40,994 nucleotides of DNA, taken from the NCBI GenBank assembly GCA_013215945.1, contig JABSOM010000020.1, forward strand, positions 1-40,994. Direction: 5' to 3'. The translations under genes and the position numbers were made by a program. Shown piece after piece: positions 1 through 40,994 of this stretch. A model generated the notes under the pieces. That model saw nothing but the letters and a program-made list of their open reading frames with translations. It was not told the DNA's origin and did not search any database. Position 1 is the stretch's first letter, and each line of letters opens with the position of its first letter. Origin of the DNA: Campylobacteraceae bacterium. Lineage in GTDB: Bacteria > Campylobacterota > Campylobacteria > Campylobacterales > Arcobacteraceae.

Positions 1-380
1 ACGGTGGAGATTTACCAGATTATAAAGTAAGTGCAGCATCAAGTACAGGTGATACAGGTTCAATAAGCATTGACCCAACCAATACAACAGATGTAGATGA
101 TGGCTTAACTGTAACAGTTGATTCTCAATTAGCTTCAATTACTGAAGGGACAGCAACAACTTCTACAATAGTGGGAGATGCGGAATCTACAAACCCAGAT
201 AATTCAACAATCACATTTAGTATAGATGACACAACAAACTATGCAATCGATCCAACATCAGGTGTTATTACATTAACAACTGCTGGTGCAAAAATCGTAA
301 ATGACGGTGGAGATTTACCAGATTATAAAGTAAGTGCAGCATCAAGTACAGGTGATACAGGTTCAATAAGCATTGACCCA
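1..380 (+). repeat. 101-residue cadherin-like tandem repeat, DNA-identical tail
   Basis: Bases 1-77 are identical, base for base, to 304-380, giving a period of 303 bp or 101 residues. The complete unit contains a cadherin-like YAIDPTSGVITLT segment followed by DLPDYKVSA. Since the first copy is cut by the window edge, more near-identical units probably lie upstream. Confidence 0.9.
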
Positions 381-3300
381 GTAGATACAGATGTATTACC
401 AGAAATTACTATCAATGATACTATATTGACAAATGACAATACTCCAACATTTAGTGGAACTTCTGAAAATACAGATGGCGACTTTACGTTAAATGTAAAT
501 GGAGAAGACTATACAGTTACACCAGAAGCAAATGGAACATGGAGCTTTACTATTCCAGCAGAAGATGCTTTAGATGATGGAAATTATACAGCTACTATTT
601 CAGGAAGTGATGCACAAGGAAACAATGTAAGTGCAAATGATGCTCTTACAGTAGATGCAGATGCACCTGATATTAATGAATTAAAAATAACAGATATTGT
701 TGATACAAATGGAGATCATTCTGAGATTATAATGAGTGGTACAGCAGATGAAGCTGGTAATACAATTAAACTTTATGATGAAGATGATAATTATTTAGGT
801 TCAACAACTGTATTAGAAAATGGAACTTGGAGTTTTGATATTACAAATTTAGAAAACACTCCTCGAAATGATAATGAATTCTTTAAAGTAACAGAAACTG
901 ATGCTGCTGGTAATGTAACAGCTGAAACACCTGCGGTTCATTTTAATGCCTTTACTTGGAATAATGCTCAAAGTGATGATTTTGATGATTATGCATTAGC
1001 AGGTAGTGGTGATGATACTTTTACTTTTAATGATAATGATGTAAATGATAGTATTGTTTTTGATGGTGGAGATGGAACAGATACTGTTATTTTAAGTGGA
1101 AATAGAGAAGACTTTACTATTAGTATAAATGATAAGGGCGAAATTGTAATTGTTGATAATATCAATACCACAGGTGATACTATCATTGTAAGAAACACAG
1201 AGGTTTTCAAATTCAATGATGGTACATTTACCGCTGAAACTGTACTTTCAGGAGATTTACCAGAAATTTCTATTAATGATATTGGCTTAACTAATGACGA
1301 TACTCCAACATTTAGTGGAACTTCACAAAATACAGATGGAGACTTTACTTTAAGTGTAAATGGAAAAGATTACAATGTTACACCTGAATCAAATGGAACG
1401 TGGGTGTTTACTATTCCAGCAGTAGATGCTTTAGCTGATGGAAATTATACAGCTACAATAAAAGGAAGTGATGGGCAAGGAAATCAAACATCTGCTAGTG
1501 ATAGTTTGAGTATAGATGCAACTGCACCTGATATAAATGATTTAAAAATTACTGATATTGTTGATAATGAGGGTGATTATTCAAGTGTAACTATGAAAGG
1601 TACGGGAGCTGAAGTTGGAAATACTGTTACCCTTTATAATGAGGATGGAGATGCAGTTGGGACAACAGAAGTTCAATCTGATGGTACTTGGAATCTTTCA
1701 ATTGAAAATCAAAGTGGAACACCTGTTAATGATAATGAATTTTATTCTGTGACAGAAACAGACAGTGTTGGGAATACAACAGCGCAAACAAATAGCACAC
1801 ATTATTGGCATGGGTCTTCGTCTAATATTAATACTGAATCAAGTGATGATTATGTAATGACTGGATCTGGAAATGATAGAATTAATACAGATGATGTATT
1901 ATCTGGAACGAATGAAAATGGATATGTGACTAGTAATAACGATGATACAAATGATTCCTTAGTAATAGATGCGGGAGATGGAACAGATACTGTTTCTTTT
2001 GGAAAAGATATTGAAGAATACACGATTACGACTGATTCAACTGGAAATGTAATTGTAACAGAATCGATTGAAAGCGATAGTAATGATGACGGAAAAGGCG
2101 ATGTTACAGAGCTTAGAAATGTAGAAACAATTGAATTTAAAGATGGTACTTATGATGTAGCAAGTGCTGTCTTTACTTCATACAATGTAGCTCCTGATGC
2201 AGTAGATGATAATACAATACAAGAGAGTGTTTTCTTAGGAACAAAAGAAGAAGACGGAAGCATCTCTCAGTGGGGAGCACAAAATACAGATGGTTCTTTA
2301 ACCTACTCAACAGAAAATGGAAATGAAATCACTATAAGTGCAACAAGAGATGGATCAAGTACATCTATTGGATTTATGGATGATGATTTAGATAATCAAA
2401 AAGGCGTTGGTATAGGTGCCGTAGGTGGAAATGATGCACAATTAGAACAAAATGAAACCGTAACAATTGATTTTGGCGGAACTATTTTGGCAGGTGCAGA
2501 AATTGGATTAGCTGGACTTGGGGGCCATTTTGTTAGTACTCATAGTGCAGATGCAAAAGCAACATGGGAAGCATATGATAATAATGGAAATGTAGTAGCA
2601 AGCGGAGAATTACAACAAGATGATGATGCTTCTGTAATGACTAACTCTTTTACTGTAGGGGTAGCTTTTTCAAGTATTGAATTTTCTTTAAATGCAAATA
2701 TAAATTCAAACTTTACTATTCAATACGTAGATGCTACTTATGTGGCTTCTGATATTACAACACAAGAAGATACGTCTCTTATTATTCAAGCCTCAGATTT
2801 ATTGGCAAATGATACAGATACCAATGGTGATACAATAACAATTACAAATGTGACGGCTAGTACTAACACACATGGTACAGTTAGTTTAGATGATAATGGA
2901 AATGTTGTTTTTACCCCTGAAGAAAATTATTCAGGGGTTGCTAGTTTTACGTATACCATTAGTGATGGAAATGGGAAAAGTGATACTGCAACGGTTACAG
3001 TACAAGTAAACAGCGTTAATGATGCACCTGTTATTGATGCTTTATCTACACAAATAGTAGTAGAGGACGGAACCTTAGTTGGTCAAATTACTGCAAGTGA
3101 TGCAGAAGGGGATACTTTAAGTTTTACTATTAAAGCTGGTGCTGATATACCAAATGGATTGATTGTAAATACAGATGGAAGTTATACCTTTGATGCAAGT
3201 TCATATGATTCTTTAAATGAAGGACAGTATGCAAATATCTTAGTGCCAATTGTAGTTAGTGATGGAAATGGGGGAATAAGTGAAACAACCTTAAATATTA

Positions 3301-5990
3301 ATGTTACAGGTCTTAATAATGATCTTACTTTTGTAAGTGAGAGAGCTGGATATGATAATGTGGTTGGATATTATGAAATAGATGAGAATGGAAAGCCTAT
3401 AGGAGAAGCAACCATAGTTGTGGATAATCAAAATGGAATGAATTCTGGGGCGCATTTAAGTGATTTAAATCCTAATACAAACTATGGATTCTTTATAATT
3501 GCTGGTTATAATGCAGATGATACTGTTGATGAAAACAGTGTAATTACTTTTGATACTACAAGTTCAACGCCTGTATTATTAATAGATGGAACTGCTTCAT
3601 CTTTTCCTGTGTATTATGATAACCCTGTTTTTAATAGCGATGGAAAAGATCATTTTGTGTTTACTTCTGATGGACAAGGTGGAACAACTATTAAGATTGA
3701 AGATTTACCTAATCTAGGAGATGCTGATTTTGATGATTTAGTATTACATCTTAATTATGAAATTAGTGATAAAACATTGGCTGATTTTGCAGGTAAGGTT
3801 ACACTTGATATTGAAGTGGTAAGTTACAATGTTGAAAAAGGAATGGGTAATATAGAGGATAAAATCAAGGAAATTGAATTAAATGATGATACTATTATTA
3901 TAAATGGTGATTTAAATAATGAAATGGAATTAGGTTCTAGTGATGATGTGGTTTATATAGAAGGTAATACGAATGAAAAAATAAAGCTAGAAGCAGGTGA
4001 TGATACTCTAGCTATAAGTGGGAATGTAAATAAAGAAATTAAGACAGGCTCTGGTGATGATGCGGTTTACATTGAAGGCAATACAAATGAAAAAATAAAG
4101 CTAGAGGCAGGTGATGATACCCTAGTTGTAAGCGGGAATGTAAATAAAGAAATTAAGTCAGGCTCTGGCGATGATAGAGTTTACATAGAAGGTAATACGA
4201 CTGATAAAATAAAATTAGAATCTGGCAATGATATGATAACGATCAATGGTGCAATTAACAAAGACATTGATGGTGGTTCTGGAATAGATTCAATTGTATT
4301 AGGCTCATATACAAAAGCAGATTATGACAATAATGTAAATGGAATTCAAAACAAACTTAAAAACTTTGAAAACTTTAAATTCTCTGATGGTGAAACTATT
4401 GGAGATAGCAGCGTTTTTAATGAATCAGAAGTGACATATGAAACTACTATTTCTATTCTTGCTACACAAGAAGACATAAATGAGACTTTATCTGAAGTAA
4501 GTATTCTTATTCCTAATAATGTAAGTATGGTTAAAGATTCAAATGGAAATGAATTAAGTATTGAAGATGGAAGAGTTTCAATAGAAGTGCAAACAGGTGT
4601 ACAAGCATCTATTATACTGATTAGTGGGAGTTCTTTAAGCAGCAGTGAAATTAATACAATAGAAGGAAGTGTTACTACAAGAGAAAGTAATGGAGATACA
4701 AGTACTGCAACAGATTCAATTGAGAGCAGTACAACAACGATGGATATTGTTAAAGAAGGTAGTGATATTGTAAATCTTGGTAATGATGGTGATGGGCATG
4801 CTTATGGATATGCACCTGATGATATTGAAACACAAGTATTTGATTTTGGAGTATTAAACGCAGGAAAAACAGTTACTTTAACATTTGATTCTACTGCTAC
4901 AGGAAGCTGGGATAATGCGGAAACTGCATCTTCAATAACGGTTGATAAGTTTATTATTTCAATTAATGATGTAGAAGAAGAAACCTTGACATACAATCAT
5001 TATACAGATTCAAATAATACATGGAATGAATCCAAAACCTATACGGGTGTATTAAACGAAGAAGGAAAGCTTGAGGTTTCATTTAACGTAAAAAGTACAT
5101 ACAATCAAGAAATTGTTAATATTACAGATATAGAAGTTGAGTTAAAAGATGCAATTGTTGACGGTACGTATTCAACACCTATTATTCTTGATTTAGACAA
5201 TGATGGTATTGAAACTATATCTTTAGCAAATGGTGTGAAATTTGATATTGATAATGATGGAGATATTGATCTTACTGGTTGGGTTGGAGCTGATGATGGT
5301 TTATTGGTTCGAGATATTAACAATGATGGAATTATTAATGATGCCTCTGAATTATTTGGTGAAGAAACAATTAAAGAAGATGGAACAAAAGCCAGTGATG
5401 GATATGATGCTTTAAGAGAACTGGATTCAAATGAAGATGGCGTTATTAATGCAGATGATGATGCTTTTTCTGAACTTAAAATTTGGCAAGATTCAAATTC
5501 AGATGGTATTACTGATGAAGGTGAATTAATGGGTCTTAAAGAAGCAAATGTTTCTGAAATATCTTTAGGCACTATTACTAGTAATGAAACATCAAATGGT
5601 AATGTTATTGGTCTTAAATCAAGCTATTTAGACAATGATGGAAACGAAAAAGAAGCAGCTGATGTTTGGTTTGAAATAGAAGCAAAAGATTTAGTTCTTG
5701 ATGATGATATTGATTTGGTTTCTGCAAAAGTAGAACCTGAAGTTGATAAAATGGCTTTAAATAATCAAAATGTTGATTTAAAAGGTGTCTTATTAGCTGA
5801 TGAAGAAGAATATATAATTTTTGGAGAAAATGAAAACAGTATATCTTTGCAAGACAGTGATTTAAAATGGGTAAAACAAGAAGAAAATGAAATCATTGAT
5901 GATGAAGAATTTAAAGTCTTTGAGAGTACTTTTTCACCCAACTCACATATAAAAATATTTATAGATAATGATATTGATGTGGATTTATAG
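1..5990 (+). CDS. Giant RTX/cadherin-like repeat adhesin, C-terminal part (5' partial)
   Basis: The frame is open from base 3 to the stop at 5988-5990, giving 1,995 visible residues with no plausible true start, so the gene begins left of the window. Order of modules: the end of one and then a complete cadherin-like repeat of about 101 residues; two copies of a 287-residue block (Ig-like domains ending in acidic GSGDD/GDGTD calcium-type motifs); a cadherin/VCBS-type stretch with DAPVIDAL and NDTDTNGD motifs; a DUF4114-like domain (about 3330-3770, ending DADFDDLVLHL); seven 19-residue GDD repeats; and a C-terminal part with several DxNxDG EF-hand-like loops (about 5185-5530). This composition is typical of calcium-dependent, type I secreted surface adhesins used in attachment or biofilm. 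No secretion genes lie in the window. Family assignment is firm; ligand and exact role are unknown. Confidence 0.9.
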   Translation, partial: GGDLPDYKVSAASSTGDTGSISIDPTNTTDVDDGLTVTVDSQLASITEGTATTSTIVGDAESTNPDNSTITFSIDDTTNYAIDPTSGVITLTTAGAKIVNDGGDLPDYKVSAASSTGDTGSISIDPVDTDVLPEITINDTILTNDNTPTFSGTSENTDGDFTLNVNGEDYTVTPEANGTWSFTIPAEDALDDGNYTATISGSDAQGNNVSANDALTVDADAPDINELKITDIVDTNGDHSEIIMSGTADEAGNTIKLYDEDDNYLGSTTVLENGTWSFDITNLENTPRNDNEFFKVTETDAAGNVTAETPAVHFNAFTWNNAQSDDFDDYALAGSGDDTFTFNDNDVNDSIVFDGGDGTDTVILSGNREDFTISINDKGEIVIVDNINTTGDTIIVRNTEVFKFNDGTFTAETVLSGDLPEISINDIGLTNDDTPTFSGTSQNTDGDFTLSVNGKDYNVTPESNGTWVFTIPAVDALADGNYTATIKGSDGQGNQTSASDSLSIDATAPDINDLKITDIVDNEGDYSSVTMKGTGAEVGNTVTLYNEDGDAVGTTEVQSDGTWNLSIENQSGTPVNDNEFYSVTETDSVGNTTAQTNSTHYWHGSSSNINTESSDDYVMTGSGNDRINTDDVLSGTNENGYVTSNNDDTNDSLVIDAGDGTDTVSFGKDIEEYTITTDSTGNVIVTESIESDSNDDGKGDVTELRNVETIEFKDGTYDVASAVFTSYNVAPDAVDDNTIQESVFLGTKEEDGSISQWGAQNTDGSLTYSTENGNEITISATRDGSSTSIGFMDDDLDNQKGVGIGAVGGNDAQLEQNETVTIDFGGTILAGAEIGLAGLGGHFVSTHSADAKATWEAYDNNGNVVASGELQQDDDASVMTNSFTVGVAFSSIEFSLNANINSNFTIQYVDATYVASDITTQEDTSLIIQASDLLANDTDTNGDTITITNVTASTNTHGTVSLDDNGNVVFTPEENYSGVASFTYTISDGNGKSDTATVTVQVNSVNDAPVIDALSTQIVVEDGTLVGQITASDAEGDTLSFTIKAGADIPNGLIVNTDGSYTFDASSYDSLNEGQYANILVPIVVSDGNGGISETTLNINVTGLNNDLTFVSERAGYDNVVGYYEIDENGKPIGEATIVVDNQNGMNSGAHLSDLNPNTNYGFFIIAGYNADDTVDENSVITFDTTSSTPVLLIDGTASSFPVYYDNPVFNSDGKDHFVFTSDGQGGTTIKIEDLPNLGDADFDDLVLHLNYEISDKTLADFAGKVTLDIEVVSYNVEKGMGNIEDKIKEIELNDDTIIINGDLNNEMELGSSDDVVYIEGNTNEKIKLEAGDDTLAISGNVNKEIKTGSGDDAVYIEGNTNEKIKLEAGDDTLVVSGNVNKEIKSGSGDDRVYIEGNTTDKIKLESGNDMITINGAINKDIDGGSGIDSIVLGSYTKADYDNNVNGIQNKLKNFENFKFSDGETIGDSSVFNESEVTYETTISILATQEDINETLSEVSILIPNNVSMVKDSNGNELSIEDGRVSIEVQTGVQASIILISGSSLSSSEINTIEGSVTTRESNGDTSTATDSIESSTTTMDIVKEGSDIVNLGNDGDGHAYGYAPDDIETQVFDFGVLNAGKTVTLTFDSTATGSWDNAETASSITVDKFIISINDVEEETLTYNHYTDSNNTWNESKTYTGVLNEEGKLEVSFNVKSTYNQEIVNITDIEVELKDAIVDGTYSTPIILDLDNDGIETISLANGVKFDIDNDGDIDLTGWVGADDGLLVRDINNDGIINDASELFGEETIKEDGTKASDGYDALRELDSNEDGVINADDDAFSELKIWQDSNSDGITDEGELMGLKEANVSEISLGTITSNETSNGNVIGLKSSYLDNDGNEKEAADVWFEIEAKDLVLDDDIDLVSAKVEPEVDKMALNNQNVDLKGVLLADEEEYIIFGENENSISLQDSDLKWVKQEENEIIDDEEFKVFESTFSPNSHIKIFIDNDIDVDL
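396..2170 (+). repeat. Two copies of a ~287-residue Ig/RTX module
   Basis: Copy one (396-1256) and copy two (1257 to about 2170) both begin LPEI[TS]IND and run in the same order: TPTFSGTS, TDGDFTL, NGTW, DGNYTATI, DAPDIN-like linker, LKITDIVD, VTETD, GSG[DN]D, DGTDTV and an FK[FD]DGT ending. They are clearly duplicated but diverged in DNA and protein, unlike the identical 101-residue repeat tail. The second copy carries a short insertion near GSGNDRINTDD. Confidence 0.85.
3885..4283 (+). repeat. Seven tandem 19-residue GDD repeats (57 bp unit, 114 bp higher-order unit)
   Basis: Seven consecutive 19-residue units follow the pattern [DN]D-x-hydrophobic-x-[IV]-x-G-[ND]-x-N-[KE]-x-[IM]-x-x-x-[GS]-[GS], starting at DDTIIINGDLNNEM. 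The units alternate in type (VYIEGNTNEKIKLEAG, then TLAISGNVNKEIKTGSG), so the DNA shows a 114 bp higher-order period with matching GTT codons at 3951, 4065 and 4179. This looks like a calcium-binding beta-roll-type stack, but differs from standard 9-residue RTX units. Confidence 0.85.
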
Positions 5991-6009
5991 AAGGCACTTG
6001 CCTTCTATA
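5986..6009 (+). terminator. Hairpin at the end of the adhesin gene
   Basis: A perfect 10 bp stem, TATAGAAGGC (5986-5995) and GCCTTCTATA (6000-6009), has a 4-base loop and overlaps the adhesin stop codon. The following T-run (6021-6025) is 11 bases away, so it is a likely but not textbook intrinsic terminator. Confidence 0.55.
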
Positions 6010-6038
6010 AATAACTTCACTTTTTAGGCTTATTTGGG

Positions 6039-6044
6039 TATAAT
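6039..6044 (+). promoter_or_regulatory. -10 box TATAAT for transketolase
   Basis: A consensus TATAAT lies 30 bases before the transketolase start, between the adhesin hairpin and the gene, behind a T-rich stretch as is common in Campylobacterota promoters. No clear -35 box is seen. Confidence 0.5.
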
Positions 6045-6074
6045 CGCAAAAAATTATTCATAAATAGGATTCAT

Positions 6075-7985
6075 ATGTCTTTACTTCAAAAACAAGCTGA
6101 TACAATTAGGTTTTTAGCAGCTGATATGGTACAAAAAGCAAACTCAGGACACCCAGGTGCACCTATGGGTTTAGCTGATATCGCAACAGTATTAAGTACT
6201 CACTTAAATATCAGTCCAACAAACTCAAAATGGTTAAATAGAGATAGATTAGTCTTTTCAGGCGGGCATGCAAGTGCTTTAATTTATTCATTATTACATC
6301 TTTGGGGTTTTGATTTAAGTATTGATGATATGAAACAATTTAGACAAACACACTCTTTAACTCCAGGTCATCCTGAATTTGGTCATACTCATGGTATTGA
6401 AATTACGACAGGACCTTTAGGTCAAGGTATTGCAAATGCGGTTGGTTTTTCAATGGCTTCTAAATATGCTCAAAATGTTTTAGGAAAAGATGTTATTAAT
6501 CACAAAGTATACTGTTTTTGTGGAGATGGAGATTTACAAGAAGGTTTATCTTATGAAGCTACATCAACAGCAGGACATCAAAAATTAGACAATTTAGTAA
6601 TTATTTACGATTCAAACAATATTACAATTGAAGGCGATACATCTATTGCTTGGGATGAAGATGTAGTTACACGTTTTAAAGCTATTAATTTTGAAGTAAT
6701 TGAAATAGATGGACATAATTTTGAAGAAATAGAAGCAGCATTTGTACAAGCAAAAGCAGCTACAAAACCTGTATTAATTAAAGCAAATACTGCTATTGGT
6801 AAAGGTGCTGCAACGATGGAAGGTTCACACCATACTCATGGTGCACCACTTGGAGATGATGAAATAGCAGCTTCGAAAGTAAACGCTGGTTTTGATCCTT
6901 TGGAAAAATTTGTAATTTCATCTGATGTAAAAGCTGCTTTTGATAAAACAAAAAGTGGTCAAGATCTTGTATCTGCATGGGATACTTCTTTAAATGCAGA
7001 AGATAAAGCTAAAATAAAAACCTATACGAACCCTGATTTTTCTAGTATTGAATATCCCTCTTTTGAAGCAGATACTTCTGTTGCAACAAGAGATTCCAAT
7101 CATAAAATTTTAAATGCAATTGCAGCTGCAATACCAGGTTTTATGGGTGGATCAGCTGATTTAGCACCTTCAAATAAAACAGAATTAAAAGGCATGGGAG
7201 ATTATCCTCATGGTAAGAATCTGCATTTTGGAATCAAAGAGCATGCTATGGCATCTATTTGTAATGCTATGAATTTATATGGTTTATTCAGAGTTTTTTC
7301 CGCAACATTTTTTGTATTTTCTGATTATTTAAAACCAGCAGCAAGAATTGCAGCGTTAGCTTCTATTCCTCAACATTTCGTTTGGACTCATGATTCAATT
7401 GGTGTTGGTGAAGATGGACCAACACATCAACCAATTGAGCACTTATCTCAATTTAGAGCCTTACCTAATTTTTATGTTTTTAGACCAGCTGATGCTACTG
7501 AAAATGTAGAGTCATGGAAAAAAGCCTTAACGCTGAATGCTCCTAGTGCATTTGTATGTTCACGACAAGGATTAAAAGTTCTTAAAAATGAAAGAGCTTT
7601 TGGAAATGTTGAAAATGGTGCTTATTTGCTTAAAAAAAGAGACAATGCAAGTATTACTATTATGGCTTCTGGAAGTGAATTAATGTTAGCGTTACAAACA
7701 TCTTGTGAATTAGAAAAAGAGGGTGTTTTAGCTAATGTGGTTTCTGTTCCTTGTTATGATTTATTTATAGAACAAGATAAAGAATACATTTCAAGTGTAA
7801 TTGATAAAAATACAAAAGTATTTGCTATTGAAGCGGGACGTGCGCTGGAATATTATAGATTTGCTGATGTTGTATATGGAATGGATACTTTTGGTGCTTC
7901 TGGACCTGCTCCTGAATTATTCGAGCACTTTGGATTTACAGTACCTTCAATTAAAGCTAAAATTTTAGCTGACTTAAAAGACTAA
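6075..7985 (+). CDS. tkt: Transketolase
   Basis: This 636-residue protein is full length for a transketolase, the cytoplasmic thiamine-diphosphate enzyme that moves two-carbon ketol units in the non-oxidative pentose phosphate pathway. Visible family features are the N-terminal ANSGHPGAPMG segment, the GDGDLQEG motif at about residue 150 that opens the thiamine-diphosphate and metal binding motif, the central DSIGVGEDGPTHQP segment, and the C-terminal EAGRALEYY and DTFGASGPAPEL segments. It has its own -10 box and a strong terminator, so it is probably a single-gene transcript. The ATG is preceded by AGGA at good spacing. The assignment is secure. Confidence 0.97.
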   Translation: MSLLQKQADTIRFLAADMVQKANSGHPGAPMGLADIATVLSTHLNISPTNSKWLNRDRLVFSGGHASALIYSLLHLWGFDLSIDDMKQFRQTHSLTPGHPEFGHTHGIEITTGPLGQGIANAVGFSMASKYAQNVLGKDVINHKVYCFCGDGDLQEGLSYEATSTAGHQKLDNLVIIYDSNNITIEGDTSIAWDEDVVTRFKAINFEVIEIDGHNFEEIEAAFVQAKAATKPVLIKANTAIGKGAATMEGSHHTHGAPLGDDEIAASKVNAGFDPLEKFVISSDVKAAFDKTKSGQDLVSAWDTSLNAEDKAKIKTYTNPDFSSIEYPSFEADTSVATRDSNHKILNAIAAAIPGFMGGSADLAPSNKTELKGMGDYPHGKNLHFGIKEHAMASICNAMNLYGLFRVFSATFFVFSDYLKPAARIAALASIPQHFVWTHDSIGVGEDGPTHQPIEHLSQFRALPNFYVFRPADATENVESWKKALTLNAPSAFVCSRQGLKVLKNERAFGNVENGAYLLKKRDNASITIMASGSELMLALQTSCELEKEGVLANVVSVPCYDLFIEQDKEYISSVIDKNTKVFAIEAGRALEYYRFADVVYGMDTFGASGPAPELFEHFGFTVPSIKAKILADLKD

Positions 7986-7987
7986 AC

Positions 7988-8020
7988 TTAATAAAACAAG
8001 CTTTTGGCTTGTTTTATTAA
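7988..8020 (+). terminator. Intrinsic terminator after tkt
   Basis: A perfect 14 bp stem, TTAATAAAACAAGC (7988-8001) with GCTTGTTTTATTAA (8007-8020), has a 5-base loop. It sits just after the tkt stop and carries T-runs in its right arm. Confidence 0.8.
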
Positions 8021-8104
8021 TATGTACAATTTATCCTATCTATTGTAGCTTTTTGCTATTCTTATCCTGTTTTATTTTTTGTAAACTCTTTATAAGGAAA
8101 TCAA

Positions 8105-8242
8105 ATGAAACACTTATTACTTAAAATTACTTATTATTTTGTTTATCTAAATTATAACGTATCAAAAAAAATCTGTTTGTTTTTTGAAGAATGGGAACAT
8201 GACTTAATGACAAAACGTATTCTTCTTTTGGATGAAAAATGA
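8105..8242 (+). CDS. Small unknown protein coupled to the MOSC gene (45 aa)
   Basis: This short frame runs from an ATG at 8105 to a TGA at 8240-8242 and begins MKHLLLKITYYFVYLNYN. An AAGGA ribosome binding site (about 8095-8099) lies at suitable distance, and its stop overlaps the next start in an ATGA arrangement, the usual sign of translational coupling. The first half is hydrophobic and aromatic with a basic N-terminus; the second half is charged (FFEEWEHDLMTKR). I do not recognise a family. It could be a short membrane-associated protein or a leader peptide that sets translation of the MOSC gene. Confidence 0.55.
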   Translation: MKHLLLKITYYFVYLNYNVSKKICLFFEEWEHDLMTKRILLLDEK

Positions 8243-8922
8243 AAAGCCTAAGTATTGAAAATATCTTTGCAGGAAAAATAAAAGATATAAAAGATACCAA
8301 GGGAAAAAAATATCAAAGTTCTTATAAAAAAGAGCCAATTACTGAAGAGGTTTTTGTTACTTTTTTAGGATTAAAAAATGATACTCAAACAGATAAAGGA
8401 CATCACGGAGGTTTTGATAAAGCCATTTGTGTTTATTCTAAAAAGAATTATGCTTATTTTAAAAAGACCTATAATATTGATTTACCCTTATGTGCTTTTG
8501 GCGAGAATATTACTCTTTCTAATACGGATGATAAAGATATTTGTTTGGGGGATCAATATTCAAATGGAAGTTTGATTGTAGAAGTATCTCAACCCAGACA
8601 ACCATGTTGGAAAATATCTTCTATTTTAAATATTAAAAAACTCACGTCTCTTGTTGTAAAAGAGGCTAAAACGGGATTTTATTTTAGAGTGATAAAAGAA
8701 GGTTATTTATACCAAGATAAACCCTTAGAGCTTATATTAAGACCTCATAAAGATATTAATATAGAGTTTATTAATCAAGCACACCTTACTCGTAATGAAA
8801 AAGATATTGAGTGTATTTTAGAATGTAAAGTGTTAGCAGGTGCTTTTAGGATTTTTTTAGAGAAAAAAATTAAAAATAAGAAAAATATTGTACTTGAAAA
8901 ATGGCAAGAAGAGGGCTACTAA
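8239..8922 (+). CDS. MOSC domain protein, YiiM-like
   Basis: The 227-residue protein has the hallmarks of the MOSC family that binds or handles sulfur and molybdenum-cofactor-type ligands: a GLKNDTQTDKGHHGGFDKAI block at residues 44-63, the CAFGENIT segment at 85-92, and the conserved cysteine Cys123 in SQPRQPC. The C-terminal part (about 165-225) fits the small helical extension of YiiM-type members. YiiM proteins reduce N-hydroxylated bases using the molybdenum cofactor, but substrate cannot be assigned here. It is translationally coupled to the 45-residue ORF before it and ends 149 bases before arsR. Confidence 0.85.
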   Translation: MKSLSIENIFAGKIKDIKDTKGKKYQSSYKKEPITEEVFVTFLGLKNDTQTDKGHHGGFDKAICVYSKKNYAYFKKTYNIDLPLCAFGENITLSNTDDKDICLGDQYSNGSLIVEVSQPRQPCWKISSILNIKKLTSLVVKEAKTGFYFRVIKEGYLYQDKPLELILRPHKDINIEFINQAHLTRNEKDIECILECKVLAGAFRIFLEKKIKNKKNIVLEKWQEEGY

Positions 8923-9004
8923 AAGTTAAGTACTCTTGTATTAAACAAAAGAGATTTATACAGCGCTAAAATAAACAAACATATGCACTTTACAAACTTA
9001 CATC

Positions 9005-9030
9005 TATATATCAACATATCTTGATATATA
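9005..9030 (+). promoter_or_regulatory. ArsR-type operator dyad
   Basis: A perfect inverted repeat TATATATCAA-N6-TTGATATATA lies upstream of arsR. The ATCAA-N6-TTGAT core is typical of arsenic-responsive ArsR sites. The right arm overlaps a -35-like TTGATA (9021-9026) placed 17 bp from TATACT (9044-9049), so repressor binding would block the promoter. Confidence 0.8.
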
Positions 9031-9049
9031 ATAAATATTTGGTTATACT
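9021..9049 (+). promoter_or_regulatory. Promoter of the ars operon
   Basis: TTGATA (9021-9026) and TATACT (9044-9049) are separated by exactly 17 bp and sit 23 bases before the arsR start. An alternative -10, TATAAT at 9027-9032, lies inside the operator arm. Both readings put the promoter under the ArsR dyad. Confidence 0.6.
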
Positions 9050-9071
9050 TCCTTAAATTATAAGGATGAAG

Positions 9072-9383
9072 ATGGATGTGTTTTTAAAAACTACTGCTGC
9101 GTTAAACGATCCTACTCGAATAAAAATCCTTCAATTTATAAATCTTCATGGGAAATTATGCGTTTGTGATTTAGAAATATCCTTTGATATGATTCAATCA
9201 CGTTTGTCAAGGCATTTAAAAATCTTAAAAGAAGCAGGATTTCTAAGCGTAAAAAGAGAAGGACGATGGGCTTTTTATGAAATACGTTCTCCTCAAGATC
9301 AATTTAGAAATGAATGCATAAAAGAAATTATGTATTTAGAATTAGATTTACCAAAACTTAAAAAAAATTGTAAAACATCATAA
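9072..9383 (+). CDS. arsR: Arsenic-responsive repressor ArsR
   Basis: A winged-helix repressor of the ArsR/SmtB family, 103 residues from the chosen start. It has DPTRIKIL near the N-terminus, the metalloid site Cys30-Val-Cys32-Asp (CVCDL, as in the E. coli repressor), and the recognition segment QSRLSRHLKILKEAGFL. Arsenite binding to the cysteines should release it from the dyad upstream. An ATG at 9066 is also in frame, but it overlaps the AGGA that would serve as ribosome binding site; the ATG at 9072 has proper spacing and is preferred. It is first in the arsenic operon and therefore autoregulated. Confidence 0.92.
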   Translation: MDVFLKTTAALNDPTRIKILQFINLHGKLCVCDLEISFDMIQSRLSRHLKILKEAGFLSVKREGRWAFYEIRSPQDQFRNECIKEIMYLELDLPKLKKNCKTS

Positions 9384-9398
9384 AATAGAAGGAAAAAA

Positions 9399-9755
9399 AT
9401 GGAAGATTGTTTATTTGTATATGGAACATTAATGCCTAATTGTCCCAATGGACATGTATTAGAAGAAATTGTAGGAAAGTTTGTACCTGCAACAGTAAGA
9501 GGAAAATTAAAAGATCAAGGTTGGTCTGCTTCTATGGGTTATCCTGGTATTACTTTAGATGAGACCAGAGATACTATTCATGGTTTTTTGTTCTATTCTA
9601 GTAACTTGATAAATCATTGGGAAAAACTTGATATTTTTGAAGGGGATGAATTCGAACGTCTTGAAGTCTGTGTTGAACGATATGATGAGTTTGAAGTTGA
9701 TACGTATATTTATGTCTTAAAAAGTGTGGATACTTTTGAAGATGACAATGTCTAA
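9399..9755 (+). CDS. Gamma-glutamylcyclotransferase-like (AIG2-like) protein in the ars operon
   Basis: The 118-residue protein has the FVYGTL motif (residues 6-11) that forms the substrate loop of gamma-glutamylcyclotransferase folds, followed by YPGI (48-51) and LDIFEG (77-82), where Glu81 is at the position of the usual catalytic acid. The family cleaves gamma-glutamyl amines, sometimes glutathione-derived, to 5-oxoproline. It lies between arsR and arsB with short gaps (15 and 21 bases) and its own AAGGA, so it is cotranscribed with the arsenic genes. A role in thiol or arsenic-thiol metabolism is inferred only from position. Confidence 0.82.
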   Translation: MEDCLFVYGTLMPNCPNGHVLEEIVGKFVPATVRGKLKDQGWSASMGYPGITLDETRDTIHGFLFYSSNLINHWEKLDIFEGDEFERLEVCVERYDEFEVDTYIYVLKSVDTFEDDNV

Positions 9756-9776
9756 TACAAGTAAAAAAGGAAGAGT

Positions 9777-11039
9777 ATGATACTTGCCTCCTCTTTATTT
9801 ATAATAACACTTATTTTTGTTATTTGGCAACCTAAAGATCTTCAAATAGGAACATCTGCTGTTATTGGGGCAATTGTTGCTTTACTTTTAGGAGTGGTAT
9901 CATTTTCGGATGTACTAATTGTTAGTTCTATAGTTTGGGATGCCACCTTAAGTTTTATTGGAATCATTATTTTATCTATGGTTTTAGATGAAATTGGTTT
10001 TTTTGAATGGTGTGCTTTGAAAATGGCAAAAGTATCGAATGGAAATGGACACAAAATGTTTGTTTATTCTATTTTATTAGGGGCTTTTGTTTCTGCTATT
10101 TTTGCAAATGATGGAGCAGCACTAATATTAACGCCTATTTTATTAGCAAAAATGAAAATACTAAAACTTAATATGAAAAGTATTGTTGCTTTTTTATTAG
10201 CAGGGGGATTTATATCTGATTCTGCTTCTTTACCTTTTATTTTCTCTAATCTTACTAATATTGTTACCGCAAATTATTTTAATATTGGTTTTATGGAATA
10301 CCTAAGTATTATGATTGTTCCTTATCTTGTTAGTGTTGTAGCTTCAATAGTTTTTTTATGGTTAATTTTACGAAAAGATATACCTAAAGAAGTTGATATT
10401 TCTTTATTAAAAGAACCTAGAACAGCTATTAAGAACATAACATTATTTTATATTTCTTGGGTATTTTTACTTGTATTGTTAGTGGGATACTTTATTGGTG
10501 ATATTTATGATTTACCAGTAAGTGTATTTGCTTTAGGGGGAGGATTATTATTTTTACTTATTGCAACAGCATTTAAAAGTGTTAAACCCCTACATATTAT
10601 AAAAGAAGCTCCATGGCAAATTGTATGGTTTTCTATTGGTTTGTATATTGTTGTGTATGGTTTGAAAAATGCTGGTTTAACGGATTACCTAGAAGTAGTT
10701 TTAAAAAACATAGCATCCCAAGGTGATGTATTTGCTATTGTTGCTACTGGTTTTTTATCGGCATTTTTATCAGCCATTATGAATAATATGCCAACCATTA
10801 TGATTATGGATATAGCTTTGGAAAATATACCTAATACGGCTTTAGTATATGCAAATATTATTGGTTCAAACTTAGGACCCAAAATGACACCTTTTGGTTC
10901 TTTAGCAACACTTCTTTGGTTACATGTATTGGCAAAAAAAGGAATTAATATCTCTTTTTTACAATACAGTAAATTTGGATTTATTATAACGCCACCTGTG
11001 TTACTAATCGTATTACTTGCTTTGGCTTATAGTTATTAA
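9777..11039 (+). CDS. arsB: Arsenite efflux membrane protein ArsB
   Basis: This 420-residue, highly hydrophobic protein fits the ArsB branch of the ion transporter superfamily, with about 11-12 membrane segments. Conserved blocks include the early GAIVALLLGVVSF, FANDGAALILTP (near residue 110), SDSASLPFIFSNLTNI (about 150), NNMPTIM and IGSNLGPKMTPFGSLATLLW in the C-terminal half. It exports arsenite or antimonite across the inner membrane and can be powered by ArsA, whose gene is in the same operon. It is not the shorter Acr3 type. Confidence 0.93.
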   Translation: MILASSLFIITLIFVIWQPKDLQIGTSAVIGAIVALLLGVVSFSDVLIVSSIVWDATLSFIGIIILSMVLDEIGFFEWCALKMAKVSNGNGHKMFVYSILLGAFVSAIFANDGAALILTPILLAKMKILKLNMKSIVAFLLAGGFISDSASLPFIFSNLTNIVTANYFNIGFMEYLSIMIVPYLVSVVASIVFLWLILRKDIPKEVDISLLKEPRTAIKNITLFYISWVFLLVLLVGYFIGDIYDLPVSVFALGGGLLFLLIATAFKSVKPLHIIKEAPWQIVWFSIGLYIVVYGLKNAGLTDYLEVVLKNIASQGDVFAIVATGFLSAFLSAIMNNMPTIMIMDIALENIPNTALVYANIIGSNLGPKMTPFGSLATLLWLHVLAKKGINISFLQYSKFGFIITPPVLLIVLLALAYSY

Positions 11040-11060
11040 TTTATAAATAAAAGGAAAAAA

Positions 11061-11468
11061 ATGAACACAGATAAAAAAATATTAATTTTATGTACAGGGA
11101 ATTCGTGTAGAAGTATTATTGCGGAAGCTTTAATTAATGCTAACTTAGATGGTTATAGCGCTGATTCCTCAGGAGTAAAAGCAAGTGGAAAAGTCAATTC
11201 AAATGCGATTAAATTATTAAAAGAAAAAAAAATCTGGTTAGATTCTTATTATTCCAAAACGTTGGATGTTGTTATAAATAATGCTTATGATTTAGTAGTT
11301 ACTGTATGCTCAAACGCTAAAGAAACATGCCCTATTTTCCCAAAAGCAGTAAAAACAATTCATGTTGGTTTTGAAGATCCCGATGGTTCCTCTTTTGATT
11401 CTTTTGTTAAAACGTATAATGATATTGAAGAAGTGTTATTACCTAAAGTAATAGAAGCACTAAAATAA
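11061..11468 (+). CDS. arsC: Arsenate reductase ArsC, thioredoxin-linked LMW-phosphatase type
   Basis: The 135-residue enzyme has the CTGNSCRS phosphate-loop (Cys11, Arg17) of low-molecular-weight phosphatase folds and the relay pair Cys83 and Cys90 in VTVCSNAKETC, matching the Staphylococcus aureus-type enzyme that passes electrons to thioredoxin. A conserved DPDGSSFDSFV block follows. It reduces arsenate to arsenite, which ArsB then exports. Its stop overlaps the arsD start by one base, so translation is probably coupled. Confidence 0.95.
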   Translation: MNTDKKILILCTGNSCRSIIAEALINANLDGYSADSSGVKASGKVNSNAIKLLKEKKIWLDSYYSKTLDVVINNAYDLVVTVCSNAKETCPIFPKAVKTIHVGFEDPDGSSFDSFVKTYNDIEEVLLPKVIEALK

Positions 11469-11800
11469 TGATGAAATGTAAAACCTTAACAATATATGAT
11501 CCTGCTATGTGTTGTCCCACAGGTGTGTGTGGAACTGACATTGATGTTACACTTTTGCAATTAGCAAACTTCTTAAGTTCATTAAACAAAAAAAACTTTG
11601 AAGTTAATAGATATAGTTTAACAACTAATCCAGCAGAGTATGTATTAAATAAAAGTGTTTCAAGACTTTTACAGGATGAAGGTGTTTCGTGTTTACCATT
11701 ATTTTTCTTAGACGATGAGCTAATTCTATCAAAAGAATATCCAAGTGTTCCTAGCTTAAGTGCTAAACTTGGTTTATCTTCTTTTGTAGCTAAGCTTTAA
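11468..11800 (+). CDS. arsD: Arsenic metallochaperone ArsD
   Basis: ArsD carries arsenite to ArsA and acts as a weak repressor. The N-terminus shows the YDPAMCCPTGVCG block with the three essential cysteines (15, 16 and 21 from this start; 14, 15 and 20 if the next ATG at 11471 is used). At 110 residues it lacks the C-terminal vicinal cysteine pairs of the E. coli plasmid protein, as many short ArsD proteins do. It is embedded between arsC (1-base overlap) and arsA (1-base gap). Confidence 0.93.
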   Translation: MMKCKTLTIYDPAMCCPTGVCGTDIDVTLLQLANFLSSLNKKNFEVNRYSLTTNPAEYVLNKSVSRLLQDEGVSCLPLFFLDDELILSKEYPSVPSLSAKLGLSSFVAKL

Positions 11801-11801
11801 G

Positions 11802-13574
11802 ATGAAAGAATTATTAAAGAATATTCCTAAGTTCGTCTTTTTTACTGGAAAAGGTGGGGTTGGAAAAACATCTATGTCTTGTGCTATTTCTTTAGCTTTA
11901 AGTAAAATGAATAAAAAAGTATTGTTGATTTCTACTGATCCTGCTTCTAATTTAGACGAAGTCTTAGATACCAAATTAGGCTCAACACCTTCTTTAATTA
12001 ATAATACAAAAAACTTATTTGCAATGAATATTAATCCTGTAATTGCAGCAAATGAATACAAAGAAAAAGTGGTAGGTCCTTATAGAGATTTATTGCCAAA
12101 AGAGGCAATAAATCAAATGGAAGAACAGTTATCTGGAGCTTGTTCTGTAGAAATTGCTGGGTTTAATGAATTCTCTAAATATGTTGGAGATAATGATATT
12201 ATAAAACAATATGATCATATTATTTTAGATACTGCTCCTACTGGTCATACTTTGAGATTGTTAAATCTTCCCAGTGCTTGGAAAGATTTTATTGCTAATA
12301 ATCAAACGGGATCTTCATGTTTAGGACCCGTGTCTGGCTTAGTTGAGCAAAAGATACTTTATGAACAAGTGGTTGATAATTTAAAAGATAGCTCAAAAAC
12401 TTTGTTGATTTTGGTGAGCAGAGCTGAAAAACTATCCCTTTTAGAAGTAAGTAAAGCAAGCAAAGAATTAAATGAACAAGGAATGAAGAAGCAACATTTA
12501 TTAATAAATGGTGTTTTTAAAGAAGATTCAAGTGATGAAATCGCGCAGGCATTTTACCAAAAATCAAAAGAAGCATTAGCTGTTATGCCAGAAAATTTAA
12601 AAAATATATCGAGTAATGAAATTGGTTTTTACCCCCAAGGCGTTCTTGGTTTAGAATCTTTAGAAGCTGTTATAAACAATGAAGCAATGAAAGAAGATAT
12701 GGCTGAACTTATTTCTTTTGAAGAGAAAATAAATGAAGCTTTAGAAGATACTATATCTTGGAAAGATTTATTAAATGATATTCAAAAAGATAAAAGTGGT
12801 TTAATTATGACTATGGGAAAAGGAGGCGTTGGTAAAACTTCTATTGCTTCCTTGATTGCTTATGAACTTTCTTCTCTAGGACATAAAGTAACTTTGTCAA
12901 CCACAGATCCTGCTGCTCACTTGGATTATATAAAAAACAATAATACAAAAGATTTAATTATTGAGAAAATTGATCCAAAATATGAAACACAAAAACATAT
13001 AAGCAGAGTAATTAAACAAAATGAAAACAAACTCTCATCTGATGATATGGCTTTATTAAAAGAAGAATTAAATTCGCCTTGTATAGAAGAGATTGCAATT
13101 TTCGAAGCTTTTGCATCTACCGTTAATAAAGCAAAAGAGCGATTTGTTGTTTTAGATACGGCACCAACAGGACATACTTTAATGTTATTAGATGCTTCAA
13201 ATGCGTATCATAAAGAACTGTCTAAAAATGTAAAGAATGAAAATTCTGATGATCTAATACAATTGATTCCTTTATTAAAAGATAAAAAGTTTACAAAAAT
13301 ACTTTTATTAGCACTTGCCGAAGCTACTCCCACACATGAAGCAAAAGCATTACAAGAAGATTTACAAAGAGCGGGTATTACACCTTATGCTTGGGTAATT
13401 AACAGAAGTTTTGTTTTGTGTAAAACGAGTAATAGAGTATTGCAACATAAAGCGTTAAATGAAGTTAAATATATTAATGAAATCAAAAATACTTTAAGTA
13501 AAAAAGTTGTAATATCTCCTTGGATTAAAGATGAAATTAACAACAGTACTACACTTAAAAAGTTACTTCATTAA
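11802..13574 (+). CDS. arsA: Arsenite-stimulated ATPase ArsA (two-domain)
   Basis: The 590-residue protein has two homologous ATPase halves, each with a deviant Walker A (TGKGGVGKTS at 15-24 and GKGGVGKTS at 339-347) and a DTAPTGHTL signature. The three arsenite-binding cysteines are in place: Cys114 (LSGAC), Cys173 (SSCLGP) and Cys427 (SPCIEE), equivalent to 113, 172 and 422 of the E. coli pump. It is the soluble catalytic subunit that docks on ArsB. It is full length, and one base separates it from arsD. Confidence 0.96.
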   Translation: MKELLKNIPKFVFFTGKGGVGKTSMSCAISLALSKMNKKVLLISTDPASNLDEVLDTKLGSTPSLINNTKNLFAMNINPVIAANEYKEKVVGPYRDLLPKEAINQMEEQLSGACSVEIAGFNEFSKYVGDNDIIKQYDHIILDTAPTGHTLRLLNLPSAWKDFIANNQTGSSCLGPVSGLVEQKILYEQVVDNLKDSSKTLLILVSRAEKLSLLEVSKASKELNEQGMKKQHLLINGVFKEDSSDEIAQAFYQKSKEALAVMPENLKNISSNEIGFYPQGVLGLESLEAVINNEAMKEDMAELISFEEKINEALEDTISWKDLLNDIQKDKSGLIMTMGKGGVGKTSIASLIAYELSSLGHKVTLSTTDPAAHLDYIKNNNTKDLIIEKIDPKYETQKHISRVIKQNENKLSSDDMALLKEELNSPCIEEIAIFEAFASTVNKAKERFVVLDTAPTGHTLMLLDASNAYHKELSKNVKNENSDDLIQLIPLLKDKKFTKILLLALAEATPTHEAKALQEDLQRAGITPYAWVINRSFVLCKTSNRVLQHKALNEVKYINEIKNTLSKKVVISPWIKDEINNSTTLKKLLH

Positions 13575-13600
13575 AAACAAATTTAAATAAAGAGAAGTAT

Positions 13601-14482
13601 ATGAAAGAAGAAAAATTAGGTTATATATTTGCAGTGTTTGCATTTTTATTTTGGGGTGCTGTATCTCCCATTTATTTTAAAGAAGTAGGAGGGGTTACTG
13701 CGCTTGAAGTTTTGATGCACAGAGTTGTTTGGTCCTTTCTTATTTTAATACCTTTGGTATATCTTACTAAACAAACAGAAGTACTCAAATTATTATTAAA
13801 AAATAAGAATAAATTGAAATACTTGTTGTACTCTACTTTTTTTGTATCAATTAATTGGCTTATTTTTATTTGGGCAGTTGCAAATGAACGAATAATGGAA
13901 GCTTCTCTTGGTTATTACATTAATCCACTTATTAACATTGCTTTGGGATTTATATTTTTTGGTGAACGAATGACGAGAAATCAAAATATTGCCATTGTAA
14001 TTGCATTTTTAGCTGTTTTATATCAAATTATTGCCTTAGGAACACTTCCTTTAGTTTCTTTATCTTTGGCTGTTTCTTTCGCTTTTTATGGAATGATTAG
14101 AAAAAAGGTTGACGTAGGCTCAATAGTAGGTTTATTTGTTGAAACACTAATGTTAATGCCTTTGGCAATTATTTATATACTGTATTTAATTAATACAAAC
14201 AGCATGGCATTTTTGAATGAAAGTGACTATATTACTTTTATGTTAACCCTTGGGGGATTAGCTACTATTATTCCTTTATTATTATTCAATGGGGCTGCTA
14301 CAAGAATGAAACTTTCAACGCTTGGATTTTTTCAATACATAGGACCTACTTGTGCTTTTTTACTCGCGGTTTTTGTATATAATGAAGAATTTAATTTTGA
14401 TAAATTAATTACTTTTGCACTTATTTGGTTGGCATTAATTATTTTTTCTTTGGATGCTATTATAAAAAAAATAAAAGCATAA
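13601..14482 (+). CDS. rarD: RarD-type EamA/DMT family permease
   Basis: The 293-residue protein has about ten membrane segments and two EamA-like halves. The opening (GYIFAVFAFLFWGAVSPIYFK), MHRVVWSFLILIPL, INWLIFIWAVANERIMEASLGYYINPL and the late TRMKLSTLGFFQYIGPT block match the RarD subgroup. The substrate is not established for the family. It begins 26 bases after arsA with its own AGAGAAG ribosome binding site, so it may be read through from the ars promoter, though a link to arsenic is not implied by sequence. Confidence 0.88.
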   Translation: MKEEKLGYIFAVFAFLFWGAVSPIYFKEVGGVTALEVLMHRVVWSFLILIPLVYLTKQTEVLKLLLKNKNKLKYLLYSTFFVSINWLIFIWAVANERIMEASLGYYINPLINIALGFIFFGERMTRNQNIAIVIAFLAVLYQIIALGTLPLVSLSLAVSFAFYGMIRKKVDVGSIVGLFVETLMLMPLAIIYILYLINTNSMAFLNESDYITFMLTLGGLATIIPLLLFNGAATRMKLSTLGFFQYIGPTCAFLLAVFVYNEEFNFDKLITFALIWLALIIFSLDAIIKKIKA

Positions 14483-14510
14483 CTTAGAAAGAAGTTATAT
14501 TTTTTCTAAG
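14483..14510 (+). terminator. Weak hairpin after rarD
   Basis: CTTAGAAA (14483-14490) pairs with TTTCTAAG (14503-14510), with a 12-base AT-rich loop and T-runs in the right arm. It may end the ars-rarD transcript; the stem is short. Confidence 0.35.
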
Positions 14511-14530
14511 AGAGATTATCATCATAAATA

Positions 14531-14546
14531 ATAAAGCATGCTTTAT
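14531..14546 (+). promoter_or_regulatory. 16-bp palindrome before the lplT-aas fusion gene
   Basis: ATAAAGCATGCTTTAT is a perfect 16 bp palindrome 26 bases before the start of the fusion gene. It could be a regulator site or a short hairpin; no known operator is recognised. Confidence 0.4.
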
Positions 14547-14572
14547 GTAGAATATCCTTTTTAAGGACCTAC

Positions 14573-17500
14573 ATGAATATAAAACTACTCAAATTTGCTT
14601 TCTTAGCAGTAATATTTTGTAATGTTGCTGTTGATATTTCGCATAAAATTCTACTACAAAACATAGCTTTCAAAATTTTTGATGGCAGTGAACAAGTTGT
14701 ATTAATTTCAATAATTAATGCATTAATACTGATACCTTTTTTACTTTTTTTCTCAATATCTGCTTTTTTAAGTGACAAATATGATAAAAAAAATGTCTTA
14801 GTTTATGGTGCCGTTTCGTCTTTTATATTATCAATATTTATGGTAATTGCCTATGCTATAGGAAGCTTTAATTTAGCAATGTTTGGAATATTTTTATTGG
14901 CCATTCAAAGTGCTATTTATTCTCCTGCTAAGTTTGGAATTATTATAAGTATTTATAAAAAAGAGAATTTATCTTTAGGAAATTCTTTTGTGCAATCAAT
15001 TTCAATGATTGCAATTTTATTTACTATGGGTTTATTTTCTTATATTTTTGAAACCTTATACGGAATTAATTCCTATGATTTAATTTCTTCTAAAGATGAG
15101 CTTTTAAATAAATTTTTGCCACTGACTTATTATATTGTTCTTATTGCTTTGTTTGAACTTAGTATTTCTTTTTTAATTTTAAAGAAAATAGATACTGGTT
15201 TTAAAGTGGATAAAAAGATTGTTTTTAACAGAGATGATTATTTTAAAGCCAAACTTTTAAAAAAGAATATAAAAGAGATTACAAATACAAGAGTACTTTT
15301 ATTATCTATTTTTGGAATTTCCATTTTTTGGGCTATTTCTCAAGGAATGTTGGCTGTATTTCCTGCTTATGCAAAAGAATATTTAAATATTACCAGTGTA
15401 TTTGTGATTAACGCAATTCTTGGAGCAGCAGGTTTTGGAGTTGCTTTTGGATCTTTTTTATATACAAGAATTTCAAAAAACTACATAGAAACGGGAAGTA
15501 TCCCAATAGCAGCAGCAGGTTTATGTTTAATGATATATTTAAGTGTAAATGTTGATTCTTCTTTTTCACTGGCGCTTGTCTTTTTTGGTTTTGGTGTTTG
15601 TGGGGGATTATTTGTTGTTCCTCTAAATTCTCTCTTACAATTTAATGCTAAATTTGAAAAACTAGGTACGGTACTAGCTGGAAGTAACTTTTTTCAATCT
15701 TTATTTATGGTCTTAGTTTTAGTTCTTACAACAGTTGTTTCTTTTAATGGTTTAAACCCTAAAAGTACTATTTATTTATTATTGATTTTAACAATACTTG
15801 GCGCAATTTATACGGTAAAAAAACTTCCTTTATCTATGGTTCACTTTTTTGTTAAATTTGTTGTTGGTTTAAAATATAAATTAGAAGTTACAGGTATCTC
15901 AAATATCCCTTCTACTGGGGGCTTACTTCTTTTAGGGAACCATGTTTCTTGGTTAGACTGGGCTATTATTCAAATGGCGACGCCTAGAGATATCAAGTTT
16001 GTAATGGATAAAGGTATTTATAATAAGTGGTATTTAAAATGGTTTTTAAACTTTTTTGAAGTGTTACCTATTTCATCAACTTCTAGCAAAAGCAGCATTA
16101 ATCAAATTGCAAAAGAATTAGATGAAGGAAATGTAGTTGTATTGTTTCCCGAAGGTACAATTACTAGAAATGGTCATTTAGGAGAGTTTAAAAAAGGTTT
16201 TGAACTTATTTTAAAACAAACAACAAAAGATGTAAATGTGCATGTTTTTTATATCAGAGGTTTATGGGAATCTATGTTTTCACGTGCAAATAAAAAATTT
16301 ATTGAATCGTATCGTACAAATATAGTTACTGTTTCTTTTTCCCAAAAAATTCCTAAAGAATTAGCAAAAGCAGATTATGTTAAACATAGGGTAATGGATT
16401 TAACTATTGAGTCATGGACTGAGCATATAAAAGTACTTAAAAGTATTCCCGAAGAAATATTTAATACCATGAAAGAAGTTAAAAATAATCTTATTGTTGC
16501 TGATTCTACGGGAATGGAACTAACAGGATATAAGTTTTTAACGGTTGCTATTTTATTTAAAAATCTACTTAAAACAAGAATTAAGGGTCAAAATATTGGA
16601 CTTTTAATTCCTTCTTCTGCTGCAGGTGCTTTTATTAACACTTCTGTTTTAATGTTAGGAAAAACGGCAGTTAATATTAATTATACGGCTGATGTGGAAT
16701 CTTTGCTTAAATGTATTGCTAGTGCAGAAATACAATCTGTGGTAGCTTCTAAAAAATTCATTCAAAAACTAAAAGAGAGAGGAATGAATTTGGATCCTTT
16801 ATTGGAAAAAGTAGAAGTATTTTATTTAGAAGATTTAAAACTTGAGATTAAAAAAATATCAGGCTTGATGACTTTTTTATCTGTCAAAATCTTCCCTGCC
16901 ATGCTTTTAAAAGCCTTACACGTTAAAAAAGTACCTATTTCATCTAATGCCCTTATAATGTTCTCATCTGGCTCAGAAGGCAGTCCTAAAGGAATAGAAC
17001 TGTCACATATGAATATTTTAGGAAACACGCAACAAATAGCTTCTGTACTTAATGTAAATGATGATGATACTGTTGTTGGTTCTTTGCCTTTATTTCATGC
17101 TTTTGGTATTTGTGTTACTACTTTTTTCCCTTTAATTGAAGGTATTAAATTAGTGGCTCATCCAGATCCTACTGATGGTTATGAAGTTGGGAAATTGGTT
17201 AATAAATATAAAGCAACAGTTATGTGTGGAACATCAACATTTTTTAGACTGTATATTATGAATAAAAAAGTTCATCCTTTAATGTTTGAATCTTTACGGT
17301 ATACCGTTGCAGGTGCTGAAAAGTTATCCCAAAAAGTTAGAGATGATTTTAAAAGAAAATTTGGAAAAGTCATTATTGAAGGTTATGGAACTACCGAAAC
17401 CTCGCCTGTTGCTGCTTGTAACTTGCCTGATATTTTAACCCCTGAACTTGATTTACAAGTGGGTAATAAAATTGGAACAGTAGGAATGCCACTTCCTGGA

Positions 17501-18070
17501 ACCTCTATTAAAATAGTTGATCCTCATACTTTTAAACCTTTAGATATTGGGGAAGAAGGAATGGTACTCATTGGTGGGGTTCAAATTATGAAGGGTTATT
17601 TAAACAATGAAGCTAAAACAAACTCTGTTATAAAAAGTATTGATGGTAAATCTTGGTATGTTACAGGCGATAAAGGTAAGTTTGATAGTGATGGTTTCTT
17701 AAGCATTGTTGATAGGTATTCACGTTTTGCAAAACTTGCAGGTGAAATGGTTTCTTTAGGGGCTATTGAAGAAAAATTATCCTTTCTAATTGATAAAGAA
17801 GAAGTGGAATATGTAGCAACTACAGCGCCTGATGAAAAAAAAGGTGAAAAAGTTATTGTACTTATATCAGGACTAAATCAAGAAGAAATAAAAGAGTTAA
17901 AAACAAAAGTGATAAAAGCCTTTGATAATAAATTAATGATTCCATCTTCTTATGAAATGGTAGATGAGATTCCAAAATTAGGCTCTGGGAAAAAAGATTA
18001 TGGAAAAGCAAAAAAACTTTTAATTTCTAAAACACAGTCTTATGATAGCTGTTTTAAGATGGATTTATAA
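14573..18070 (+). CDS. LplT-PlsC-acyl-ACP synthetase fusion (Aas-type lysophospholipid repair)
   Basis: One 1,165-residue frame joins three modules. Residues about 1-405 are a 12-segment MFS transporter like LplT, which moves lysophospholipids across the inner membrane. Residues about 430-620 are a PlsC acyltransferase with HVSWLD (His457, Asp462) and FPEGT (525-529). Residues about 640-1150 are an AMP-forming acyl-ACP/acyl-CoA synthetase with FSSGSEGSPKG (797-807), GYGTTETSPV and TGDKGKFDSDGF motifs. Together they would import, activate acyl groups for and re-acylate lysophospholipids, as separate LplT and Aas do in E. coli. All key motifs are intact. An AAGGA precedes the ATG. The fusion itself is known in several Gram-negative groups. 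Confidence 0.93.
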   Translation: MNIKLLKFAFLAVIFCNVAVDISHKILLQNIAFKIFDGSEQVVLISIINALILIPFLLFFSISAFLSDKYDKKNVLVYGAVSSFILSIFMVIAYAIGSFNLAMFGIFLLAIQSAIYSPAKFGIIISIYKKENLSLGNSFVQSISMIAILFTMGLFSYIFETLYGINSYDLISSKDELLNKFLPLTYYIVLIALFELSISFLILKKIDTGFKVDKKIVFNRDDYFKAKLLKKNIKEITNTRVLLLSIFGISIFWAISQGMLAVFPAYAKEYLNITSVFVINAILGAAGFGVAFGSFLYTRISKNYIETGSIPIAAAGLCLMIYLSVNVDSSFSLALVFFGFGVCGGLFVVPLNSLLQFNAKFEKLGTVLAGSNFFQSLFMVLVLVLTTVVSFNGLNPKSTIYLLLILTILGAIYTVKKLPLSMVHFFVKFVVGLKYKLEVTGISNIPSTGGLLLLGNHVSWLDWAIIQMATPRDIKFVMDKGIYNKWYLKWFLNFFEVLPISSTSSKSSINQIAKELDEGNVVVLFPEGTITRNGHLGEFKKGFELILKQTTKDVNVHVFYIRGLWESMFSRANKKFIESYRTNIVTVSFSQKIPKELAKADYVKHRVMDLTIESWTEHIKVLKSIPEEIFNTMKEVKNNLIVADSTGMELTGYKFLTVAILFKNLLKTRIKGQNIGLLIPSSAAGAFINTSVLMLGKTAVNINYTADVESLLKCIASAEIQSVVASKKFIQKLKERGMNLDPLLEKVEVFYLEDLKLEIKKISGLMTFLSVKIFPAMLLKALHVKKVPISSNALIMFSSGSEGSPKGIELSHMNILGNTQQIASVLNVNDDDTVVGSLPLFHAFGICVTTFFPLIEGIKLVAHPDPTDGYEVGKLVNKYKATVMCGTSTFFRLYIMNKKVHPLMFESLRYTVAGAEKLSQKVRDDFKRKFGKVIIEGYGTTETSPVAACNLPDILTPELDLQVGNKIGTVGMPLPGTSIKIVDPHTFKPLDIGEEGMVLIGGVQIMKGYLNNEAKTNSVIKSIDGKSWYVTGDKGKFDSDGFLSIVDRYSRFAKLAGEMVSLGAIEEKLSFLIDKEEVEYVATTAPDEKKGEKVIVLISGLNQEEIKELKTKVIKAFDNKLMIPSSYEMVDEIPKLGSGKKDYGKAKKLLISKTQSYDSCFKMDL

Positions 18071-18082
18071 ATCTATCTTAAA
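18053..18082 (+). terminator. Hairpin across the stop of the fusion gene
   Basis: A 15+15 inverted repeat (TTTAAGATGGATTTA, then TAAATCTATCTTAAA) pairs throughout with one G-T wobble and spans the stop codon. No T-run follows on the plus strand, so termination is uncertain. Confidence 0.4.
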
Positions 18083-18124
18083 GCAAAAAAATCTTTCAAA
18101 ATCTTAAGAATGTATATAATTTAA

Positions 18125-18166
18125 CTTGTTATAATTATTTCAGAAAAATAAAATAATTATAACAAG
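18125..18166 (+). promoter_or_regulatory. Perfect 16-bp inverted repeat over promoter and RBS of the SDR gene
   Basis: CTTGTTATAATTATTT (18125-18140) and AAATAATTATAACAAG (18151-18166) are perfect complements separated by 10 bases. The left arm holds a consensus -10 TATAAT (18130-18135), and the right arm runs into the AAGGA ribosome binding site (18164-18168), 8 bases before the ATG at 18174. It is either an operator over the promoter or, on a transcript from upstream, a hairpin masking the ribosome binding site. Confidence 0.65.
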
Positions 18167-18173
18167 GAAAACC

Positions 18174-19163
18174 ATGCTTCCTCACACCTCTAACAACCAT
18201 ACTTCAAAAGATATATTATTAACAGGATTAAATGAATTTTTAGGAAAAAGTGTATTAGAAGAATTATTAATAAAATTCCCCACTTCTAGAATTTTTTGTT
18301 TATTAGATTCTAAAACTCAAAAATTATCATGTGAAAAACTCATTGATAACTGTGCGTATAAAAATGTGAAATTATTAGATGGAAATACATCTAAGGAGCA
18401 TTTGGGCTTATGTAAAGAAGATTATATGTTTTGTGTAGAAAGTATAAATTGTATTGTTCATTGTGAAGACGCAAGTTTTAAAAGCAAGATAAACAGTATT
18501 CAATCCAATATTCACATCTTAGATCTTATTAGAAACATTGAACAACTTGGAAATAAAAAACCTGCATTTCTTTTTGTAAGTGCTGCTTTACCTAATATTC
18601 TTGAGAACAAAGAAGTAGAAAATGATGCTTCTTTTAAATTTCGTAATAAATATGAAGAAGATAAATATACTATTGAGAAGTTAATAAAAAGTTATGAAAA
18701 TCATTGCCATTATTTTATTGTTCGTCCTTCAACAATATTAGCAAAACACTCAGGAGAGTATGATTTAGGTGATGAAAATATCCAAGCTCTTGTAAATGTT
18801 AATAAAGAAAATCACAGTTTAATTAATGTACTTAGTAGAGATGCTTTGTATGATTTTGTTACTGTTGAGTATGTTGCCAAAAATATTGTTGATATTTTAA
18901 GCAATGCAAAAACAATACCTTCTTCAACCATTTTTAATATTACTGATCATAAAGGTGGTTTAACTCATACTCATGCAGTAGAGATTCTAAATACCATGTT
19001 TAAGATTAGTCTTAAAGATGAAAGTAGGAATAAAGAAAAAAATACGCAGTATTCTTGTGAAAATATTCAAAAGTATGTTTATGAAAATGATATCTTGACA
19101 TTAAACAGCTCTGAGATACTTAGACGTGTATGCCAACATTATCTTGATAAACAAAAAAACTAA
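18174..19163 (+). CDS. Extended SDR / thioester-reductase-like NAD(P)-binding protein
   Basis: The 329-residue protein resembles the NAD-binding-4 reductases found at the end of carboxylic-acid and fatty-acyl reductases. The nucleotide loop reads TGLNEFLG (17-24), which keeps TG and FLG but lacks the usual middle glycine of TGxTGFLG. A catalytic Tyr160-x3-Lys164 pair lies in NKYEEDKYTIEKL, followed by FIVRPSTILA, the usual post-catalytic strand. It sits after the acyl-activating fusion gene, hinting at acyl or lipid chemistry, but has its own promoter region. Substrate is unknown, and the degenerate loop leaves activity in doubt. It converges on glnD with 7 bases between stops. Confidence 0.7.
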   Translation: MLPHTSNNHTSKDILLTGLNEFLGKSVLEELLIKFPTSRIFCLLDSKTQKLSCEKLIDNCAYKNVKLLDGNTSKEHLGLCKEDYMFCVESINCIVHCEDASFKSKINSIQSNIHILDLIRNIEQLGNKKPAFLFVSAALPNILENKEVENDASFKFRNKYEEDKYTIEKLIKSYENHCHYFIVRPSTILAKHSGEYDLGDENIQALVNVNKENHSLINVLSRDALYDFVTVEYVAKNIVDILSNAKTIPSSTIFNITDHKGGLTHTHAVEILNTMFKISLKDESRNKEKNTQYSCENIQKYVYENDILTLNSSEILRRVCQHYLDKQKN

Positions 19164-19170
19164 GATTGAA

Positions 19171-21711
19171 CTAAACTTTGCTTTTCACACAAAGTAAGTT
19201 TATAATTTCATCTACATTAGAGGCAAAATTACCATTTTTTTCAATAAGAAATAAATCTCTAACTTTCCCTCTGCTGGCATACATTTTTGCACTTTCAATC
19301 TCAATATTATAATCATCTAAAATATTTGTAATAAAAGCCAAGAGACCTTTTTGATCAGCCGTTTTAACTTTTAAAGAAGCTAAAAAAGAAGTGTGATTAA
19401 TGTCAACAATGATATCCTTTTTATTAATTATAGGTACAATCAATTTTGTTTTTTTACTCATGTCAAAAGAATTTTTAATGATATCTTCAATATACAATAA
19501 ATCACTGTCATCTATTTTTTGAGTAAACTTGATTTCAAAACATTTTTTTTCATCGTAAAGCTTAAAAATATTCATAGATCCAATGTCTAGAAATTCCAAT
19601 TTACCTAACAAATACCCAATATTTAAAGCTTTTGAACGAATAATTTGTATACTTAATACATCTTCATTTTTAATTCTATAAATGTAATCTTGGACATCTT
19701 TTGCTTTAATAGCAAGATCCAAAATATCTTTTGCTTTTAATTGTAAAAACAATTGTGAAGAAGCAATATAGGAGATTTTTCGTTTCATTATTACACTTAA
19801 TTTATTGTACTGTGGAAGTTTTTTTATTGCATTTATTTTAGAAAGTTTTCTTGCACTTTCACTTAATAATTCTGTATTTTCAAAAGCAGGAAGTGTTTGA
19901 TAATACAGCTCTTTTAATAAAGCAGAAGTAGCACTGGAGTAAATATTTTTTCCAACGGCTGAAATATCACAATAGGTTAAAACATATAACATATCTAAAA
20001 AACGTTTATCTTGAACAATACCTGTAAAGTTAAGAATTATTTTCTCAGAGTAAACATCTTCATTGGTTGCATACATAGACATTTGATTGTGATACCTAAT
20101 AAGTTTGGAAATAATTTGAATACTAGAGGGCTCAAAACTCAAAAAAGATCCAAAACTTTTGAAGAGTTTTTCTCCTATTTCATGATGATCTTTTTTTCTT
20201 CCTTTTCCAATATCATGAAATAAGGTGGCTATTTTTGCTAGTTTTTGATCTGTTTTACTCATTTTATCAAATACATTTTTGACAAAAGGATCTTGTATAT
20301 TTTCAAAATAAGTTATATTTAAAATAGAATGTAAATCAACAGGTAAGTCATGGTAACCATCAAATTGTGGTTGATGGGTTATTTTTTTGCAAACAGGTAA
20401 TACCAATCTAAAGAGACCTGCTTGATACAAGAGATTAAGTAAAATACTTAATGATTCTTTTAATAATATACTCTTAATTAGTTTTTTATGCTCAGTAGTG
20501 AGTTCTGAAGGATGCTTTGTTTTTTTTAAGTAATAAACATAGGAAGCATCAAATTCTTCTACTTCTTTTGGTAATAATAATAACTCTTTTAAAATATAAG
20601 CAAGGTTTTTACTTTTCAAATGATACGAACAATAAATTTTATTCTCTATTATATAAATACTCTTTTTATATCTGTATTTTTTTAATAAAGGTATATTTTC
20701 TTTTTTAAACTCAACTTTTCTTGTAATTTTTTTGATCATAATAGATGTGAAACTATGAATATTATGCAAATACTCTAGGGTTTTTGCCATTAATTGTCGC
20801 TCTTTTGTATGCAAAGGGGTATTTTTAAATCCAAGCCTAGTACTTAGTTCAGGAAGCACATCAAAGTTAATAATATCCAATTTTTTACCTGCAATATTGT
20901 GTAAGTGATTTCTAATTTGGAAAATATATTCCAGTGATATTCTGTATTTCTGATATTCTTCTTCAGTAAAAAGAATATTCATTAGATCTCTTACTTTTGT
21001 TACTCCATAAATAATATTTGCAAACCAAAAAAGTGTATTCGATTCTCTCATTCCTCCATAACCATCTTTAATATTGGCTTGCATTTTTAAGGGATATTTT
21101 TTTAATCGCAAGCTATGTTCAAGGTTTTTTTCAAGAATAAAATCTAATTGTTTTGTTTTTCTTATTTTAAAAAGAACATTTTCATATGAATACCATAAGT
21201 GTTTTGAGCCATATATTAAACGAGATTCAATAAGCGAGGTTTTAATAGTGACATCTTCTTTTACACTTGTTTGTACATCTTTTAGTTCATGTACCCTTGA
21301 GCCTAGTTTTATCCCACAATCCCATGCTAAAGTAATGAATTCTTCCATAACTTCTTTTAGGTTATAGCCTTTGATATCTTCATAAAGAATCATCAAATCA
21401 ATATCAGAATAAATACATAACTGTTCTCGTCCATAAGAACCAAGAGCAATTAAACAAATAGGTACAGAAGAACCCATAGGTAAATAAGAACCAAAATGTT
21501 TTCGCAAAATATATTTATACAAAGCAATAATAAATTTATCTGTTTGTTTGGTATGTTTAACTAAAAAATCTTTACCAATACTGTTTTGAAGAATTGTATC
21601 AATAGATGAAATATAGTTATTGATATAGGATTTAAATACCTTTGATACCTCAAAATTATCTGCATTATTGGAAATTAGATTTTCAATATCAATATTTAAA
21701 GCGGTGATCAT
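19171..21711 (-). CDS. glnD: PII uridylyltransferase/uridylyl-removing enzyme GlnD
   Basis: The 846-residue protein shows the full GlnD order: nucleotidyltransferase motif GSYGREQL with SDID (91-105), a helical middle domain, an HD phosphohydrolase site (LFHDIGKGRKKDHHEIG, near 495-510), and two C-terminal ACT domains (about 665-740 and 775-840) that sense glutamine. It uridylylates PII when nitrogen is low and removes UMP when glutamine is high. Its likely substrates, two PII proteins with Tyr51, are encoded about 3 kb away. Its start overlaps the stop of the preceding ATPase gene by 4 bases, so it is coupled to the sensor/ATPase unit. Confidence 0.95.
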   Translation of the reverse strand: MITALNIDIENLISNNADNFEVSKVFKSYINNYISSIDTILQNSIGKDFLVKHTKQTDKFIIALYKYILRKHFGSYLPMGSSVPICLIALGSYGREQLCIYSDIDLMILYEDIKGYNLKEVMEEFITLAWDCGIKLGSRVHELKDVQTSVKEDVTIKTSLIESRLIYGSKHLWYSYENVLFKIRKTKQLDFILEKNLEHSLRLKKYPLKMQANIKDGYGGMRESNTLFWFANIIYGVTKVRDLMNILFTEEEYQKYRISLEYIFQIRNHLHNIAGKKLDIINFDVLPELSTRLGFKNTPLHTKERQLMAKTLEYLHNIHSFTSIMIKKITRKVEFKKENIPLLKKYRYKKSIYIIENKIYCSYHLKSKNLAYILKELLLLPKEVEEFDASYVYYLKKTKHPSELTTEHKKLIKSILLKESLSILLNLLYQAGLFRLVLPVCKKITHQPQFDGYHDLPVDLHSILNITYFENIQDPFVKNVFDKMSKTDQKLAKIATLFHDIGKGRKKDHHEIGEKLFKSFGSFLSFEPSSIQIISKLIRYHNQMSMYATNEDVYSEKIILNFTGIVQDKRFLDMLYVLTYCDISAVGKNIYSSATSALLKELYYQTLPAFENTELLSESARKLSKINAIKKLPQYNKLSVIMKRKISYIASSQLFLQLKAKDILDLAIKAKDVQDYIYRIKNEDVLSIQIIRSKALNIGYLLGKLEFLDIGSMNIFKLYDEKKCFEIKFTQKIDDSDLLYIEDIIKNSFDMSKKTKLIVPIINKKDIIVDINHTSFLASLKVKTADQKGLLAFITNILDDYNIEIESAKMYASRGKVRDLFLIEKNGNFASNVDEIINLLCVKSKV

Positions 21712-22457
21712 AATAATTCTTTATGTATTTCTAATTTTTTTCTTAAAGTAATTCTGTTTAACCCCAAGTGTTTGGCCATTTGTACTTGTGATTTGTGCTT
21801 TTTTTGTGCTGCTTTTAATAAGGGAGCTTCAAATAAATACAAAAAGTCTTTGTAGGCATTCTCTCCTTCCATATTATCAAGAACATATTTTTCAATTAAC
21901 ATCATAATTTCATTTTCCCCAATAGACTCAAAGAGGTGAGATAAAAAAATCGATTTTCTTAAACTATGAGCATTATCAGAAGTATTGATAATTAGTTTAT
22001 TGGGTTTTGATTCTTGCCCTAATATTATAGAAGCTTCTTTAGAGAAAGCTGTGGCAAGTGGTTTAATATCTTCTTTTCTTTTATCTAAGTTTGGAATGTC
22101 AAGGCTTAAAGAAAAAAGATCTGCAATTTTTTGTGACAAATTATCTTTAGTGGTACAAGCAATTATTCGAATGTTATTCTCTTCTACCCAAGAAAGGAAT
22201 AAATCAGTATTAGAAATATCTTCAATATGCTCTATAATAATGCAGGTGTTAGATAAGCCCAATACTTTGTCTTGAATATCTTTTTGCAAAACTTTTGCAG
22301 TATAAAGATTGGCATTTTCATTGATATATCTTGCAAGAGATTTTTTTCCTACTCCAGATGACCCTTTAATTAAAACATTGACATCTAAGTGTTTTAATAA
22401 ATTGGCTGAATTTTTTATTTCTTTCATGATATTGGATCTGGCGATAAACTCTTGCAT
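21708..22457 (-). CDS. Degenerate NtrC-like AAA+ ATPase with Fis-type HTH
   Basis: The 249-residue protein looks like a trimmed sigma-54 activator. It has Walker A GSSGVGKKS (32-40), a weak Walker B-like CIIIEHIED (72-80) in place of GGTLFLDEI, and a C-terminal Fis helix-turn-helix (about 215-247: KSQVQMAKHLGLNRITLRKK). The GAFTGA loop that contacts sigma-54 is absent, since only about 30 residues separate the Walker motifs, and there is no receiver domain. It therefore probably binds DNA or a partner without activating sigma-54. It lies between a PDC-like membrane protein (28 bases upstream) and glnD (4-base overlap), pointing to nitrogen control. I do not recognise a named family. Confidence 0.7.
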   Translation of the reverse strand: MQEFIARSNIMKEIKNSANLLKHLDVNVLIKGSSGVGKKSLARYINENANLYTAKVLQKDIQDKVLGLSNTCIIIEHIEDISNTDLFLSWVEENNIRIIACTTKDNLSQKIADLFSLSLDIPNLDKRKEDIKPLATAFSKEASIILGQESKPNKLIINTSDNAHSLRKSIFLSHLFESIGENEIMMLIEKYVLDNMEGENAYKDFLYLFEAPLLKAAQKKHKSQVQMAKHLGLNRITLRKKLEIHKELL

Positions 22458-22485
22458 ATTTTTTAACCTTTTAAAAATTTATATA

Positions 22486-23358
22486 TTATACAATTCTTTT
22501 ATTCTTTTTATTATGAAAGTAAATAAATATTGATAAAGATATTATGATTAAAGAAACCCCAATTATAAGATATAAAGCATTTATCATTTGTGTATAATCT
22601 CCAAGAGCTATTTTAAATACTAACATTAAAGACTCAATAGATAAAGCAATAATGATTGTAATCAAAAATTTAATAAACATTTCGCTTTGTGTTTTTGAAT
22701 TTGAGGTGTAGGATTTAAAGAATACTTCTTGTTCTAAAATAGTTTTTGCCAAATCAAAAATGGCTAATGCTAGGGTTAAAGATACTATCGGTTTAAATAT
22801 CATTTCTAGGGAAAACTGATTGGAACCTATAAAAGCGCATAAAAAAGAATACATAGAATAAAATACAATAAATACAGAAAGCAAAGCCAAAGAAAAACCA
22901 GCGAAACAATAAAAGGCTTTGGTGAAGGTATGAAAAGGTTTGTTAAGTTCTATTAAGTTTAATTTTTCCAATAAAGCTTCAAGTTTAAAATCCATAAATA
23001 AAATAGAATCATTTGTTTTAATAGTAACAGTAATACAAACATTATTACTGGCTGCACTAATATATGCAGGTGAGAAATACAGTAAATTGCCTTTAAAATT
23101 TAGCTTATTGCATAAATAAGATCTGTCTTGTTGTTGTAATAAGTTTATGCTTTTGTTTCTAAATATATTAGGGGATGTTTGCATTTTTGTGTTTTTATCT
23201 ACTATATAAATAAGTTCCAAGGATGAAAAAGTTGAGAATAATTTTTTATAGTTGTTTTTATTAATAAATTTTTCTATAGGTATGTTTGAAATACTTTCTT
23301 CTATAAAACCCTCTATCTTGGTTTTATTTCTTTCATATAAAGTGATTAGTTCTTCCAT
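22486..23358 (-). CDS. PDC-like sensor domain membrane protein with four TM segments
   Basis: The 290-residue protein starts with a soluble region (about 1-140) bearing PDC/Cache-type marks: LELIYIVDKNTKMQTSPN (48-64), DRSYLCNKL (78-86) and YFSPAYISAASNNVCITVTI (94-113). Four predicted membrane segments follow (about 150-174, 188-206, 228-251 and 260-281) and the tail is basic. There is no kinase, methyl-accepting, GGDEF or other output domain, and no signal peptide or membrane segment before the sensor. A strong AAGGAGT precedes the ATG. It leads the unit that contains the Fis-like ATPase and glnD, so it may feed a small-molecule signal into nitrogen regulation. That role is inference. Confidence 0.7.
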   Translation of the reverse strand: MEELITLYERNKTKIEGFIEESISNIPIEKFINKNNYKKLFSTFSSLELIYIVDKNTKMQTSPNIFRNKSINLLQQQDRSYLCNKLNFKGNLLYFSPAYISAASNNVCITVTIKTNDSILFMDFKLEALLEKLNLIELNKPFHTFTKAFYCFAGFSLALLSVFIVFYSMYSFLCAFIGSNQFSLEMIFKPIVSLTLALAIFDLAKTILEQEVFFKSYTSNSKTQSEMFIKFLITIIIALSIESLMLVFKIALGDYTQMINALYLIIGVSLIIISLSIFIYFHNKKNKRIV

Positions 23359-23417
23359 TATTACTCCTTAATTAGTGAAATTATAGCTATTCTGTTTAAT
23401 AAATATATAAAATAATG

Positions 23418-23462
23418 TATAAAATATATACAACTATCTCATAAAATATGCTATAAAATATA
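23418..23462 (+). promoter_or_regulatory. Three ATAAAATAT direct repeats in the divergent amtB1 promoter region
   Basis: The motif ATAAAATAT occurs at 23419-23427, 23441-23449 and 23453-23461 in the 140-base gap between the sensor gene and amtB1. Start-to-start spacings are 22 and 12 bases, close to whole helical turns. It could be a regulator array or reflect AT-rich promoter DNA. Confidence 0.4.
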
Positions 23463-23498
23463 TTATACTTTTCTAAGAAAAAAATTTAAAGGGCGGAA

Positions 23499-24713
23499 AT
23501 GGAAAATTTTGCGGACGTAAAATATATATTAGATGGTTTTTTATTGCTATTTGCTGGAATATTAGTAATGTGGATGGCAGCAGGTTTTGCAATGTTAGAA
23601 GCAGGACTTACAAGAAGTAAAAATAATGCAACGGTTCTCACAAAAAATATTGCTTTATTTGCAATTTCTTGTATTATGTTTTATTTTGTTGGATACAACT
23701 TTATGTATGGAGATGGAAATGCATTTATAGGTTCTGGTTCTATGTTAAGTGGGAAAACAGATGAAGCTATGGGTTATCCCGTAATGGCAGATTTCTTTTT
23801 TCAAATGGTATTTGTAGCAACAGCTGCTTCAGTTATTTCAGGAACGATTGCTGAGAGAATGAAATTATGGCCATTCTTAATTTTTGTTACTGTTTTATCG
23901 GCACTTATTTATCCTATTCAAGGACATTGGACATGGGGTGGAAGTGAATTAGGTGGACTATTAAGTGGTTTCTCTGATTTTGCTGGTTCTACTATTGTTC
24001 ATAGTGTTGGTGGATGGGCTGCATTAGCTGGTGTTATTGTATTAGGTCCTAGAATTGGGAAATACGGAAAAAATGGAAGCGTAAGACCAATTCCAGGTTC
24101 TAACTTGAGTTTAGCAACGCTTGGAACATTTATTTTATGGATGGGTTGGTTTGGATTTAATGGTGGGTCTCAATTAGCTATGGGTTCTAAAGCAGATATT
24201 AATGGAATTGCTATGGTAATTGCTGATACGAATATGGCTGCTTGTGCAGGTGCATTAGCAGCAGCATTATTAACGCAACTTATTTATAAAAAAGTGGATT
24301 TAACTTTTGTATTAAATGGGGCACTTGCAGGTTTGGTTTCTGTAACTGCAGGTCCTGATTTAGGAATCATTATTTCTTTAATTGTAGGTGCTGTTGGTGG
24401 AATTATTGTTGTACTTGTTGTTCCTTTATGGGATAAAGTTAAAATTGATGATCCCGTTGGAGCGTTAAGTGTTCACTTAGTAGCAGGTATTTGGGGAACA
24501 TTAGCTGTAGGTATTTTTAATCCTGAGGTATCAATTGTTGCACAACTTACTGGAATAGTAGTTATTGGTGCATTTGTATTTATTTCTTCTTTCATTGTAT
24601 GGAAACTTTTAGATTTACTTATTGGTATTAGAGTTAGTGAAGAAGTTGAAATTGAAGGTTTAGATATACATGAAACAGGATTAGAGGCTTATCCAGAATT
24701 TAAAAGATCATAG
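23499..24713 (+). CDS. amtB: Ammonium transporter AmtB (first copy)
   Basis: The 404-residue protein has 11-12 membrane segments and the Amt signatures: AGFAMLEAGLTRSKN near the N-terminus, AGSTIVHSVGGWAALAG with the first pore histidine His168, DDPVGALSVHLVAGIWGTLAVG with the second pore histidine His326, and the C-terminal GLDIHETGLEAYPEF tail that helps couple to PII. It conducts ammonium or ammonia across the inner membrane. It is followed by a terminator and then glnK1. The ribosome binding site reads GGGCGG, unlike the AAGGA of its neighbours. Confidence 0.95.
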   Translation: MENFADVKYILDGFLLLFAGILVMWMAAGFAMLEAGLTRSKNNATVLTKNIALFAISCIMFYFVGYNFMYGDGNAFIGSGSMLSGKTDEAMGYPVMADFFFQMVFVATAASVISGTIAERMKLWPFLIFVTVLSALIYPIQGHWTWGGSELGGLLSGFSDFAGSTIVHSVGGWAALAGVIVLGPRIGKYGKNGSVRPIPGSNLSLATLGTFILWMGWFGFNGGSQLAMGSKADINGIAMVIADTNMAACAGALAAALLTQLIYKKVDLTFVLNGALAGLVSVTAGPDLGIIISLIVGAVGGIIVVLVVPLWDKVKIDDPVGALSVHLVAGIWGTLAVGIFNPEVSIVAQLTGIVVIGAFVFISSFIVWKLLDLLIGIRVSEEVEIEGLDIHETGLEAYPEFKRS

Positions 24714-24717
24714 TGTT

Positions 24718-24744
24718 TAAACAGTGGTAGTTTTTCACTGTTTA
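24718..24744 (+). terminator. Intrinsic terminator/attenuator between amtB1 and glnK1
   Basis: TAAACAGTG (24718-24726) pairs with CACTGTTTA (24736-24744), with a 9-base loop, and TTTT follows at 24745-24748. It should end or reduce transcription after amtB1. Confidence 0.75.
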
Positions 24745-24803
24745 TTTTGGATATTTGAGAGTATTTCAAGCTTGTAAAATAATTTATATGCTTAGATTTA
24801 ATT

Positions 24804-25177
<374 letters not shown>

Positions 25178-25187
25178 GTACAGATAA

Positions 25188-25211
25188 ATAACAGAAAGCT
25201 TTTTCTGTTAT
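25188..25211 (+). terminator. Intrinsic terminator after glnK1
   Basis: ATAACAGAAA (25188-25197) and TTTCTGTTAT (25202-25211) form a perfect 10 bp stem with a GCTT loop, followed by TTTTG. This separates the first amtB-glnK pair from the second. Confidence 0.8.
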
Positions 25212-25261
25212 TTTGTATAGAATATATACAAAACTCTGGATAATAAAATCCATAAATTAAC

Positions 25262-25267
25262 TATACT
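25262..25267 (+). promoter_or_regulatory. -10-like TATACT before amtB2
   Basis: TATACT lies 29 bases before the amtB2 ATG, after the glnK1 terminator. An AAGGA ribosome binding site follows. No clear -35 box is seen. Confidence 0.4.
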
Positions 25268-25296
25268 CATAGAATAAAAATACATGAAGGAAAAAC

Positions 25297-26481
25297 ATGA
25301 ATTTAGATTCTATACCTTATATACTTGACACCTTTTTTGCAATTTTTGCAATGACGTTAATAATATTCATGGTGCCTGGTTTTGCAATGCTTGAAGCTGG
25401 GATTGTACGTACAAAAAATGTTGCTGCTGTTTTAACTATTAATACTCTTATATATGCTTTAGCCTCACTTTCTTTTTTATTAATTGGTTATGAAATAGCT
25501 TTTGGCGAATTTGGAAGTACCACTATGAGTAAATGGGCTGCATTTATGTTTCAAATGGCTTTTGTTGGAAAAGTTGTTAATATTATGTCAGGTGGGGTAA
25601 GTGAGAGAGCAAGAATTGTTCCTTTAGCTATTTTCACAGTTATTATGGCTTCTATTGTTTATCCTTTAATTGTAAATATTAGCTGGGGAAAGAACTTTTT
25701 AGCAGATAGTTTTCTAGAACTTTCTATGTATGATTTAGCTGGTTCAACAGTAATTCATAGTACTGGAGGTTGGGCATTATTAGCAGCCATATTAATAATT
25801 GGAAGCAGAAGAGGAAGATATCCCAAAAATGGTGGCATTAGAGTTATCCCTGCTTCTAATATTCCTCTAGTAACGCTGGGCGCTTTTCTTTTATGGATTG
25901 GATGGTTTGGTTTTAATGGAGGTTCTGTTGGTTCTATTTCTTCAAAAGAAAGTGCTGATGCGGTTGCTTTAACCATTATGAACACCAATACAGCTGGTTT
26001 AGCAGGAGCTTTAATGGTTGCGATTATTATGTATATTAAATACAAAAAACTAGATATTACAATGATTTTAAATGGTGCTTTGGGTGGTTTAGTTTCAATT
26101 ACGGCAGGTCCTGATTTATACGATATTTATACGCCTATTTTAATTGGTGCCATTGGTGGATGTATTGTTGTTATTGGAGTATCTATGTTTGATAAATTAA
26201 AAATTGATGATCCCGTTGGTGCTTTATCAGTGCATTTATTAAATGGTATTTGGGGAACTGTAGCTGTTGCTATTTTTGCTTCAAGTAATACTATTAGTTT
26301 TTGGGGCCAAATAAAAGGAATTTTACTAATAGGTAGTTTTGCTTTTATTTCTTCTTTTATCATTCTTTTTATTATAAATAAAATAATGCCATTACGAGCC
26401 AGTGATGAAGATGAATTGGAAGGTTTAGATGTTAATGAATGTGGTTTGGAAGCTTACCCTGAATTTAAACGTGCATTTTAG
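25297..26481 (+). CDS. amtB: Ammonium transporter AmtB (second copy)
   Basis: This 394-residue protein is a diverged paralogue of the transporter encoded at 23499. It keeps PGFAMLEAGIVRTKN, the two pore histidines His154 (GSTVIHSTGGW) and His313 (DDPVGALSVHLLNGIWGT), and the GLDVNECGLEAYPEF C-terminal tail. The region equivalent to about residues 60-100 of the first copy is shorter. The start has AAGGA at good spacing and follows its own terminator-promoter region, so the second pair can be regulated apart from the first. Relative affinity of the two channels cannot be read from sequence. Confidence 0.94.
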   Translation: MNLDSIPYILDTFFAIFAMTLIIFMVPGFAMLEAGIVRTKNVAAVLTINTLIYALASLSFLLIGYEIAFGEFGSTTMSKWAAFMFQMAFVGKVVNIMSGGVSERARIVPLAIFTVIMASIVYPLIVNISWGKNFLADSFLELSMYDLAGSTVIHSTGGWALLAAILIIGSRRGRYPKNGGIRVIPASNIPLVTLGAFLLWIGWFGFNGGSVGSISSKESADAVALTIMNTNTAGLAGALMVAIIMYIKYKKLDITMILNGALGGLVSITAGPDLYDIYTPILIGAIGGCIVVIGVSMFDKLKIDDPVGALSVHLLNGIWGTVAVAIFASSNTISFWGQIKGILLIGSFAFISSFIILFIINKIMPLRASDEDELEGLDVNECGLEAYPEFKRAF

Positions 26482-26484
26482 GAC

Positions 26485-26593
26485 GCAGTGTTTTTACAAT
26501 TTCTTCGTTTAAAAATAAGAATGAAATACTTACATACTAATGTATGCTCCTACTTCCTTTTTATTTTTCGCTTTGAACTGCTAAAAACATTGC
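26485..26593. other. Long imperfect inverted repeat between amtB2 and glnK2
   Basis: Outer arms GCAGTGTTTTTA (26485-26496) and TAAAAACATTGC (26582-26593) pair with one G-T wobble. Inside, AAATAA and TTATTT pair, and the centre is CATAC-TAAT-GTATG (26533-26546). Together they give a hairpin of about 109 bases with several internal loops. It fills most of the gap between the two genes. It may be a terminator/attenuator, a processing site or a small mobile-type repeat; no sequence family is recognised. Confidence 0.5.
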
Positions 26594-26599
26594 ATCTAA

Positions 26600-26997
<398 letters not shown>

Positions 26998-26998
<1 letters not shown>

Positions 26999-28011
26999 TG
27001 ACATTACGTTTATCTTCTCCTTTAGATATGCATATTCATTTTCGTGATGAAGAAATGCTAAAACTTGTTGCTCCTTTAACTGCCAAAACATTTTCAGGTG
27101 CATTAATAATGCCTAATTTAGTTCCTCCAATTACCACAAAAAAAGCACTTCTTTCTTATATCGAAAGAATAAAAGAAGCTACAAAAGAGCAGAATGATTT
27201 TGAAGCATTTGTAACGTTGTTTTTTCAAGCCGATTATTCTTATGAATTTTTAAAAGACATAAAAGATTCTATTATTGGAATTAAATTATATCCTGCTGGC
27301 GTTACTACGAACAGTGAAACAGGTGTTTCTTCTATGGATATTAATGTATTAAGACCTACCTTAGAGTCTATGAGTAAATTAGGAATTCCTTTATGTGTTC
27401 ATGGTGAAACCAATGGTTTTGTAATGGACAGAGAAAAAGAATTTATGCCAATTTATGAATCTATTGCATCTGCTTTTCCTGATTTAACTATTATTATGGA
27501 ACATATTACAACAAAAGCAGCGGTTGATTTATTGGATAAGTATACAAATCTTTATGCCACAATTACTTTGCAGCATTTAATTATTACTCTTGATGATGTG
27601 GCAGGTGGAATGTTAAAACCTCACTTATTTTGTAAACCCATTGCTAAAAGACCTGAAGACAGAGATGCTTTATTGCATCTTGCAGTTTCCGGCCATCCTA
27701 AAGTAATGTTTGGTTCAGATTCAGCGCCTCACCCAAAACACAAGAAAGAGTCCTGTGGCTGTGCCGCAGGTGTTTTTACCGCACCTATTGCACTGCAAGT
27801 TTTAGCACAAATTTTTGAAGACAATAATGCTTTAGATAATTTGGATAAATTTATTTCTTTAAATGCCAGAGAGATTTATAAATTCACTCCTATTGAAAAA
27901 ACAATTACTTTAATAAAAAAGGACTTTAGTGTTCCTTCTTCTTATGATGGTTTTAATCAAACAGTTGTACCTATGTTTGCAAATGAAAGTATTCCTTGGA
28001 GTTTAAAGTAA
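26998..28011 (+). CDS. pyrC: Dihydroorotase PyrC
   Basis: This 337-residue class II dihydroorotase closes the pyrimidine ring in de novo UMP synthesis. It has the zinc-binding His12-x-His14 (DMHIHFRD), the modified-lysine region around GIKLYPAG, CVHGE, MEHITTK and the GSDSAPHPKHKKESCGCAAG block beginning at residue 239. Its ATG overlaps the glnK2 stop by one base, so its translation appears coupled to a PII gene, an arrangement that links pyrimidine synthesis to nitrogen supply in this genome. It is full length with all visible metal ligands. Confidence 0.95.
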
Positions 28012-28031
28012 AGAAGTATTTATAAGTAAAA

Positions 28032-28057
28032 AGCCAGATACTTATCCGTATTTGGCT
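28032..28057. terminator. Shared bidirectional terminator, pyrC and fliM
   Basis: AGCCAGATAC (28032-28041) pairs with GTATTTGGCT (28048-28057) with one G-T wobble and a 6-base loop. A T-rich run follows on the plus strand and A-rich DNA precedes it, so it can stop both convergent genes. It overlaps the last codons of fliM. Confidence 0.7.
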
Positions 28058-29148
28058 GCTTCTTTTTCTCTAAGAAGTCTTTTGATATTTTCAGTAGCTG
28101 CTTTTGATTTAATATCTCTTTCTTTTCTTATCGATCTTAGTGCTTCTAGTGTTTCTTGTTTTTCATGATCAAGATTTGACATTATTTGTATGGCTTTTCT
28201 ATTATTCGATATTCCAGAACTAGCTAGAAACTTTTCTTTATTATTTATATAAATTTTTGCAGAAGAAGAACTTGCATTTTTTGAAAATAAAATAATATCA
28301 TCTACTTGTAAATCAAGCAACTCAGAAACACTAAGTTCTGTTTCTGCAAGCATTGCTTCCATTTTCATTTTAGCACCTGCTAATAAAGTAGTGATATCTT
28401 GACGCCTACTTGCTTTTTTATTTACTGCTTCTGAGAACATTTTCTCAACAATCTTATTTAATAGATTTTCAATATAAGAAATAGGATAACAAACAGATAA
28501 AAAACCAGATTCTTCATCAATGGTTATTTCTAAAACAACTAATAGTACAATTTCATGATCTGAAATAATTTGAATAGCATTTGCATTGGTATCACGTGAT
28601 TCAATATGAAAGTTAATGGTAGAAATTTCTTTCCAAGCTTTTTCCATATGTTTAACAAACATTTGATAAAAATGATCAAAAATCTCCACTTCTATTTCTG
28701 TTAATTCCCTATCTAAGTTATCACTTGAAGCAACCGCCCCCGAACCTAAAAGTTCAGCAATTATTTTATGAGAAATACCTGGATTACACTCAATTACAAT
28801 ACGACCTTCTAAGGGTTTTATTGACAATGTATTTAGTGAGGTTAATTGGGGAATGGATAAAATAAATTCTCCATATGTCATTTGTTCAATGGAATAAAGT
28901 TTTATGTCTACAATTTTCCTTAACATTGCGGAAAGGTCTGTAATTAAATCTCTTAACATTTTATCATGTAAAGATGAAAATGCTTTGAATTGTTCATTTG
29001 ATATTCTATTTGGTTTTTTAAAATCGTAAATAGAGTAGTTCTTTTCTTTTGAAACTATGGGTTCGTCATTGGTAACCTCAATATCGTCACCTTGTTCTGC
29101 AATATCTAAGAGTGCATCAATCTCATCTTGACTTAAAAATTCTGCCAT
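28042..29148 (-). CDS. fliM: Flagellar motor switch protein FliM
   Basis: The 368-residue protein forms the middle of the cytoplasmic C-ring and sets rotation direction. Its N-terminus MAEFLSQDEIDALLDI carries the EIDALL motif (residues 9-14) that binds phosphorylated CheY. The middle domain includes the usual GELLGSGAV-like segment (ELLGSGAVASSDN), and the C-terminal SpoA-type domain is present (ELSVSELLDLQVDDIILF). It starts one base after the flgI stop, with GAGGA inside the end of flgI, so the two are cotranscribed. The C-terminal tail (ETLEALRSIRKERDIKSK) is charged and helical. Confidence 0.95.
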   Translation of the reverse strand: MAEFLSQDEIDALLDIAEQGDDIEVTNDEPIVSKEKNYSIYDFKKPNRISNEQFKAFSSLHDKMLRDLITDLSAMLRKIVDIKLYSIEQMTYGEFILSIPQLTSLNTLSIKPLEGRIVIECNPGISHKIIAELLGSGAVASSDNLDRELTEIEVEIFDHFYQMFVKHMEKAWKEISTINFHIESRDTNANAIQIISDHEIVLLVVLEITIDEESGFLSVCYPISYIENLLNKIVEKMFSEAVNKKASRRQDITTLLAGAKMKMEAMLAETELSVSELLDLQVDDIILFSKNASSSSAKIYINNKEKFLASSGISNNRKAIQIMSNLDHEKQETLEALRSIRKERDIKSKAATENIKRLLREKEAAKYG

Positions 29149-29149
29149 T

Positions 29150-30202
29150 CTATCCTCTTATCTCTAATTCTATATCTAAAGCGCCTAGGTCTTTTATCAT
29201 TTTAATTGTATTTATAATATCGCTCATAGGAAGTTTCATAACTTTCATTGCTCTTACTAAATCTGATACAGTAGGTAACTCTTTCGTATTTATTAATGCA
29301 TTATTAATATCAACTTGCACAGGTTTATTTCCAATAGTTACATCATCTCCAATATCAACGCCTAGGTTTACTTCATTATTTTCCCATTCTAAATCATTTA
29401 GTTTCGTTTTTCGAATACGAATAGTGAAGTTATCCCTTGCTATGGTTACTGGTTGAATGAAAATGTTTTCGCCTGCAATAATAGTTTCTGTATTCATATC
29501 AATAATAAGACGTTTTTTCATTGTAGTGTCGATTTCAATATTTTGAACAATGGCTAAAAACCTAACAATAGAGATGTCTTTTGGTTTTTGTACTTCTATG
29601 GTTCTTGTATCTAAAGCAATAGCAAGGCGTTTTCCAAAACGTTCATTAATTTTTCTTTCTATTAAATCTGCATATTTAGCAGAATTTCTAATCAAACTTA
29701 AGCGGATTTCTTTTTGATCTCTTAATTTATAAGGAATTTCATTTTCAATGGTTGCCCCATCATAAATATACCCAGTGGTTGCATTGTTTTCACCTGCTAC
29801 AATAGTTCCTTGTGCAATGGCATAAACTTTTCCATTGACTGCTTTTAGTTGTGTGAGTAAGAGTTCTCCGTGATTAATGGACTTAGCATCCCCAATTGCA
29901 GAGATTTTGACTTTTATTGTATCCCCTTGTCTTGAAAAAGCGGGTAACTCACTGGTGACCATAACTGCTGCAATGTTCTTTGATGAAATCGAAGAAGATG
30001 GAATTTTAATATATGAGTTTCTTAAAAGATTTTGTAAGGATTGCATGGTAAACTTTGATTTGTCACCTGTTCCTGCAAGTCCAACAACTAAACCATAACC
30101 AAGAAGTTGATTGTTTCTTATTCCCACTACATTAGTAATATCTTTTATTGTTTGTGCATATATATGTGTAAAAAGTAAAAAAATTACTAGAATATATTTC
30201 AA
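29150..30202 (-). CDS. flgI: Flagellar P-ring protein FlgI (TTG start)
   Basis: The 350-residue protein begins at a TTG with AAAGG 7 bases upstream. Residues 1-16 are a Sec signal peptide (ILVIFLLFTHIYA, then Q), and the mature start TIKDITNVVGIRNNQLLGYG is typical of FlgI. The later IQPVTIARDNFTIRIRKTK and LPTVSDLVRAMKVMKLPMSDII blocks confirm it. It assembles the P ring around the rod in the peptidoglycan layer; its L-ring partner FlgH is encoded at 33613 on the other strand. It is the first gene of a two-gene unit with fliM. Confidence 0.95.
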   Translation of the reverse strand: MKYILVIFLLFTHIYAQTIKDITNVVGIRNNQLLGYGLVVGLAGTGDKSKFTMQSLQNLLRNSYIKIPSSSISSKNIAAVMVTSELPAFSRQGDTIKVKISAIGDAKSINHGELLLTQLKAVNGKVYAIAQGTIVAGENNATTGYIYDGATIENEIPYKLRDQKEIRLSLIRNSAKYADLIERKINERFGKRLAIALDTRTIEVQKPKDISIVRFLAIVQNIEIDTTMKKRLIIDMNTETIIAGENIFIQPVTIARDNFTIRIRKTKLNDLEWENNEVNLGVDIGDDVTIGNKPVQVDINNALINTKELPTVSDLVRAMKVMKLPMSDIINTIKMIKDLGALDIELEIRG

Positions 30203-30257
30203 TTAATGCCTTTAATCTAAATTGATATATTTTATCTAAAATTTTATAAAATTCAGT

Positions 30258-30263
30258 TATAAT
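30258..30263 (+). promoter_or_regulatory. -10 box TATAAT for the rightward flagellar operon
   Basis: TATAAT lies 27 bases before the TTG start at 30291, in the 88-base gap between divergent flgI and the acidic protein gene. No sigma-28 or sigma-54 type motif is evident in this gap. Confidence 0.45.
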
Positions 30264-30290
30264 CATAAATAAAATAATTTAGGTTAATCT

Positions 30291-31469
30291 TTGAATATAT
30301 ATATTTATGGAAATAATGACTTTACCAAAGAGATGCATGATGTCTTAGATTATGGAAATATTAGAAACAGACTAGACGAGTATGGTGTAGTCATTGATAT
30401 TAATAGTCTTGATGAGCTTAAAAAAACCATTGAAGATTTCCCAGATTATATATACTTAATTGATGAATCCAAAATCATCAGTGAAAACTCCCTCTTATCC
30501 AAATTCAAATTTTTACATGCAAAAGATGCTATTGAACACAATTTTTTAATTGAACATGGTATAGAAGATATACAAATCGATTCAATAAAAGACATACCTA
30601 AACACATAATACAACGCATTGAAATTTTAGAAGCAACAAAAAATGTTGGAAATGACAGCGATAATATTCAAGACTCAATTATTGAAATTGTAGAAGATGC
30701 GTATGAAAACAATTCTGTAGATGCAATAAAAGAGTTAAATCAAAGTACTTATTTTCTGGAAGACGAAGTAGACCCTCATCTTGAATTAGATGATGAGTTA
30801 ACAACTTTATTACGAAGTACTTCTGATATTAGTGAAAAAAAAGCAGAAAATATAAAAGAGATTGAGAATGTTATAAAAGAAATTGATGATAAAGAAGAAA
30901 TAACTTCTCTAAACCAAGATGATTTCGATGAAAATGATGTACTTAAGTCTTTGGATAATGTTTTATTTGATGAAGAAAATAGTGAGCTTGATGAAATTAA
31001 AGCTATTGCTGATGATTTTGATACACAAGAAGATAATCTTTCTGAAGATGATATGAAAAATCTGCTTTTAGATTTAGATGAAAATATAGACAGTGATGAA
31101 TATGAAACAATGTTTGAAAATATAGATGAAAACATACACAGAGATGATGTGCCAGAGGATAAGGACATATTAGATAGAATAGAACATGAAGATATGTTTA
31201 ATTCACTAAATGGAATTAATACTACTAATGAAACTTTAAAAGAAGGAGCAGCAATGGCAAATGATTTTTCTTCATTAGATGAACTTAAAGAAAGTGATAT
31301 TTTAAGTGCCTTAAATGGTACTACTGTAAGTGATGTCAATATAAATAACAGCAATACTAAAAGTGAAAGTATACAAGTTAATCTTGATAATATTAATGAT
31401 ATCACGGCTTTATTGGGAAAACTACTTAATAATAAAACATTAGAGATAACGATTAAAGTGAAAGATTAA
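30291..31469 (+). CDS. Acidic unknown protein at the head of the fliQ operon (TTG start)
   Basis: I do not recognise this 392-residue protein. It starts at TTG with TTTAGG upstream. Residues 1-110 look folded (MNIYIYGNNDFTKEMHDVL, then alternating strands and helices). Residues about 115-350 are very rich in Asp and Glu and probably disordered, and the last 30 (NLDNINDITALLGKLLNNKTLEITIKV) look structured again. Four short repeats of the form acidic-D-[VMI]-x-x-x-L-[LN]-like occur at ENDVLKSLDN (214-223), LSEDDMKNLLLD (250-261), HEDMFNSLNG (299-308) and ESDILSALNG (334-343). These resemble the FliM N-terminal EIDALL motif. Its TAATG junction with fliQ puts it in the flagellar operon. Confidence 0.75.
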   Translation: MNIYIYGNNDFTKEMHDVLDYGNIRNRLDEYGVVIDINSLDELKKTIEDFPDYIYLIDESKIISENSLLSKFKFLHAKDAIEHNFLIEHGIEDIQIDSIKDIPKHIIQRIEILEATKNVGNDSDNIQDSIIEIVEDAYENNSVDAIKELNQSTYFLEDEVDPHLELDDELTTLLRSTSDISEKKAENIKEIENVIKEIDDKEEITSLNQDDFDENDVLKSLDNVLFDEENSELDEIKAIADDFDTQEDNLSEDDMKNLLLDLDENIDSDEYETMFENIDENIHRDDVPEDKDILDRIEHEDMFNSLNGINTTNETLKEGAAMANDFSSLDELKESDILSALNGTTVSDVNINNSNTKSESIQVNLDNINDITALLGKLLNNKTLEITIKVKD

Positions 31470-31741
31470 TGAATTTTGACCTAATTAGTATTGCACAAGG
31501 TACCGTTAAAATTATTCTTATTTTAGGTTTACCTTCTTTATTAGTTAGTATGATTATTGGTTTAACTATTTCTATTTTTCAAGCAGTAACTCAAGTAAGT
31601 GATGCTTCTTTGTCTTTTGTTCCTAAAATGGTTATTGTTTCTATTTTTATTTTAATCACTTTACCTTGGGTAGGTGATCATCTTTTTGAATATACAGAAA
31701 ATTTGTGGGGGCAAATACTTATTTTTGGAGATAATTCATGA
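31469..31741 (+). CDS. fliQ: Flagellar export apparatus protein FliQ
   Basis: The 90-residue protein has the two FliQ membrane helices (about 15-40 and 52-70) and the conserved GLPSLLVSMIIGLTISIFQAVTQ and LSFVPK segments. It is part of the FliPQR gate of the type III export channel in the inner membrane. The start overlaps the preceding stop by one base and its own stop overlaps the next start by four bases, so the three genes are translationally linked. Confidence 0.95.
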   Translation: MNFDLISIAQGTVKIILILGLPSLLVSMIIGLTISIFQAVTQVSDASLSFVPKMVIVSIFILITLPWVGDHLFEYTENLWGQILIFGDNS

Positions 31742-32133
31742 TTAAAAAATTGCATAAACTTAAAAAAATGCAAACCGATCAAAAAATAATTGAAAAAAAT
31801 ATAATAACGAATGCAATTGAGAGTATTGATAGTGAGATATTGTTAACAAAAAATAAAATCAATCAAGCTTCTGTAACAAAATACGGAGCTATATCTGATT
31901 TCGCAGTTCTTGCTATGCATAAAAATTCAATGAAACTGCATTTAACAAAATTGGGCATTAAAAAAAATGCTTTGGTTATTAAAGAAGATGGTTTTATTAA
32001 AGATATTCTTGTTTTACAAAAAGAAACTGAACAGTTCGCATATATTTTAGATGAAGAGAGAAAAGAGTTAATTAAAAAACTATTGATTGCAGATGATGAA
32101 GCAGCTGCTGAATATATGCAAAGTAAATATTAA
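31738..32133 (+). CDS. FliJ-like coiled-coil export protein (putative)
   Basis: The 131-residue protein is basic and almost all helical, with long heptad-like stretches (MIKKLHKLKKMQTDQKIIEKN and VLQKETEQFAYILDEERKELIKKLL). This is the profile of FliJ, the small stalk protein of the export ATPase FliI. Sequence identity to FliJ is not obvious, and the call rests on shape and position between fliQ and a motE-like gene, where FliJ-like genes sit in related genomes. It starts at an ATGA overlap with fliQ. Confidence 0.55.
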   Translation: MIKKLHKLKKMQTDQKIIEKNIITNAIESIDSEILLTKNKINQASVTKYGAISDFAVLAMHKNSMKLHLTKLGIKKNALVIKEDGFIKDILVLQKETEQFAYILDEERKELIKKLLIADDEAAAEYMQSKY

Positions 32134-32142
32134 AGGCAAACA

Positions 32143-32622
32143 TTGAAATTTATTATAGTATTAATCTTAAGTGTTACTTTTCTTTTTTCTGCATCTAAAA
32201 GTGCTAATTTAGAAAAAGAAAAAAAAGAAGTTATTCAATTAAAAAAAGACTTGAACCAATTTTATACAAAAAAAGAGAATGAATATCAAGATCGTAAAAA
32301 AGAATTGCAAGTTATTTTATCAAAAATTAAAAAAGAAAAAAAAGCTATACAAAATATATACGATAAAAATATGCTTACATTAAAAAATATTAAAGGTGTT
32401 GTAGTAGGAAAAACAACAAAAATATATAATGGAATGAAACCAAAAGATGCTGCAAAAATTTTTAATAAATTGATTGAAGATGGAGAAATTGATGATGTTT
32501 TTGATATACTCTTAAAACTAAAAGAGAAAAAGACAACATTGATACTGCGCTTTTTAAGCACGGAATATTCTGCAAATATTACAAAAATGTTACAAAATTA
32601 TAATATAACTAAAGGCAAATAA
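32143..32622 (+). CDS. MotE-like periplasmic protein (TTG start)
   Basis: The 159-residue protein has a signal peptide (1-17, FIIVLILSVTFLFSA), a long charged coiled coil (about 22-75), and a C-terminal MgtE-N-like segment (YNGMKPKDAAKIFNKLIEDGEIDDVFDILLKLKEKKTTLILRFL region, from about 94). This layout matches MotE, the periplasmic chaperone of the disk protein MotC in Campylobacterota-like motors. A TTG start follows an AAAGGC ribosome binding site. It lies directly before fliL with a one-base stop/start overlap. Confidence 0.75.
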   Translation: MKFIIVLILSVTFLFSASKSANLEKEKKEVIQLKKDLNQFYTKKENEYQDRKKELQVILSKIKKEKKAIQNIYDKNMLTLKNIKGVVVGKTTKIYNGMKPKDAAKIFNKLIEDGEIDDVFDILLKLKEKKTTLILRFLSTEYSANITKMLQNYNITKGK

Positions 32623-33152
32623 TGGCTGAAGAAGAAAAAGAAGCAAAAAGTGGTGGAAAAGGAATTTTAATAGTATTAATAGCATTAATTGTTATTTTAT
32701 TATTAGCTGTTGTTGGTGGGGGATATTTTCTATATACGGAAATGAATAAAGCAGCTAATCCTGGTGGGGCTATGCAAGAAAAAACAGTTATGAAAGCAGA
32801 TGCAAGTGGCGAAAAAGCTAATTTTCAAGCTGCGATTAATGATTTGGTTTTAAATATCACTAATGCTAAGGGCAGAGAAAAGTTAATGAAATTATCGTTT
32901 ACTCTCAAAAGTTCAGAAGAAACAATTGAAGGTTTAATTGAAGAGAATAAAGCTGAAATTGTTGATGTTGTTATTGCTCAAATTTCAGCACGTTCATCTG
33001 AAGAATTGTTAACTGTTGGTGGAAAAGCTTTATTAAAAGAAGAATTATTAGAAGAAATTAATTCTGTAATTAACGAAGCAACCTCTGATAATTCAGATAT
33101 AAAAAGAAACAGTGTTAAAAAATTGTTTTTTACATCTTTTGTAATTAAGTAG
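32622..33152 (+). CDS. fliL: Flagellar basal body-associated protein FliL
   Basis: The 176-residue protein has a short charged cytoplasmic N-terminus, one membrane helix (about 15-37, ILIVLIALIVILLLAVVGGGYF) and a periplasmic FliL domain with the family pattern DLVLNITNAKGREKLMKLSFTLK and IRD-like RSSEELLTVGGKALLKEELLEEIN. FliL encircles the stator near the C-ring and supports torque. It sits in the flagellar operon with a one-base overlap to the motE-like gene, and its tail KLFFTSFVIK is typical of the family. Confidence 0.93.
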   Translation: MAEEEKEAKSGGKGILIVLIALIVILLLAVVGGGYFLYTEMNKAANPGGAMQEKTVMKADASGEKANFQAAINDLVLNITNAKGREKLMKLSFTLKSSEETIEGLIEENKAEIVDVVIAQISARSSEELLTVGGKALLKEELLEEINSVINEATSDNSDIKRNSVKKLFFTSFVIK

Positions 33153-33161
33153 GATAAAAAA

Positions 33162-33626
33162 ATGATAGTTACAGTCAAACGCTCAAAAAACAAAAAAATG
33201 CGAATATTATCCTTCATTGCTTTAGGAATAATGTTTTTTGCTTATTATAATTATATGAGTGAAGAGTATGGACAAGATCCTAAACAAATGATTGTAGAAA
33301 AAAAAGTAGATTCTTTAAAACTTCAAAAAAGCAAATTAGCAAAACGTTTGGAAAAAGTTATTTATAAAGAAATTGAAGCCAGCATCGATTTAATTGGACA
33401 AGAATATATAAAACAAGTAAAAGTAGTGAAAAACAAGGTAGTAATTATTACTGAAGCAGATACTAATATTGATGCTATTACTGTTAGGTATGGAAGTATT
33501 GCTTTGGTTAAAAAAAGTAAAGAAGATACCAAAATTGCAATTGATATTAAATACATTATTGATGCAAAATACAAAAGTGATTTACATATAAGAAAAAGTA
33601 CTGAGATGAAAAATGATAAAAAATAG
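33162..33626 (+). CDS. Unknown single-pass membrane protein between fliL and flgH
   Basis: The 154-residue protein has a basic N-terminus (VKRSKNKK), one membrane helix (about 14-32) and a periplasmic region with a charged helix (about 45-70) and alternating strands (YIKQVKVVKNKVVIITEADTN, ITVRYGSIALVKKSKEDTKIAIDIKYI). No known family is recognised. It starts at AGGAT spacing 10 bases after fliL, and its last 14 bases overlap the flgH start. The order suggests an envelope accessory of the motor or a helper for L-ring assembly, unproven. Confidence 0.65.
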   Translation: MIVTVKRSKNKKMRILSFIALGIMFFAYYNYMSEEYGQDPKQMIVEKKVDSLKLQKSKLAKRLEKVIYKEIEASIDLIGQEYIKQVKVVKNKVVIITEADTNIDAITVRYGSIALVKKSKEDTKIAIDIKYIIDAKYKSDLHIRKSTEMKNDKK

Positions 33627-34317
33627 CATTCTTTCTTTTTTTACACTTATGTTGCTTCTTGGATGCACCAGTCCTGAAAAAATAAATTTTGATAAACCAA
33701 TTATCCAAATTCCTAAAAAAATGCCAGCTCCTATAAATAACAAAGGATCTTTGTACTCTAGACAAGGTGCTTCTTTATTTGCTGATAAAAAAGATTTACA
33801 AATAGGGGATATCATACAAGTTGTGATTGCAGAAGAATTAAGTGGAGATACCAATAATTCAAGAGATCTTTCTCGTTCCAATAAGAGTGGTTTTGGAGGT
33901 GGTGTAGCTGCTCCTACTACAGGAAATACACTAAATGATAGAAGCCAAGGTTTTGTTGATAAATTTAATAAAAACTTTGGTTTTGGAATTTCTACTGAGT
34001 CTAGTTCTGCTTTTAAAGGGAGTGCTAAATCTTCTTTAGATGAAAGTTTTAATACAACAATATCTGTAATTATTGAAGAAACTTACCAGAATGGTAATTA
34101 TTATATCAAAGGTGGCAAAGAAATGTTAATTGATGGACAAAAACAAGAAATAAAAATATCTGGAATTATCAGACCTTATGATATCAGCACAGATAATTCA
34201 ATTTCATCTTCACAAATTGCCAATTTAAAAATTTTGTATATAAAAGAAGGGGATGAAAAAAATGCTGTTCATGTACCATGGGGAACAAAGGTCTTAAATA
34301 TAATCTGGCCCTTTTAA
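33613..34317 (+). CDS. flgH: Flagellar L-ring protein FlgH
   Basis: The 234-residue outer membrane lipoprotein has the lipobox LLLGC with acylated Cys18. FlgH features are SLYSRQGASLFADKKDLQIGDIIQVVIAEEL, a Gly/Ser-rich linker, NGNYYIKGGKEMLIDGQKQEIKISGIIRPYDIS and the ending WPF. It builds the outer membrane bushing around the flagellar rod. Its start lies within the end of the preceding unknown gene, implying coupled translation. It ends the operon that starts at 30291; a 58-base gap with a possible promoter follows. Confidence 0.95.
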   Translation: MIKNSILSFFTLMLLLGCTSPEKINFDKPIIQIPKKMPAPINNKGSLYSRQGASLFADKKDLQIGDIIQVVIAEELSGDTNNSRDLSRSNKSGFGGGVAAPTTGNTLNDRSQGFVDKFNKNFGFGISTESSSAFKGSAKSSLDESFNTTISVIIEETYQNGNYYIKGGKEMLIDGQKQEIKISGIIRPYDISTDNSISSSQIANLKILYIKEGDEKNAVHVPWGTKVLNIIWPF

Positions 34318-34341
34318 TCTAATTTTAAGAAATGTAATGTA

Positions 34342-34358
34342 ATAATTAGACTAATTAT
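34342..34358 (+). promoter_or_regulatory. 17-bp dyad before flgK
   Basis: ATAATTAG-A-CTAATTAT is a perfect inverted repeat 17 bases before the flgK ATG, directly before the AAAGGAG. It may be an operator or RNA hairpin. The gap shows no convincing sigma-28 or sigma-54 consensus. Confidence 0.45.
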
Positions 34359-34375
34359 ATTGTAAAGGAGTTAAA

Positions 34376-36322
34376 ATGTTATCATCATTAGGTACAGCAT
34401 TATCAGGTTTAAATGCTGCAAGAATTTCAGTTGAAAATATTTCTAATAATATCGCAAATGAAAATACGCCTGGCTATAAAAAACGTACTGTACAAATGAA
34501 TGAAATGAATTCATTAGACTCTATAATCGCTGGACAGGGTGTTAATATTGGTGGCATCAATCGTGTTGTTAGCCAATATATGTATGATAATATTATGGCA
34601 GAAAATGCCAAAAAAAACTATCATTCTACGATGGATAACATGTTAGCAGATATTGAATCTGTTTTTAAAGAAACAGATAACAGTGGTTTTACAAGCGACT
34701 TTAATAGGTACTTTCAAGCAGTAGAAAACTTACGCTCAAATCCAAATTCTCAAATATATAAAACGGATTTAAAAAACCAGGGTACAATAATAGTTGATAC
34801 CTTAAACAGATTGTACGATGGTATTGAAGCTCAAGAAAAATTATCAGAAAACTCCTTAGAACGTGATGTTACTAGAGTTAATGAACTTCTAGAAGAAATG
34901 GGAAAAATCAATAAACAAATTGTAGAACAAGAAATTGCAAGTAATGCTTTATTAGATAGAAGAGACCTTTTAGAGATGGAACTTGGAACTTATGTTGATA
35001 TTGAAGTTGACAGAAGTTCTTACGGTTATGAGTTAAGAATTGGTGGTTCAGTTGCTTTACGATATGGAGACAATGCAAGAACTTTTTCTGTTTTACAAGA
35101 AAGTGTAGCACAAAAAGATGTTTATTTAAAAGATGATGGACAAACATCATCTCTCGAGTTTTCAGAACCTGCTGGTGATCCTACCTTTGATGAAAATGAT
35201 ATTATTCGATATAAATTTAATAATGATATAGAAGTAAGTCTTCAATTTGGTGAACATGTTGATATGAATAATGATGGAATTGTTGATGCCGGTGAGACAG
35301 CAAATAATACAAATTATCTTCGTTTATTAACGCATAAAATAAATAATACAGAAGAACTTAAAGATACGATTACTGCATATAATGGAACCTATAAAGTAGA
35401 TGCAGATGGAAATAAAACAACCAATGATTCAAAAGATAATTATTTATTAATTGAAGCTGACGTAGGAGGACCAGAAGGAAGGTTTGATGGCAGAATTGTA
35501 ATTGAAGAATATGATGATACACCCTTAGATGTGACAAATTTGGAAGCTAAAAATACTGTGTACCAAGACGAATACCAAAGTAAAATTGGTTCAATTACTA
35601 TTGATATTCAATTATTTGACAGAAGTATTAATGTTACTTCAGGTTCTATTAAAGCCTATGTTGATAACTTACAAACAGAATCAGGTGCTAATAAATTCCA
35701 AGAATATAAAGATCAACTGGACCAATTTGCAAAAACACTTGGCGATATGACATCTCAGTATATTAAAAACGATGACGGAACCTATTTATATGGTGAAATG
35801 AGTATAGATGGCAATGTAAATCCTGATGGTTCACTTGTTACTAAAGATGCTTTTTATATTGGGAATATTACTTCAAATGACCCCACTCCAGATGGTTTAT
35901 TTTCAGGTTCTGATGTAAGAAGTATGCGTTTTAATGAAGGTATTGTTGATTATTTAGATCAAGATAAACTTGATTATTTGTCTAAATTACAGTGGAAAGA
36001 TGATATATCTTTTAAAGATGGTAGTCAAGGAACATTAACCCAAGCAGGAATACTGGAAGATCCTACTGCAACATCGTTTACTGCTTTTTTTCAAAAATTA
36101 ACTTTAGATGTTTCAAGTGACAAAGAAAGTAATGCTTTTTTATTAGAAACACAAAAGACAGTTATTTTTTCTCTGGAAGAATCGTATAACCAAATTGTAA
36201 AAGTAGATAAAGATGAAGAACTGTTAGATTTAATAAAATATCAAGCAGCTTATGCTGCAAACGCAAAAGTAATTACAGCATTGGATGAAATGATTCAGGT
36301 ATTACTTGGTATTAAAAGATAA
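34376..36322 (+). CDS. flgK: Flagellar hook-filament junction protein FlgK
   Basis: The 648-residue protein starts with the rod/hook family motif (ALSGLNAARISVENISNNIANENTPGYKKR) and ends with LDLIKYQAAYAANAKVITALDEMIQVLLGIKR, the heptad-rich pair of terminal helices that pack in the axial structure. It joins hook and filament. It is longer than the E. coli protein (about 550), the extra length lying in the middle. Residues 296-307 read DMNNDGIVDAGE, an exact fit to an EF-hand or dockerin-type calcium loop, which is unusual here. An AAAGGAG ribosome binding site precedes the ATG. fliD follows after 10 bases. Confidence 0.94.
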   Translation: MLSSLGTALSGLNAARISVENISNNIANENTPGYKKRTVQMNEMNSLDSIIAGQGVNIGGINRVVSQYMYDNIMAENAKKNYHSTMDNMLADIESVFKETDNSGFTSDFNRYFQAVENLRSNPNSQIYKTDLKNQGTIIVDTLNRLYDGIEAQEKLSENSLERDVTRVNELLEEMGKINKQIVEQEIASNALLDRRDLLEMELGTYVDIEVDRSSYGYELRIGGSVALRYGDNARTFSVLQESVAQKDVYLKDDGQTSSLEFSEPAGDPTFDENDIIRYKFNNDIEVSLQFGEHVDMNNDGIVDAGETANNTNYLRLLTHKINNTEELKDTITAYNGTYKVDADGNKTTNDSKDNYLLIEADVGGPEGRFDGRIVIEEYDDTPLDVTNLEAKNTVYQDEYQSKIGSITIDIQLFDRSINVTSGSIKAYVDNLQTESGANKFQEYKDQLDQFAKTLGDMTSQYIKNDDGTYLYGEMSIDGNVNPDGSLVTKDAFYIGNITSNDPTPDGLFSGSDVRSMRFNEGIVDYLDQDKLDYLSKLQWKDDISFKDGSQGTLTQAGILEDPTATSFTAFFQKLTLDVSSDKESNAFLLETQKTVIFSLEESYNQIVKVDKDEELLDLIKYQAAYAANAKVITALDEMIQVLLGIKR

Positions 36323-36332
36323 GGAGTAGGTT

Positions 36333-37745
36333 ATGGCTGATGGAGTATTAGGATTAGGTGCTGGAGGTTCTGGATTAAGTAGTGAATTACTTGAAAAATT
36401 AAAAACAGCAGATACCGCTTCGAAAATAAATCCTATTGAAACCTCAATAGAAAATATTACAAAAGAAAGAGAATCAATTGCAACCATTACAGAGAAATTA
36501 GATGCTTTTTATGAAGCAGTTAAACCTTTGGATTTATTTGTAGCTGGTGGAAGTAATGCGTTTACGCAAATTTCTGTTAACTCTCAAGGAGATTCTGTTT
36601 TATTTGATGCCGAAGATATTAATTCACTTAAACTAGGAACAACTACAATAGAAGTTACAAGCTTAGCTAAACAAGATGTTTTTCAAACAGCAACATTTGG
36701 TGCTGCTGGTGATCCTATTACTGTGGTACCTGACAGTAAAATTACGATTAGTTATATGGAAGATGGAAGTCTTGTTGCTGTTGATTTTGATACAGTAAAC
36801 CAAACGTATCAAGAGCTTGCGGATGCAATTAATTCTAATGAAAAATTTGAAGCAGCAATTGAACAAGTAGGAAACAATGATTTTAGAATTATTATTAAAA
36901 GTAAAGACTTAGGTGAAGCTAATAAACTTACAATTACTGATACAAACCTAGGTACTCCAGATGATTTAGGTTTGGGATTAGCTGAGAACTATGTTCAAGT
37001 TGGTTCTGATTTGGATGCTACAGTTAATGGTGTTAATTATGTTTTAAGCACGAATGATATTACTTTATCTAATGGCCTTAAAATAACAGCTTTAAAAGTA
37101 GACAGTGATGGCAGTAGTTCTACTATATCAATCGGTAGAGATAATTCTTCGGTTGAGGAGGTTCTTACAAAGTTAGCAACCAGTTATAACGCGTTAGTTG
37201 CTGCTGTGGATTCTGAATTATACGACAGTAATTCTAATATTGATGATAAAGCATCTTTACGTAATATGATGACAGGAATTAAAGATTTTTTGTTTAATAG
37301 CTATGGTTCTACTGATGATGGTTCAGGTGGATATGTTTCTGATAAATCTATTTTCAATTATGGATTTGAATTAGGAAAAGATGGTTCTTTAACAGTTAAT
37401 TCTGAAGATCTAAATAAAGTAATTTCTGATGATTTTGAAGGTTTAAAAGATTTATTCATTGGAGAAGCGGGTACAAATGCAAGAGGGCTTGGGACTCAAT
37501 TAAAAGAGCATATAGATTTTGCCATTAATTCAAGTACAGGTGGTATTCTTAATTCTTATATCGCTCTTATGGATACAAGAGAAACTGCACTAAAAGAAGA
37601 CAAAGAAAAAGCAGTAGAGTCTTTAGATAACAAATATAAACAAATGGCACTTGAATTTGCCGCTTATGGTGGAATTATTGCTAGGTTTGAAGGTTCATTT
37701 TCTGCACTTAGCCTTATGATTTCACAATCTGTTTCAACTGGTTAA
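36333..37745 (+). CDS. fliD: Flagellar filament cap protein FliD
   Basis: The 470-residue protein has the FliD N-terminal pattern (MADGVLGLGAGGSGLSSELLEKLKTADTASKINPIE, then TISVN-like ITEKLDAFYEAV), the ASTIT-type VEVTSLAK segment, and a C-terminal coiled region (LKEDKEKAVESLDNKYKQMALEFAAYGGIIARFEGSFSALSLMI) typical of the family. It caps the growing filament and folds flagellin. It lies between flgK and fliS, whose product is the flagellin chaperone. A GGAGTAGG ribosome binding site precedes the ATG. Confidence 0.93.
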   Translation: MADGVLGLGAGGSGLSSELLEKLKTADTASKINPIETSIENITKERESIATITEKLDAFYEAVKPLDLFVAGGSNAFTQISVNSQGDSVLFDAEDINSLKLGTTTIEVTSLAKQDVFQTATFGAAGDPITVVPDSKITISYMEDGSLVAVDFDTVNQTYQELADAINSNEKFEAAIEQVGNNDFRIIIKSKDLGEANKLTITDTNLGTPDDLGLGLAENYVQVGSDLDATVNGVNYVLSTNDITLSNGLKITALKVDSDGSSSTISIGRDNSSVEEVLTKLATSYNALVAAVDSELYDSNSNIDDKASLRNMMTGIKDFLFNSYGSTDDGSGGYVSDKSIFNYGFELGKDGSLTVNSEDLNKVISDDFEGLKDLFIGEAGTNARGLGTQLKEHIDFAINSSTGGILNSYIALMDTRETALKEDKEKAVESLDNKYKQMALEFAAYGGIIARFEGSFSALSLMISQSVSTG

Positions 37746-37776
37746 GAGATACATGGATTTTTAAGTTAATGTGTAA

Positions 37777-37782
37777 TATAAT
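37777..37782 (+). promoter_or_regulatory. -10 box TATAAT before fliS
   Basis: A consensus TATAAT lies 31 bases before the fliS ATG in the 68-base gap after fliD. A GTTAAT and ATTAAC pair (37765-37770 and 37792-37797) flanks it. fliS may thus have its own promoter. Confidence 0.4.
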
Positions 37783-37813
37783 AATTTTGAAATTAACGAT
37801 GGAGAGTATATAA

Positions 37814-38170
37814 ATGGGTATTGAAGCCTACAATCAACAAAATGCAGTTAGTGATGATCCTTATGTATTGATTTTAAAATTATACGAAGGTTTACTAAAA
37901 TATCTGTCTTTTGTAAAAACTGCAATGGAAAGTGGTGATATTGAATATAAGTTTAATTATATTAATCGATCAATTGCTATTTTTGATGAATTAAGATCAG
38001 TACTTGATTTTGATGGTGGAGAAGTTGCACATTATTTAGATGGTTTATATCTTTACCAAATAGAAACTCTGTTCTCAGCAGGTGTTGATGATAATGTAAA
38101 TGCAGTAAATCAAGTTATGAAAGTAACTCAAGGATTATTAGAAGCATGGAAAGACGAAACAGGTCTTTAA
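37814..38170 (+). CDS. fliS: Flagellin chaperone FliS
   Basis: The 118-residue helical protein has the family opening (Y-QQNAVSDDPYVLILKLYEGLLKYL) and helices through LRSVLDFDGGEVAHYLDGLYLYQIE. It binds flagellin C-termini in the cytoplasm to keep them unfolded for export. It sits after fliD as usual. Its last 25 bases overlap the start of the next small gene. Confidence 0.94.
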   Translation: MGIEAYNQQNAVSDDPYVLILKLYEGLLKYLSFVKTAMESGDIEYKFNYINRSIAIFDELRSVLDFDGGEVAHYLDGLYLYQIETLFSAGVDDNVNAVNQVMKVTQGLLEAWKDETGL

Positions 38171-38418
38171 AAGCCTTAAAAGAACTTAAGACTATAAATT
38201 ATCTTGATGAAAAAGAAAAAGCCGAGCATTTAAAAAAATGGTGCGAAGAATATCTTATCGAGCAAAGTATTGAAGATTTTGATTTAGAATTATCAGATTT
38301 GGAACAATTATCTGAACTTTTTTTTAGAAATATTCATTTTCTAAAAGACTTTAAAGAACAAATACGTAAAGAACTAATTGAAAATAAAAAACTAAAAAAG
38401 TTTATCTTAAACTCTTAA
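38146..38418 (+). CDS. Small helical protein in fliT position (putative chaperone)
   Basis: The 90-residue protein is highly charged and helical (LKALKELKTINYLDEKEKAEHLKKWCEEYLIEQ; LSDLEQLSELFFRNIHFLKDF). It has no recognisable domain. It starts inside fliS (25-base overlap), in the place occupied by fliT, the FliD chaperone, in fliD-fliS-fliT operons, and its length is close to FliT. The FliT idea is therefore from position and size only. The ribosome binding site (AGAAG) is weak, as expected for a coupled gene. Its last 17 bases overlap convergent tilS. Confidence 0.6.
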   Translation: MERRNRSLKALKELKTINYLDEKEKAEHLKKWCEEYLIEQSIEDFDLELSDLEQLSELFFRNIHFLKDFKEQIRKELIENKKLKKFILNS

Positions 38419-39385
38419 GAATATTCTCTAAAGAAATATCTTCTTTGTATATATAAGCTCTAATATTAGCAGGTATTTTTAATACTCTACATTTTTCTTT
38501 GAATTCTTTTGGCATTGTTTCTTTTGTTTCTTTTGCAATGTAAATAAATTTTTCTTCAATTGAAATAGAAAAACAATGTGAAACTACTAGATCTTTTTGT
38601 TTTAAGATTTCATCTCTTTGTTTTTTACTTAATAACAAACCTCTTTTTTTTAAACTGTAATCTATTATTCGTATATTTAAATTGTCATCGTTTAAATTTC
38701 TAAATATTTCTAAGTCTTTTTCTTTGAATAAAGCTTCTTTATTAATTTTTAAAGAAGATAAATCTTTATGTAGATATAAAAAACTTTTTTTCACTCCTTT
38801 TTCATACTTGTTTAAAAAAGAAGTAGAAAATTCATGCCTCATTTTATTTCTTGTATACTTTGAACTTAGATTACTTTCATCAATAAAATATTTAAAAGAA
38901 TTCTTATTTAAGTATTCTAGTAAAGATTTTTTAGAAACATTCAAAAGAGGGCGTGTTAAATAATAGTTTTCTTTTTTTTCATTTTCATTTATTCCTAAGA
39001 TTTCTAATAAACCAGCTCCCTTACTTAATTGCATTAAAAACCATTCCAGTTTGTCATCTAATTGATGTGCAGTAAATAAACGTTTATAAGAATGTTTTGA
39101 AATTAGTTCTTCAAAAAAAGAGTATCTAATATTTCTTGCTTCTTGTTCAAAGTTTGATTTATCATCTAAAAAAACATTCTTTATAAAACATTTTTTGTTA
39201 TATTTAAGGGCAAGTTCTTGAGCATAAAGAATTTCTTTTTTACTTTGTTCACGTATATTATAATTAACAATAGCTAAATCAAAAGGGATATTATTTTCTA
39301 AAAGTATAAAGAATAAAGCACTTGAATCAATACCCGCAGAAAATGCAAGCAAGTTTTTATTGGTATTAAATTCAAGTTTAATCAT
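38402..39385 (-). CDS. tilS: tRNA(Ile)-lysidine synthase TilS
   Basis: The 327-residue enzyme attaches lysine to C34 of the tRNA-Ile with a CAU anticodon so that it reads AUA. The PP-loop reads SAGIDSS (16-22), with Ala in place of the usual second Gly of SGGxDS. The ANYNIREQSKKEILYA-type segment, LFTAHQLDDKLEWFLMQL and NYYLTRPLLNVSK follow, as in the short Campylobacterota form that lacks the long C-terminal domain. Its start overlaps the rimO stop by one base. The gene matters in this AT-rich genome with many ATA codons. Confidence 0.92.
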   Translation of the reverse strand: MIKLEFNTNKNLLAFSAGIDSSALFFILLENNIPFDLAIVNYNIREQSKKEILYAQELALKYNKKCFIKNVFLDDKSNFEQEARNIRYSFFEELISKHSYKRLFTAHQLDDKLEWFLMQLSKGAGLLEILGINENEKKENYYLTRPLLNVSKKSLLEYLNKNSFKYFIDESNLSSKYTRNKMRHEFSTSFLNKYEKGVKKSFLYLHKDLSSLKINKEALFKEKDLEIFRNLNDDNLNIRIIDYSLKKRGLLLSKKQRDEILKQKDLVVSHCFSISIEEKFIYIAKETKETMPKEFKEKCRVLKIPANIRAYIYKEDISLENILKSLR

Positions 39386-40719
39386 TATCTAAGTGCAGTG
39401 GCCAAAAGTTTATCACCTGAAAGTTCAGTGATTTTTACTGTGTATTTTTTTCCAAAAGTAAGTTTCCCATTTGTTTCATTATCATTAATATAAATTTCAC
39501 CATCAATATCAGGAGCCCAAAGCATTTTTCTTGCAGAGAGTAAATATTCATGTTCATCGCTTTCTCCATCAACATATACTTCAAAGGTTTTGCCTACTTC
39601 TTTTTCTAGAGATTCTTGCGTTTTTCTTGCTATAATCTCCCCCAAGATATCTGCTCTTTTATCAATGGTTTCTTGATCAACTTTATCATTACTTGTAAAT
39701 GCTTTTGTTCCTTCTTCATCAGAATAAGAAAATACATTGGCCCTGTCAAAACCAAAATCTTCTACATAAGCACATAACTCATTGAAGTCTTCTTCTGTTT
39801 CTCCTGGATGACCAACTATAAAAGTAGTTCTTACAAAAGAGTCTTTTGTTTTTCTCATACCTTCCATTAATTCTCTTAAGTGTTCAACACCTTTTCCTCT
39901 TTTCATTATTTTTAATAATGATGAGGAAATATGTTGTAGCGGCATATCAAAATAGTTTACAAAGTTTTTAGAATTTTCTATACTTCTAATTAAATCTAAA
40001 TTGGTTGTAGAAGGATATAAATATAAAATACGTGCACTGTTAATCTCATCTAATGTATCTATTTCTTTGATTAATTGTTCTAAACCATTTTTAATTCCTA
40101 AATCTCTTAAAAAAGAAGATGAATCTTGTGAAACAAAGGTAAAATCATTGTAACCCTTTAAAATTAAGTTTTTTACTTCTTTGATTAATGAAATAAGTGT
40201 TCTTGAATGAAGTTTACCTTTAAAAGATGGAATTGCACAAAAAGAGCAGACCTGGTTACAGCCTTCACTTAGTTTGATATACGCATGATAAGATGAACCA
40301 GTAATTACTCTCTCATTATCTTCGTTGGCTAAAAATACTTCATTTGTAAATGATGATCGTTTCTCATTTACCAGTTGATCAATTTTATCGTAATCACCAA
40401 CCCCTGTAAAGATATCAACTTCTATTAATTCTTTTTGCAAATCATCTTTATATCGTTGGGATAAACATCCAGCCATTACTAACACGGAGTCTTTTTTTCT
40501 AAGATCATGTAAGTCAAGTAAAGTATTAATACTTTCTTCTTTTGCAGAATCAATAAAACCACAGGTGTTAACTATTAATACATCTGCAATACTAGAATCG
40601 TCTGTCATTTTATAGTCTTTAAGTTTACCTAACATGATTTCTGAATCAATTAGGTTTTTTGTACAGCCTAAAGATACTAAATGTAAAAATTTGGTAGGTT
40701 TTTGTATTGTAAATTTCAT
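39385..40719 (-). CDS. rimO: Ribosomal protein S12 methylthiotransferase RimO
   Basis: The 444-residue radical-SAM enzyme adds a methylthio group to an aspartate of ribosomal protein S12. The first iron-sulfur cluster is held by Cys19 (LGCTKN), Cys53 (NTCGF) and Cys85 (AGCLSQR). The radical-SAM cluster is Cys154-x3-Cys158-x2-Cys161 (EGCNQVCSFC). A C-terminal TRAM-type RNA/protein-binding domain is present (about 380-440). SLGCTKNLIDSE separates it from the tRNA-modifying MiaB. It is the first gene of a two-gene unit with tilS. Confidence 0.95.
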   Translation of the reverse strand: MKFTIQKPTKFLHLVSLGCTKNLIDSEIMLGKLKDYKMTDDSSIADVLIVNTCGFIDSAKEESINTLLDLHDLRKKDSVLVMAGCLSQRYKDDLQKELIEVDIFTGVGDYDKIDQLVNEKRSSFTNEVFLANEDNERVITGSSYHAYIKLSEGCNQVCSFCAIPSFKGKLHSRTLISLIKEVKNLILKGYNDFTFVSQDSSSFLRDLGIKNGLEQLIKEIDTLDEINSARILYLYPSTTNLDLIRSIENSKNFVNYFDMPLQHISSSLLKIMKRGKGVEHLRELMEGMRKTKDSFVRTTFIVGHPGETEEDFNELCAYVEDFGFDRANVFSYSDEEGTKAFTSNDKVDQETIDKRADILGEIIARKTQESLEKEVGKTFEVYVDGESDEHEYLLSARKMLWAPDIDGEIYINDNETNGKLTFGKKYTVKITELSGDKLLATALR

Positions 40720-40904
40720 TCTTTGCCTCGTAACAAGTTTTTAAGTTTACTTGTATATTTTTGAAATTTTAACATAAATTTAAGTATTTGCATAATATCT
40801 CTTATTAATAGGATGTACTAGTAAAATTTTAGCTTCTTACAAAGAGATCAAATATGACATAAAACACGAATTCAAACATTTAAGCTACATTTATGTTTAT
40901 GCCC
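40720..40904. other. AT-rich gap upstream of rimO
   Basis: These bases hold no credible ORF. They should contain the rimO promoter on the minus strand, but I cannot place a clear -10 or -35. The window-end promoter lies just to the right. Confidence 0.5.
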
Positions 40905-40933
40905 TTGACAAAGTTCATAAAACCTCCTATAAT
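40905..40933 (+). promoter_or_regulatory. Consensus promoter, probably of an rRNA operon
   Basis: TTGACA (40905-40910) and TATAAT (40928-40933) match both consensus boxes exactly with a 17 bp spacer. The discriminator TCCCGTCC (40934-40941) is GC-rich, as in stringently controlled stable-RNA promoters. It reads out of the window. Confidence 0.85.
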
Positions 40934-40946
40934 TCCCGTCCAAATC

Positions 40947-40994
40947 AAGTGTGACACTTTAAACTGACACGTGAGAGACTGGATGATCTTTAAC
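40947..40994 (+). promoter_or_regulatory. rRNA-type leader with boxA-like element
   Basis: Downstream of the promoter is a small dyad AAGTGT-G-ACACTT (40947-40959), and the window ends TGATCTTTAAC (40984-40994), which matches the antitermination boxA TGCTCTTTAAC at 10 of 11 positions. This supports a 16S rRNA gene beginning a few hundred bases outside the window. Confidence 0.65.

Follow-up and report, generated by a model that had tools for sequence, protein, structure and literature searches.

A 249-residue protein with an AAA+ domain and a Fis-type helix-turn-helix (HTH), encoded next to glnD within the window (the whole stretch of 40,994 nucleotides of Arcobacteraceae DNA analyzed here), is in all likelihood the transcription regulator of nitrogen assimilation in the Arcobacteraceae, where it would replace NtrC and sigma-54 by acting through the palindrome TGTATA-N5-TATACA at sigma-70 promoters. 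The computational support for this reading comes from the anatomy of the protein, the lack of sigma-54 in the host, the predicted operator, the regulon and the promoter spacing, and from the co-loss and co-variation of regulator and palindrome. For most of the family, this singles out a specific candidate for the control of nitrogen genes, in the form of a single gene with its predicted operator and regulon.

The glnD-amtB locus and its conservation

The regulator gene belongs to a leftward unit of three, in the order PDC-like gene, AAA+/Fis gene, glnD, which is divergent from two amtB-glnK pairs (Table 1). The first gap is 28 bases long and the AAA+/Fis gene overlaps glnD by 4 bases (ATGA), and the coordinates agree with the preliminary description in all of this. 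GlnD scores above the Pfam cut-offs for GlnD_UR_UTase and HD, with the nucleotidyltransferase region found and a single, C-terminal ACT domain that scores below the cut-off; both PII proteins have Tyr51. Structured RNAs were sought at this locus and, in genomes lacking the AAA+ gene, ahead of amtB; Rfam gave no match in either place.

Table 1. Genes, motifs and predicted regulatory sites at the locus (positions in the window)
Feature	Position	Strand	Remarks
glnD	19171..21711	-	PII uridylyltransferase, 846 aa; GlnD_UR_UTase, HD
AAA+/Fis regulator gene	21708..22457	-	249 aa; NtrC-derived AAA+ remnant and C-terminal Fis-type HTH
Fis-type HTH (HTH_8)	21729..21836	-	recognition helix NRITLRKK; Ile236 at 21750-21752
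Walker A, residues 32-40	22338..22364	-	GSSGVGKKS; AAA+ remnant
PDC-like membrane protein gene	22486..23358	-	290 aa; weak domain label
Putative -10 of PDC-AAA+-glnD operon	23380..23385	-	TATAAT; starts 30 bp past operator
Predicted operator	23416..23432	.	TGTATA-AAATA-TATACA; common to the promoters of amtB1 and of the divergent PDC-AAA+-glnD operon; distance to ATG, 66 bp (amtB1) and 57 bp (PDC)
Putative -10 of amtB1	23464..23469	+	TATACT; starts 31 bp past operator, offset as in relatives
amtB1	23499..24713	+	ammonium transporter
glnK1 (PII)	24839..25177	+	ATG 24839; Tyr51 kept
Predicted operator of amtB2	25214..25230	+	TGTATA-GAATA-TATACA; 66 bp before ATG
Putative -10 of amtB2	25262..25267	+	TATACT; starts 31 bp past operator
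amtB2	25297..26481	+	ammonium transporter
glnK2 (PII)	26660..26998	+	TTG 26660; Tyr51 kept

The adjacency of the AAA+ gene and glnD is not a matter of chance, given that 64 of the 80 Arcobacteraceae genomes having both genes keep their starts within 3.5 kb of each other; most of the exceptions inspected adjoin amtB. In Sulfurimonas-type families, the AAA+ ortholog lies between slyD and fabD, with no nitrogen genes alongside, and in one distant genome (L174), PDC, AAA+ and a PAS-like gene, c19, stand together beside amtB-glnK, without glnD. The c19 product, a neighbor of the AAA+ protein in deep lineages, was considered as a degenerate NtrB, which the comparison does not support (hhalign E 0.11 over 37 columns).

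The preliminary description had proposed a gene-order comparison across the family, and its outcome is divided: the AAA+-glnD linkage is conserved and that of the PDC gene is variable. Among Arcobacteraceae genomes with the AAA+ gene, PDC is missing in 11 and far away in 9 more, and 6 genomes have PDC without AAA+; in several genera, PDC is either distant from AAA+ or separated from it by a histidine-kinase gene on the opposite strand. Phylum-wide, more than half of 80 PDC loci are in unrelated contexts, and Sulfurimonas/Sulfurovum-type genomes commonly carry the gene unlinked to AAA+. On gene order and co-occurrence, we reject PDC and AAA+ as one module. Nevertheless, the PDC-AAA+ order is kept in many genera and, when the two are apart, each has its own predicted operator; the PDC protein is, as judged from gene order and predicted sites, co-regulated but mobile.

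The PDC-like protein consists of an N-terminal alpha/beta domain (residues 1-140) followed by four transmembrane (TM) helices (approximately residues 145-284), with no TM-like segment in residues 1-135; the charge pattern favors N-in, and the protein is probably N-in/C-in with a cytoplasmic PDC-like domain. It lacks the extracytoplasmic domain between two TM helices that PDC/dCache sensors have, and with no N-terminal TM helix before its probably cytoplasmic domain, it does not qualify as an extracytoplasmic sensor of the classical type. By sequence, the PDC label is below the Pfam cut-off (dCache_1, E=0.045; PDB profile, E 0.0022). By structure (model pLDDT 76), Foldseek lends the label modest support, with matches to the alpha/beta PDC-like fold of the C-terminal domain of YkuI (the best, E 5.6e-6, with a low TM-score) and of Tlp3 (E 4e-4) and other dCache domains; unlike these, the protein combines the absence of an N-terminal TM segment with four C-terminal TM helices and no recognized output domain.

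A receiver-less AAA+/Fis protein in a genome without detected RpoN

The AAA+/Fis protein scores above the Pfam cut-offs for Sigma54_activ_2/Sigma54_activat (PF14532, PF00158) and for HTH_8, being the only protein of its genome to pass the latter, and its top Foldseek matches are NtrX, ZraR and NtrC1. In hhalign, it aligns to residues 139-465 of Escherichia coli NtrC, leaving the receiver domain uncovered: the protein begins at the AAA+ domain, does not have the N-terminal receiver of an NtrC orthologue, and contains no identifiable signal-input domain N-terminal of the AAA+ part within its 249 residues. Of the hallmarks of sigma-54 activators (bEBPs), it possesses the Sigma54_activat-family AAA+ domain with Walker A, in which G32, G37 and K38 are invariant among 23 aligned sequences, and the Fis HTH is likewise strongly conserved. 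Walker B is degenerate, with EHIE in place of the DEI of NtrC and hence without the catalytic DE, and the GAFTGA loop is absent in the aligned Arcobacteraceae members, a gap standing opposite the NtrC GAFTGA. The host, in turn, lacks a detectable sigma-54: RpoN was not found in this genome (98.67% complete), whereas four control genomes do score, and no sound sigma-54 activator is present either (best match, E 5e-8). Both RpoN and NtrB/NtrC are missing in A. butzleri, an absence that the genome paper termed remarkable (PMC2147049), and none of the Arcobacter species examined has retained RpoN (PMC9321776). With GAFTGA and RpoN both missing, a role of the AAA+/Fis protein as a sigma-54 activator is ruled out; it would add a receiver-less sort of sigma-54-activator descendant that functions without sigma-54.

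The palindrome and its association with the regulator

A de novo search upstream of amtB yielded TGTATA-N5-TATACA in 10 of 15 genera (at most 3 in 100 shuffles), the other 5 having no exact amtB palindrome in the 200 bp tested. The 3.24 Mb genome holds six exact copies, against one of a reversed control, and five of these lie 62-67 bp before glnA, narK, a nas-type nitrate reductase gene, amtB1 and amtB2. The sixth (C4:206541) lies 220 bp ahead of a cbb3 oxidase gene and, because the reversed control also gives one match, was set aside as probably due to chance. Further genes are found behind the palindrome in relatives, namely gltB, gdhA, a third amt, the AAA+ and PDC genes themselves, and genes for a TorF porin and a quinohemoprotein amine dehydrogenase. 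Since the protein has the features of a DNA-binding regulator and the putative operator marks a nitrogen regulon, the AAA+ protein most likely acts on transcription.

A -10 element starts 30-32 bp past the palindrome at 57 of 104 sites (shuffles: mean 5.0, maximum 11), which places the dyad at a fixed distance from sigma-70 promoters, as expected of GAFTGA-less bEBP derivatives acting with sigma-70 (TyrR, Rhodobacter capsulatus NtrC), and further offsets are 20-22 and 41-42 bp; this position relative to the -10 suggests activation. Within the palindrome, G and C are as far apart as in the 15-bp Fis core (PMC4784862).

Regulator and palindrome are also lost together. Arcobacteraceae genomes with the AAA+ gene carry 5.19 copies and those without it 0.65 (p 1e-11), and within genus g2, the figures are 5.41 and 0.07 (p 1e-6), although these p-values overstate independence because the losses of AAA+, glnD and PDC correlate mutually and those in g2 may amount to one or two events; a control pattern did not differ between genomes with and without AAA+. 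The g2 genomes that lack both the gene and the operator must control their nitrogen genes otherwise. Furthermore, the site appears to vary with a single residue of the recognition helix: genomes of the Ile236 type have 5.0 TGTATA palindromes and those of the Asn type 1.2, and TGATTA-N5-TAATCA occurs at 6 of 14 Asn-type amtB/AAA+ loci (at most 3 in shuffles). Three Asn-type slyD genomes go against this pattern, with 4-6 exact TGTATA-N5-TATACA sites each, and no TGTATA excess was seen in Sulfurimonas-type families. The Ile/Asn exchange may be a naturally occurring switch of specificity within an HTH of the Fis type.

The preliminary description saw in PDC and AAA+ a sensor pair that feeds a signal into GlnD/PII modification rather than transcription. 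The single operon, the 4-base overlap with glnD and the presence of glnD in 80 of 81 AAA+-bearing genomes of the family fit this idea, which we nonetheless hold to be highly improbable: the AAA+ protein is an HTH regulator that keeps a strongly conserved Fis HTH and whose presence predicts a DNA palindrome, and the PDC protein is separable, as its absence, distance or solitary occurrence in the genomes counted above attests, with a probably cytoplasmic domain. What stands of that description is an undescribed nitrogen-linked regulatory locus, by virtue of the AAA+-glnD/amtB linkage; our search of a limited literature collection for Arcobacter glnD/amtB regulation found nothing. Less improbable, and still unlikely, is that PDC serves as the signal-input partner of AAA+ and, from the membrane, would retain or free the regulator depending on the ammonium or metabolite level; the gene order kept in many genera, the separate operators when the two are apart and the L174 arrangement speak for such a partnership, and the many AAA+ genomes in which PDC is missing or distant, together with the PDC genes that are common without AAA+ linkage in Sulfurimonas/Sulfurovum-type genomes, speak against it.

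Two further alternatives concern the palindrome. The evidence tying it to the AAA+ protein is statistical and positional, such that a different transcription factor might occupy the site while the AAA+ protein merely co-travels with the regulon; this seems quite unlikely, given that the site geometry suits a Fis-type dimer, that the genome has a sole HTH_8 protein over cut-off, that site loss follows gene loss within g2, and that the half-site shifts with the recognition-helix residue. There is a minor chance that the AAA+/Fis protein binds the palindrome chiefly as a repressor under nitrogen excess, considering that TyrR-type regulators work both ways (PMC4374768) and that the site at 23416 is common to two divergent promoters. 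However, the -10 mostly follows the site at 30-32 bp, with other groups of sites about a helical turn off, clear of the -10 and in activator-like phasing, and nitrogen-scavenging genes are usually activated by limitation, as established for NtrC.

Proposed mechanism and comparison with known regulators

For the preferred reading, a transcription regulator of nitrogen assimilation, we infer the binding to the palindrome, activation as the direction of control, and the route of the nitrogen signal. The Fis-type HTH of an AAA+/Fis dimer would bind TGTATA-N5-TATACA, centered approximately 52 bp upstream of sigma-70 type starts, with a shift of roughly one helical turn either way at some promoters, and under nitrogen scarcity, the protein would most likely recruit or stimulate the housekeeping RNA polymerase. 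The predicted targets include amtB-glnK, glnA, gltB, gdhA, and genes for nitrate assimilation and amine use, and its own operon (PDC, AAA+, glnD) would be controlled through the operator common to amtB1. The nitrogen signal could come from PII/GlnD or from direct binding of a nucleotide or metabolite to the AAA+ remnant. More tentatively, with a likelihood that we put somewhat short of even, the entire nitrogen response of the Arcobacteraceae, following the loss of sigma-54 and NtrB/NtrC, might hinge on this one receiver-less, sigma-70-acting NtrC remnant, the AAA+ core of which would read nitrogen/energy status or PII directly; regulator and regulon would have co-evolved in a traceable manner, a single residue of the recognition helix (Asn/Ile; TGATTA/TGTATA) having recast the operator.

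Compared with E. coli NtrC (glnG), which works with NtrB and sigma-54, the protein has an AAA+ domain of the same family, a Fis HTH, a predicted dyad operator of similar form, glnA and amtB-glnK among its predicted targets, and a presumed functional tie to PII/GlnD; unlike NtrC, it has neither receiver nor GAFTGA, its Walker B is degenerate, its genome lacks sigma-54, and its half-site is the AT-rich TGTATA, at sigma-70 type promoter spacing, rather than TGCACC. TyrR, with an ACT-PAS N-terminal input region, is likewise an AAA+ protein without GAFTGA but with a Fis-type HTH, and it acts on sigma-70 promoters, as the Arcobacteraceae protein would. The TyrR box, TGTAAA-N6-TTTACA (PMC4374768), has a spacer of 6 where the Arcobacteraceae palindrome has 5, and TyrR controls aromatic amino-acid genes, whereas the predicted targets here are nitrogen genes. 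The NtrC proteins of R. capsulatus and Caulobacter have also lost GAFTGA and exert nitrogen control via sigma-70 promoters (PMC10274813), but they keep a receiver phosphorylated by NtrB, and the AAA+/Fis protein has none, in a host without sigma-54. With TyrR and R. capsulatus NtrC, the protein shares the GAFTGA-less AAA+ domain and the Fis-type HTH but not an N-terminal input domain. Cyanobacterial NtcA, a CRP-family nitrogen regulator with the site GTA-N8-TAC, activates amt and glnA without sigma-54; the two proteins are unrelated, and the likeness lies in nitrogen control independent of sigma-54, as proposed here for the AAA+/Fis protein.

A predicted nitrogen regulator encoded beside glnD

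The AAA+/Fis gene very probably encodes, on computational grounds, a nitrogen regulator of the Arcobacteraceae, in which NtrC and sigma-54 are known to be missing. The preliminary description had proposed that this protein, together with a PDC-like membrane protein, may pass an extra nitrogen or metabolite signal to PII control; the regulatory locus is real, but that rationale gives way to the predicted nitrogen regulator, which makes the finding more interesting than was proposed, on different grounds. Its coordinates and spacing for the leftward unit proved exact (see the table). The nearest named relative found, the MAG Arcobacter sp. NORP36, places the window in the Arcobacter family. The amtB1-glnK1-amtB2-glnK2 cluster is divergent from this unit, and both PII proteins in the window retain Tyr51.

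Positions of the locus genes, operator copies and associated features
Feature	Location	Position	Strand	Remark
PDC-like protein	window	22486-23358	minus	28-base gap to AAA+ gene
AAA+/Fis protein gene	window	21708-22457	minus	4-base overlap with glnD
glnD	window	19171-21711	minus	nucleotidyltransferase, GlnD_UR_UTase and HD regions found
Operator copy	window	23416-23432		exact TGTATA-N5-TATACA
Operator copy	window	25214-25230		exact TGTATA-N5-TATACA
Three-part fusion	window	14573-18070		MFS transporter, acyltransferase, AMP-binding ligase
Broken glnD	L070 (genome G003)	4581-7111		several apparent stops
Ankyrin-repeat protein	L045	10831-12768		640 aa
PP2C phosphatase-Ser/Thr kinase fusion	L217	4684-6309		window's genome
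Similar protein	L047	7183-8895		another genus
amtB2 leader element	L066	about 4924-4975	minus
amtB2 leader element	L078	about 10430-10480	plus

The 249-aa AAA+/Fis protein has nothing ahead of its AAA+ domain, which is of the sigma-54 activator type (Pfam PF14532, PF00158); its C-terminal part is a Fis-type HTH (PF02954), and no other protein of the genome passes the HTH_8 cut-off. Across 26 aligned members from Arcobacteraceae genera, conservation is strongest in the HTH, Walker A is retained, Walker B is degenerate, and the GAFTGA loop is absent. The AlphaFold model (mean pLDDT 89.5) best matches NtrX, ZraR and NtrC1; of E. coli NtrC, only residues 139-465 are aligned, with the GAFTGA stretch opposite a gap. 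Neither RpoN (TIGR02395 search; 4 of 14 control genomes score) nor a convincing sigma-54 activator was found in the window's genome (98.67% complete). The absence of RpoN agrees with the literature on the Arcobacter group: A. butzleri lacks RpoN and NtrB/NtrC (PMC2147049), and RpoN is lost in every Arcobacter species examined (PMC9321776).

Of 104 Arcobacteraceae genomes, 81 carry the AAA+ gene (leaving out one match at E 8e-4), 92 carry glnD and 76 carry PDC. Presence of the AAA+ gene nearly implies that of glnD (80/81 genomes, versus 12/23 without AAA+), and the two lie within 3.5 kb in 64 of the 80 genomes having both; the unlinked AAA+ genes examined usually adjoin amtB2-glnK, in several genera with c19, a PAS-like protein, as well. 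In Sulfurimonas-type families, slyD and fabD flank the AAA+ orthologue, which there belongs to a housekeeping cluster. The linkage of PDC is looser: 11 AAA+ genomes lack it, 9 have it at a distance, and 6 genomes carry it without AAA+, and 47 of the best 80 PDC loci of the phylum have none of the other locus genes nearby; in several genera, an opposite-strand histidine kinase gene separates PDC from AAA+. Gene order in relatives bears out a conserved linkage of AAA+ to glnD or amtB, with PDC as the separable gene. The three-part fusion is a conserved neighbor of glnD in many relatives, too. In genome G003, where glnD appears broken, AAA+ and PDC are intact. A contig titled as a Helicobacter pylori PMSS1 MAG (CAMCYD010000019.1, L167), probably wrongly, carries the same PDC locus as Arcobacteraceae contig G050:C19.

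A shared putative operator and its predicted regulon

The palindrome TGTATA-N5-TATACA, first seen by side-by-side reading of amtB upstream regions, was recovered exactly, in 10 of 15 genera, by a de novo search of 29 such regions for any 6-N(3-8)-6 palindrome (best of 100 dinucleotide shuffles, 3). The window's genome holds six exact copies in 3.24 Mb (reversed control, 1): besides the two in the window, they lie 67 bp upstream of glnA (L215), 62 bp upstream of a NarK-type transporter gene, 64 bp upstream of a nas-type nitrate reductase operon (L217), and near ccoN (L216), where the copy may be a chance occurrence. In relatives, the operator precedes mostly standard nitrogen-assimilation genes, with glnA, gltB, NADP-glutamate dehydrogenase and a further ammonium transporter gene joined by those for a TorF-type porin and a quinohemoprotein amine dehydrogenase; the AAA+ and PDC genes each have one upstream of themselves. 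The ankyrin-repeat protein gene, which adjoins amtB1/PDC in several genera (also L072, L148, L153, L155, L159), has its own copy. The PP2C-kinase fusion lies between narK and the nas operon, and its counterpart in another genus adjoins PDC.

The protein and the operator tend to occur together. Exact sites average 5.19 per genome with AAA+ and 0.65 in the 23 without it (p 1e-11, indicative only, as related sequences are not independent), whereas a control pattern shows no difference (1.14 versus 0.74); within one genus (g2), the means are 5.41 (n=17) and 0.07 (n=14). Among relatives, site numbers also vary with the residue at the recognition helix's first variable position, averaging 5.0 for Ile (NRITLRKK) and 1.2 for Asn (NRNTLRKK, which resembles GRNTLTRK of NtrC), even though the Asn-type sample takes in genomes picked for high site counts, a bias against the contrast. 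A separate de novo search of Asn-type amtB/AAA+ loci yielded TGATTA-N5-TAATCA in 6 of 14 (200 shuffles, maximum 3), with the same 6-5-6 geometry but a different half-site. In the protein tree, Ile/Val types fall almost entirely within one part. Three genomes with slyD-type, Asn-type AAA+ (G396, G443, G261; L238, L239, L240) have 4-6 exact TGTATA sites, most relatives 0-2.

In two genomes without AAA+, the amtB2 leader carries, in place of the palindrome, GTCCAGCGCTGG and then AAAAGGAC near the ribosome site; this element, which had no match in an Rfam search, may be a replacement control element.

Promoter geometry and signal input

A TATAAT-like -10 begins 30-32 bp past the operator in 57 of 104 site-gene pairs (shuffles: mean 5.0, maximum 11); smaller groups have it at about 20-22, as at some PDC promoters, or at 41-42, as for amine dehydrogenase, with roughly one helical turn between groups. 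In the window, the putative offsets are 31 bp for amtB1 and amtB2 and 30 bp for the PDC-AAA+-glnD operon, so that the operator at 23416-23432 is almost symmetric between two divergent promoters. The predicted site centres, near -52 and sometimes -42 or -62, would be in keeping with activation of the sigma-70 polymerase.

The AAA+/Fis protein lacks a receiver, and no ligand domain was recognised in it. One candidate signal is GlnK/GlnK-UMP, glnD being in the AAA+ operon and nearly always co-occurring with the AAA+ gene; nucleotides bound at the retained Walker A and the PDC protein are also candidate inputs. The latter is itself a member of the predicted regulon. Sequence support for its PDC domain is weak, and its model (pLDDT 76, middling) matches YkuI and dCache domains at low TM-scores; four TM helices follow residue 140, with no membrane segment before it, and loop charges and a positive C-terminal tail favour an N-in/C-in topology. 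In deep lineages and another family, the 230-aa c19 adjoins the AAA+ gene, often with amtB-glnK (L055, L056, L057, L058, L076, L111, L125); it has no Pfam family over cut-off and no detectable likeness to NtrB, and may be an ancestral input partner.

In the operator, G and C stand 14 positions apart, a spacing shared with the 15-bp core that Fis recognises (PMC4784862), and its half-site is similar to that of the TyrR box, TGTAAA-N6-TTTACA (PMC4374768). The NtrC proteins of R. capsulatus and Caulobacter, although they use a phosphorylated receiver that the AAA+/Fis protein lacks, are likewise GAFTGA-less and exert nitrogen control at sigma-70 promoters (PMC10274813).
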